Shown here: piece by piece, positions 1-64,000 of the stretch | How positions within the stretch are numbered: position 1 is the stretch's first letter | How the letters are laid out: the number at the start of each line of letters is the position of its first letter | From: Paralvinella palmiformis | Lineage: Eukaryota; Annelida; Polychaeta; Terebellida; Alvinellidae | Assembly (NCBI GenBank): GCA_025642065.1 | Contig: JAODUP010000030.1 | Location: forward strand, 631,501-695,500 | DNA: 64,000 nucleotides | Direction of reading: 5' to 3' | Notes under the pieces: model-generated | The model's input: only the letters and a program-made list of their open reading frames with translations | Database searches by the model: none | Told to the model about the DNA's origin: nothing | Program-made: the position numbers and the translations under genes

Positions 1-1968
1 TGTCATAAGATTCAGCCATCACTACTGGATCACGTATTTCCCGGAGGTTACTGCGAGTAAGGAGCCTCTGTAGGTCTGCAGAGTCTCTGTACTGTTGGTC
101 AAAGATGGTGTTCTGTTTGGCCGTGGCCAGGTTAGTGAAATAATTGGCCGAACTGAACAGCTGGTGACAGCTGGATAAAGCAGTTAGACACTGTAAAGTC
201 AATATTAGCCGACACTGATGGTTATGGATGTTGGCGCTGGTTGCTGATGAGTCGGTGGAAGGTTGTTTTGTCAGTCTTGTTGGCCTGCGTGATCTTTCTT
301 TATGTCCAGGTAGAGCTGATTTAGTAGTGGATCCATTGGACATTCGGTGGCCTTCCAGTTAGCATAGGCATGCTTTGAATTCTTCACGGAGGGCATGAGC
401 TCTGCGCACCAGGTTGAATCTAGTCTTTCGTCTACGCTTTTAAGGCTGCACTGGGTGACAACCATTTCTTGCTTCTTACAGTATTGTATCCAACCTAGCA
501 ACAATCAGGTCTGTTAGCTTGTCGTAATCTACTGATAGGTCTTATCTGTGAGCTCGTAGTAGAGTTTGGTATTTAGTTTGTTCCATTTGATCCTATAGGC
601 GGCAGGTTTTGGTCGCGGGGAGTTCCCCCAGCTTTAAGTGTAGACCTAACGTTGTATCACAGCGTTAATATGAGCTGTAATCGATGAAGTTCCGCATCTC
701 TACACTGATGGTGCTGATGACGCTGATAGTAGAAATGGCGTTAGTAGTGAAGTGATGGTATGTTGGTCAAGGTGGCGTGTGACGATTTATTTTCCAGTTG
801 CTCTTCTCACAGAATAATATAAATTTCTGGCCATTTTCTGTTACGCGTTTTCGACTTACAAATCATGACAGGTGCATTTCTGCCTCCAGTCCAAATGAGT
901 AGGTAGTCAATGATATTTTTTATCAGTGGGCTATTTATCAATGATATATTTCATCTAGAATGGTAGAGTATACAGCGTCACTGTGAGTTCCATTTTCCGG
1001 CATGTAAGTTTTGGTAATAATGAGTGGTGCACGTTCAGTTTATATCTGTATCGCTGTGACATTCGATCACTGCTATCAGGCAGGGCTGTGATATATCTAG
1101 TGATAGTTTTTTGCCAGATTATTGCTGTTCCGGGCGGACTATATAGAGAGGAGATATGGGATTGTCTTCTTCGATACACTTCACTAGTACATCTACTCCG
1201 GGAAATAAGCCGTGTATCATTTTGAGGCTCGTCACCTCTAACATATTATGTGTAGTAGTTGGAGTTGACTATCTATCATATGAGGGATCCCAGTCGGTTT
1301 CTTCAGCTATCCCAAGCTGACCGAGATCAAACATATTATGGATGTGCAGGCTGACTGATAGGATCTCCGTAAAATATCCTGTTCCGCGTTCTGGTAGGTC
1401 ATCGCTGTGTTATCCTATCTGCTGATGTATCAGGGGTGTAGTCTCCATTTGGATGTTGTTTTCTATCACATCCGCATATGTGGGGTCAATCAGTTTATGT
1501 ACAACGTGCCAGTCCTCCGAAATGTACGCTTGCTCGGCCAGGTATACGTGGCTATGCAGTGTTGTAGTTTCATGCTGTTTTCTGATGTCACAGCCACTTG
1601 CTCCATCATGGTTGTATTAATATTCCTTTGCACTGATAGCATAAGAAGTGTAATGCCTCTTCTTATGATATTCAATGCTGTAGAGTTTCCAGGACCTGCC
1701 ATAACACTAACACTTTCGAGCCAAATAGCGTGGATCTAGGTCACTGGCACCATCACAATAGAAGTATCTGCTCCCGTAACCCTGTCTATAATTAATTCTC
1801 TCTTGGTGCAGTTTTGAGGTCCATCTGATTATTTTGCAAGGGTCACTACAAGTTCTGTAATATTGTTTGAAAAGTGGGATACTACACCCGCTAGCATAGA
1901 TGGCGACATACTTTGAGCAGCATTACAATATGTGGGACATGCATCAGGAATGATGGAGGTCGGGAGGA

Positions 1969-2333
1969 TTGATTGATTTGTTTTTCGGGGAGAATCCCCA
2001 GGCTGTCGCTTATTCGGCACAGCCTCTATGTTGGAGCGGTTGAGTAATCTCATCCCCCACCAATCACAGGGGAGCAGTACGGAAAGATGGAGCCGAAATA
2101 CCCTGAGGGTGGTCACTGCCAGAGTGTTTTACGTCATCAGTGGGTCTTTAACGTCCCCCTTTATTTTTAACAATTCAGTGGAGACGGCAGCGCCATTTAA
2201 CGTGGTCAGCCATCAACGATGTTGTGAGCCGAGAAATTAATCTCTGGAGAAGTTTCGACCTCTTGCTATGATCGAACCTGTGACCTTTGGCAGCAAGTGC
2301 CGGGTGCTTAACTGCTAGGCCATCGTAGCTCAC
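1969..2333 (-). repeat. tRNA-derived SINE, family B, full copy
   Basis: The head, read on the minus strand from 2333, has a tRNA-like A box (GCCTAGCAGTTAAGCACCC) and a B box GGTTCGAT; the body and tail match the copies at 3883 and 18002. It sits inside the decayed coding tract. Confidence 0.85.
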
Positions 2334-2738
2334 CGTAAGGAGGATGGGAAGACTTCTGTCTTTATTCAGAGGATGCTAGTGGTGAGGCTCGCAATCTGAT
2401 TTTAAGGAGGCTATTTTCAGCAGAGAGAGTATTAACTTTAGCTTCTAACTTGGAGACTATGTCCCGAGAGTAATCCTTATTTTGATCATTAATCCATCTT
2501 TGCGACGTCTCATTTTGCTTCAGAGCCCTCTCTTTAGTCTTTAGGTTTTTTCATACTACCAGCTGTTATCTTTACTCAATGGTAGGTTCTTGTCATGTCC
2601 TCAGCTGCATTTGAACATAATTATTTAATGTGTCGCATTGGCTGGGATATCACTTGATGCAAAGATGTGCAACATTTAATGCAATGTATGCGATTGACAA
2701 TACAGCCGATGGTTGTTGAGGTAAGTGCAGTAGCCACA

Positions 2739-3163
2739 AGATACCGATCCAGGCGAAATGCATTCCATTGGTTACCAACTGCGGTTTCGGGTTAGAAACA
2801 GCTATGGCGCCTACTGTTAACAGGAGATTTCAACTTTTCACTAACGGTAAATACTGGACATCTTTCAGCAAATTATTTCATATTACACAGAGACTGAGAC
2901 TAGTATTTCAACTGAACGATTGTGTCTTTCCAAAAGATTTAACACAATAGTTATCAGGATATAACCCAATGGTTGGGGAGACCGATCTTTCCAGATCACA
3001 CACCCGTAATGGACTATAAATAAAATTCAGTAAGACATTTATCGGCGACTACACGCGTAAATCGCCATTCAACACAGTGATTCTTAGACTTCTAACCCGA
3101 AACCGTAGTGTAAAACTTCAGCCGCATGGTGGGTCCAGGGGGTAATTGAATCAGGTCTATTAT
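2739..3163. mobile_element. MITE, family E, copy 1
   Basis: About 425 bases matching the copy at 25436-27022. Ends are inverted: ACCGATCCAGGC on the left and, on the other strand at the right, AATAGACCTGATTCAA. No open reading frame. Lacks about 575 bases present inside the second copy. Confidence 0.7.
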
Positions 3164-3882
3164 GCACTTCAGACAGCCATGGGAGAAGATAGGCGACTGG
3201 CGGCATCACTTCTTGACACAACTGATGCAGTTGAGACACTATGTAGGCAACTGGTGATAAGTGGGGTCATTGTTGAAACTATGGAGCCAGCATATGGGAG
3301 CTGAGCATGTAGAGGTTGCACTGGCCGTGGGGGCCGCTGTGACGAGGTCCACAATCTTGTTCCATTGATGCTTTAAGTGCCTAAGTCAATGGGCCACCAT
3401 TCTCTATTTGGGTTATTTGGTCTTTTGTGACTTTACTGCAACACTATTGAACCCATGTACCATAAATACCACAGACGGAAGTCTTTTTTTCTGACGTTTA
3501 TATTGCATACGAGACACTTTTCTTCTGAACTAACATCATACGGCGGATCCGGGCTGTTTTTCTTTTTATTAGTGTTACCATGGTTGCTGTTTTAGGCTGT
3601 TCATAGATGGTAGCAGGTTTTGTTACATCATGTTTCACAATGAAGCGTTTGGTTCCACACTGTGACTTTTGGCCCAGTTTTCTGGAGATCATCCAAGGTG
3701 ATTAGAGACAAAGATTGTGGCCATTTATCAGAGCTCTGCTAGTAGTGTTGTATACATTTCCTACATAGTCTATTGCTACTCTAGGAGAATGGACACCGAT
3801 GAAGATGTGCGCACAGTAAGAGGCCCCTCGTTGATCCTTGGCTCATAGTACTTAATCAGGCAGTGTTTCACACATTCATACA

Positions 3883-4258
3883 GTGAGCTCCGGTGGCCTA
3901 GCGGTAAGCACCCGGCACTTGGTGCCAACGGTCACAGGTTCGAACCCCGTAAGAGGTCGAAACTTTTCCAGGGATTAATTTCTCGGCTCACAACATCGTG
4001 GGTGGCTGACCACGTTAAATGGCACTGCCGTCTCCACTGAATTATTTAAAATAAAGGGGGACGTTGAAACCCCACTGAGGACGTAAAACACTCTGGCAGT
4101 GACCACCCTCAGGGTATTTCGGCTCCATATTTCCGTACTGCTCCCCCGTGAGTGGTGGTGGGGGGGGGGGAGGTTTCTCAACCACTCCCAACATAGAGGC
4201 TGTGCTGATTAAGCGACAGCCTGGGGATTCTCACCGAACAACAAAACCAAACACATTC
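3883..4258 (+). repeat. tRNA-derived SINE, family B, full copy
   Basis: Head CTCCGGTGGCCTAGCGGTAA with B box GGTTCGAACCC, then the family body and the 3' end ending near GACAGCCTGGGGATTCTCAC. An oligo-G run of about 11 interrupts it near 4159-4171. Confidence 0.88.
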
Positions 4259-4562
4259 ACAGGTACTAGCATCGAAGTTTACAACCAGCCATCCACTTGT
4301 ATGGGCGATGGTAATGCATTCTCTATATGTGTGGCTGTGATCTACCTAACTGCCTGATGTTTATTCAGGGTAAAGTTCTGCGTGTTCTAGGTCACGGTAA
4401 GTCCGCCACTAAGCAAGCATGGCGTTGATATAATCAAGCTATTTGAGTGATGAGCTGACTGCGCCCGATACGATATAAGGTCTATAGGCCCGGTCCCTTC
4501 TCCGGTGGTGTGGTCTTTTTGCTCTTATGAGTTCCTAGCCCCGTATACCGATCCATAAGATA

Positions 4563-4780
4563 TTGTGATGATGATGATGATGATGATTGATTGATTGATT
4601 GATTGATGTTTTACGACAACTTATGTGCACATGGTAGGCTGAATGGGCCGTGCGACCTCGAAATGTAACGAACTGAAGCCAAGGATGAAACACCCTTGAG
4701 ATATGCCCACGCCGAGATTCGAACTCAGGTGGTAGTTATCTGTGGCCCAACGCACAACCAACTAGACCACGGAGGCGCCC
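4563..4780 (-). repeat. tRNA-derived SINE, family C
   Basis: Minus-strand head at 4780 reads GCCTCCGTGGTCTAGTTGG with B box GTTCGAATCTC. The 3' end is a (GATG/GATT)n run at 4563-4606. Related copies at 48543, 49108 and 60603. Confidence 0.85.
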
Positions 4781-6031
4781 ATGAGATCTTGTGTAATTAC
4801 CCATCACAGTAAAAACTACGGTAATTACCGCCATGGGAGAAATGGCAGAAAGGGGAGAAATTTAATTTGGAGAAAGTTGCCATGAAAATAGCCAATTAAT
4901 AGAGATTATAAAAGTATAAAACCAATATACATATGAATAAGTTATTTAATTATAAATCTTGTCAAAAAAAAATCCCATTGCCATATACTTGTGTATGTCA
5001 ATAATTCATCACGTTCAAGATTGTGAGATAAAAGATTGAAATTATTTATTTCTGGCACCTGTGCAGTGATATACATTACAATGCCGAATAAATTTGATTT
5101 GATAATGACTGCTTTGTTATGCAACACTTTCAGGTCAACACAACACTATCAAATACCCCATCGACTATGAGGGGGGGTGTTTACGTGTCGAGCCTTGCTT
5201 GAATACTCCTGGTAACATCACGTAGTCTGTAGTAATAACTACATGTATGTATCACCGTGAAGAGATGCTGCTGTGTAATAACAATCACATACCACTCACA
5301 TACTGCTGCATATTAAATATTTCTATTGTAGACTAGGCAATATGGTAGTTGTTTCATTTAAACGAAGTTAGTCATTATTATTATTAAGTTTGTTCCAATC
5401 TCTACAAAACGAAACAGAAATCGACTTCGTTGTTTCGACACAATGGATTGTGTATTATTTATATATTTGATAGCCGGTACCTATTTATTCTTTATTTTCG
5501 TTTTTGAATGAATCACTCGAGTTACATTTGCTCAAAACCAGTCACCCGGTTTCGACAAATCATTATTTTAAGCGATTGGTAATTGGACAGGGCCAGCGGA
5601 AGTCCTAATTACCATATATTTGTGGGGGATTTGTTGAATTCATATTTCTCCTGCCCAGAGCACCATAAAGTTACAGCTAAAAAAACCATAGTGAAAGATG
5701 AAACATCTTTCAGACGTATCCAGACCGGTATTTCAACCCAATTGTCAGACGTATAGACGGGTATAGATAACATTACAGTAATTGGGGGGGGGGGAATATA
5801 ACAATGAATTAGTTATAGAATCCGGGGGTTGGGGGGGGGGGGGTTAAGGGAGTTGGCGTATCAATACAATTAAACAAACTTTAGGCCGGAGGGGTGGGAG
5901 GGGTGTTTCCAATATGACAATATATGATACACTAGGGGATATAGTGTCACGTGTCGTCGGTTAGAGAGAGTGTTATCAGTCTGATATTTGTCTGTTGTCT
6001 AGATTTGACCTCTCCAACGATACAACAATTC
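4781..6031. other. Non-genic stretch with oligo-G runs
   Basis: I see no gene or clear element here. Two G runs of 9-10 bases occur near 5786 and 5834 and G-rich patches follow to 5905. Confidence 0.5.
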
Positions 6032-6323
6032 CTCATGTACCCATATAACTCATGTACCCATGTAACTCATCTACCCATATAACTCATGTACCCATATAAC
6101 TCATGTACCCATATAACTCATGTACCCATGTAACTCATGTACCTATATAACTCATCTACCCATATAACTCATGTACCCATATAACTCATGTACCCATGTA
6201 ACTCATTTACCCATATAACTCATGTACCCATATAACTCATGTACCCATATAACTCATGTACCCATATAACTCATGTACCCATATAACTCATGTACCCATA
6301 TAACTCATGTACCCATATAACTC
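6032..6323. repeat. 17-bp minisatellite, about 17 copies
   Basis: Tandem array of the unit CATGTACCCATATAACT with few substitutions (ATATAA/ATGTAA, CATG/CATC/CATT), about 550 bases upstream of the RTK start codon. Confidence 0.95.
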
Positions 6324-6720
6324 GATGTGGTGATACGGCAGTGTGGCCTATTCACCAGGAATATATGTCATTCATGCTGAGTCTCCCTATCCATGTAATT
6401 ATTATACACCAGTGAAAATGTCAACAAATTAGATTGTGTGAGCACGAATACGCGCGCGTGCGTTTCCGCGCGTTCGTAAATGAGAGAGCGAGAGAGAGAG
6501 AGAGAGAGTATTCTAGCCAATTATAATAATTTATTCGTGTAGAAGACACTTTTATGTTGGTGATACATAAAAGTGAAGTTTTTATTTACTACGCTAACTT
6601 TAGGTTAATATCAACTGCGTAGTTATCTCGTATATGTACTATTATCGTTGTTTGGATGCTAATCAAGCTGTACACTATGTTATTACAGTATTTTTATGAC
6701 GATAGACTGCCTATATAAAA

Positions 6721-6721
6721 T

Positions 6722-6800
<79 letters not shown>
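6721..6800. repeat. (TG)n(TA)n microsatellite
   Basis: A short TG run passes into a TA run of about 60 bases just upstream of the first RTK coding exon. Confidence 0.9.
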
Positions 6801-6896
6801 GTTTAGCTAATTATGAATTGTTGTGTAATCCAGTGTCCTTTTTCCATGGTTTCAGGTTACCGGGCTCATGCTAGATTACGCTTAAGACGATTGATC

Positions 6897-7450
6897 ATGA
6901 ATTTGACACTGCTGCTCTTCTGGATAATCCTGATTGACTACATCAGCGATGACATCCAATGCGTCCGACTGACATATAACCCCTACCGAAGTCGGAGTTT
7001 GATAGAAAATAATCTCGCGGAATTAGACCCGGCAGATATAACATGTTCTAATGAAACGATTAGTTATAACTTCGATTATTATAATATACACGAAGAGTCG
7101 GAATATTCTAGATACACTCCCGAACTGGAAGAGATTCAGTGTTCTGGCAGGTGTCCGAATAGGTATCCGAACAACTATACGACGGAGGAGTTTATCAGTT
7201 CTACGCCTCTGGATATTGGCTATCCCGGATGTACGGATATTCCGAACATTTTACGCGTCACTTTTCCCGATTATGGTAACACGGGAGCGAGAGGACGAAT
7301 GAAGCGTCTAATAGGGTCCCCTAAAAAATGTGCCATTGCCGAAACAGTAACATTGACGACGGATAATGTAGATATGATCAGCCCCAACTGGCCAGATGAG
7401 GCGGTAACGTACACAATATGGATCAGACCAGAAGACGACAAAGCGAACGG

Positions 7451-7496
<46 letters not shown>

Positions 7497-9772
7497 GTGT
7501 GTGTTATAAAACTAGAAGTTATAATAGTACTGTAATTCTGATACATGAAATATATATGGCGTATATACGGCACATAGTAGTAATGAAGTTGATTATTATG
7601 TTGATGATGTTGTTGACGGTAATAATAATAATAATAATAATAATATTAATAATGCATTCTTTATTTAGTACTATCCTCTCAGTACCTACCACAAGATTAT
7701 ATTCCTTTGGTGATAATGGCGGCCTTGACCTGAACCTAAGAAGCGGCATTCTGAGATTAGAAGTAATGAATATTAACAAAACTTATCAGAGATACACAAT
7801 ACCAGGTGGAGTGTGGACTCATATTGCTTTATTGGTAATAAACGTTTTACTATTATTATTATTATTATTATTTATATATATTTATTAATGTATTCGGCAG
7901 TGTTTATTTATACATGCGTTCGTACGTGTGTGTTGGTAAGTAACTTATTTCACCTGCACATAACTTCATACACATTGTATTATCTGATGTTCAATAATAA
8001 TTATAGACGAAATATACACAAATGTGTACAATATATTTCGGGGGGGGGGGCAATATAACCTAGGTCATATATTTATGTGTACAAAAATAATACATTTACT
8101 CCGGATGTCCCTCATCCTGGACATTAATCGTTCTCGCCACTATCCTGATATTGATTCTCACTGATTAGAAATACATATCTAGCTATAATTATTTATTATT
8201 AGCCAAATAACATTGATTCTTAACTTAGTTTTTTTAAATCTCATATCCCTCTAATAAACATCAGCAGTTTTTTTTTTTTTTGGGGGGGGGTTGAAGCATC
8301 AATGCTCCCAGTTGTATTTTGTAATTTTAGTGTTTAGTGTGTGGTATATATATATATGTCTGTCAGTGTGTGTGTGCGTGTGTGTGTGTGTGTGCACGCG
8401 TACTGTTTTGCAAGGATTTTTCTCCGAATATTTTACTTATAAATCTATTCATAAACATTTTTATTGAAAATTAAATTTTATACCTGTTACATTCCTGACA
8501 TATAATATACTGGATAATAACCAGGAATTGAAATTTCTTCAATCTGGGGGGGGGGAACAGAAATATCTATTTTATGCTTTTTACCTTACAATGTATGACA
8601 ACAGTAAGTAAACTAGTCTAATGGACGACAATAAAATGACAGCTGTTCATATTATGAGGGGATAATTCCCTTTTATTCCACTCTTTATCTTTTCGGTGGC
8701 ACACAATATGGCCAGTCGAATATACCCATCATGTTATATTATTGGCCTTAAATGTGTTTCTTCTTCTAACTGCTCCACGGGCGCAGATATGTTTTGAAGT
8801 CTTCGTAATTGAGGCGTTGGTGAGGCATCTCCGGTTTCGCTCCGGGATCGCTCGTCACCGAAGCCTTTTCGCCACCTGAGCCATTCGCCACTGATGGCTG
8901 AACACAGTCGATACACATATATAATCACTTTAGCGTACTTTGCGCTAAAATAATTTTACTGGCAAATGGTCTCCTGTGGAGTGATATCGTAGGGAGTTAT
9001 TGTTGATTCCCAACGATAATATCAAATAAAACTTTCCAAACATTTCCGTACAAATTTCGGGTTCTAGTTAGTGAACTATAATGACCACTCGTCGGTATGT
9101 CGCAACCATTTCTCACCGTATATGTGAAAATGCTCGCTTTAAAGGATGATCATCTGTTTGTTATCTGTATATCTCTTCACTGGCTTCCTGTTCAACCTCG
9201 CATCATTTTCAAACTCTGCACTATTTCCTATTAAACCCTTTCTTCTGGAGAACATTCATATATATTTTCCACGCTTTCTTTGCCACCCAACCCCAAACAG
9301 CTCCGTTCATCTGATTTTCACTCGTTGTCTGTTCCCAGGGTTAAAACTCATACTGGGACTCGTGCTTTTTTAGTTGCTGTCCCTACTGTTTGGAATTGAC
9401 TCTCTGAACATGTTAAGTCATCAAATAGCATAGTTTCTTTGCGTCGACCATTTAAAAACTCACCTTTTCAGACTCGGTTATTCGTCCTAAGTTTCCTTTT
9501 CATCTGATCATTATTGATGAACCTTGTATATTGGCGCTATAGAAGTTTTGTAATTATTATTATTATTATATTACAGGTAGCCCAATCACCAGACGGAAAT
9601 GTAATGGCTCTATTTGCGAATGGAACTCTTTTAGGCCAGCCATTGTCGATGCTGATGCCAGCACGACAGAAGAGGGATCTCTCCGACTCAGGAGGGCTCA
9701 CTCGTGCCAAAAGAGAGTTTGGCGATGGTTCCACGCAGAGCTTCGTCTTTATTGGAGTGTCTGGAAAGCCGT
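6897..9772 (+). CDS. RTK exons 1-3: signal peptide, N-terminal region, main part of LamG-like domain
   Basis: Exon 1 begins with a hydrophobic leader ([16 protein letters not shown], then C22). An N-glycosylation-rich stretch with several cysteines follows, which I do not recognise. The LamG-like (concanavalin-type) fold starts near residue 140: the run YTIWIRPED at the end of exon 1, [12 protein letters not shown] and [10 protein letters not shown] in exon 2, and [13 protein letters not shown] and FVFIGVSG in exon 3 are the usual beta-strand signatures. This layout before a laminin N-terminal domain is that of usherin. Exon 3 carries two furin-type sites, RQKR (270-273) and RAKR (283-286), in a loop of the domain. 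Phases are 2, 0 and 1 at the three exon ends. Confidence 0.82.
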
Positions 9773-12700
9773 GTAGGTATCATGTACAATTAAACATAAC
9801 AATCTCAGGATTATATCCGCCATTAACGGAAAACAATACACATAAATGAAGGAGTGCCTTCGTTTTATTATCTACCTTATACAAAACTCCACAAAGACGC
9901 ACATTCATCGTTTCTTGTATATAATGATAGGATAGCTTCATGACGATGTTAATCTCGTTACGTCCAATTTCATCATCTGCTATCGTTTCCTTATTCAGAT
10001 TACGATGGCTATCAGTGTCATATGTCGGCATTGGAACGGTGTCAAAATATTGGACACGGCGTCTTTATAGAAGTACCACCAGGCGTAGATATAGACGAAA
10101 TGGAGGAGACTGCTAGGAAGGTTCTGGACAATGATACTTGTTCTGATAATACTCCACTTAGAGATTCCTTTCTGTGTACTGCACTTCTCCCTCCATGTTC
10201 ATCTTCTGGTGTATCAAAGCCTCCCTGCAAGAAGTTTTGTGAAGGTAAACCAATATATTTGTGTGTGTGTGTGTGTGTGTGTGTGACACAGTCACTGTGT
10301 GTGTGTGTGTGTGTGTAAGGTGCGTTTCTTAAGACGCACCTCCAAAAACCGCCGAAACCCACCTGCATTTAAGCAAATTATATAAATATTCATTAGCCAT
10401 GCATCTAATAGCAAACATCAAGCCGATGTTGTCATGTGTTTCGCAAATTACCATTATTTACCTAGCACTAGTAGACATTAGTCGGCGACAGGGTGGTTCA
10501 TAATTAGTTGGCATGGTCATTTGGTTGCTAAAGTGTGGAGATCATTAGCTGTCAGAGGGAAGTAGCAACTGATATCGTCTTGTTTTATACAGGTGATAAA
10601 AACACTGAATATCTCTGGTGGACGTAAATGGCATTGTGTTAGATTTTGATTGAGGATATTTGTAATAACTCCCATATTGTATAAATAAACACGCGCAGAA
10701 AGTCGCGCGCGTCTCTGTGTGTACATGTAGTGTGTGTACATGTAGTTTTCTCGTTTATTTTGCTAACGCTTGTAATGCGTATACACTTTCATAGTTTTTG
10801 GCCACATGGGTAGAGTGCGAGACTATTTACCTATGGTCATTCTGTTCGCGCCTCGGCCGTGGCACTATACTAGGAGGATTTTTCATCCAGCCGGGCAACT
10901 GGCAAGGTTTTCTCCACCGAACTAATTCAAAATTTATTTAGAGTTAGTCTCCGTGGGAAGCTATAAATTACAGACCATACGCGTCTCTCTCATTTCGGCT
11001 ATTATATTATATATTATAGTTATTTTATTCGCCCCACTTTTGGCAGTATTTTATTTGTTCCAGAATCCAGAGTTGCTATTATGTAGATTTGTTTAAGTTG
11101 GATGCTATACGCTGTACACTGCGGCGACAAATTATATATTTACCATATAGCATTTTCTATATTCAGTAAAGATATAATTTACTTTTACAGAATTTACAAA
11201 GGCTTGTCCGGATATCCCTTGGTCATGTGATAATTATTCCGATACCAACTGTATACAATCGTCGGACACTCCAGGTGAGTTCCAGTCTTCATTCTTGCGT
11301 CTCTTGTTAATCTAGTATACTACGAATATCAGGTACTGTTTGATGTGTTAATTATAAGAACAAGAATAGCAACGATAATAATAATAATAATAATATACAG
11401 TTTTTACTATGTCCATTCTGATCGAATATTATGATGACCTATTTTAACGGAAGTCCTGCTACATTGTGACATATTATCTGTGTACTTTCAGATTATCAAA
11501 TGTTCACGGGTTCTGTAAGAGAAGCAAAACTTTATCGTGGATTATTAACTGAACGGTAAGAACTGAACATGAAATTAATTAGTGTCCTTCATTTAGAGAC
11601 ATATGCAACCTGTTTTCGGCAAACATGAAGAAAAAAATCGCCAATGAATACCGGTATATTCTAAGAATATGGGAAGTTCACGGCATAAGTACTGACCCCG
11701 ACCGGTCTTTGGATGGAAAACATTTGATACTTGGGCCCGGGCTCCTCACCCAGTCGATTCCTGGCCGAAATTCAAAATATTCCTCATCGATTTCGGCTCA
11801 TAATATGATGGATAGCTAGCCTTTATAATTTACGGCGTCATCTCGCTGTCCATCTTCCCGTAGTGATGACATGTGATTGGTGGACAACGGGCTATATTAT
11901 GGGTCGCTGATAATAAGGAGACAACGACAGATATAATTGATAATACTCTCTCTGTTTCATGACCTCAGATGATGAAACGAATTTAAAAAAAAATAATATG
12001 TCTTAAATACGTCAAAACTTTTAGTTGTTGAGCTTTTGTTTATTAAATACAACCTTAAAAGACTTTAAATCTTGCTCTTGCGAAGAACTACTAGAACCTT
12101 CGGCCCGTATAACTAAACGTTTAGAAAAATATTAAAAAAACTAATTTTAACGAGTAAGCCAATCATAGTCCCAACCAATGTCATATTCACCGCCATTTTG
12201 TCTGAATATTTTGCGAAAACAGCCACGCACACACCACGCACGCACACAGAGAGAGTGAGTATGTGTGTGTGTATTCATTAAAACAAAACTTTACTGAGAG
12301 CTAACGCCATTGACCTAAAAGAAAACTAGACCGAGCAGTTAGTGGTGTGTGAATGAGCCGCCATCATCAAACAGCGCTGACTTCCGGTAGAGGCAAAAAG
12401 CAACGTTGAAGCGGCTTTGCTTCGAGTTTTGAACCTATGAATACGGACATTTATTGTGATGCGTGCATTATAATTTTGTGTGTGCAGACAATCTATATTA
12501 TTCCTGTTCTATTAAATGCCATGAAATATGTAAATGTCGTTTTATGTAAGTCCGTAGATCTAGTTTAGTTGGCATCAAACGTCAGCGATAGGCCGGGGGT
12601 TGTCGAACAGGCTAAATATTATAATTGTTAAGCTTAATTTCCCGGCAAAAAATCCCGCTTTAACAGCTATTTAAAATGTGTTCTTTATACTTAACGGTTA

Positions 12701-15700
12701 AAAAATATCCCGTTTGTGTTACTTCCACGCCCACGGCTTATGCAACTATCGACACAACAATAATTCACCACGTTTTCATTGACCGGAAGTTTTCTTTTAG
12801 GTCAATGGCTAACGACAATAACACAGGGGAACACCAGTTAGCCACCATAAAGTGATTCCACCTGGTGAATGTATTTTTGCGAACATACAGACAAACACGA
12901 ACACGCGTTTTTACATGGATTTATTTATTCAACTTTTGTTCATCTAACTCTCGTTTATCTAACTTTTCTTTATCTAAATTTCGTTTATCTAACTTTTGCT
13001 TAATTACCCTTAAACAGCAAGTGGTCAAGTTCTCGTCGTCCTCAATATAGAACATTCGTATTTCAGGGAGATCGTCGAGATATTTTCTGGTCAACTGCCG
13101 AAAGTATCACCCCAGAACGGATGCCTATGTCCATTCCCGGGATCCAGTATCATCAGCCCACTTATTTGTACCTCACTACTTAGCTCGTACAAATCAGTTT
13201 TACGATTGGGTCAACATACCATAGTACCTGAGGCCATTAATGACAAACTAGCTCCTGGAGAAACGACATCGCCTACTGTTTGGTACAGTAAGGACAACAC
13301 AGACAGGCTTATCATTACATTTGAATTCACCATACCCTTTTTGGTTAGTAATTAAAGGTTGGTCAACCGCATCAATCTTTTTGTACATTGTTTTTAAAAA
13401 GTAGATCACACACAATTAAATATTTAGATTATTGTTCTCGGCATTTGTATTACTATTAAATTTCCTGCTGCCACTTCTGGTCTTATTACCATAACTACCA
13501 CTATGACTACCTACTAATACTACTACTATTTCAACAGCTACTTTTACTACTACTACTACTGCTACTGTTATTATTATTGTTGTTGTTCAATTATCACCAC
13601 AGATCGATAATTTGACTTACCAACTGCCTCCTAATAAAGCGGGTTTGTTTGCTAGAAACACTACCATCCAGCTGCGTGATTCGATCACTTTGCAATGGAA
13701 GACTATAGGGTATTTAGTAACTGGTAATTGTTCGCGTAATCAAGTAGGACGGCTGCAAGGGCTAAAACAACCATCCTGTGAAGTCGTAAACACGTAAGTA
13801 TAGAGTAACAACTCAACTACATTTTATTAGTACTCTCGAAGCTGTTTTAAAATCTTTTCCATTGCTCCAATGGAACATGTTCAGCGTTTACGACAAGATT
13901 GTTTGAGATGTTCCCCCCAAAACTAATAGCTCTGTATCTTTGGTAAACGTCGCCAACATCGAACAAAATACAGTGGCGGATCGGGAGGGGGGGGGGTGAG
14001 GGGCGGTCAGGATCACACCTCTCAGAGGGCCAGAACCTTACCCCCGTCTCTAGTAGGGATCCTCCATTTTTAAATGCAATATATCATTTGGCGGCATAAT
14101 AACTACTAGTAGTACTGCGAATTTGACATTCTTAAATATGAAGTATAATATGAAGTATAATTGTGATTCGTCTGTTAAATAATAACTTAGTAAATTTCCG
14201 AAGCTCGCTCTCAAACACTATTGCCCTACTACTCGCCACGAGAAACATAAAGGTTTGTGTAAGACACGCTGGGTTGAAATATATTCTTGTTTGAAAACAT
14301 TTGGTGAGCTTTATGAAGACGTGGTCGCTTGCCTTGATGATATGGTTAATGGTTAATCCGGATGTTTGTCCAGAGGTTAATGAAAGTCGTTAGAATTCGG
14401 ATACTGACACCAAGAGCACGGCTCATCGTATGAAAAGTAGTCTGCAGAGTTTTAGAGTTATTGTAAGCTTCACAGTATTAAAGAATAGTTTCGATTATTT
14501 CAAAGGTTTGTCAGCTAAACTCCAAAGAAGAGATATTGACGTCTTTGAGGCATACGCAATGATTTCCGATATCAAACCAGAAATTCAATGTTTGAGGGAT
14601 GAGATTGATGTAGAATTCCAGAGATTGTACGACGAAGCAAAGCAGCTGGCTTCATATATAGATACTGAAAAGGAAACGACAAGGGTTCCAATGGTTCAGT
14701 GTAATAGGTCGAATATACCTACTGACACACCGACCTCTTCTTTATTACGAGAGATCAATTGGCATTCCTTTTATTGATATCTTACTGCAACAGCTGCAGA
14801 ACCATTTCTCTGCAGACAACTGTTGGCCAGTGAGTCCTTTGCTCAGTTTAATACATCTTTAATTGTCAAACTTTGGGATGCCTCCCCCAGAGCAATTTGA
14901 ATCGTGGCATGACGACCTGCTAACTCCGAGGTAATTAGATAACGAGGTATCCAGATGGTTCAATATATGCCGATTTACCCCAACATTATAATTTTCCTGG
15001 TATTAGGATGTAATCTGCTTGCCACATCTGCCGAAGCAGAGCGTAGTTTCTCAAAACATTTTTAAAGAACAACCTAGACGTTTGTCACGGGCAGCCTTTT
15101 CCACTAACTGATGTAGATTTCTATGAGGTAATAAATATTTTAAACATTATTGTTTCTTTCTCATAAGTATGCAATTTGAAATAAATCGTCAGTCTGCTTA
15201 TTAAACATGGTATTTATACATTTGAATAATTCGGTTTTGTAGTGCTTCAGAAGACATCTAAGCATGATGTGATTTTCATTTTTCGTCCACTTCACCAACC
15301 CATCCCATCTAGCCATTTTAATAATAATATGTGAATAATATTTTAAATTTATATAGCGCCCTATTCAGATAGAAGCTGCTCTAAGGCGCTTTACAATTAT
15401 ATTTACAATATTATTATCCTTGATTCAGACCTGTTTCAACCCAGCACATATCTCAACTCCCAAGGGAGCATACATCACGTCCTGTCAGGTACTCATTTTT
15501 TATGTGGATGAGTGAACCAGTCGCCACGTGACAACATTGCAGCTCACGGATCCTCGAACCCGCGACCGTTCGGTTACGAGTCCTACGCTCTAACTAACTG
15601 CGCTATCACGGCTCGATTGTGTCTCGCATAATGGCTTCTAAACAATACGGGATCCGTCCCTGAAATATACCTGTTTTCCGAGGAGAAAAAACCCCACCAG

Positions 15701-16478
15701 GAGTTTAGTTTTTAAGCCTTACTTTGGCATTTTGTCATTCTGCTAGAAACGTTCCAATAAACGAGTGGCATCAGCTCGTTTTGGAAGCGAGAGATACCCA
15801 GTGTGTGGCTGGGTCTCTTTCTGCAGTTGTAGAAATTTCTGAAATGTGAACAACAGTCCACTCGTCATAAAATGGATATTCCAAACGCAATGATTCGTTC
15901 GGTATGACTTGAATGTTGAAAGTCCCAGAAAACTATCAGCAGCGAAATTAGAAAAAAAGAATCTCTTTATTCGTTAAACGTTAATACAATCGTTTCGTCT
16001 TGCAGGTTTACAAGCAAAGTATCTATTTACTTTCTGGATCGACGTTCCGGCCTGCTATATGAATGGGAAAGAATAAGGATACATCCGTTTATTTTTGACG
16101 CTTTTTCGGGATCTGCTATCCGATTTATACTAGACGATCACATGATTAAGACCAATCGTTTCTATGGGATTTCTGATATACAGGTTTTTGGATGGTGAGT
16201 ACAAAAAGCGAGATATTAAAATTGGCTAGATATATTATTGTCGCAAACAACCAGTAATTTATAGGTTATGTTTAATAAAAAAACAAAAACATACAGGTAT
16301 TTCTCGTTTATTATTGAAAATGTAGGCCAGTCAATGAGAGCTGTGATTGTTTTAATCCGGATACAAGTTGTAATATATTTAATGGTACCTGTCCTTGTCG
16401 ACCAGATGCCGGAGATCCTGAAGTTACACATTACACGTGTGTAAGTCGTTTGTCTATTATACACACATACATATATAC

Positions 16479-16562
<84 letters not shown>

Positions 16563-16693
16563 TAGTTGTATGTATATTTATATTTATAGAGGTAGGTCTC
16601 GAAGGATGTTTAGATATGTTGATGTTCTGTGCCTGTTGCCTCTCTATGTGTATCCTAAAACATACATACATACAGTACATACAGTACATACAG

Positions 16694-16730
<37 letters not shown>

Positions 16731-17354
16731 CTCACGCACATACGCACACATACACACACACACTTTATCTCTCTCTCTCTCTCTCTCTCACTAACTAGAT
16801 TAGATACACCAAATTAATATTTTAATTATACATGTATATTTAAAATGTTTAGTTTCCGTATATACGAAACGACAACAACACGGCTCTACCCGCTGTCTTT
16901 CCACCTTACGGACCCAGATCTGGGGGTACTCATGTCTACATCCTTGGGGGATTCTTTGGTACCGGAAATGACACATTCGGTGTAACTATTGGACACTCAC
17001 TATGTACTATATTAGAGAGGTATGTATACACTAACGCCAACTGAAACACTAAAGTCACCCAACATGGGAACGAATTACTCTTGATGAACTGATACGATTA
17101 ATCTAGTAACTAAGAAGTACATAAAGATGCTAATTGTTCTGTTGTTTCAGCTCTGAGAGAAGTATTCATTGTTTGACCAGTGAGACCGGAGATGTTCTAT
17201 ATACATCTTTACCTATAGCAGTTACTCTAACGTCGGGAAGAACTAACACAATAACTATAGTCACTGAGGAAACCTTCATGTTTAAAGAGGATCCCATTAT
17301 AGAAAGTATCGAGCCTCTAGACACATTCCTCAGGTAGATGGATATACAAGTTTT

Positions 17355-17397
<43 letters not shown>

Positions 17398-17967
17398 AAT
17401 GCAGATTTCATAGCTCACTTTTTGTTATGTTATTTTGAGTGCAGTTTACTTATGGACAACTTGCCAGACAAATACTTAACTGTTATCAATTTTATTTCTG
17501 AAGATTGTTTGATTTATTTTAAGTAAAGACTCAATCTGGCGAGATTTACGAAAAAAGGCGATGAATAGTCAGTAGTTTGATGTAACAGTTTAATTGATTA
17601 AGTTAGTATAGCTGCAACTAAAGATCCAACTGGACCAAGAGATTATTACGAACAATATTTATATGTTTTATATGTTATATGAAATTATATTTTTTGGAAA
17701 AAAATGTTCCTAGTTGGCAATAAGTTTTACGTGTTTAAATCTTTCTGGATACCAGAGGCGGTATTCGGCAGACAGTGATAGGACAGTATTTAGATTCCGT
17801 CTTCGTTCCAACTATGAACATCACCATTGTCTACACACAAAACAAAATATCGACGCTATACCCACAAAAGGCCGAGGTTAGTAACTTTATCCGTTTATTT
17901 TCGTTTGCAAAAGAGTCATTTGTCGCTGTAATTATGGAAATAGAAAAAACTATTCCGTCTAAATCCC

Positions 17968-18003
<36 letters not shown>

Positions 18004-21000
18004 TGAGCTCCGGTGGCCTAGCGGTTAAGTATCCGGCACTTGGTGCCAACGGTCACAGGTTCGAACTCTGTAAGAGGTTGAAACTTTTCCAGAGAATTAT
18101 TTAAAATAAAGAGGGACGTTGAAACCCCACTGAGGACGTAAAACACTCTGGCAGGGACCACCCTCATGGTATTTCAGCTCCATCTTTCCGTACTGCTCCC
18201 CTGTGAGTGGTGGGGGAGGAGGTTCCTCAACCGCTCCAACATAGAGGCTGTGCTGAATAAGCGACAGCCTGGGGATTCTCCCCGAACAACAAAACAAACA
18301 CATGCATCTACCAACACCCTCCAAACACGTAGATAATTACAACAACCCGATCAACCTTTACACAATGTTATTATTCGGCCTCTATAGATGTCTTTTGTTT
18401 AACACATTTCCAGATTTGTACGGTTGTCAACAGCACGCTGATGTACTGTCCTTCTCCGGCTATAGATAATCTTCCTCCGGATGAGCGAAAATTTCTATTT
18501 GACGACTCAAACAAGACATCTCGACGAAGAAGGTCCCTACAGTCCATCGACAGTGGGAGATGGAGGGAGAAACGGGAGCTAGAGTTTGGACTGATAAACA
18601 GGAACTACTTCGAGTTCTACGTCGGCTTTGGATTGGACGGCGTCAAACGATATCACAACGTCAGTGAGACGTTACCCGAGTATGGCACGATCAAAGTGTT
18701 CGAGAATCCTAGCATCTACAAGTGGGATGCGAATGGTAAAGATTTGGTGAGGACATTCGCTGCGTATAAAGGCGAAACATTCATCACGATCGAGGTACGC
18801 CATTCACTCGCCAAAAGTTAAGCCAAAGCGGGGGGGGGGGGGTATGGAATCTTGTGATTTGTTTGTAATAATAATAATAATAATAATATATGATATTTAT
18901 ATAGCGTCCTATTTTTTTCTTCTATAGGGTAAGAACCTGTTATACGGTTGTACTAGAGACGATTATAGAGTGACAATAGCAGATGAAATTTGCGTCGTAG
19001 ATACTTTGTATTCTAGTCAGTTACTCTGTTTACCTCCAAAGAAGAGGCCTAAACTTGGAACAATACATATAAATGGAGCACCACCAGTTAAGGTTTGTAC
19101 TAGATCTTTGAGCAGTTAGATCAATTCTAAACCAAATAATCGAAGTTTCTAAACACATCATGCCTATGAGAGATAACACTCTGAGCCTTGTTCTAGGTGA
19201 CTGTCGGTAACATCAATCAGTTGGTGGGCTTCCTTAAGTATCACGAAACTGCTTGGGACAATCCTTCTGTAAAGTCGGGTATCATCGCCTTGATCGTGAT
19301 CATCATTCTTCTTGCCATTGGTGTAGCCATTGCCATTTGGTGGATGAAGAAACGAAAACAAGCTTTGGCTGACAGAGAAACAGCTGAGAGCAATAAATAT
19401 AGTATGTATGGCTTGATCTCTATCAAATGGTCCCCCCCCCCTCTGTGTGTGTGTGTGCTTTAAATTATTCGTATTTACATTATTTCTTTGCGCTAGCATG
19501 TGATATTTATGCTATTTTGGATGTTCGCTTCATCAGGATGTAAACAACTTTAACAGAAGACAAATTACATTTTGACATTCCACAAATGATATCCGTCCGC
19601 CGATTTACCAATCGTCAGCCATTTGAATACTTTTATCTGTCAATCCCTCACATATGACAATAATATTATTTCCAGGTACCCCAAAAACTATTTGGTCTAC
19701 TTTACCCAATGACGTAAAAGCCGAAATAGAGCCCTATTTAAAGAACAGAGAATCGCTTAAACTCGGAAGAATTGTTGGTCAAGGTTGGTCTCTTCTTTTT
19801 CTTTGATGTTTCTGCATTTTCACAAAATAATATCCGTGACGTTTTGATATTTAAATCTAATATTACTGGATATACCAATAGGATATATTTAAACACTATT
19901 TCCTAATTATCCAAATGTGCACGTTTCAGGTCAGTTTGGCAAAGTCTACATCGGTCGCTATGAAGAACAATCAAGTCAACCAATTCTTGTTGCTGCCAAA
20001 ACGATAAAAGGTGAGATATCCAGATAAGGATATTTGTTCAGTTCTAAGGAAAAACTCTTGAAACTGTCTGGCATTACGACCTATGTTAATGTTGTTAACA
20101 CAGGACAAAATGCAGAAACGCAGGACAAATGTAGAAGCAGGGAAGCTACCGAGGCGAACACAGCGCCTGAATGGCAGCAGTAAATCAAATCAAAACTTAC
20201 TAAAACAAATTCTGCGCATGAGTGGCGAAAAATCAATACGAGAACATAAAAAGCGCACTCGATATACTTCGGTCCTTGCAAATCCGTGCAAAGTACAACG
20301 GAAATGTTACGAACTAACTAGGTACCGTTAATCACATTGTACGTTCAGTTCGGTACAGCCGGGTATGTGCTAAAATACGGGAAAATAAGGATAGATGATT
20401 GTTGAATGGTCCTCGGACATTTAGACTGACGTTTTTCCGTAACAGTTGTCATTATAACTCACATCTGACATTTTGTTATTTGGCAGATAAAGCCAGCTTT
20501 CCTGTAGTAAGGATTCTCTATTTTCCATAAAGGTGAAGACTTCACTTGTTCGCCTTTTACCCCCCGGAAACCACCCATACAATCCACTAACATCGTCAGC
20601 TGTCCGTTGAGTATTCTCTTTCTAGTTATCAGTTACAGGTCCATAACTGAGGCAATAATCCGTCATCGTCTGACATCAGGTACTCCACTTATGGCTGAGT
20701 AAACGAAATAACACTGGCCAGTTAGTGGATTCGAACCGAGGAGTTCCCAGTTCCTTGTGAATCGGGTTTGTCACTGAGCCATCTACAATGTTATACCGTG
20801 TGGCTGTTTTCTATTTCTTTAGATAGCGGTGTGAATGCCAAAGATCTGCTGGAATTTCTAGAAGAAGCTACGCTGATGAAGGATTTTCACCACGACAACG
20901 TTCTATATCTAGTTGGTGTGGTGCTACAGGAGGGCAAACCGTATGTCCTCTTACCACTGATGGAGAACGGGGATCTCAGGCAGTTCCTACTCAATCCGGC

Positions 21001-22854
21001 TAATGTGAGTCTATTAACGTTTTCCTCAACGGCTTCTGGCGCCGTTATGGGATCGTGTTCGTATTCGTGAATGTGACCTAACTGGTTACGCCAGAAGGGT
21101 GTATCGTCTTTCACTTCGATTCAATACCATTTAGCCTACCATGTGAACAAATGTGGCCACAAAACAGCGACATTTCACACTTTCAGAGTCCGTATTTTTC
21201 TATGATTTCCACTTTCAGACCTTCACGGTCGGTGATCTGCTAGAATTTGGTCTACAGGTGGCTCACGGCATGGAATATTTGGCGATGTTGAAGTTCGTTC
21301 ATCGAGACTTAGCAGCGAGAAATTGCATGTAGGTGAAATGCATAATAAAAATATAAGCTCTCTCTCTCTCTCTCTCTCTTCCCTCCACCATACATTATTT
21401 GACGCGAGTGTACTTCCTTAATAATGAGATTACCTTCTTTTCTTTAGTTTTACAATATTACTATTTACTCAGAAATCTGAAGAAAATAAATACATTAAAT
21501 TATTTTACGCTCCCCTGTTAACATATGATAGGGTAAGCAGAGATAGAATCATCAAAGTTGCCGATTTTGGCTTGACTCGTGACATATATAGCAACGAGTA
21601 TTACCGAGCTGAGAACAAGTCCCGCCCCCTACCGGTGAAGTGGATGGCACCGGAAGCTCTGGATGATTTCAAATTTACAACAAAAAGTGACGTGGTAAGC
21701 GATGATAAATCAGTCTATGAATAGGTTGAATATGCCAGATAAAAAATCTAAAACTGATTGTTGCGACTTTGCTTAATACTACATGATAACATGTGTGCGT
21801 CTGTGTGTGTTTTATTAAGTCGGCCCAAAATCGCTTTATTATTTAGCATTTGAATAAGTTGTAGGCCTATAGGGCAAATCGGCTTATGAGCCTATATATA
21901 TATATATATATATATATTTCCTGGTTTACCTAGTGGTCTTATGGTGTACTGTTGTGGGAGCTGTTGACTCGTGGAAAGAAACCATATGCTGACATAGACA
22001 GCTTTGGCATGAAGAATTATCTAAAACAAGGAAATCGGTTAGAAAGACCCGTAGTTGCTTCCGACGAAATGTAAGTAGCACGAGACAAAGAGTGATGTAA
22101 AGTGTGTGTGGGAGGGATGTCATATGTGTTATGGTACGTCTTTGTTGGGACATCTTTATTGACTGGCTATGTAAACGCATTGAGACGCCGATATTTTCTA
22201 ACTCCAACCTTTTCCAATCCCGACAGCTACGAGTTGATGACCCAGTGTTGGCAGATGAATCCGGAGAACAGACCACAGTTTTCCGATATTGTAAAAGAAC
22301 TCGGTGACATACTAAACGGAGCGCAGGCGACGGACCAGGACGCCGATATGTCGCTGGATAACGGCACCCCGCCAACAACAGTCGGTTACGAATTTCTGAA
22401 GAGGTCGGTTGACTACGGGACGGATAGAGAAGGGTACGATAAGCTACATCGGGCCGAGGGCTACCTCGATATGAATGGCGGAGTAGATTATGTCCAAGCT
22501 GCCGAGGAACTCGGCATCAAACTCGACCCGACGTCCAGTGGATATCTAGCTCCGATCGATCAACGGCTCGCCGACTCTAGGGAAAGGGAAAAGCCAATCC
22601 CAGCACCCAGAAATAAGAAAGGAGCCTCGCCCTATCCACCCAGATATGAAAATGTCGACGTCTTAAAGAAGCAACTCCGAGACGATGAAGAGACGCCGAT
22701 GGCTAACGCGGATCTGAAACACGAACAGGCTACAGATACCCTACAGACAGAAGACATCTGTTTGGTCGAGGTATCCGCTCCCGTTAATGATCAGTCAAAG
22801 AGCGGATCCCATTATCAAAATGTGCCCGATATAGAGAAGACGGAGGCTGTCTAA
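6897..22854 (+). CDS. MET-like receptor tyrosine kinase with usherin-like/Frizzled-CRD ectodomain (23 coding exons)
   Basis: Predicted single-pass receptor tyrosine kinase. Exons: 6897-7450, 7669-7834, 9577-9772, 9999-10244, 11191-11274, 11492-11555, 13067-13343, 13603-13793, 16006-16194, 16326-16440, 16853-17019, 17151-17333, 17756-17876, 18414-18794, 18928-19092, 19197-19401, 19676-19783, 19930-20010, 20823-21004, 21219-21328, 21532-21694, 21934-22070, 22227-22854. All junctions are GT..AG, and the lengths sum to 4713 nt (1570 residues plus stop) with no frame break. Order: signal peptide 1-22, LamG-like ~140-305 and 416-440 with a Frizzled CRD (306-415) inside it, laminin N-terminal ~441-655, laminin EGF 656-694, IPT domains ~700-1033, TM ~1062-1083, kinase ~1129-1395, tyrosine-rich tail. 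The start at 6897 opens a classic hydrophobic leader; a possible acceptor at 6855 suggests a 5' noncoding exon. The kinase resembles MET/RON. The ligand is unknown. Gene identity below family level is not assigned. Confidence 0.9.
7451..7491. repeat. (GT)n microsatellite at an RTK splice donor
   Basis: The donor GTATGT of RTK exon 1 is the first unit of a GT tract of about 40 bases, so the repeat begins at the splice site. Confidence 0.9.
7835..9147. other. RTK intron 2, 5' part
   Basis: No gene seen. Contains (ATT)n, oligo-G runs near 8041 and 8280, and a TG tract near 8367-8394. Confidence 0.5.
9148..9575 (+). mobile_element. 5'-truncated LINE (family 1), 3' end only
   Basis: The + strand encodes a worn version of the end of a non-LTR reverse transcriptase protein ([20 protein letters not shown], then [14 protein letters not shown]), colinear with the copy at 23600. 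Its 3' end GGCGCTATAGAAGTTTTGTA plus (ATT)n runs into the acceptor of RTK exon 3. Family resembles CR1/L2-type elements. Confidence 0.8.
9999..11274 (+). CDS. RTK exons 4-5: Frizzled-type cysteine-rich domain cassette
   Basis: Exons 9999-10244 and 11191-11274 encode about 110 residues with ten cysteines. The most diagnostic piece is [10 protein letters not shown] followed by SKPPCKKFC, then a further CPDIPWSC and NC; this is the spacing of the Frizzled CRD found in Frizzled, ROR and MuSK. In those proteins the domain binds Wnt lipid or related ligands; Wnt binding here is only inference. The cassette starts and ends in phase 1, so removing it keeps the frame and rejoins exon 3 to exon 6 in the middle of the LamG-like domain. 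Intron 4 begins with a (GT)n tract at about 10260-10316 soon after the donor. Confidence 0.8.
10781..11000. repeat. Possible diverged tRNA-derived SINE
   Basis: The piece GGCCACATGGGTAGAGTGCG resembles a tRNA A box and is followed by a GTTCGCGCCTC segment, but no second copy was seen in the window. Weak call. Similar weak SINE-like sequence lies at about 11690-11900. Confidence 0.3.
11492..16440 (+). CDS. RTK exons 6-10: end of LamG-like domain, laminin N-terminal-like domain, laminin EGF
   Basis: Exon 6 (11492-11555) supplies the last LamG strand, [17 protein letters not shown], and exon 7 continues [14 protein letters not shown], then CLCPFPG. This matches the usherin junction, where a LamG-like domain ends and a CRCPG motif opens the laminin N-terminal domain. 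Exons 7-9 hold the rest of that domain: [26 protein letters not shown] and finally [11 protein letters not shown]. Exon 10 (16326-16440) adds a short laminin-type EGF repeat with six cysteines (CDC ... [10 protein letters not shown] ... C). Only one EGF unit is seen, against many in laminins and usherin. The laminin N-terminal domain is diverged, and its usual first cysteine pattern is partly changed. Confidence 0.72.
12300..12815. mobile_element. hAT-type MITE (family F), copy 1
   Basis: Terminal inverted repeats CATTGACCTAAAAGAAAACT (from 12308) and its inverse ending at 12807. Flanked by GCTAACGC and GCTAACGA, an 8-bp target duplication with one mismatch. Eight-base duplications are typical of hAT transposons. 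No coding capacity. Lies in the RTK intron between exons 6 and 7. Confidence 0.85.
14230..15110 (+). pseudogene. hAT-family transposase relic (ZMYM1-like type)
   Basis: Inside an RTK intron. Pieces in order: [20 protein letters not shown] (14250-14310), the 115-residue open stretch 14430-14777 ([20 protein letters not shown]), then [20 protein letters not shown] with frame breaks, and finally LPHLPKQ beside an overlapping frame reading [12 protein letters not shown], the hAT dimerisation signature near 15030. Stops and frameshifts make it inactive. Transposase genes of this type catalyse cut-and-paste transposition. Confidence 0.75.
15316..15616 (-). repeat. tRNA-derived SINE, family A, full copy
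   Basis: Minus-strand head from 15616: GCCGTGATAGCGCAGTTAGT with B box GGTTCGAGGATCC. The 3' part is GCGCC...TATATAAATTT followed by an AT-rich tail. Full companion copy at 55012. Confidence 0.88.
16481..16558. repeat. (CA)n microsatellite, about 78 bases
   Basis: Pure CA run in RTK intron 10; further TA, CA and CT runs follow to 16790. Confidence 0.95.
16853..19092 (+). CDS. RTK exons 11-15: IPT/TIG domains with furin-type cleavage sites
   Basis: Three immunoglobulin-like IPT/TIG folds, as in the MET and plexin stalk. IPT1 (exons 11-12) has [17 protein letters not shown] and GHSLCTI. IPT2 (exons 12-14) opens with [20 protein letters not shown] across the exon 12/13 junction and continues to [11 protein letters not shown]3 (exons 14-15) has [26 protein letters not shown] and SSQLLCLPP. 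Exon 14 (18414-18794) also carries RRRR at residues 888-891 and REKR at 902-905, both fitting furin-type processing. MET is cut by furin too, but within its Sema domain, so this position differs. The number of IPT units could be three or four; boundaries are by eye. Confidence 0.82.
17358..17394. repeat. (AT)n microsatellite
   Basis: AT run of about 36 bases in the intron after RTK exon 12; another lies at 17969-18001 beside a SINE. Confidence 0.9.
18002..18303 (+). repeat. tRNA-derived SINE, family B, internally deleted copy
   Basis: Head GAGCTCCGGTGGCCTAGCGG with B box GGTTCGAACTC; about 60 bases present in the other copies after the tRNA part are missing. In the RTK intron before exon 14. 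Confidence 0.85.
18868..18915 (-). repeat. Fragment of SINE family A / LINE 3' tail
   Basis: (AAT)n followed by TATTTATATAGCGTCCTATT, the 3' terminus of family A. It lies 12 bases before the acceptor of RTK exon 15 and fills the intron upstream of it. Confidence 0.7.
19197..22854 (+). CDS. RTK exons 16-23: transmembrane helix, MET-like kinase and C-terminal docking tail
   Basis: Exon 16 encodes a helix of about 22 residues rich in Ile, Val and Ala, followed by the stop-transfer run KKRKQ. The kinase shows the glycine loop [11 protein letters not shown] (exons 17-18), catalytic Lys1161 in [16 protein letters not shown] with Asp1255, DFG at 1273-1275, and an activation loop ending NEYYRAEN whose paired tyrosines 1285/1286 sit where MET has its two activating tyrosines. 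[20 protein letters not shown] is also MET-like. All catalytic residues are present, so it should be active. The tail has YENV and YQNV, which fit the pY-x-N Grb2 SH2 motif, plus further tyrosines. The stop is at 22852-22854. Confidence 0.93.
20652..20790 (-). repeat. tRNA-derived SINE fragment (head region)
   Basis: Minus strand from 20788: GATGGCTCAGTGACAAACCC, a tRNA-like A box, then B box GGTTCGAATCC. Lies 33 bases upstream of RTK exon 19. Family unlike A, B or C. Not a tRNA gene: the arms do not pair cleanly. Confidence 0.55.
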
Positions 22855-23083
22855 CCGGTCTACCGGCAAATATCTAATACATAGGCTTATATTATAGTAA
22901 TCGGATCCTTTAGTCAATGTTGAGCCAATTGTATGAAAGGAATTGGGAGGGTTGTGACAATATTATTGTCAGTTATTGTATGTTAATGCATTTCTCGTAT
23001 ATGATGTAACAGTGTATTATATTTTTATAAAGTCCATGTTTATGTTGTTATTCAGCTATCTTATGTATATCGTATACAGAAAC

Positions 23084-23089
23084 AATAAA
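23084..23089 (+). terminator. Polyadenylation signal of the RTK gene
   Basis: AATAAA lies 230 bases after the RTK stop codon in AT-rich DNA; it gives a short 3' UTR. No competing AATAAA is seen closer to the stop. Confidence 0.6.
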
Positions 23090-23589
23090 GTCTGTAAGTG
23101 TTATCGCGTGATTCATTTATCTTAAATCATATTATTTTCGCTGCTGCTTCTATCATATTCGTGACCTTCACCGTATTCGTCGCCATATTTCTCTTTCAGT
23201 TACCAAAAACATTGCTACAGCACTCGCTACTAGTAGGCATGATTGAGTTTCTGCCGACAGTGTTTAATTTAATAGCCCAAGTCTGTATATGTCCTCTGAG
23301 CATTCTGTAACCAACTTTTCTGCCTTGACCACACCAAGTCAGTTTCGGAGTTTGCTGTGCACAAGTCCAAAGGTTAAAAACACTCTCTCATTTGAAGCAG
23401 AAGATCTTCAAAGATCAATCCTTTGATATAGGCTAGGAGGTAGATGCTAACAAAGCAGAACAACCAATGAAATAAGTATTTATTTGCCGATTTTGTTTCT
23501 CTGAAATTCTGCCATTTCTGCCAAAATAATGTCAGAAATCTATTTCTGCCCCGCCAGCAGAAACCTATTGCCAACCCTGCTAGTAGGCT

Positions 23590-24170
23590 TGATAATTGTA
23601 AATCTCTTCTTTATAACGTTGCATCTAAGGATATTCTGAAACTTCACTGTGTTCAGAACTGCTTAGCTAGGGTTGTCACGCGGTCTCCTCGGTTTTCCCC
23701 ATTCTGTCCCACTTCTGAAATCTCTTTACTGGTTCCCTGTTCAATCTCGCATCATTTTCAAACTCTGCACTATTGCCTATCAAACACTTTCTTCTACAGA
23801 ACCTTCATATCTATTTTCCATACTTTCTCCTCCACCCAAGCCGAGAGAGCTCCATTCGTCTGGTTTTCACTTGTTGTCTGTTCCCAGAGTTAAAACTCAT
23901 GCTGGGACTCGTGCTTTTTCAGTTGCTCTCCCTGGAATTCACTCACTGAAGATGTTACGTCATCAAATAGCATAATGGCCGGGATCTACGGTCACCTTTT
24001 CAGATTCTCTTATCCTTCCTAAGTTTCCACTCCATCTGATCATTTGCTGATGAACTTTGCATCGTACCCGGACTATGAGTTTGCCCAACCCCTCCACTAG
24101 AAGCGCCACTGATTCTTTTCGAGGATATTGATGCTATAAAAGTTTTGTAATTATTATTATAATTATTAAA
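23590..24170 (+). mobile_element. 5'-truncated LINE (family 1), 3' end
   Basis: Encodes the end of the LINE reverse transcriptase protein: [20 protein letters not shown], then [30 protein letters not shown] and LKMLRHQIA, then a 3' end GATGCTATAAAAGTTTTGTA plus (ATT)n. Same family and orientation as the copy at 9148. Classified as CR1/L2-like by protein feel; the clade is uncertain. Confidence 0.82.
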
Positions 24171-25350
24171 TATCATACAATCTGAGACAGATCAAGGTGA
24201 CCGTTCTTTAGTTAAAAGATTAAACGTCCTAATAATTGTTTACAGTCCACCGATTTCTTAGACGTAATTCATATGGCAGATTATTATTTACAAAACTGGA
24301 AGAATTATTGTGATATTTAATATTTTGTTTCATTATCACATTCGTGGAATAGATTTACATTCATTAAAAAAATATCACACTCAAGAATTCAGTACCTTGT
24401 ACAGAATTATTTCAGGTCAACAGGTGAACTAGTAACATGTGATATTCGACACAAATATTAATATCGGATCCCACAAATCTATTTTCTATATAAATGATTG
24501 AATGAATGAATATGATAATACCTTTTTGTTAGATGATAGAAGATCAAATGAATATATGAATTAAGGAAGTCAAGAATATAAGTGTATCGTTTATGACCAA
24601 TAAGTTCGGGGGGGGGGGGGGGTTGAGCGAACATAAAAAATTTAACATAGAATTATCATATTAATTTTGTTTCTAGTAATCGGCCAAGAACATTTCAGTG
24701 CTAATACAGAATGAAATACGTTTTAATAATAACTGCATGAAATAATCACATTGCACATTAATGTTACCTTGTCTTAACTGAGCATGTAACGTTTCGGGTA
24801 ATATATTTGGAACAAAAGTTATAAATCTAATAGTTTTACAAAAGAGAGCTACTTGATTAAAAGAATTATACATATTATCATTTCCCAAATATTTTAAATT
24901 TGTGATATTGTAAATTTTATAACATTAATCATTACATGTAAAACAGAAAATAACGTACTTCCCTTCAGTTTGCAGTAAATGTTTGTTTTTTAATTAGGCT
25001 TGGGAATAATGCTGAAATATTTTGGACCTTTAACTAGATCGCCACCTAGCGGCATTTGCGTGAAATAGATAGATGGTTACAGTGTCCAGTACCCAAAGTA
25101 CGGGCTAGTAAATGATTTTATTTCAGGGACGAAGTGGCTTTATCTTATCACATGTTATGCTAATCCACGGAATAGGTCAGCTTAATCTTGCTAAATGGGC
25201 TGATCCGCCAAAGGTATTGAGACAAAGTGAAAGAAGTAGCCATTAATGAACACTTCATATAGGTGTAAGCATTGACCTAAAAGAAAACTTGCCATCAGAA
25301 TTTGACTGGTAAGCTATGTTTACTCTCTGCTTTAAAATCACTCAGTAAAA

Positions 25351-25392
<42 letters not shown>

Positions 25393-25435
25393 GAGCACGT
25401 TAACAGTCATATGCCGGCAAAGTGATTTGGGCAAG
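24171..25435. other. Intergenic DNA without recognised features
   Basis: AT-rich; contains an oligo-G run near 24607-24622, a lone family F end (CATTGACCTAAAAGAAAACT at 25270) and an (AT)n run at 25355-25390. No gene seen. Confidence 0.5.
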
Positions 25436-27022
25436 AGAATAGACCGATCCAGGCGAAATGCGTTGCATCGGTTACCAACTGCGGTTTCGGGTTAGAAACA
25501 GCTATGGCACCCACTGTTAGCATGAAATGGCAACATTTCACTAACGATAAACAGTGGAAATCTTTCAGCAAATTATTTCATATTACACAGAAACTGAGAC
25601 TTTCCAAATGATTTAACACAATATTTATCAAGATATAACCCAATGATTGAGCAGACCGATTTTCCAGATCAATGACACAGTTAAGCCGTAGTTATTCATG
25701 CTGACTTGTAGGAGTTTTTTTAGCATGGGTTTCAATGGATTAAAGAAACGATTTTAAAATTAAACTTTTAGTTGAAAGTAAACTAATTTTAATGAAGATT
25801 GTTTAAATATTTAATGTAGAGTTTTGGAAATATTATTTTTATTTGTACCTGGGAACCAATCATATACGTATCACTTGTATATTATTAGATAATTTTTTTA
25901 TTACATTAGAGTAATACCATCCTTGACATTTACATATAGTAAACATTGCAAGAACGGCTGATTCAGAAGAAAAATACAGATCACTTTCAGTACAGGATAT
26001 CATGAATAAATGCCAATGTTACAGTAATAGGAATCAGCCATTGAATTATAATCAATGTGATCGTTGATTAAATCCATTCACATCGTCATGTGAGATTGCA
26101 GAAGTTATATAAAAAATAAGTTTGAACTAGACAGGCCGGACCATGACAGCCATGCAAATCGCGCTGAACGTTACTTAGTTTATTGGCTTCTATCTATTGG
26201 GTGAAGACTATGCCATTCCTATTAAATGCAAAATTATGATCTGGAGATCTCATACCCTTAAAGGGATAGTCCACCCTCAGAAAATATTTTTAAATATGTA
26301 ATGTTTAGAACAGTAACCAAAAATTCCACAATAATAATCACGAAATAAACCTGATATTATAGATATAGGGAAATAATCCAAATTACTGGAGGGCCTCCAT
26401 TACGGCTGCACTAGGCGGGAAGGAGGAAACTGAAATATCTGAGCCATTTTTAATCATCTTCCCCTTGTCAGGCTCCTCCTGGTTCAAACTGATATGGTTG
26501 TGTGTCATTCATGACCTAATTTTAACAACGTAGTTGCGTTATATTCTGGAATAATTCTTTGCTCACACTTGTTTACATGCTTTTGTATGGGCTCTACATA
26601 CATATGGGGTCAACCGGATGCGTTCAAGTGACGTCAGCATTCAGAAGCTTCCGGTCTCTGTCTCGCTTTAAAATGGCGGCACCCACAGGCCATTACAAAT
26701 CGATTAATCAGCACTTTGAACTGTATTATTTAATATGTGGGTGATCGTTTACACATTTTGACATTATTTATGATATTTGTGCGTATAGCTGTAGTAGTGC
26801 TCAAATTGTTTCTGAGGGTGGACTATCCCTTTAATGGACAATAAATAAAATCCAAATGTAGGTGTTAAATAGCCTATATACAGCTTTTCAGTAAGACAAT
26901 TATGGGCCATTACACGCGTAAATCGCCATGCAACACTGATTCTTAAACGTCTAACCAGAGACCGTATTGTGAAATTCAGCCGCAAGATGACGTCAAGGGT
27001 AATTGAATTGGTCTATTGCTGC
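25436..27022. mobile_element. MITE family E, long copy, interrupted by MITE D
   Basis: Left part 25436-25680 and right part 26835-27022 match the copy at 2739-3163. Ends AATAGACCGATCCAGG and, inverted, AATAGACCAATTCAATTACC. The interior holds about 575 bases missing from copy 1 and then MITE D at 26258-26834. No transposase seen. Confidence 0.75.
26258..26834. mobile_element. TTAA-flanked MITE (family D), copy 1
   Basis: Begins TTAAAGGGATAGTCCACCCT and ends with the inverse, AGGGTGGACTATCCCTTTAA. The inverted repeats run 22 bases or more. TTAA duplications point to a piggyBac-like transposase acting in trans, which is inference. Inserted inside family E. Confidence 0.88.
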
Positions 27023-27159
27023 TATAATAAGATGCTACAACAATAATCTCAATAATTATGAAAAAGTTATTACTAAGGGAAACAACAGTATAATTATAAT
27101 AGAGAGGGCCCAGTGTTTTTTCTTACGGTCACACCATCAAAAGGCTCTTAATGGCTACC

Positions 27160-27476
27160 ATGACAACCATTGACCTGAAAGAAAACTAGATCGAGCACTC
27201 AGTGGTGTTTAAATGGGTGGCCATGACCAAACGTACAGCACCAGATATGCTAAATAGTTCAGCTTAATTTCCAGCCAAAAAACTTTTAATGTTCCTTTTG
27301 TATTACTTCTACGCCCACGGCTTATGCAACCAACCATACAACAAGAATTCACCATGTTTATAAACCTGATTTTAGGAGTCTACGTTCCTTTTTTCCCCGA
27401 CCGGAAGTTCCGATTTTTTGCCATCCAATCGGCGGTCCTGTTCGGTCTAGTTCTCTTTCAGGTCAATGATGACAAC
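27160..27476. mobile_element. hAT-type MITE (family F), copy 2
   Basis: Element 27168-27468 (301 bases), ends CATTGACCTGAAAGAAAACT and the inverse, flanked by a perfect 8-bp duplication ATGACAAC (27160-27167 and 27469-27476). Shares interior pieces such as CACGCCCACGGCTTATGCAA with the copy at 12308. Confidence 0.92.
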
Positions 27477-28384
27477 CAAAGCAGACCGTTTATATTTAAG
27501 CTCTCTGAGCAAAGTGTGGAATAGACCAATCGCCATCTGGCGAAAGCCGGACGAACTATAGGTGTAGGACAACACTGTTTTGAACACGATCATCTATGAT
27601 TGTGTTACTTCAATCAGAACGTTTGTGTACTACTCTACCTGACATTATTTTTTTTTTGTAAACACGTAAAGTGTAACTTATGGGATATTAGTTTTACAAG
27701 TGAGATAAGAGATTCAAGCTTAAAGCATACGCTTAACTTAAAGGTCACAGGAAAAGGTTTCCCAAATTAGTCAAAATGTTAGTGTTATATATTAAAATCA
27801 GTTTCAGTCTGATATATTTTTTTTCCCTAGAAATAAAGTTACATTAGTTTTAAAGCTTGCTTTGCTAGCATCTCACATGGCCGAAACTTTAGTCAAGAAT
27901 CCACGTGGCCTTGTTTAACCTGTGTTACGTGTTCCATATTGTCTTTATTAAATATATAAAATGATATATTGTGTCTCATACATTTTGGCAAAGAAACATA
28001 TATCAAATACCAACGATTAATTGATTATAAGTGCCGTCAAAACCCGGCCCGAAACAACAACAAAAACCCAAAGCACATCCCTGTATAGACCAGTATAGGT
28101 CACATATGGGAGAGCCCCATGCATCCACCGGCTCCCGTGTATAGACAAATACCACTTTATTTTATATGAAGTTATGTGATAAAAAGAGGGAAATCCTCGC
28201 ATTCAGGCCCAGTGTGTTGACTTATCAATTAAACTTATACCAACACAAACAAATACACACTAATCAAACTTTTGTTGTGGACCGGGGCCGGATATCATCG
28301 GCACAGGTGGCTGCTTTTGCTTTGGCACCTGCTGCAGATAATTCCTCATAATTAATACATATACATACATACATATATACATAC

Positions 28385-28443
<59 letters not shown>

Positions 28444-28586
28444 AATAGAAACTTATCTGTTTGATCAAATGCACATTTTTAAGTATAACACAAACTTAGT
28501 TAGTCAATGTTTAATACATAGACTCTATAGTTACTGTTGATCTCAAACGAAGCTCATTAACAGCTCATTAACATACGAGATGTGGT
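27477..28586. other. Intergenic DNA without recognised genes
   Basis: No gene seen. A (CATA)n/(TA)n microsatellite lies at 28360-28436. Confidence 0.5.
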
Positions 28587-28786
28587 GATAATGATGATTG
28601 GGGTTTTACGGCCACTTTTGTGCACATGGTAGGCTGAATGGGCCGAACGACCTCCCAGGGGAGCATACAACGCATGCTGCCATTATAGGCGCAAAGCGTT
28701 ACTCAAACACATAGCTATCGCGTCCTGTCAGGTACTCATTTTTATGGATGGTGAACCAGCCGCCATATGACAACATTGCAGCTCCC

Positions 28787-28790
<4 letters not shown>
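28587..28790 (-). repeat. Chimeric SINE: family C 3' part fused to family A middle
   Basis: 28587-28650 matches the 3' part of family C (CACATGGTAGGCTGAATGGG). From about 28650 the sequence is family A (GGGAGCATACAACGCATGCT, then CATCCTGTCAGG-like). The head is lost into (AT)n at 28787. Confidence 0.7.
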
Positions 28791-28855
<65 letters not shown>

Positions 28856-28867
28856 TAGATAGATGAT

Positions 28868-28914
<47 letters not shown>

Positions 28915-28960
28915 GATAGATAGATAGATATATAGATAGATAGATAGATAGATAGATATT
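28787..28960. repeat. (AT)n then (GATA)n microsatellite
   Basis: About 65 bases of AT pass into about 110 bases of GATA with a few interruptions. Confidence 0.95.
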
Positions 28961-29527
28961 CAACCATATTCAATCTAATAATTGTCTTAATAAAATATTC
29001 CCTAATTATTTTAAATACGTATTAGATGCAGAACACACATGGATAAGTGAAGGTCTATATATTGGTGTATAAAGATTGTTAAATTTAAATCCTCTACCCA
29101 GTCTACCCCAAATAACTGCACAGAAAAAAATCGATGCAAGGCTCTACTGTGAATTACCAGTTTGTAATTTTAATTCCAAAAAAAGAGAAAGACGTCATAG
29201 GCGTAATCTGTCCGAAGCTGTACCATGTGCAGGCCATCGGCTTCATCGTGTGAAAGGCGAGCGGGTGTCTTTTGATACACATCAGGTGCCTTGCGGTAGA
29301 AATACATGTTGACATACATCGAGTGCCTAATGACATAAATCTGGTATCCGAAGACACAGATCGGATGTTAGTTGATACTACCAATGGCTCTAAAACCACA
29401 AGAAAAACATTTTCTGCACGCATGATAAAATTACCTAATTATCTAAGAATAGAAGAATAGACTATCAACTTCTGGATTTTAGTGAACTAGGGCTGAGTGG
29501 CTCAGGATCAGTTTCGAAGTATTTGGT

Positions 29528-30630
29528 GTGGAAAGTAACAAATACCCAAAACATCACAAGCGAAAGACTACGCTGGATAGAGGTGTTCCATCTCTCTCAA
29601 ATAAGGATTCCTCTCATGGTGAGACTGGATTTTTCCCTAGTGGTATGTCCCAAAAACAGATTTGGCGGACCGGTTTGACATACTGGCGAAGTCCCACAAT
29701 TTGGCATGGGAACTTAATGACGGACACAATTATTTATTGGATGAATGTCCTGTACCAGCCATGTGTAGCTCAAGCCATCAAAAGTTGATGCACATATGAT
29801 TTGTCCGTTTGCCCTCAGGTGCGCATGCACCGGCACGTCAGGTGGATTCTGGTTTTCACAGAGTGCAACCCCCCCCAGTCATCCTGAAGAAATTCATCAC
29901 GAAGTGAAATAGCTTAATTAAAATGATTATGTACGATTTCCCAGAGCAGCTGGAGTGCTTGTTACTTGGATAAACATAACGAACGATCATTGGATCTTAG
30001 ACACAATCAAGGGAATAAAAGTTGAGTTGTGTAGCCCAACTGAACAGGGTCGGGAGCCATTTTGCCCAAATCTCTTAACATGGAAAACCAGCCTACTAGC
30101 CCACGAGGTGAAAGATCTTTTAAACAAAGGATGGCAGAGAAGATTGTTTAATCATCCGACCACTTCCTAGGTTACTAGTTTCTGAAACTCCCAAAAGATG
30201 GCTCTTACCGACTAGCTTTCAACTTGAAGGAACTGAACCAGTTTGTTCATTACGAGAAATTTAAGGTGGAGGGCATGCCAATATTGCACACAGTGGATGA
30301 ATAAATTCGATCTGAAAGATGCATATTTCTGCCTTCAAATAACCGACGAGAACATTATATTGATTTATCTAGATGACCTGATTATTCTGAATCAGATCTA
30401 ATTGTAGACACCTATTCCATCATTTGGATCATACAGCACCTAGGTTTTGTGATAAATTGGAAAAATCGGTACTAATGCCTCAGTAGCAACTGGAATATTT
30501 GGGTTTCATCATAACCTCGCAGTGATTATCTCTAGCGGGACAAAATTCAAAATATTCAGTTGCTGCAGGAATAAAATGTGTCAGGTCGATGGTTGTCGAA
30601 GCTGGTAGGAAAATTGAAGGTAAAGAACAT
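29528..30630 (+). mobile_element. DIRS-like retrotransposon fragment, decayed reverse transcriptase
   Basis: Pieces in order: LAWELNDGHNYLLDECPVPA near 29700, WINITNDHWILDTIKGIKVE (29965-30024), GREPFCPNLL..LAHEVKDLLNKG (30050-30130), a KFKVEGMPILHTVDE-like stretch at 30260-30300, then LIYLDDLIILN (the RT active site, 30356) and LGFVINWKKS and LEYLGFIIT. The order and style are those of DIRS-type elements, which use a tyrosine recombinase; no recombinase was seen. Stops, frameshifts and an internal deletion leave it inactive. Confidence 0.62.
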
Positions 30631-31240
30631 TATTATATACTACTACTACTACTACTACTACTAAAATATGTCGCCTTTTCTCCTGTGGTGTTCCAGGGTT
30701 GAGAGTAACTTTAGTACTTTCATTTGCGCTCTATAGATACACGAGAGTGTTAATTAAGACTGGGTTTAACCCGTACCGATCTACCCTGGATCTTCTCTAC
30801 CTCCGCTATGTGTTATCAATATCCAGGATGCCATATCACATTTTGGAATTTAAAAAGAGATCCTAAGTTTTCCTCAACTTGACCTTTTGATGCCCTTTTT
30901 AGCCTCCATTTGTGACAGACAGGCGAGGGAACTGTAAATGTATTCCTCATCAGTTGAACATCACTGTCAAGTCTCTTTCTTTTCAAGTCTAAGTTAAATG
31001 GAGCTGAAGACTAAATGATGTATTTAAACACCGTGGGTTCGAGTTACTTAGATTTAAGTAGCTTTGACCTTATATTTGGACTCTTTGAATCCCAGTAGCT
31101 TTTTTATTACTGGATCACTCCATTAGACTGTTCACATCTTGTTATGTCTACGGGCCGAAGTCGAACGTATATACTGAGTATAACATTTGAAATAATTTTA
31201 ATGAAGTAGTTATCGAACATATTCAGAGTACTTGTGATCA
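30631..31240. other. Intergenic DNA, (TAC)n run, otherwise unrecognised
   Basis: A (TAC)n run at 30639-30663; the remainder shows no gene or matching repeat. It may be further DIRS sequence. Confidence 0.4.
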
Positions 31241-31242
31241 GA

Positions 31243-31320
31243 GATGCGCGCGCATCCTCGCACAAAAACAGATGCGCACGCATCCTCCCGTACGTTTAGA
31301 CCTGGGGTCTAAACGTACGG
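31243..31320. repeat. Palindrome cluster
   Basis: GATGCGCGCGCATC is a perfect 14-base palindrome (31243-31256), partly repeated as GATGCGCACGCATC near 31271. At 31288-31302 and 31306-31320 lie perfect 15-base inverted arms (CCGTACGTTTAGACC) with a 3-base loop. Confidence 0.9.
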
Positions 31321-31645
31321 CTCACGTACGTGTAGACAGTTCCAAAATGAAAATACTGGAAAATTAATAGTTGTAGCTATCCGGTAAAACCAAGTGCAAA
31401 ATTATACATTGTATTCTTCTTCATTATGGTATTATATGGTAGCCCCATTATTTGCAATGGTCCCGGAGACGCAACATCTTGAAGATGAGTTACAGAGTGA
31501 CATTGAAATCGCTGAAGAATTGTAGATAAATGAGAGAACATTTATAGAGAAATTAAATATTTGGATATGAAGGTATTATTAGTTCAAATTTGTTTTGATT
31601 TATGTGTTTTGCAATATAATTTGAAAACATCTTGACAAAACTTAA

Positions 31646-31820
31646 CCACTGGTAGCACACCAGTGCCTTACCACCTGACCAGTGGCTAGCCACCAGTGGG
31701 CCATCAGTGGTTTGCCACCAGTGGGCCACTGGTGGATTTCTTGGACAAAGCGCAAGCGGCCCAGTTGTGGCTAACCACCGGTTGGCGACTGGTTCCGCCA
31801 CCGGTGGGCCACATGTGGCA
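31646..31820. repeat. CCACTGGTGG-type palindromic array
   Basis: About ten occurrences of CCACTGG/CCAGTGG or close variants (CCACCGG, CCACATG), spaced 8-25 bases apart, many nested as palindromes such as CCACCAGTGGGCCACTGGTG. Confidence 0.85.
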
Positions 31821-31939
31821 TGCTATCTGGGTTAATTATTGTAGCAATAATATAATATGGGGTATGCTATATCATATGTTGTATTTGAACAGTAAATAAA
31901 ATTACGGACATACCTCAGCATCGGTATCAGTCATATAAG

Positions 31940-34664
31940 GAAATTATTATTATTATTATATACCATATTTATATAGCATTCTTTTCATAAACTAGATCAG
32001 GTTCAAAAGTGCTTTACGATACAAGACTTATAAACGTAAAATATTAAAATGACATGGAATAATATATATTAAATGTAAAATAAAATATTACAATATAGTG
32101 GTGATTAATGTTTTTGACGTAATAGTATAATTTTAAAAAAAAGACAAATAAAATAAAATAAACTTAATCAACTAAATTAAATCGTTATAATATACTGATA
32201 TAAGAATATATCCAACTGCTATTAACTAGAAGATAAAAATAAAAAATAAACATGTTATATATACATATTATTAAGAATGACTAGATTTGTTCAATGGCTA
32301 TAGTGAACTAGAAAATAATGTGTTATTAAAGTTTTTTTTGAAAGTCTCTGTTTCTCTTAGATTTTCTAATATCGGCAGGCAGTGCATTCCAGAGACTGGG
32401 TGCTGCATAAATAAAACATCTGTTGCCATATGCTGTGGTCCACATCTTAGGTACTACCAATAGTTGTGTATTCTGGGATCTTAGAGTACTGCCTGGTGTA
32501 TACATCTGTAACATGTCTCTCATGTGTGATATGATTATGTCTAGCTGTTATAGTCACAATGCGAGCTGCCATGTTCTGTACACGTTGCAGTTTACTGATC
32601 ATGGTATCTGGTAGTCCATGGATGAGCGCATTACAATAGTCCAGTCTCGACATTACAAGCCCATGCACCAATGACTGACCAGTAGCATCGTTAGATAGGT
32701 AACGCCTGATACGTCCAATGCTGCGCAGTTGTGCATATCCAGATCTGCATATTGAAGCGACTTGTTGTGTCAGTGTCATGTTGGGATCAAACATGACACC
32801 TAGATTACGCACACATATTGTGGATGTTATTCGAGCATTTCCTACTTGTACAGACACTTTGTCCATGAACTGTGAATTATGTTTTGATGTAAAAAGCATG
32901 ACCTCTGGTTTTTTCATTATTTAGCTTCAGCATACTCTGGTGCATCCATGCCTCGATTTCGATTAGGCAGTTCTCAATGCGTGTCAATGCTTCAGCCTGG
33001 ATGACATCATCTTTTGGTTTGAATGACAGTCCATGACGCCTTATGACGTCACCAAGGGGCTTTGTATAGAGAACGTAATTTTTCGGACTCAGAACAGAGC
33101 ACTGGGGAACACTGTACTCCATCAATACTGGCAATGACAATTCACCTTCAACAGAAACAGTTTGGAAACGTTCGCTAAGATATGATGTCATCCACGCTCG
33201 CGGTATACCTGTGATACCAAAGTGTTGCTCCAATCGTTCCAGTAGTGTTTGGTTATCAATGGTATCAGATCGAGCATGATAAGCACAGACACACAACCCT
33301 TTTCCAGAGAGTCCAAAATATCGTTATTCGCCTTGAGTAATGCCGTCTCTGTTGAGTGGAACTTACGGTAGGCAGACTGAAGTAATTGGTGGAGACAATT
33401 TGACACAAGGTGATGCTCTATGCGGGCATCCACAACTTTTTCCAGGATTTTCGAGACAAATGGTAGATTAGACACTGGCCTGTAGTTCTTCAATATCTCT
33501 GGGTCCAGACCAGATTTCTTCAGGAGTGGTCTTATCCGAGCACATTTGAAGCACATTGGCACACTACCCGCCTCCATGGACCGATTAATTAATGCAGTCA
33601 CTAGGGGGGACCAGCTCATCCAGGCACTGCTTGAGGAGTCATGTTGGAATCGGATCGAGTTCACATGACTTATCCGGAGCTTTGGCAGTGGGTAATTCAG
33701 ATACATTTTCAGACATTTGTACTTGCCTTGTTTGAAGGTCACTTCTGATGTTATCGACCTTATTGATGAAAAAAAATCACCAAAACACTGTGCTAATTCT
33801 TTAGCAGGAACACCACTTGACAGGGTACGCCCCTCACCATTACCCATCAAATGTTTTGATATTCTATAAATGCCTTTCTGATCATGTCCACAAGATTTAA
33901 TCTTCTCTGAGTAGTAAGAAATACGCGTTTGTTGTAGAAGCTTGTTTGTAATTGCACACTGTTCCCTATAAATTTGGTGGTCTATGGCTAACTTGGAGCA
34001 ACGCCATTTACGTTCCAGTTTCCGTCGTAGATGCTTGGCCTCGTGCAGTTGGTTACAGTACCATGGACATGAGGGCCTTAATACAATTATCTCTGTGCAA
34101 AGTGGAGCATGTTTATCTACGAGTGAATGGAGTCCATTATTGTATGTATTTGCTAGTTCATCCACAGAACCATTGAAGGGATGCAGTATAGTGGAGTCTG
34201 TTATATCTCGCTTGAAGATGTCCACATCAATGGCGCGTAGTTTCCTGAAAGACACTGTCTTGTGGATGGGTCCAGGGTCTGTGACTTCAACATCTGACAC
34301 GATGGTACAAGTATTTCTCGTTATGACAACGTCCAGTGTGTGACCATGAACATGTGTAGGCTAACAAACATGTTGTTGTAATGTAAGCCATACAGATCTA
34401 GGATACCAATAAAACGCTGTGCATCACGGTCATCTACAATATCCAAATGGAAATTCATGTCTCCTACAATAACAATGTCATTTGGGATGGTAGCATAATT
34501 TGCTAGGAATGTTGGCCATTCGTTCTCCAGAAATGTAGTGGTCTTCAACCCATTATTCTTAGAGGGTGGGGGTCGATATATGACAGCGAGACGAACAGAT
34601 ATACCACCGACTTCCAGATCGCAGTCCATATGTTCAAAATGTGTGAAGTTTCCATCATTACTAG

Positions 34665-34715
<51 letters not shown>

Positions 34716-35465
34716 TATATTTAATAAAGCGCCCTTACTAGCTGGAGCCATTCAAAGGCGCTGTGATGAGATGAGATGTGATGAGACGGAGTAGTATAGC
34801 GGATTTGTAAATAAGGGCTACACCACCACCTTTCCTGCCACGTCGGGGAATGTGTTTCATCACATAACCAGTGGGAACAAGTTCACCAATACAAGTTTTA
34901 TCAATCGTACTACTCTACCATGTTTCGGTGAGGTCCCCAACGTCAAAGTCATTAGTGAGTACATAATCACAAAGAGGGAGGGTTTTATTTTTGATTGACT
35001 TGGGATTGAAACAGCAGATCCGTAGATGCTTTTCTACGGTTGGTTTACGATCAGATTCTCTTTTTATCTTCAAAAGATTATCTCTGTTCACATGTAGGGT
35101 GGATTTATTAGATAATGTTCCAACTGGATGTAGTATATCCCGCATACGCACAATAGATGGAATACTTCTCGAACAACCAGCATTATCCGGTGCAGATTTT
35201 TTCACTGGTACACTCAGCAATTTGAGATTGTCGAAATTGGCTCCAGCTTGTTTGGTGACACAATTGAACTTGACCGCATTGTAGTGTTTACTAAAGACAC
35301 TGCGAATCGGCCTAATTAAGCGTTTCCCCGTCTTTGTTCCCCGCCTGGTGTGTGGCCAACATATATGCAGCTTATGCAGTGTGTTGTGCCATGGTTGACT
35401 GGCTGTTGTATACATACAATACCTCAGGCCAAGCAGAAACGATCGTGCGTATGTGGTCATGGTTC
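31940..35465 (-). mobile_element. Near full-length but inactive non-LTR retrotransposon (LINE family 2)
   Basis: Read from 35460 downward: an upstream region, the start of an APE-type endonuclease (LRICCFNPKSIKNKTLPLCD, 35030-34970), GRKGGGVALIYKS, VIYRPP and VGDMNFHLD (34590-34430), then the reverse transcriptase (NYRPVSNLPFVSKILEKVV at 33500-33440, QSAYRKFHSTETALLKAN, SYLSERFQTVSVEGEL, then SFKPKDDV where YADD is expected), the C-terminal SRLDYCNALIHGLPDTMISK and SLWNALPADIRKSK, and a 3' end with (ATT)n near 31940. Frameshifts separate the parts and the active site is altered. A SINE/LINE tail (34663-34770) is nested in it. CR1/L2/Jockey-like group. Confidence 0.88.
34663..34770 (-). repeat. 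SINE/LINE 3' tail nested in LINE family 2
   Basis: (AAT)n of about 48 bases followed by AATAAAGCGCCCTTACTAGC and AAAGGCGCTGTGATGA, a diverged 3' end of the kind seen in SINE family A; it interrupts the endonuclease region. Confidence 0.65.
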
Positions 35466-35767
35466 ATTGAACGCTGAAACACTCATTCAATCACAATAAT
35501 CAATGTCGATATCTATCCAGATCGAAACCAATTGCAATATCCAGAACTATGGTTATATATTCTATGATCGTTTAGACAAATGCCTCCCGAATTATAGAGA
35601 TATTGTCCACTTGTAAACAGCACAGAAATAGATGTTTTCAAGAGCTGTTTGGAGCTAGCCATTTTATAGCGCTCAACTCTGAACATATTCTTATTTATAT
35701 GCTTAAAATATTAATTGTTTTAACATGGCGAACATTAGCATAATTAAACACCCATACACACACACAC

Positions 35768-35824
<57 letters not shown>

Positions 35825-36194
35825 CTAATTGACATTAACTTTCTTTTTGTCTGACAAAATTTTACATCAAAATTATCTTTTTTACTAGACCTGGTACTAT
35901 ATGAATGTATTTCTTCTATTGTTATGAACATTTTTTTTTTGTAGATTAATTGACAGGTAACAAAAATATTTTTGTCTTTATAGATTATAATCAAGGTTTT
36001 TAATTTCACAGTATCAAAAAATTCAAACACATATATTGAACAAACAATGGATAGGTATGATCTAAATAATTAGCTTTGGCGAAATAAGGATTGCCTTCTT
36101 TTGTACTAACATGAAAGTATGTAATCGATACTTGTAAGTATTTTACTTTCTTACGTTCAGATTCTGAATACTTCCACGAATATTTGATGAATAC
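35466..36194. other. Intergenic DNA with an (AT)n microsatellite
   Basis: (CA)n/(AT)n at 35757-35819; nothing else recognised. Confidence 0.5.
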
Positions 36195-36341
36195 CTGTGA
36201 AAATATTTGCCCATAAACGTCCGTTAGTAATAAAGACACTGAAAGCAGCACGTACAAGACAAACTGGATACATCTTAGATACAACAAAGTTGACTGCACA
36301 TGATCACAGCCTTCTTCAAGAACTATGCAACGTTTTGCCAC

Positions 36342-36378
<37 letters not shown>

Positions 36379-36750
36379 GGAATATTGTCATATCCAGTTA
36401 TGTGGTGCCATTTGTGGCTGGGCTTAATGTTGCATTGAATAATATATAACACTGGTCTGGTGAGAGCTTTGAAGAAATCTTTGAGAAATCGAATAATACA
36501 ATTCGAGTCCCGTCAAGTGTTCAGATTATCTGCTGCTTAGACCCCTGTTTCAAGCTACAGCTAGTACATGGTGTGCGCCAAGTGGTAAGCCAGAAATGGA
36601 AACACGTGTACTATTGAAGGCTAGAGCAGTGTCGAAATTGGCACAGCGCTACCTAGGTGTTCCAGCAACTTCTGCACACGTGGAGCGCCTTTTCAGCATT
36701 GACAGTGAAATGTTTTCCCCAGATCGATGCCGGCTAATTATTTTCATAAT
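36195..36750 (+). pseudogene. hAT-family transposase relic
   Basis: Open stretch with RPLVIKTLKAARTRQTGYIL and LTAHDHSLLQELCNVL (36210-36340), broken by a (TA)n run at 36343-36376, then SFEEIFEKSNNTIRVPSSVQ and ICCLDPCFK (36460-36555), and finally KLAQRYLGVPATSAHVERLF and SPDRCRL (36636-36736), the hAT dimerisation region. Frameshifts and a stop show it is dead. Distinct from the relic at 14230. Confidence 0.75.
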
Positions 36751-37392
36751 AGTTGAAACAGGAATAATATTTTCTTGAAAGCATGGTTAGTAATAGAAAA
36801 TTAAAATACCCAAATACAGTTTAGACATTGCATTAAATTGCCACTTATTTAGTTGTTTATTTGTTGTTTGTCACAGTTTTAACTAAAACAATACAATATG
36901 TAAAGTAATGGGATCTAAATTTAGGATAAAATCAATAAAATAAAATGTGAAAATCTCTATTTAATATTTAAACTAGTGATTTAAATCTATTGATTTGTAT
37001 CAAACCGTAGATCTATAACATTGCTGAATCATTGCATGGTTATTAGCCAGGGTAATTAGGTAGGTATTGATTTGTGTACGAACTCGCATAGTTTAAGGTT
37101 TTGGGTATGAACTGATACAACCATGATAAAATCGAATAACGTGAAATTTTGTTTTATATTAATGATATATTTTTAAAAATATTTGATCACTATTATTCAC
37201 TTCCAGAAATCACTGACTTGTAAAGGGGACGAACGCGTATGAGTCGGATAGACTTGCCATGAAATGGTTTGGGGTACGGAATGATATTCTTCCGAATTGT
37301 CTAAATTGCCATGTGCTGTGGATGTATTTTTCTGTTGTTTTGATCAATACATTTATTATTTTTCGTGTTATTGTATTATCGGTAAATTAAAT
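36751..37392. promoter_or_regulatory. Upstream region of FARSB
   Basis: AT-rich DNA between the hAT relic and the FARSB start codon. The promoter and 5' UTR should lie here; no TATA box or CpG-rich patch stands out. Confidence 0.3.
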
Positions 37393-40300
37393 ATGCCTAC
37401 AGTTGGCCTTAATAGAGATATTCTTTTTGATGTGCTTGGTAGAACGTATAGTAAGTATGCCGAATAGCTCATTCGATCTACAGAATATGAAACGCTTGCA
37501 CTGTTCTCTGTTGCCGTTTTGTTATTATTTACTAACTTTCTAATTACAGTGTGATTGCATCATGCAATGATACATGTCATGTCATGTGTCATTGTGTATA
37601 ATGACATTATTCTAAAATGACACCGAATATGAAATAAATATTTTGTAAAGGAAATCCCGTTTACATCCTTACTTTGATTGAATTCGCCAAACTTAAGTTA
37701 AGCCTTAAGGTGACACTTCCGAATTCGTGAAAATAAAAAAATTCATTCTCAAATTCTGTATCATTCATTTATTGTCATTAGAAATAAAATCCATAAACCC
37801 CATTACTGGTATCATTGTTGATCAAAAACATTTGTTTGTTTGTTTACCTCCAGTTTTAATGTTAGATCTATTGATTCTATACCCTAAATTTTTTAAAGTC
37901 TGCACTCAACAAGCAATGGAAAGACTACATGACAACATGTACACGACTCCATACTATAGTATCTGCCCATAGACTATATAACAAGAAACTACAAAAGTAG
38001 TCAAGATCGGAATACCTGACAGACAATAGGCATTTATTTTGTATTCTGGTATCCTAATATGTCAGTGTGTGAAATGTATTTGGTCGACTATAAATAATGT
38101 TAACCGAATTCTGACAAAACAGCAGACTGGCATTCACCTATAGATCTATTAGCTTATTATAGGCTTTGCATCCTTCATAAACAACAAATGCAGTCTTTAA
38201 GTTTAACATAACTGTAACTAGACCTAGTAATATTAAATTAAAATTTAAATAACTCAAGATTTATTTTGTTGTTAACACTGATATTAATAATGGGTGTAGG
38301 TTAAAAGCACCTAGGTCAAAAGCCCCCACCTCTTATTTTGAAATAGGTCAAAAGCCCTCACATTCAGTTTAATATGAAATTGATTGTTATCAAGAAAAAG
38401 GTTTATTTGGTAAATAACATGATGGAAAATATGAAATTTAAAATTGATATGTTTTATTTATTTATAGTGTTATATTTTCTTTTGAAAAATACCTTTCAAT
38501 AATTACCGTCATGATTTAATGCTGAGCTTATTTCTATTGCTGGGAATAAATTGTCAGTACAAAAATTATGAGTTGTTGTATGACTGTGCCATATATCTAT
38601 GTATACTTTTAATATGCCATTATTAAAAATGTTGCCATATATCTGTGTACGTTTTATATGCCATTATTAAAAATATTATTCAAATATTTCTACAAAAATA
38701 ACATATCCAAATATATATGAGGGCTTTTGACTTAGGTGTTTTTGTTCTGGGGGCTTTTGACATAGAGGGCTTTTGACCAGAACCCGAGGCTGTGACAACA
38801 CAATCTAATAATGAGTTCCAGTCCTGAACCACTTGCTGGCTGATTGAGTTTTTTCTTATTTCGAGTTGACAGTGCCCCACGAATGACCTCTGGTTTGGTC
38901 ATTGAGTGCTCTGTTGAAGAATGCTCTTGGCTCAAGTCTCTATCCCATTCATGATCTTGTACACCTGTATCATGTCCCCTTGCTGTCTTCTAAACAAGAG
39001 TGATGGGAGCCTCAGGGCAACTACCCACTGTTCATAGGACATATGATTTGTCATTTTGGCATCTTCTCGGCTTCAGATCTGTTTTTGTACCGTGCATTCA
39101 GTATGACATTCAATATTTGATATACCGGTAATTGAAAATTATCTGGTAATATAACTATGACTGCGCCTTTAACTAGTCACAAAGACTAATAGACTAGTAT
39201 TATGGTTGGTGAACACAAATGTAGTCGCAAAGCTCCTGATAAGCATTAATGCTAGTGGGTCATTCCTCTAAATTTAATATTTACATAACATCATACATTT
39301 TAGCATTGCTCCAACAGAAGAAAAAAATCTGCTATGAATGTAATCTCATTCTGAATCAGTATCCCAGGTAAGGTTGTTATTTAAATAAATGACGACACTG
39401 TAAACTGTTCTTACAACATCTCATTTAATCACCATCTGAATAACAGTCATCAACTTCATCATCCATGTTGATGTCATCATCCATTCCTAGTGCATGAAGT
39501 ACATTCTGAAGTTGGCTTTTACTACTGGGTACTGTCTCCACCTCAACCTGTGCCTGAATATCAGATACCACTCCCACTGGCACTGTGCCAGGTTTGGGTT
39601 TATGAGTCATAACAGTTATTAAAACTGTTTATGACATGGCAATGTTGTAAACATGTTGTAAATACCTTTATACCACCATAAACTGTTGTAAAACTCTAGT
39701 CACAATTTTTTTAAACTTTCACTTTTGATTTATTGTGCTTACTGCCTTAGGATCAGTTTTGGATTATCATTATATCATAATTAATATATTTGTATATTAC
39801 AAACATGAATATAAAATAATATTGTATGTTGGTCTCTGGTATAGTATCACACCATCTGTGGCTTGGTTGTGTAGCTTAGCACACAAGGAATGGTGACTTG
39901 TCATTCTCTCTGCACGGGTGTTTGTTGGTGACCACATATCTTGCACTTAGCATGAACTTTACCATGCACTGTCACCCTAAGAAATTATTCCCAGATGGGA
40001 TGGACAGGTCTACCACCCTTGAATATGACTGGCTATTGTGCTATGCTATAAATGTATAATACACCAATATTTATGAAAAATATATACTTTTGGCAGTTTG
40101 TGACTGGTCTTAAAATGTATTACATTATGATTTGAGGTCTCTTTTCCCCATCTTATATCCCCTTTGGCTGTATTGAAGCCACCCATGAAACTAACCATGT
40201 GTAACTATTATTTAATGTGAAAGCTATAAGATGGATTAATAGAATCAGAGTAGCAGATACCTTGAGTTCTTGCCACATGGAGAATCATTAAGTGAGGTCA

Positions 40301-43300
40301 CTGGATGCATGGTCAGCCACAGATATAGTTCTATACTGAATCTATACCCCCTCCCCAATCTCTAGAAACAAATAGCAGACCAATCAGGTCAATTGAATTT
40401 GGCTACAAATAACACCAGTGTATGATTACCATAGTCTCATCATCATCATTGGTTTTTTTTCAAAAAATTAACCTTGATCAGTATTCTATGATCTATTCTA
40501 ACCAGCGGCTAAGGCTGAATGGCCTAAATTGTGCCGATGTGTCGTTAAACAACATTCATCCACCTAGATCAGGCTAAAGATAAGTGTTGGGGTGTCCCTA
40601 TTTATGTTGAATTTGCATTGAAGAAATAGAAAGGATATAAAAGGTTGTACATGTGATAAAAAAAGGTTGTACATTTTGGCATTGAAAGTTACAAATGATC
40701 CCCAAATATAGCATGATTTATTTTTCTTCCAATTTTATAGTTCCCATGTGTCAGCTTTGGAAGTAATTAATAGAGTGTTTGCTGTAATCATTTTCCTTTA
40801 ATGTGGTTTCTATGGTCATTCTTAGATGGCCTCATTTACCATTCCATTCAATTATACATGCTCACATATTTCAATTGTAATAATGTCTTCGTGATCACAT
40901 TGGTAATTAGTGCATCGGATTAAATAATCATGCCGGTTATCATGATTGAGTTTAGCTTTGAAAGACAACAGCAAAAACACACCTAATAAATTTGATTATT
41001 GTTTATATTTTCATTAATAAGGTTGAAAAACAATATTATTGTATTTTCCCCTAAATTATGCCAAATATACCTTCCCTTTTAGTCTGACCCGCGTATAAGT
41101 CGCACTCGATTTTGGTGTCAGCTTCAAAGTATAAATAGTGCGACCTATACCCGAATATATATGGACTGTCATTTATTAATTATCATTATGTCATGGCCTA
41201 CCTTTATTAATTATATCATGGCCTACCTTTTCTACTGGTTCTACTTAGCTTCCACTGTTTTCTCATTTGTCAAAACTTTTCTTGTTTCTAAATGACTGAC
41301 CCATCATATCAATAAGCCGAGTTGTTTTTTTGAATCTGAGCAGTCCTATTTCCTCTACAGGCTGATAGCTGGTGGTTCCAGAATAAAGACAAACATGTTA
41401 ACTAATGACAGGTGCCAAAATTGTTAAGACAGCATTTAATTTGAGCCCTGAAGGATTGATAGACTCAGCATCGTGGATGGTCATTAAGAGCATGAACTGA
41501 CATTGTCAGTGTTTAAAAAAAATCTCAGTTTAACATTGCCATCAAATGATGTCAGACTCTGAACTAGTTTATGTTAGCATTTTAGTGTATTTCTGATTGT
41601 TTTTTTTTGTTTTATATTGATGGCTAGAAGAGAAATATTTGTGATATTGATAACTTTATGGTTATCATATTTGTGATATTGATAACTTTATGGTTATCAT
41701 ATTTATGATATTGATAACTTTATGATTATCATACTTGTTTTCAGCTGATGAGGAATTCAATGATCTGTGCTTTGAATTTGGCCTCGAACTTGATGAAGTG
41801 GTTAGTGTATATATTTTGTCAGTCTATTTAGTGTTAAGGTATCATCATCATCCGTAACATTTTATAAAGTGAGATGCAGAATTTCTTGTTGATCCAGCTT
41901 TGTTTGGGTAACAATGTTAATATTTATGATATCTAGACATCAGAAAAAGAGATGATAACAAAGGAACAAGGTAGTGATAAAGCTGTAGGTGCCTCAGATA
42001 GTGTGATATACAAGATAGACGTACCAGCTAACAGGTGAGTGTTGGGTGTTGTTTATGTACATATTGGCCTGGTCTTGTATGTGCACATTGAGTATGTGCA
42101 TAATGAATTGTATATTTTGTATATTGTGCTTGTCTGAGGATACCCAAGATAGAGGCTTCGATTCCAGTAACTACTGGGCATATATATATACTGTTTTAAA
42201 ATTAGATCAACGAAGTCATTGGTTCTATATAAATGGGGTTGGGTGCATGATTTCAATTTTGATTCAGCAGATCTTGGGTCAGAATAGTTAAAACCGTCAA
42301 TAAAACTGTGAGTAAGACATTGTACAGAGCTGCCAACCATTATGATTTCTGCGGAATCATTATGATTTTCTGTTCTTCATTACGCCAATACTCTGAAAAC
42401 TATGATAAATCTGCCTTTTCCCGTAATAGTTTAATGTGGTGCAGTTCTGTCACTGTCTTAACCACACACTGTAACACACAGCTTGTATTTTGGGGGGTAT
42501 CCCTAGGCTGTAGCTTGTTCAGCACAGCTTCTGTGGTGATCATCACACAGCAGTTGCTCTAGACCGCATGGCTTGAAGGCCTTTGCCGAGCCAGCAAATC
42601 GGAATGGTACATTTTTTCCAGGAGAGCCCAGATTTTTGTGGGGGTGATGTCTTTTACCTATGTAGGAGATCCTCTCTTTCATATAATGTTTCCTGATACA
42701 GAGATAGCGAAAAAATATGGCAGTGGTCCAGGGCGGGACGTGTGGATTTTGTCTTCGGGAGAGTCAGTAGTCTTAAAACACTAGCCTGACCAGACTACTG
42801 CCATTTTGAGGCAAGATATGTGGTAGTCTCTAATTTGTTTTCCGTAGAATGATTTTCCATTGTTTTGGAGCTCTTCGTGGTGGAAACAAAGTATCATAGT
42901 TTAAAACACCCTCACCAATACTTCACCAACTGTCGCTAAAAAGCACTGTTCCTGATTGTAGGCTGGATTTTGAACCGATTTTATCATCTGATAGTTTCCT
43001 GATCTGAAATAATGCCAAAATATACTGCTGAAACCATTTCAGATATCATATTTATAAATATTTACTGAATATTAGAACCATGTTTGAAGGATGGGAGAGA
43101 TTTTGGTGAGCTGGTGATCTTGACTGGTAAAAGTCCATTTTGCATTATGATGGTCACGTGACTCAAATAATCTCTCCTGATTGGCCAGTTGTCTTTATTT
43201 ACAGTAAATAAAAGTGCATGGTCTTGTTTATATGGTGGATTCCTCTGTCCCTTTCATGTTTATTTGTTTGGTCACTGTGGGGTTTTTCTTCATTTTATGT

Positions 43301-45176
43301 TAATATTATGATAATAAATAATACTGCAATCCTTTGAAGATTTTAGTTTAGTGTAGAATATGTAGGGTAATCATGTACTGAAATATGGCTAAATGAAAAA
43401 AAGCAGTTGAACCTTTCATAAAAGAATTTTTGGTATCGATAAATTACATGGTTTTATGATGCATCGTGTCATGTGAGCCATAGGTCGCATTTCGCGAGAA
43501 AATGATTACTCTTTCCTATTTTCAAATGTTGGCAGCTATGCATTGTATTTAAAAGAAAGATTTTCCCTCATGTCCTTAACATTTTCTGTAATGACCTTGC
43601 TCTATAAAATATATAATTCTAGGTCTTAATGTATTAACCAAAATTCTTAATAAGTGTAGAACAAAGTGACCTATCAAGTATTCCCTTAGATAAGCAGGTG
43701 TCAGATGTGATGGTGGTTAGGTATCACTTTTATATAAAAAACAAGCATCCACAAAAATAGCATCTTGGTTTGAAATAGCGTAATAATTTTCACATCAAAC
43801 AATGTAATATACATGTATGTGTCTTGCCTTTGCCTGAGTTGTGTAAAGGTGACAAATGTGATATATATGAATTAAAATATTCATTTGGAAGCCTCTCTTC
43901 CAAAGTGGCAAGCAGGTTTCTTTTTTAACTTGCCCAAACTGAATGGAAGTAAACACCTGCAAGTGCAAGTAACAGACAAACAGATTGGATCTGCAGTAGT
44001 AAAATTACTTTATGACTTTTCATGAATACTTTTTATTTGCCAGTTCAGTGTTAAAACCATTATAACAATCTTATCTGCCATTGTTTTGTGTGTTAGAAAA
44101 AATATCAGCCAATCATAATAACCAATCTATATTGGTCATTGTAGACTCTCTAAATGTATATCACATAATTCACGAAATGAAGAAAATTTATAATTTAATA
44201 TTAAGCGTACCTTTGAAATATATTGTTAATTAATGTATTATTTGGTTTTCTAATAGGGGCTGTCATCTGGTAAATTAGACACTATAATGCAAAAACACAG
44301 GAAAAAACAGTCATTAAGAAACTAATAGAAAATGTAAAAACAGTTATTTCAAGGGTGATGTTTTTTTTTATAACTTGGGTGAAAAGGCTTTTAGAACGAC
44401 CACAAAACAGCAGCCTTGTATAACTTTTAAGAGGTTCATAAATTAAGATTTGGCATTCTGATTGCACAGTAGTTAAAGTACAGCACTGGAAACCTTCAAG
44501 TTGTGGGTTCAAATCCGGCTTATTCCTGCATTTGTGGGATTTATTTCCCTAGTCGGATACCTTTTAGCCATTTATTCTAAGTGTGGCTAGTGCTGAGGCT
44601 AGGTGTCATAAAATAGTCAACTCAGCGTAAAATCAAATTTGTTCACATCTCTGTGGACTAAGATGTTGTGTAATAAAGCATATTTGACAGAAAGTAACCA
44701 TTTTTTATTTATTTATCAGATATGATCTTCTCTGTGTGGAGGGTTTAACCAGAGGACTTCTGGTATTTCAAGAAAAGTAAGTGCTCCTTCTGCATAATAT
44801 TAAATGAATACATGTTCACTCATTAACATAACCTGTACTGGTAGTTCAGTAATGTGAGAACGAATAACCCGAACAGCCAATAAACACTAAATGAATCCTT
44901 ATTGTTGAGATTTGTTTTAGAGAAAAGTTATTTATGGAAAGATATTATTATTATTATTGTATAATACTGTAATACCACAACCCACATGCAACTAGTAGTA
45001 GAGAGAGATAGATTACAGTGGACATTGCCAGAGTGTTTTACATCCTCAGGACCATTAAGGGGTCTCTAATGTGCCACTTTCCTTTACTGAGATGCTAACA
45101 CCATTTAATATGGACTGCTACCCTGAAAGAAGAACATACTTCCTAGTGTTGCAAGTTGAAATATTAATATTTAAAT

Positions 45177-45229
<53 letters not shown>

Positions 45230-46297
45230 TATTATGAGAATTGTTTTACATGACTTAGCCAGCCATTGAACCAATGCATCTGGTGTTATTAAAACCATAA
45301 ATGGCATACACCTTAAGCCACTAGAGTTCAACAAAGAGGGGTCATATCTTGATATATATATATATATTATGAGCCCTCACTTTAATCAGGATCCATAGAG
45401 AGATAATTGTCAGTAAGATTAATGTTCTATCAAAAAAGATTGTAGTGCAAACCTAGAACCAGAAAAAGACATTTCTTCTCCTCATTAACCCCTCGGCTAG
45501 TAAAGTTTATCATCCACTAGGTCAACAAATCTCTTTTTAGACCAACAAATATTTTTCACCAATCTCGAGAGAAAATTGACTAGGTCATGGTAAATTGTGC
45601 CAGATAATTGGCCAATTAATCACACTCCCCAACCATGCATGGTCAAATGCAATTAATATTTGAAGTTGGGGCCTCTATGTGAAAAATAGCGATACCAAGT
45701 AGACACTTTATTAGCACAATTAGACACAGTTTTTGGTGCAGCTAAATTCAACAAGTGAATGAAGATAAAATATCTACACATGTCTCAGCCTCAAAAAGAC
45801 ACAATCCCATTGAGCTAGTATTTTGGACGAATAAATAGCTTGATGACACAATACACTAGTCTTGAGAGTCTGGGTTAATAATTTTTCCAGCCGTGCAACC
45901 CAAGTGCTTAAAGGACTTTTAAATTTCTCGTCATCATCCAACCTTTTACATGCTGATGTTGGTTTAAGGTAAGGTTTGTTCACCTAGTGTAGATAGGCCT
46001 GTACAATGGAAGATATTCCCTTAGTGCAGTTAGTAGCTGCAGAGTTCCAGGTGATGATATTTGGTCTTATTATCTCTGGGTTGTTTCCTGGTTCAGAAAA
46101 CATATAAATCTTATATCACATTTAATTATGGCTGAAGCTAAAGAACAAATTAATGAGTCATGCACTGGAGAAGCATGATCTACTCACAGGGGAGTACACT
46201 TTTTCTAGCAATAATCTACTGTGTTCTAACTCTATGATTGTGTATGACTCAGTCAGCCATTTAGCCATTAATTAGCCAGCCTGCAGCCCATAACGAT

Positions 46298-46336
<39 letters not shown>

Positions 46337-49300
46337 TGTATATGTACCATGATATATAATGATGATAATACATAATATATTTCTACTATAGGATGAAGAT
46401 GCCCAAGGTTAGGGCTGTCCAGTCACCATCAGGCTCCATAAACAAACTGATAATTAAGCCAGCTGTAAGTAGATATGGTGATGTTGAGAGATAGATTACC
46501 TTTAGCCGTCTACGAATTTCTAAACACAACAAGTTTTGTGTTTTGGATATCATTAGATTATAGATGATCAGTAATCAAGGAATTTCGTCATTTATATTTT
46601 TTATAGCCGTCTTGATTTGTACACTAAATAGTTTTTAAGTTTTCATAAAAGGAGAGTGAGAATATAGTTTTCTTCATCAATTTGATCACTTTCAAAAGCT
46701 AAGGTTTCCCTTTTTTAAATACACACAAGGTTTCCCTTTTTTAAATACACACAAATTGTTTTGAATATGGATACTATTGGCATGGAGTCCAACTTTACCT
46801 TGCTTGTGTCACAAAAAATATTGGTTTCCTGTAGCCAGAGAATTCTGGTTCCACGGACTTCAGCTAGAAGCTCATGTTTCTGGAAGATTCTGGTTCCATT
46901 AATTACATTCTGAAGCCATTAGCTTCATTAGCTACAGCTAGAGGATCACGGTTCTAATATCTACAGCCATAAGAGAATGTATTCACCGATAAACATTAGA
47001 TTTGTTATTTGGTAATTACTTCATCTGTTTCACTATCTCTGTTGTCTTGGTATCAAAAATAACACTAACATTTTTCATTTGTGGATGGTATCTATCAGTG
47101 AGTGGGTAAACCTTATCTGATAATAAGTGCAGTGAGTTGTGTCTGGAATGGATTGAATAAGTGGTTTCTGCCAATAAGTATGAGTTATTGGTGCTAGTGA
47201 GTGGCTAATGTTTATTCAGTGATTATATTTTTGCATATTAATTATAAGGTATTAATGTTTATTAAGTGATCTGCTGTATGTTTTCAGGTGGCTGAAGTTA
47301 GACCTTTTGCTGTCGCAGCCATTTTGAGAAACATGATCTTTACACAGGTAAGTAATCTATGACTCATCTGGATTAGTTTTCTTTGTTCTACAGAACCATA
47401 ACGTAGACTGTTGTTATTTAATATTACTTACAGGAATCATCACTACATATATACTCGTCGTAGTTCAGGCGATTTTTTTGGGGGGGTAAAGGAAGTTCTC
47501 AGAAGCACCTCGACTTATATGCACCTCATATTTCCTATCAGCTGAAGGAGTGATGTTTTGGGCCATTCTTAACACACAAAAACTTGATATTTAATAAAAC
47601 TGGTACAATAATTTGTAAATCAGTCTGGTCCTGTAAATCTCCCCAAACCTTAAATTTACAAATGAGTACCATGTTTCCTTTTTTTCTTCATCATGTGAAT
47701 ATTTGATAAAATTGTAAATTCATATTACACCTTATAAAATATAATAATAATTTAGTTATGCTAAATTTGTTTGAAATAATAATAATGTACTCTTGGCTAT
47801 CTTGTAACACAAATAAATATTTACAATTTCAGGAAAGATATCAGAGCTTTATTGACCTACAGGATAAATTGCATCAGAATATATGCAGGTAAGAAAGAAT
47901 TTTTTTTTCTAAATTACCATTGTACATAGAAAGCTTGCTAATTCAGAAAACTTAAAAAAATACTTTGATAACAGGCTTTTCTTTTAAATCATTATTGAAT
48001 TAGCAAATTTTTATAATGTATAATTACTGCCTTTGGAATGTATCATTTATGAACCCAGTGTGTTTTACCTACTTTTAGGGAGAGGTCTCTGGTTGCCATA
48101 GGGACTCATGATCTCGACACCCTGCAAGGTCCATTTATATATGATGCTAAGCCACCAAATGAGATCAAGTTCCAGGCGTTAAACCAGACCAAAGAATACA
48201 CAGCTGCAGAACTGATGGAGTTATACTCTGTAAGTCTGTGAGGGGTTATCATATCAGGAACACTCTTGATCTCTGTTAGACGGTAATAATATAGACTAGT
48301 GTATGGTTGAGGATGCCAAGGAAACACGGCCCACTTGGTACAGAATCAGGTGGCCACTTGTCTCACTAAAGTGTGACTGTGAAGTATGTTCAGGTTGTAT
48401 TGAGAAGAGTTGTACACATATTTATGCAATCATGACTGGATTTACAATAAGGAATCCAGCAAAGTTAATCTTATCAAAATCCAGCTTCTTTTTTGATGAT
48501 AAATAAAATTATTAAAATTTTAACAAATTACCTGTGTTTCTCGGGGGCCTCTGTGGTCTAGCTGGTAGTGCATTGGACCACAGATCGCTCACTACCAGCT
48601 GAGATCGAATTTCGGCATTGGCATATCTGAAGGTTGTTACATCTTTGACTTCGGTTCATTACCTTTGGAAGTCGCTTGGCTCACTTAGCCTAACGCATGC
48701 ACAAAAGTTGCTGTAAAACATCAATCATCGAATGTTTAATCAGCAATCCCCCCTTGATAATATGTTCCAAGTGTGTGTGATGAGTGCTGAGGGTGGGAAA
48801 TTTTGTTATTAGAACGGATAAGCTTACTTATGGACATATACAATCCTGAGTTGTACAATAAAGGTGCATTATCAAAAATAATCAGCAACCATTTCTCTGA
48901 ACTTATGTAGATTCAATAGATAATTGATGGCTTCGAACAATGGATCTGTTAATTTCTTCTGACCACTCTATCACTGTGTCATAACGACACATTATAGTTT
49001 GTACACTATCTGTATCAGGCTAAAAACACACACACACACAGAGAGAGAGAGAGAGTATTTAGTGGCTGAAGTTAACATCAATTATGCCGCTCTCACATAT
49101 TATATGGTAGGGTGCCTCCATGATCTAACTGGTAGTGTTTTGGGCTACGTATCAGCATGGGCATGTCTGAAGGATGTTTCATCTTTCACTTTGCCTCATT
49201 ATCTTAGGAGGTTGATTGAACCCCATTTAGTCTTCCTTGTGTACAACAGTGGCTGTAAGATATCAAAGAAACAAAACATAAAATACAGCCTATACTTATC

Positions 49301-52300
49301 AGAGTACAAAGAGCCACCACCCACATATGTGTGTGTTTTGGCCTTGTCAGATAAGATACAGGCATAAAGAATCAGAAAATTTGAATATAATATCTGGATG
49401 ATTCATTAGACTAAGTTCAGGTTATCAACTTCTCCTTTTAAGATATGTAAAGTCTCTGAAACACTTTGCAGTGAAACTTTAATGTACAATGTTTTGGCAA
49501 ACAACGAATGCAGCACATCTCTTGTATTGAATATTTTATTATTGAATAGTTAAAAACCAGATGATCATGTTATAATTTTTCACTTAGCTCAATCATGGGC
49601 TTATATAATAAAATATGTATGAGTGTGTGTGTGTGTACATCCACATTTAACAAATGTCTACGGATCTTTGAATTTCACACTAACAGTTATTTCAGGTACT
49701 GTGGGGTACCATGTCAGTAAAATCACGGAACCAAAATTTTAGTTTCCCACAATTGTTATAATGAGTACAACTATTCAACAAAAATAAAAATTGGGATTTT
49801 TTAATTGTGTTTCTGAAGTAAAGTGATGCATAATCATGAAGTTGTGACAGGCAAAAATGTGTATTCATTGTACGATAAAGTTGTTTATGTTACAAATACA
49901 GTTACATTAAAAATATCTATTTAAATCAGTGATGTTAAAAATGGGTTCCCCTGACTTGTTTTCATGGAACCTAACAACAGTTTCTTTTGGGTTCCTATGA
50001 TCATAATGCATGGAATAAAAAAAGGTGTTTCCATTGAAATTTGAAATCCAAACGCCTGGTTTACATATTTCTTATGCTGACTTTGTTGCTTATTATAATA
50101 TACTTTGATAACTGATAATAAATGTTGTTTTAATGTGCCCCATGATATTAATGAACTGGTCCCTTAATACATGTAATATGTAAATAGCCGTAATTTATGA
50201 TCAGCTGTAGACTGTGTAATAAAGATTGGCTGGATCCAGTTATTTAATAGGTTATAATATACAGCATTCTAAAACAGTGCAGGCATTTTATAAGTAAAGT
50301 TCCATCACTCATACATACTATATGAGTGACATACACACATACTTTTCTTGGCATGTGACATATATTTTTTTAATTTAAACATACATGAGTTGTGTTTGAA
50401 TCATTTATCTCGTGTGCTAAATTAATGTATCAGAAGTCTTGCTCTTCCCAACAAACAAGACTTATCATTAAAATGTATTACTAATGTTCTGAGTGCAACT
50501 TATAAAATGTTTATTTAGTGTAAACGATTGTCATACAACAGTTTGTATTAAGATAAATACCGTAAGCACATCCATTTGTTCACATCATTATATGCTCTAC
50601 TGTAAACATTTGTTACTAGTCATGTTAATTTTACTGGCTGGCATAACTAATACAACTATTAATATTAATCCTTCATTATTATGACATTTATTTTTAGAAT
50701 GATCAGCATCTAAAACATTATCTACACATTATCAGAGATAAGCCAGTCTATCCTGTTATCTATGACCAGAAAGGAGTCGTCCTTTCCATGCCTCCTATAA
50801 TTAATGGTAAGTTCTGTTGTTGTACACTATGGTGTGTTTTCATTTTAATTTGAAGCAAATAAAATAATTGATCAGCTACCAATTGAAGACAGATTCATGA
50901 TTCTAAATACACTCAAAAATATCCTATACCTTTAAATGATATCACTCTACTTGTCTGTAATGTAGTCAGATGTCGCATGAAATCAGTTTAAACACAGTTG
51001 GGTCGTGTAGCTAAAATGTTCAAACATTCAGTCTGTCTTAGTTTATTTTATTGAGAGTTTGCAGACTCTTGTTGCCATCATGGCCTAATTCCTAGTGCAT
51101 CTAAACATCTATCTATAGCACCTGTAGGGTGTCATATTCCAATTTTTTCCTATTTTCCAGGAAAATTCCAATTTTTTTCTTATTTTTTAGGGATATGCTG
51201 TTTTGGTGTATTAAATTAGGTCTCCACTTAAAAAAAGTGTCCGTGTGCACATAGTTATATGTAACATTTGAATTCTTATTATGTATGTGAAGTAATCAGA
51301 TGTAATTATTATTCAAATATGGGTAATAGCTCCTGAGACACTTGATATGAGCTGCATGCTGCTTAGAATCTTAACTTAGAAGCTGAGATCATCAAATATT
51401 GCAGTAACTGATTTTATAAATGACTTAACATTGGATGAATCATGTGTATAGCTTAATTTGCTAAATATCTGAGACACAGTTGTGTTAAATTAAATCGTTA
51501 ACCTACTTCTTGTTAATTATAAGTGCAAAAACTCTGATCAAAAGGCAGTACCGATTGTAATGGATGGGAAATTAAAACAGATTTTAAGATCAATTACATG
51601 TCTGTGGCTTGTCACTGTTTTGCTTTGAGGTCAATTAGCAATTATGACACACAAGGTCACCAGTCATCAACTAATCAGCAGTTGATGAACAAGGATATAA
51701 AAAAGCTTTGATATACATGTGAAAGACAGATCATCACTGGCTTAGCTCTGCCCACAAGCTTCCTGATCAGGTGCTGATTGGTCAATTGCTGAATCTTTCA
51801 TGACCGTTCAATTGACTAACAGTAACAGAGCCCCCAATACATGCTAATGACCACTATTGGTATGAAATGGTTGGGTGATGAACAGAATAGAGGTGATCAA
51901 TTTATAGAATATTTTCATAATGGTTTTAAAGGGGGGGATTGGTTATGAAAGAAAATGATCAATTTAGGGTAGAGATCTATCTGTGGAGGTGATCGATATG
52001 GGAGGTTTTATTGTACTTCCTGACAGAGGAATGTAGTTTTTCTTCACGATCTGTTTTTGCTTGTTTATAGGTAACCACAGTAAGATTACATTGAAGACTA
52101 AGAATGTTTTCATTGAGTGTACAGCGACAGATGTTAACAAAGCCAACATCGTCCTTGACACTATAGTCTGTATGTTTAGTCAGTATTGTGCTGAGCCTTA
52201 CGTGTAAGTTGTTTTAATTTCCACAGATTTATCATCAACTAAGTTTTGTTGTTGTTTTAGAAATTATCTGTTGGGCTGCATGGGTGTATGTTCCAGGTGA

Positions 52301-55300
52301 AACCAGTACAGGGAATAAACAAGACACTCACTCTCCTGTTGGAGGATATGTGCACACATGTACACACACACAGAGAGAGAGAGAGAGAGTAATAGAGAAG
52401 TAAATAGTGAGACAGTTTGAGTTTTTATGTTTTTAAAATGTTAACTATTTCTGCAACCTTTTAAATGATTTTGTTAATTTACTGTTTTTCATAGAGCCGA
52501 GACAGTTGAAGTTATAAACTTTGATGGCACAAGTGTCTTGTATCCTGTAAGCACCAATGATGTTCATATTACTATCTACGATATAATTCTCTTCAGTCTT
52601 TACAACTGTAATATATCCTGTTTTTATAGATAAGTTAAAATTTTGAAAAATCATAATTATTTGATGGTCAGCTGATTAATCGGTAAAAACTAATGTTTGG
52701 CACAAAATCTTATTGAACTTTAGATTAATAAATAAATTACAGAATCCTTGATAATTAATACCACTTTTACCATTATTGTTCGGGTAATTTAGGGCAATGG
52801 TTTTCTGTATGAGATTTGTGAAAAGTTTTCCTGGTTTATTCTAGTATTTAATGTTTGATATTGAAATTGTATTTGTAGACATTAGCTTATAGGAAGGAAG
52901 TTGTTCCTGTGAATGTGATCAATAGACATATTGGGATCAAGTAAGTATCGTTAATATATTTGCTGATAAATGATGGTCCCATAATTAGTTATGATGTAAA
53001 TTGACTTTTCAGTATAAATTTACTGGATTTGTAAATTAAATATTGAATTATACAAGATATGTGTATGGGCTAAATAAAACACAGATTGTTGGACTGATTC
53101 TCTTTATTCGTGAGTTAAAAGTGACCTGGTATTTTTACAGTGAGAATGCTGAATCAGTTGCCAGCCTACTAACCAAGATGTGTTTGACCTCTGAAGTAAT
53201 ACGAGCTGGCAAGGTTCTCTCAGTCGAGATTCCTCCATCAAGACATGGTAATTGAATGAATCACTTTTTGTTGTAAAAATGAATATCATGGCACTCTAAT
53301 AATTCACATGTCCTCACAAGATCTTAGCATCTCCAGATCAGAAAATGGTACAAGAATCTAATTAAAAGACACAATATGCTTGCTGTAAGCAAACCTTCGT
53401 AATATGGACTTTATATATTTTATGGTCTACTATCTTTGATGATTAGATACATTTTGTATAGGTACATTTTAGATACAAGTTTTGTTGGTAAGAATAAATT
53501 AAGCTGAAAAAAATCATAATTAGATCGGATTCAGAATGTATGACAGCATTCTGCTAAATTTGTTGCATTTAGTTTGGTCTGAAATCGCCAAATTTGCTTA
53601 TAGTATTTGTTTACTGGTATGTTTATATTTACCTGGAATACACCTTACCGGAGAATGAACCATCAAGTGGATCAGGGCAGGATCTCTATGTATAATGCAG
53701 CCCCAAGTTTGTTTCTGGTTCGTGTCGAATGGTACATGACAGTTTCTGAATTTTGTATTTTTAACTTCCTCTCCAGATGTAATACATGCCTGTGATGTTA
53801 TAGAAGATGTTGCCATAGCCTATGGCTATAACAACATACGGAGAACAATCCCTAACACTAACTGTATAGCAGAACAGTTTGCCATTAACAAATTAACTGA
53901 TCTGCTGCGGATTGATCTTGCTGCGACTGGCTTCACGGAAGCTCTGACATTTGCTTTGGTTAGTTGTTATTTCCCTGTTGTTTGGGTATTGAACAAACAA
54001 TATGATAATGACTGGGTACGCCGACATGATTATTCTGTACGCTTATGTCAAATATTACATTTTTCTTAGTGTTCTAAAGAAGACATTGGTGACAGATTAC
54101 GGAAGCCAGCTGGTGATAAACGTGCTGTTCATATTGCCAATCCACAGACCAGAGAATTCCAGGTAATAAAGAACCTAGTTTTATATCCTATGGTAACCCT
54201 AGCATTTGTTAAATGATGTTGTAATAACAAACATTTCTATTAAACTGATTAAATAAGTTATACAATAGGTTTTTTTCTTTGTATATTTTTCTTATTTATG
54301 ATTTTTGCCAGAAGATTTCCTGAAATTAAATATGTGATATTTGTTTGTTTCATTGAGTAAATTGTTTTATTAGTATCTATTTATCAGTATTCTAGGTTTT
54401 CCTGTTCTAAATATAGTTAATTCCTTCTGTTAATATGATCACTCTTCAATCTAAGTGGAATGACTTTATTGGTGAAACAGACCAGAATCTTCCCATTTTA
54501 ATGAAATATTTTGAGATTCAATTGTGTGTGTGTGTTAGGGTGTAGTCACCAGGGGGAAGTTCTTCTTGGAGTATAGTTGAATTTGTTTTATAATAGTTTA
54601 GATGTAAAAATAGCAATAATATTCTAATTGTGTAATTTTAAGTATTCTTTTTTATCAAAATATTTACTGTTAAGCTACACTACTATAAATGCCGAAAATG
54701 CATTCTATCTGTCTACCTCTTCTCATACAATTTTATAAGGGTTGATTATAACCTTTAACTAATGGTAAAGATCTGAATATAAGGAACTGTAAATATGTTC
54801 AAGTGATATGTGCTCCATTAGGGTGTGCTATCATTGTACATAATAATATTGGAATTTATTATTTACAGGTAGCAAGAACAACTCTTCTTCCTGGCATTTT
54901 GAAAACAATTGCTTCAAATAGGAAGATGCCTTTGCCTCTGAAATTGTTTGAGATTTCAGACATCATCTACAAAGATAATCAAAAAGGTGTTTTTGCATTA
55001 GTTGTTATTGGTGATATTAATAATAATAATATGTGACATTTATATAGCACCCAATTCAGCTAGATAGCTGCTCTAAGACACTTTACAGTATTATTATCAT
55101 CCCTGACTCAGACCTCTTCCAATCTAGTACACTTATCAACTCCCAAGGGAGCATACAACACATGCTGCCATTATAGGTGCAAAGCATTACTCAAACACGT
55201 AGCCATCACATCCTGTCAGGTACTCAATTTATGGACGTGTAAACCAGTGGCCACATGAAGGCATTACCAGCTCACAGAGCCTCGAACCCGCAACCATTCA

Positions 55301-56194
55301 GCTACGAGTTGAACGCTCTAGCTAACTGCGCTATCACGGCGCGAGATTCCCTATATAAATGTCCACACCCACTATTTGTTCATGTTAGTCAGGTTAAAAA
55401 CTTAAGCTACAATAGCAATATCTATAATTAACAACATTTGTGTAAACTTTGGATCGGGGAATATTGTAATTTGTTCATAATTATGTATTTAATTTGGTGC
55501 ATTAACTGTTCAAGCCAATTAGAAAATTTTATTTTGACTTGTATACCACAGCAATTAAATTTAATGCCAATAAGATAAATCCTGAAAACAGACTATTTAT
55601 ATAGTATTTTAGTATGTGTATGAACCAGTGATTATATTGTATTTTACAAATGTGTCTTTAACCTCAAATTTAAAATGCTTAAATGTAACTGAAGACTGTT
55701 GGGAAAAAATCTAAGAAAAATTACCGAGTGTTTTATTTACAGCTGATGTATAATTTTTTACACAGATGTAGGTGCAAAAAATGAACGACAGCTCTGTGCT
55801 GTATACTATAGCAAAAACTCTGGCTTTGAAGTAATACATGGCTTACTGGATCGTATTATGCAGCTGCTAGAGATCCAACATGGAGATGGCATCACTGGAT
55901 ATGGTCTGAAGCCAGCCGATGGTTAGTCATTTAAAATTTGATGTACACAGATTTTAAACGTCGATTTAATACTTGATGACTTGCTTTTAAAATAAATGAT
56001 GTTTGATAGTTTATTGTAGTGTATTCTAAATTATATTCATAGATCAAACATACTTTCCTGGAAGGTGTGCCGAGATCCATGTCAAAGGGAGCCCCATTGG
56101 TAAAATTGGCATTCTTCACCCTGAAGTTATTACCAAATTTGAACTGAAGTTACCATGTTCAGCAATAGAATTAAATATAGAACCATTTTTGTAG
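37393..56194 (+). CDS. FARSB: Phenylalanyl-tRNA synthetase beta subunit, cytosolic (18 exons, complete)
   Basis: Beta subunit of the (alpha-beta)2 enzyme that charges tRNA-Phe; the beta chain carries the editing B3/B4 domain, the B5 domain and a catalytically silent synthetase fold. Exons: 37393-37450, 41745-41800, 41937-42034, 44720-44776, 46392-46464, 47288-47347, 47833-47888, 48079-48229, 50698-50806, 52071-52203, 52495-52546, 52879-52940, 53141-53247, 53777-53958, 54070-54162, 54869-54986, 55766-55921, 56043-56194. They total 1773 nt (590 residues plus stop), against 589 in human. Runs such as [80 protein letters not shown] and FPGRCAEI are near-identical to human FARSB. The exon 16 donor (GTGTTT) is weak but frame and homology require it. 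No damage is seen. Introns carry many mobile elements. Confidence 0.97.
38297..38778. mobile_element. Inverted-repeat element built on TCAAAAGCCC
   Basis: The left end has TTAAAAGCACCTAGGTCAAA and further TCAAAAGCCC copies (38315, 38347). The right end carries three inverse copies GGGCTTTTGA (38721, 38751, 38769), with AAGTCAAAAGC-type spacing. The ~480-base interior is AT-rich and noncoding. Likely a non-autonomous DNA transposon in FARSB intron 1. Confidence 0.6.
38779..39070 (-). mobile_element. LINE fragment, end of reverse transcriptase protein
   Basis: Minus strand from about 39050: [20 protein letters not shown] and [11 protein letters not shown], a frame slip, then [20 protein letters not shown] and [12 protein letters not shown]. 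This is the typical C-terminus of non-LTR retrotransposon proteins. It abuts the inverted-repeat element in FARSB intron 1. Confidence 0.8.
39071..41640. other. FARSB intron 1, remainder
   Basis: AT-rich intron DNA. A 61-residue minus-strand open stretch (39425-39610) with an acidic end is not recognised. A possible SINE tail lies near 40480-40560. Nothing else is supported. Confidence 0.45.
41641..41736. repeat. Three tandem 32-base repeats with hairpin potential
   Basis: Unit starts GTGATATTGATAACTTTATG and contains GATAAC...GTTATC inverted halves. It ends 8 bases before the acceptor of FARSB exon 2. Confidence 0.9.
42482..42545 (-). repeat. SINE family B 3' fragment, diverged
   Basis: TATCCCTAGGCTGTAGCTTG followed by TTCAGCACAGCTTCTG matches the minus-strand 3' end of family B. 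FARSB intron 3. Confidence 0.65.
44450..44700 (+). repeat. tRNA-derived SINE, separate family
   Basis: GATTGCACAGTAGTTAAAGT (A-box-like) and GTGGGTTCAAATCCGGC (B box) open a ~200-base element in FARSB intron 3, just before exon 4 at 44720. Only copy seen. Confidence 0.6.
45003..45127 (-). repeat. SINE family B middle part, diverged
   Basis: GCCAGAGTGTTTTACATCCT and the following CCTTTACTGAGATG...CACCATTTAA match the middle of family B in minus orientation. FARSB intron 4; an (AT)n run follows at 45180-45226. Confidence 0.7.
48543..48735 (+). repeat. tRNA-derived SINE, family C
   Basis: GGCCTCTGTGGTCTAGCTGG head, degenerate B box, then the family C body ending CTGTAAAACATCAATCATCG. FARSB intron 8. 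Confidence 0.85.
49108..49270 (+). repeat. Diverged SINE, family C
   Basis: GGTGCCTCCATGATCTAACT head and GGGCATGTCTGAAGGATG body; the B-box segment is deleted. Second family C copy in the same FARSB intron. Confidence 0.7.
55012..55348 (-). repeat. tRNA-derived SINE, family A, full copy
   Basis: Minus-strand head near 55345 reads GCCGTGATAGCGCAGTTAGC; B box GGTTCGAGGCTC; 3' end GCTATATAAATGTCACATAT and (ATT)n. FARSB intron 16, starting 26 bases after the exon 16 donor. Confidence 0.88.
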
Positions 56195-56296
56195 CTTATT
56201 CAATGATCATGATTGTTATGATATTTATGATTAAGTTAACTATATCGGTGATGAGCATTTGATCTTTCATGGTGGCCACATCCAATGCTTTCTCTT

Positions 56297-56302
56297 AATA
56301 AA
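56297..56302 (+). terminator. Polyadenylation signal of FARSB
   Basis: AATAAA about 100 bases after the FARSB stop codon, the first canonical signal downstream of it. Confidence 0.6.
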
Positions 56303-56672
56303 TCGAGTCTATATCTGTGTGTACCTGTAAATTTATGGCTAGACAATTCTGTCAGTGATTTATGAATCTTGATTTCTGGGTTTGTAACATTATTCAAATG
56401 TATTGATAGTTACAAAATAATCATGTTGAATATGTTTATGAAAGCTTGTTTCACTGTGCCTCTTAAAATATGTTATTGATATATTTATTAATTAGTAAAT
56501 TTGATGGCAAGTAGTGTTTTGGTTTGTCATTTCAAGATTCAAGAGACAAACTGATTATATTCTACTATCTGTATAACGATAATGATGTGGATGATATAAT
56601 AAATTACTGACCATTTATATTTGTCGGTCATCATAGTGGTCATCATTATTGCGAGTAAATCAAGGTTTTAAT

Positions 56673-57319
56673 TTAAAGGGATAGTCCACCTTCATTTCAG
56701 ATTTTCAGGATTAATACAGCTATACTCACAAATATCATAAATAATGTCAAAATGTGTAAACGGTCACCCACATATTAAATAATCCAGTTCAGTGCTGATT
56801 AATAGTTTTAATAGGCTGTGGGTGCCACCATTTTGAACCTAGACAGATACCGGAAGCTCCTGAATGCTGACGTCACTTGAATGCACCCGGTTGACCTGAA
56901 GTCAGTAGAACCCGTACAAAAGCATATAAACAAGCGTGAACAAAGAATTATGCCAGAACCTAACGCAATTATCTTGTTAAAATTACCTCATGAATGACAT
57001 AAGACCATATCAGTTTGAGCCAGAAGGAACCTTAGAAGAGGAAGATGATTAAAAATGGCTCAGAAATTAACGCTCAAGAGAAACTAATCCACGTCAGTAT
57101 AGAGTTCGCCAATATGAAGTCAGGAGCATTTCAGGTTTCTCCTTCCCACCTTCGAATCTGCTTCCGGTGCAGCTGTAAAGGTGGCCCTCCAGTTATTTTG
57201 ATTATTTCCCTATATCTATTATCGGGTATATTTCGTGATTATTATTGTGGAATTTTTGGTTACTGTTCTAAGCATTACATATTTAAGAAATATTTTCTGA
57301 GGGTGGACTGTCCCTTTGA
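56673..57319. mobile_element. TTAA-flanked MITE (family D), copy 2, inverted
   Basis: Starts TTAAAGGGATAGTCCACCTT and ends GGGTGGACTGTCCCTTTGA. The interior matches the copy at 26258 in the opposite orientation. The right TTAA has decayed to TTGA. Lies between the convergent FARSB and TRAIP genes. Confidence 0.88.
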
Positions 57320-58958
57320 TAACAGACAACCATTTATGGCATATTGAGTATCATAATATATCCTAAAATCAATTCATTATGTTTATCACAGCTGAGATTA
57401 TGTCACACCATCATATTATATCACATATTTTAAAAGTACAGATAAAAATTTCGATCGATAAGAAATAAATATTAGTATTGTTAAGAAAGGTTTTTGATTC
57501 AATCTAGAGAATGTCGGTTTCGTTTCATATATGTTTCGTTTATATATTTTTGCCCAAATTTATATCTCTAAAATTTGCTTTGTCAATTCAAATTAGAAAA
57601 AAAAACTTCATCTAGTGTAATGACAAGAAAATATTCAATATCAGTTTGCTGCTAATCAGTTACTTTTATTTAAGTTTATTGTTTACATTACCATGAAACA
57701 CCTTTTTTAGCACATTTCACTATTTTTCTGCCAGCTGTTTAAGAAATATAAAAAAACAATATCTCCAGTCCAGATGGGGGGGGGGGTTGATTATCATGAT
57801 TCGCAATTAATTTGTCTGCTGGGACTTGCCAGTAGATTCTTGATATCAGTTTATCAATTTGTTAATCCAGTCAACTGTAGAGGCTGATAAAGACTTTACA
57901 ATAAGGATCCACAAATTATAGCTGATATTTTATAATCAAAAATGTTTTGGCCATCATGTATGGAAATTGTGAATAAATCTAATCAAATCAATGTATCCGA
58001 TCTGTTGTCAAAGCCAATTTCTGGTTAAATCGAGTTTGAAATGTTAACATCTGGGATTGTCATTTGGTATAATTTTCTTGACATGCAAAAAGTGATTATT
58101 TAGTGTTCGTCAGACATTGGAAAAGAACCACCACATTTTAGTTTTGTTAGTTGCATCCAACAAGAGATGTATTTCAGAATACATTAAAATAATTACAACA
58201 AACACTAGGACCTTATCTACCAACAGAGTGGATTTGCTGTGTATTAAAATTAAATTGAGGGAGTATCAAAATGAGGTTCTCAGAAGCATCCGATTTATCA
58301 GTGAAGAGCAGCAGCTCAGTCATACTATAGTATTAATCTACATTTAGTAAGCCAATTACATACTGATGACAGTCAATCCTGTAGCATACAGTGCACCATA
58401 GCTCCAGGTTATGAGATTAATTCTTGATAGGTGACTGCGTCTTTTCTCCAATAAAAGATGTTATCATCTCATTTCACTAGGAAATAACCTCTTGGTTAGA
58501 TACCCAATGTTTAACAACTACTGAGAGATGAAGAAATCACAAATTTGGAAAACTACATGTAGAACACAAACTAGCATTAATTTGTGTACAATTGCATATG
58601 GTTAGGAATCAAGTATTTATCCACTGTTCAACTATTATTGGCTGAATTATAAATTTTCACACATTTAGATGGTCAAAATCTAATCAATGATCAATCAAAA
58701 ATAAATTTGTAATTAGAACCCAATTTGAATATGCTGTCTTGAACACTTATAAATATCAAGTGTGCATGTTGTATGAATGTAGGTGTACATGCATCTGTAT
58801 CACACAAATATGCTTTTTACTAAGACAGATAATTAATTAGAAACTGGTTATTTTATGTAGTAGAAAATAAATTCATTAGAAAATCAAGATTGAGCATAGC
58901 AAGGAATCTTGGTACAATTATCACAGTTTTTTCTAGAGATAGCTCATACATGTAACAT
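57320..58958. other. Intergenic DNA between FARSB and TRAIP
   Basis: AT-rich, with an oligo-G run near 57776-57787. No gene recognised; the minor open stretch at 58117-58347 shows no family features. Confidence 0.5.
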
Positions 58959-58959
58959 T

Positions 58960-59932
58960 TTATTTCTGGCACACAAATGTGTCTAATGTCGGTAAAGGTG
59001 GCAATTTCTTTGAAACAACAGTTCGACTTGGCCCAAACTTGGACTGCTTTTTTGCTGGGGCATTCACTTTAAAACCCTGTGAGGTGATGAACTTTTCATG
59101 CCCACCCAAGCCATTGTAGCCCTTGCGGATGGAACTTCCCACCTCATCCAACCCAATTCCTGGTCGCTTTTTGAAAAGGTTATAGCCTAAAATGCTGTGA
59201 ATATTCGACACATCAGACATCTGAGGAGGAGGCTTTCTGGAGCCAGCAGTTGCAGCTGATGTGATCTTCACATATTTTGTATCCACATCCCTATCAAAAG
59301 TTTTTCTTTGTAAAATTGGTCCATTTTCAATTTGATCAACCGTATCCCTTGATGAACAGGCAGGACTGGCAAACATATCGGGACTCATCATGCTCTGGTT
59401 AGGATCGGTCAACTTCAGTTTCTTTTTTGGAGGTGTCAACAGTGGTGCCGGACTCTCGTATAAAAGGCGATGAGCAAAACTACGCACGGTGTCTGTTGGT
59501 GACTCCAGAGCTTTTTCCAGAGCACTAAGCTTCTTCTTCAGCTTCAACACTTCACCATCAGCATCATGGAGTTGATTTGTCAGCAGCTCCACTTGCTTTT
59601 CAGCAGCAACAACCGCTTTGGTCTTTTCAGTGACCAAACGTTTACTGATGTTAAAATCCTTCTTCAGCTTCTCGGCCGTCTCACGTAGAGATTTACACTC
59701 CTGTCTCTTGCTCTGTAATTCCTTCTGAAGAATGCTGCACCACGTTGACAGCTGCTTCATGTCTCCAGTCGACAAGATCCTATGAATGTCTTCACCATTT
59801 CCTAATAAAACGAATTACAAAACATTATTTATTCACAAGATAAAGAACAATAAGTTCCCAGTGAGCTGTTTCTACACAGTATGCATTATGAAAGAGTGAA
59901 AAGATACTTAACCGCAGTCATCAGCAATTTCC

Positions 59933-59970
<38 letters not shown>

Positions 59971-60384
59971 TAATGATGAGAAACACATAAAAATCCTTCT
60001 TACAATAATAATATCCACAATATATCAGTCAAGATATTTCTATGGCATTTTGGTAGAACCCGAGGTGCTAATAAGACAACTACAGATTAGCAGGATAAAT
60101 AATAATCAATAATGTAGAGTGATTTCTTGAAGAGTAGGCTTTAGTCATATACTACTAGCATGACGGTGTTTGTTGGCATGAAGTGTGAAGAAAATAAATT
60201 CTTAGCAGATATTTTACCATTTACCATCAGCTCCACATTCCGTAAACAAGCAAGCTTATTACGAAGCATCTTGGCTTCCTCTCGTGCACCAACAGCTTCC
60301 TTTTCCAATTCTTTGTGAAATTTCAATTCTTTTTTTAGCATTTCCACATTATTTTTCTCTTGTTTGTATAACTGATCCAGAACC
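58960..60384 (-). CDS. TRAIP: TRAIP E3 ubiquitin-protein ligase, C-terminal two exons (partial)
   Basis: TRAIP is a nuclear RING E3 ligase that acts at replication forks (replisome unloading, crosslink repair). Exons in gene order: 60384-60218 and 59801-58960 (stop at the low end). The first encodes a coiled coil (VLDQLYKQEKNNVEMLKKEL ... AREEAKMLRNKLACLRNVEL); the second continues it (QLSTWCSILQKELQSKRQE ...), then has LLYESPAPL, matching the human ESPAP motif, GYNGLGGHEKFI, matching human FDGLGGRTKFI, and a last LDTF where human TRAIP ends in its PCNA-binding box. Intron phase 1 joins the exons in frame. The RING and first coiled coil must lie on exons above 60.4 kb, or outside the window; I could not find them. 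An AATAAA overlaps the stop codon (58959-58964). Confidence 0.88.
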
Positions 60385-60602
60385 CTGTAAGAAAGAATAA
60401 ATAAAAGGCAGAGCTTTTGGCAACTATAGTCTATACTGTGATTATCTGATGGCTTCATTATGTTTTTGAAGAGTAAGCAAGCAGAGAGAGAGAGAGAGAG
60501 CAAGTTGTTATATATCACTGGTAGTCAAATTTTGATATGATTTCTCCAATATGAAACATGCCAATCATACAGATAAATGACATTTAAAGACTACATCTCT
60601 AT

Positions 60603-60790
60603 ACAATGATGATTGGTGTTTTACGGCCACTTTTGTGCACATGGTAGGCTAAGTGGGCCGAGGGACCTCTAAAGGTAATGAAGCGAAGTCAAAGATGAAA
60701 CAACCTTCCATATACCCACGCCAAGATTCGAACACAGTGGTAGTGATCTGTGGTCCAACACGCAACCGCTAGACCACCGAGGCACCCACA
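60603..60790 (-). repeat. tRNA-derived SINE, family C
   Basis: Minus-strand head at 60786 reads GCCTCGGTGGTCTAGCGGTT with a B box GTTCGAATCTTGG; tail GTAAAACACCAATCATCA. In the TRAIP intron or upstream region. Confidence 0.85.
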
Positions 60791-62543
60791 TCTCTATATA
60801 AAGGTATGTTCATAGGAACGAGTTCTTCGTTTAGGGGACATACCAACAAGAGGGTATCCCTTAGAAAAAACACAACAGTAATAGAAAAATAAGCCATGAT
60901 GCATTATACAAACAAAAATGGTGGATATACTCAATCATTCTATGAGTTTAAATCTGCTTTCAGTGAGCATTTAACACGTACTGAAGTAGTTTCTGACAAG
61001 ATGTATCATTAAACAACTTGCATATATAACAATACAAGGAAGAAATCAGCAATACTTCAGTGATTTTATGAAAAGTTCTTTAAGATTCTAGTTATTTCGC
61101 TTTATCCCATGGGAGAACTAAATAATTCCACTGAACTTCTTTAGCAATAATGGAATTCATGGGACATTACAGAGAAATTTTGGCAAGCAAAAAGTAACAG
61201 CAGGGATTTGTATTGGTATAGAAACATTAAAAGAACATTCGATACATCCATGTATACAATGGTGTTATATAAGCTATGTATGTGGCATCCTATAAGAATC
61301 AAACCTGGGGCCCCATATTAAAAAAAAATCTGTTCCTATACGGTTTATCAAACATTTATAAAAATATGAAGTTTATATAGATCTTTGATAAGAAGTTAAA
61401 AGATACAATAGGCATTTTGAACTAAGGGGGTTATCTCAGAACATCAATGTCCAACCACAGATGAAATTATTTTCATCTGGCCTCAGACCCACCTTCCCCT
61501 CAGATGAAAGTTGGCAAAGATTGATAATGGTATCAATATATGAAATACGGCAACACAGAAATCGATCAACACAGATTCACACTTAATCAGTTCCTTGTAT
61601 TCATTCAAATTGAATAACACTAAGATTACAAATTATTATTTATTCAATACATCAGAAATCATCAAAACAATAGATATACTTCTATAATGAATAATTGTGA
61701 TATTAAAAAGGATAATAACTGCATCACTCGCATGCACACAGTTGAGATGGATTTGGCTTCACCGTTGCCTGTGGTCGGTCTGCCAAGAGTTTTGCAGCAC
61801 CTGTTATATCTGTCTTGATATTGGTACTAGTAGGCCTAGATCTATCTGTATTAATGCTGGTTGTTTGTGGATTGAAGAAAGCTTTTTGGAATAACTATTT
61901 TGGTTTTAATTTGTGATGGAGATAAGTGCTGATCGCTTCAGTCCATTCAGCCTCCAGTTTTGATTTGAGTGTCCCATAAATTATTTGAGCATGTTTGCAT
62001 GTATCTTGTTTAGTTAATCCCAAATTTTCAATAATGTTCTTCTCCCACTCTTTATTAACAATTTGTTTTGCAGTCCAAGGAAGGATTTTTGAAGATATGT
62101 GTAAATTTTGGCAACCCAAAAATTGTTGGTTGACGAAAATGCTTCACAGGTGTCATTTTTTGCTGATATCAGTGGCCTAATAAAAATGTTTAATTAGTGC
62201 GTATTTTGCAGGTGGGAATTACATCGACAGGAAAGTCATGATGTGAACATTTTCTCTGTCCGCAAACTAATTGGGGTGCCGCGAATGACCGAAGCGAAAA
62301 AAATTGATGTCCGACGAGAGATAAACGAACCCCCCTCACGAAAGTAATTTCTTCTGATATCCGACATTGATGTTCTGAGATAACCCCTAAGTAATATGAC
62401 ATTGACTGAATGTTAGCAAAACAAACAAATAAACTGATTTTCAAATATAAGAATGATAATATATAAATATTAGAAGCTATTTTAGTTTTTGAGTAAAAAC
62501 TGATGAAAAAATAAATAAAATTGTCTAAATATCAAAATAATGA

Positions 62544-62579
<36 letters not shown>

Positions 62580-62690
62580 AGATAATAACATGCTATCTGC
62601 TAATTTGCAGGAACTGTTTATAAATTACTAATGTTTATAATCATAGTACTAGGTCTAACATTAAATGAGGTAAAATTCTGTAAATTAAAA
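60791..62690. other. Upstream/intronic region of TRAIP, unrecognised
   Basis: No RING exon found. A minus-strand open stretch 61895-62119 (74 residues, KQIVNKEWEKNIIENLGLTK) is of unknown nature. (TA)n at 62547-62576. Confidence 0.4.
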
Positions 62691-62694
62691 ACAA

Positions 62695-63720
62695 ATCAAT
62701 AATAATAATAATTATTATTACAAAACTTTTATGGCGCCAATATCCTTGAAAAGAATCGAGCTCAGTTTTATAGGCAATAGTGATTTCAGAAGCGGGACAG
62801 AATGGGAAAACCGAGGAGACTGTGTTAAAACCCCAGCTGATTAGTTCTGAACACACTGAAGTTTTAGAATATCCTTAGATGCAATGTTATGAAGAAGAGA
62901 CTTAATCAAGCCTACTAGTAATGAGTAGCAATGGTTTTGGCGACTGAAACAGAAATATAGCGCCGAATACAGTGAAGGTCACAAACACGATAGAAGCAGG
63001 AGCAACATGTCAGAGAAACATGTTTTCTGAAATTAAAATTGCTATCAAATGTAACACCAAGATTACATTCAGTGTCTGATGGTATGATACTATGACTAAG
63101 AATGTTTGTAAGGAAGAAATGAGTAAGTTTGCTGCGTTGTCTGGATGTACCTATAATGATAAAATCTGTTTTGTTGGCATTAAGCCTAAGTTTGTTTGTC
63201 ATCCAGCCAAAGATATCACTGAGACAGTCACCAAGTTGTTTAAGGGAAAGATTAGTGTCTACTGTAGATAAAGATATGTACACTTGGGTGTCATCTGGGT
63301 GTTAACTGTTTAGGTCATTGATTGGTAAAGATGATTTCTTAAGAAGAGGGATTACATGGGCATGTTTAAAATGAGAAGGGAACACTCTGGAGCTAAGTGG
63401 TAAATTTATTATCTGAGTAATTTGGAACAATTAGCATGTGAAGACAATATTTTAGCAGAAATGTAGGGATAGGATCAAGTTCACAGGACATATTAGGGGA
63501 TGATAAAATCAGTTTAGAAACATCATTAAGTGAGGCTGGTTTAAACACTGTGCAAGGGTGGTGTACAACTGGAAAATCAATATTACAACTAGAAGCAGAA
63601 ACTGGGAAAGAAGCATGAATGTTGAGTGATCTTATCCTTGAAATGCTTGGAAAAAGAATTGCAGAGTGAATTCGTTGAATCATGAGCGGGCAGAGAACAT
63701 TAGCATTAATGGTGTGAAAC
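62695..63720 (-). mobile_element. LINE family 1, longer copy with deletions
   Basis: Read from 63683 down: LNDVSKLILSSPNMSCELDP and IPTFLLK, SSRVFPSHFKHAHVIPLLKK, LPINDLN, then directly DDTQVYISLSTVDTN, DIFGWMTNKLRLNANKT, SDTECNLGVTFDSNFNFRKH and RRYISVSVAKTIATHY, and the shared 3' end (TTTTGTAATAATAATTATTA-like) at 62700. The RT palm before the DD motif is missing, as is part of the C-terminus. Inactive. Confidence 0.83.
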
Positions 63721-64000
63721 AGTTGTATGATTTAAATGATGATGATTACTAATTTATTAAATATGTATATATAATTTAAAACAGTGATTCATAAAATGTT
63801 GCATGTGTCATAATTGTATAGTTATTTATCCCATTAAAAACTAATTTTAAATAAGATATTTAGCTATGTGAATATATATATATATATATTATTTTTCTAT
63901 TTATAAATTAATATTACAAATATGTGTGTCAAATATGTGTGTGTGCGTGTGTGTTATTATTTTTGAGCATATTATTATTTCTATGGTTCATTAATTGTGT
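63721..64000. other. AT-rich end of window
   Basis: Short TA and TG runs; nothing recognised. Confidence 0.5.

Follow-up and report, generated by a model that had tools for sequence, protein, structure and literature searches.

The window, a stretch of 64,000 nucleotides of Paralvinella palmiformis DNA, carries on its forward strand a gene model of 23 exons (6897-22854), which was rebuilt independently and joined in frame into one chain of exactly 1570 residues, as the first-pass annotation had claimed. The chain starts at an ATG at position 6897 and its stop codon ends at 22854; all 22 introns are bounded by GT..AG, and internal stops were absent from the rebuilt chain. The same 1570 residues are contained, letter for letter, in the public model LSH36_30g06009 [Paralvinella palmiformis] (P0001, 1605 aa; source, a 1,019,147-base contig). 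The additional 5' piece of P0001 (35 aa) was excluded because signal-peptide character was absent by eye; the opening of exon 1 (13 residues) is signal-peptide-like by the same inspection. An acceptor of exon 7 at 13022, giving 1585 aa, was dropped; that at 13067 (tttcag followed by GG) gives 1570 aa and a match to the public model. The features are as follows.

6897..7450, + strand: exon 1, start codon, N-terminal stretch without a name, LamG start (Laminin_G_3 from aa 155)
7669..7834, + strand: exon 2, LamG (Pfam)
9577..9772, + strand: exon 3, LamG through the penultimate strand, phase 1 end
9999..10244, + strand: exon 4, Frizzled CRD Cys 1-7, phase-1 introns on both sides (Fz profile, PDB Frizzled chains)
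11191..11274, + strand: exon 5, Frizzled CRD Cys 8-10
11492..11555, + strand: exon 6, last LamG strand (18 residues), in frame with exon 3 if exons 4-5 are skipped
13067..13343, + strand: exon 7, first part of the laminin-N-like domain; the alternative acceptor 13022 is in frame (+15 aa)
13603..13793, + strand: exon 8, laminin-N-like domain (relatives' profile)
16006..16194, + strand: exon 9, final part of the laminin-N-like domain (relatives' profile)
16326..16440, + strand: exon 10, laminin-type EGF module (conserved Cys, alignment to P0187)
16853..17019, + strand: exon 11, TIG/IPT 1 (Pfam; MET and plexin-A1 TIG matches)
17151..17333, + strand: exon 12, TIG/IPT 1 to 2
17756..17876, + strand: exon 13, TIG/IPT 2
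18414..18794, + strand: exon 14, TIG 2 end; linker carrying a pair of furin-type sites, at aa 888 (RRRR) and aa 902 (REKR); membrane-near TIG start
18928..19092, + strand: exon 15, membrane-near TIG
19197..19401, + strand: exon 16, transmembrane helix (aa 1060-1082), juxtamembrane start
19676..19783, + strand: exon 17, juxtamembrane stretch and kinase start; the glycine loop GQGQFGKV crosses the exon 17/18 border
19930..20010, + strand: exon 18, remainder of the glycine loop, catalytic lysine (VAAK)
20823..21004, + strand: exon 19, kinase N-lobe
21219..21328, + strand: exon 20, kinase, HRDLAARN
21532..21694, + strand: exon 21, kinase DFG and activation loop (an 11-residue stretch)
21934..22070, + strand: exon 22, kinase C-lobe (a 12-residue stretch)
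22227..22854, + strand: exon 23, kinase end and tail with nine Tyr, including YLDM (1441), YENV (1502) and YQNV (1558)
23084..23089, + strand: AATAAA, candidate polyadenylation signal, read from the sequence

Position of the Frizzled CRD relative to LamG

Four of the five Pfam families proposed for the window protein by the earlier annotation were matched: PK_Tyr (E 3.9e-92), TIG (E 2.8e-18, 3 stretches), Laminin_G_3 and Fz; the fifth, Laminin_N, was not. The Laminin_G_3 match reached E 4e-6 and 27.5 bits on the whole chain (Pfam cut-off, 27.6) and E 6.9e-7 and 30 bits on the N-terminal part alone. Fz gave 8e-5 for the full-length chain and, for the isolated domain, 1.2e-6 (29.5 bits); both matches lie below the Pfam cut-off of 32.1. 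The CRD, with its ten cysteines, coincides exactly with exons 4-5, which span 330 nt, encode aa 306-416 and form a symmetric module of phase 1-1. Folding exon 4 as a single sequence gave a poor, uninformative model (pLDDT 46.4).

The order LamG, then CRD, then laminin-N had been proposed; the CRD instead interrupts LamG. Against the Pfam profile, the LamG score rose from 32.0 bits for exons 1-3 to 36.4 when the CRD was kept and to 42.1 when exon 3 was joined directly to exon 6; nine controls with shuffled tails scored 31.1-32.0 bits. By these scores the predicted CRD is placed inside LamG, ahead of a final strand carried by exon 6. With a local LamG profile built from three relatives, the join of exon 3 to exon 6 scored 5.5 bits, a value reached by none of 300 shuffles, and exons 1-3 alone scored -1.9. 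Stretches that continue into laminin-N scored higher still, at 14.4 when the CRD was kept and 19.3 for the exon 6 stretch by itself. Because this local profile takes in the first residues of laminin-N, it makes a poor control, and the main evidence was taken to be the Pfam profile. A symmetric exon pair within LamG looks like a clean instance of exon shuffling having inserted a domain into a receptor kinase.

Since exons 4-5 can be skipped in frame and the skip gives an uninterrupted LamG, it is natural to predict both a CRD-containing and a CRD-less form. A stronger version, in which these exons enter the transcript rarely or not at all and the gene mainly yields a MET-like receptor with LamG and laminin-N but no CRD, is possible, if clearly the less probable reading. 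It would agree with the symmetry of the exon pair, with the rise in LamG score on skipping and with the lack of a CRD or Fz match in all seven relatives with a similar layout, two of which (P0181 and P0088) are uninformative on this point because the sequence of P0181 starts within EGF and that of P0088 at laminin-N. Against it, the ten cysteines, the open frame and the splice sites of the CRD are all intact, and the public model contains exons 4-5.

Laminin-type modules, TIG stalk and relatives

Read from exon 1 to exon 15, the ectodomain begins with LamG and its Frizzled CRD, continues with a divergent laminin-N-like domain and a single laminin-EGF, and ends in TIG; laminin-N is the weakest call. 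The claimed head stood for LamG and, below the cut-off, for Fz; neither Laminin_N nor laminin EGF was matched by Pfam in the window protein. The EGF call is based on conserved cysteines and the alignment to P0187. The laminin-N-like domain was detected by profiles of relatives, with E 6.7e-8 for six, 3.7e-4 for four and 0.093 for three; two of the six members, P0075 and P0101, were not significant against profiles built from the others and were assigned to the laminin-N MET-like group by alignment and eye.

It is unlikely that, in an otherwise correctly read receptor, this domain is another jelly roll, of the F5/8 type, miscalled as laminin-N. The window stretch by itself scored F5_F8_type_C only (0.039), the same family scored 0.0026 in P0075 and 1.9e-4 in P0078, there ahead of Laminin_N (0.0028), and the laminin-N part of P0187 was weak against PDB (laminin beta-1, 14.4 bits, domain E 0.17). 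On the other side, Laminin_N was found in P0187 at 6.5e-8, followed by laminin-EGF, and it is the relatives' profile that detected the window domain.

A TIG/IPT stalk as in MET, also claimed earlier, was borne out by the three Pfam stretches, and a MET chain in PDB aligned over the TIG region at 53.5 bits. Neither Sema nor PSI was found in the window protein by Pfam at E up to 10, in agreement with their reported absence from the head, and Ig, FN3 and kringle were not listed for it by Pfam.

A search for the same order elsewhere found laminin-N-like, EGF, TIG and kinase in bryozoan and other relatives. P0187 (1258 aa) carries LamG_3, Laminin_N, three laminin-EGF, TIG and kinase, all above the Pfam cut-offs; its contig of 4846 bases leaves little room for introns and therefore suggests a cDNA. 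Parts of the same order (laminin-N-like, EGF, TIG, kinase) were found in P0183, P0078, P0088, P0101 and P0075. The sources are Watersipora (P0078, P0088, P0101, P0183), Bugula (P0181) and the tag 'lgn' (P0187, P0075). LamG was present in P0187, weakly in P0183 (0.015) and by eye in P0078. The window protein, with laminin-N-like and EGF modules before TIG and a MET-like kinase, fits this laminin-N MET-like group. The layout, of which the earlier annotation knew no described example, is therefore not isolated; it is shared by relatives without the CRD, so that the special part is the CRD, for which none of the seven gave a match (two of them lacking the region), and its position. In an N-terminal search, 61 proteins were obtained among 7984 scored candidates, covering at most 20% of the query apart from P0001; those inspected were kinase matches, and none of them showed a comparable head, in a search that detects only relatives with 5-letter words in common.

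These relatives also bear on the very improbable reading that the model fuses two genes, with exons 1-10 encoding a secreted matrix protein of usherin type and exons 11-23 a short TIG-kinase receptor. The exon 10-11 join is read here from DNA and gene models, the two exons are set apart by 412 bases of repeat-rich intron, and P0184, the nearest kinase relative (58%), has by eye a signal-like peptide directly before TIG. Opposed to this, all seven LamN-labelled relatives, several of which are themselves gene predictions, carry laminin-EGF-type cysteines (by eye or alignment) in the same polypeptide as TIG and kinase, six of them with additional head sequence; the probable cDNA origin of P0187 points the same way, frame and order are unbroken at the locus, and the public model concurs.

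Placement of the kinase

The claim of a MET-like kinase with paired activation-loop tyrosines was confirmed. The best single-kinase PDB chains were MET (279.5 bits) and RON (279.0 bits), those of TAM kinases scored lower (TYRO3, 245.9; MER, 243.5; AXL, 243.2), and ROR and MuSK were absent among the best 60 of 2598 PDB sequences. The catalytic motifs, DIYSNEYY and a 19-residue stretch spanning exons 21/22 are present.

The proposed kinase phylogeny gave a divided answer. MET and TAM rows were split from ROR2, MuSK and two other kinases at 100/99, which upholds the claim of a kinase unlike ROR/MuSK; joining with ROR2 and MuSK cost 22.3 log units at a borderline AU p of 0.052. The tree stopped short of a strict separation from Sema-bearing MET: a 13-row group of the window protein and relatives adjoins MET at 85/85, which is moderate and short of decisive, and placing the window row with MET gave an AU p of 0.128. 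The corresponding value with TAM was 0.144, so that this kinship too is compatible. Eight LamN-labelled rows as one clade were marginally rejected (p 0.034), and the 13-row group includes P0073, listed with plexin-type TIG_2. Nor is the 13-row group distinguished by lacking Sema, because P0092, P0116 and P0194, with no listed Sema, sit on the MET side of the tree.

That the protein is a plain MET orthologue with Sema diverged past recognition is scarcely credible: its MET-like kinase and TIG, the AU test and the MET-side rows without listed Sema are compatible with it, but the head positively matches LamG and Fz, P0187 matches Laminin_N and EGF, neither Sema nor PSI was found, and the best tree separates MET by a branch.

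Interpretation and comparison with known systems

Taken together, the locus probably (at about 0.8) holds one gene for a single-pass MET-related RTK in which an usherin-like head replaces Sema-PSI and the CRD lies inside LamG. On this reading, drawn from sequence comparison, the gene would belong to a MET-like lineage that has apparently not been described, as a variant produced by exon shuffling and possibly subject to cassette splicing. The receptor would be produced, reach the cell surface and be cleaved in the linker that holds the furin-type sites; a ligand, either from the matrix or lipid-bearing (Wnt-type), could then pair two receptor copies, upon which the paired activation-loop tyrosines would be phosphorylated by the kinases. 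The YxN motif recruits Grb2 and YxxM recruits PI3-kinase, and the tail sites may act accordingly. Only speculatively can a distinct lophotrochozoan RTK class be proposed in which MET-type signalling is rewired to basement membrane and, in this worm's lineage, also to Wnt-type lipid ligands through a CRD placed in a LamG loop, with exon 4-5 splicing switching the receptor between reading matrix and reading Wnt. If true, the pairing of an usherin-like head with a MET-like kinase would show that TIG-kinase receptors have acquired ligand-sensing heads of very dissimilar kinds.

MET is usually viewed as a Sema-bearing receptor akin to plexins. The window protein shares with MET/RON the kinase, the paired-Tyr activation loop, the TIG stalk and the YxN tail sites; it differs in having LamG, CRD, laminin-N-like and laminin-EGF modules and no Sema/PSI, and its furin-type site lies in the TIG linker, in contrast to that of MET, which lies in Sema. 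Usherin has the order LamG, laminin-N, laminin-EGF and is not known to carry a kinase or TIG. The claimed usherin-like order of the head was supported in part, with LamG matched by Pfam, laminin-N through the relatives' profile only and EGF by alignment, and laminin-N of P0187 starts with CxCPSSHP as in usherin; the window protein differs by its one EGF, the CRD inside LamG, the kinase and TIG. With ROR/MuSK it shares a Frizzled-type CRD in an RTK, but its kinase is far off (100/99), Ig and kringle are not listed, and its CRD is nested in LamG. ROR and MuSK had been named as the RTKs with Frizzled CRDs, which is not exhaustive, as Fz and kinase domains are both listed for P0064, a sponge protein. 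TAM receptors (AXL/TYRO3/MER) differ by lower kinase bits and by an Ig and FN3 head not listed in the window protein. The Watersipora, Bugula and 'lgn' receptors share laminin-N-like and/or laminin-EGF, TIG and kinase, and differ in having no CRD match.

No published description of a laminin-N MET-like RTK was found in a literature with sparse coverage of subscription journals, and IPT, TIG, Frizzled and laminin were absent as whole words from the accessible part of the oyster kinome report (PMC4883820). Met-LP combines a MET-like kinase with a TIG-bearing ectodomain of the complete plexin type, including Sema, in annelids, molluscs and echinoderms (PMC6374515). As Sema was a key criterion there, that survey would be blind to Sema-less receptors (PMC6374515). 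The window protein, which is without the Sema-bearing plexin ectodomain, resembles Met-LP in its MET-like kinase and TIG.

Gene model and domain content

The translated chain of 23 exons was identical letter for letter to part of LSH36_30g06009, a public protein of the vent annelid P. palmiformis (the source of the window) that is recorded as hypothetical. When the exons were rebuilt from the raw sequence, GT..AG was found at 22 of 22 introns and the frame was open throughout; once 13067 was taken as the acceptor of exon 7, this independent rebuild reproduced exactly the 23 in-frame exons and 1570 residues of the first-pass annotation. Long GT/CA dinucleotide runs were found at 7451-7495, into which the exon 1 donor leads directly, and at about 16480-16560. 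Intron 8 contains open plus-strand pieces (14186-14862) that by eye resemble transposase remnants, and a Pfam search of 14394-14777 gave no match at E up to 0.01. The other features are listed below.

Other features in the window
32447-35463, minus strand: broken non-LTR retrotransposon-like element (RVT_1 2.1e-5 within 33188-34360, under the Pfam cut-off)
53740-54069, plus strand: probable exon of phenylalanyl-tRNA synthetase beta chain (B5 domain 6.9e-6, slightly under cut-off)
58960-60524, minus strand: two open pieces rich in coiled coil, one gene's exons by eye (first piece: no clear Pfam family)
62915-63731, minus strand: piece resembling the element at 32447-35463, by eye

The domain set proposed at first pass was recovered in part by Pfam: the kinase (3.9e-92), three TIG (IPT stalk) stretches and Laminin_G_3 (LamG) were found, Fz reached 1.2e-6 on the isolated stretch, under the curated cut-off, and Laminin_N gave no match, being detected by a relatives' profile only. 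Exactly ten cysteines lie in the Fz stretch, and we take their spacing to fit the pattern of the Frizzled-type domain (CRD). Against PDB at E up to 10, 16 of the 21 sequences matched by this stretch were Frizzled chains (best E 0.0046), mostly on its middle part. PMC6938638 states that Frizzled CRDs have ten cysteines.

For the laminin N-terminal (laminin-N) domain, a profile built from the matching domain of six relatives, with the window protein excluded, matched the latter at the expected place with E 6.7e-8; the best control values were 0.15 in proteins outside the build and 3.2 for 200 shuffles. Profiles from four and three relatives gave 3.7e-4 and 0.093, respectively, and hhalign gave 82% versus at most 1.2% for 40 shuffles. 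Given these results and the missing Pfam match, the domain is probably present in divergent form. Among the relatives, P0075 and P0101 were not significantly matched by profiles of the others, and their laminin-N label is therefore based on alignment and inspection by eye.

Position of the CRD within LamG

Exons 4-5 (aa 306-416, 330 nt in total, phase 1 at both ends) hold exactly the ten-cysteine module. Exon 6, 3' of the CRD (an 18-residue stretch and the following EI), aligns to the last LamG strand of the relatives P0187, P0183 and P0078, and two-sequence BLAST paired it weakly with the same place in P0187 (E 0.48, 8/18 identical). Laminin_G_3 scored 32.0 bits on exons 1-3 and 36.4 bits with the CRD left in place; joining exon 3 to exon 6 raised the score to 42.1 bits and added a further stretch of match. 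The 83-aa piece around this join alone covered profile positions 114-150 of 151 (12.7 bits, E 0.15), and nine shuffled tails after exon 3 gave 31.1-32.0 bits, the local LamG profile being a poor control for the join. As read from sequence, the CRD interrupts the LamG domain, and the simplest history would be that a symmetric exon pair was inserted into one of the introns that split LamG. Because of this symmetry, exons 4-5 are a candidate cassette exon pair.

Placement and proposed working of the kinase

The glycine loop, lysine, HRD, DFG and APE were all found. The activation loop contains DIYSNEYY, and the tail contains YLDM, YENV and YQNV. Among the best 60 of 2598 PDB sequences, the best single-kinase matches were MET (279.5 bits) and RON (279.0), followed by TYRO3, MER and AXL (the TAM kinases; 245.9-243.2), ROS (229.5) and FGFR3 (225.5). 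An EGFR chain had a higher total, which was set aside because it adds up two copies that score about 157 apiece.

In a 42-row tree including PDB chains of MET, TYRO3, MER, MuSK and ROR2, the window kinase and 12 relatives formed one group (85/85). A separate set of 21 rows comprised MET, RON, Met-LP (MET-like kinases with plexin-type, Sema-bearing ectodomains) and a single Ig-bearing receptor (85/31); the MET/TAM rows were split from ROR2, MuSK and two others (100/99). A 54-row tree recovered a 7-row version of the window group (96/90). When TAM, ROR2 and MuSK were left out (51 rows), the 13 rows of the group lay unresolved at the base, outside the MET branch (95/66). In the 42-row set, constraining the window row with MET, TAM or ROR2/MuSK gave p 0.128, 0.144 and 0.052, respectively, and holding the eight LamN-labelled rows together gave p 0.034. 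From these supports and constraints, a place beside MET is the best estimate but is not proven, and there may have been several losses or exchanges of the laminin-N head. The MET-type kinase proposed at first pass agrees with the PDB matches and the split from ROR2/MuSK, its placement outside MET being supported at only 85/85. Since 3 of the 21 MET-side rows (P0092, P0116, P0194) are listed with no Sema, and P0073, in the 13-row window group, with plexin-type TIG_2, head type does not cleanly divide the kinase groups. P0111 (source tag lgn, 1021 aa) is a MET-side kinase for which immunoglobulin domains, but no TIG, are listed.

MET-type receptors work by ligand-driven pairing, trans-phosphorylation and adaptor docking at YxN/YxxM. 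Here, a ligand would pair two receptor copies, the paired activation-loop tyrosines would be trans-phosphorylated, and adaptors would dock at the tail YxN and YxxM. Binding to matrix partners is common among LamG and laminin-N domains; the ligands of CRDs are Wnts or lipids. Furin-type sites occur in the linker after TIG 2, within exon 14 (18414-18794), and, by eye, at a comparable position in P0078, P0088, P0183 and P0073; two-chain processing there is possible.

Relatives and known receptors

P0187, whose source tag lgn we read as Logan, came from a search whose rows had been rearranged to put the kinase first. Laminin_G_3, Laminin_N, three EGF_laminin, TIG and kinase were all above Pfam cut-offs in this protein, which was 33% identical to the window protein from EGF through kinase (786 columns); its laminin-N/EGF stretch matched PDB laminin and netrin chains, mainly via EGF. 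Its 1258 aa on a 4846-base contig leave little room for introns, which suggests derivation from cDNA. Of the four Watersipora relatives, P0088 and P0183 carry EGF_laminin above cut-off, P0078 gave F5_F8_type_C (1.9e-4) and Laminin_N (0.0028), both under cut-off, and P0101 was assigned by alignment; P0181 (Bugula) is partial and begins inside EGF. No Fz hit was obtained in any of the seven LamN-labelled relatives at E up to 10 (P0075, P0078, P0088) or up to 1 (P0101, P0181, P0183, P0187), P0181 and P0088 falling short of the region, and a LamG available for interruption was found only in P0187 and P0183 (in P0078 by eye).

The nearby kinases P0184 and P0106 have TIG-only heads, and the likewise nearby MET-like TIG-kinases P0185 and P0205 (Owenia fusiformis) have ephrin-receptor-like heads, P0205 also trefoil, above Pfam cut-off. 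Around the window kinase in the tree, the TIG-kinase chassis seems to have been combined with different heads. In Ptychodera flava, P0086 (listed domains) and P0104 (by eye) join a MET-like kinase and TIG to cadherin-type repeats. P0064 (Amphimedon queenslandica, 2216 aa, predicted; Fz, SRCR and several kinase copies listed) is a Frizzled-CRD receptor kinase that fell outside the MET group in the trees.

No account of the window protein's layout was among the papers listed by the literature searches. PMC6374515, a survey of annelid and mollusc MET and Met-LP for which Sema was the key criterion, contains neither 'laminin' nor 'frizzled' in its main text, and PMC8662651 ties the Frizzled CRD to Ror/Musk.
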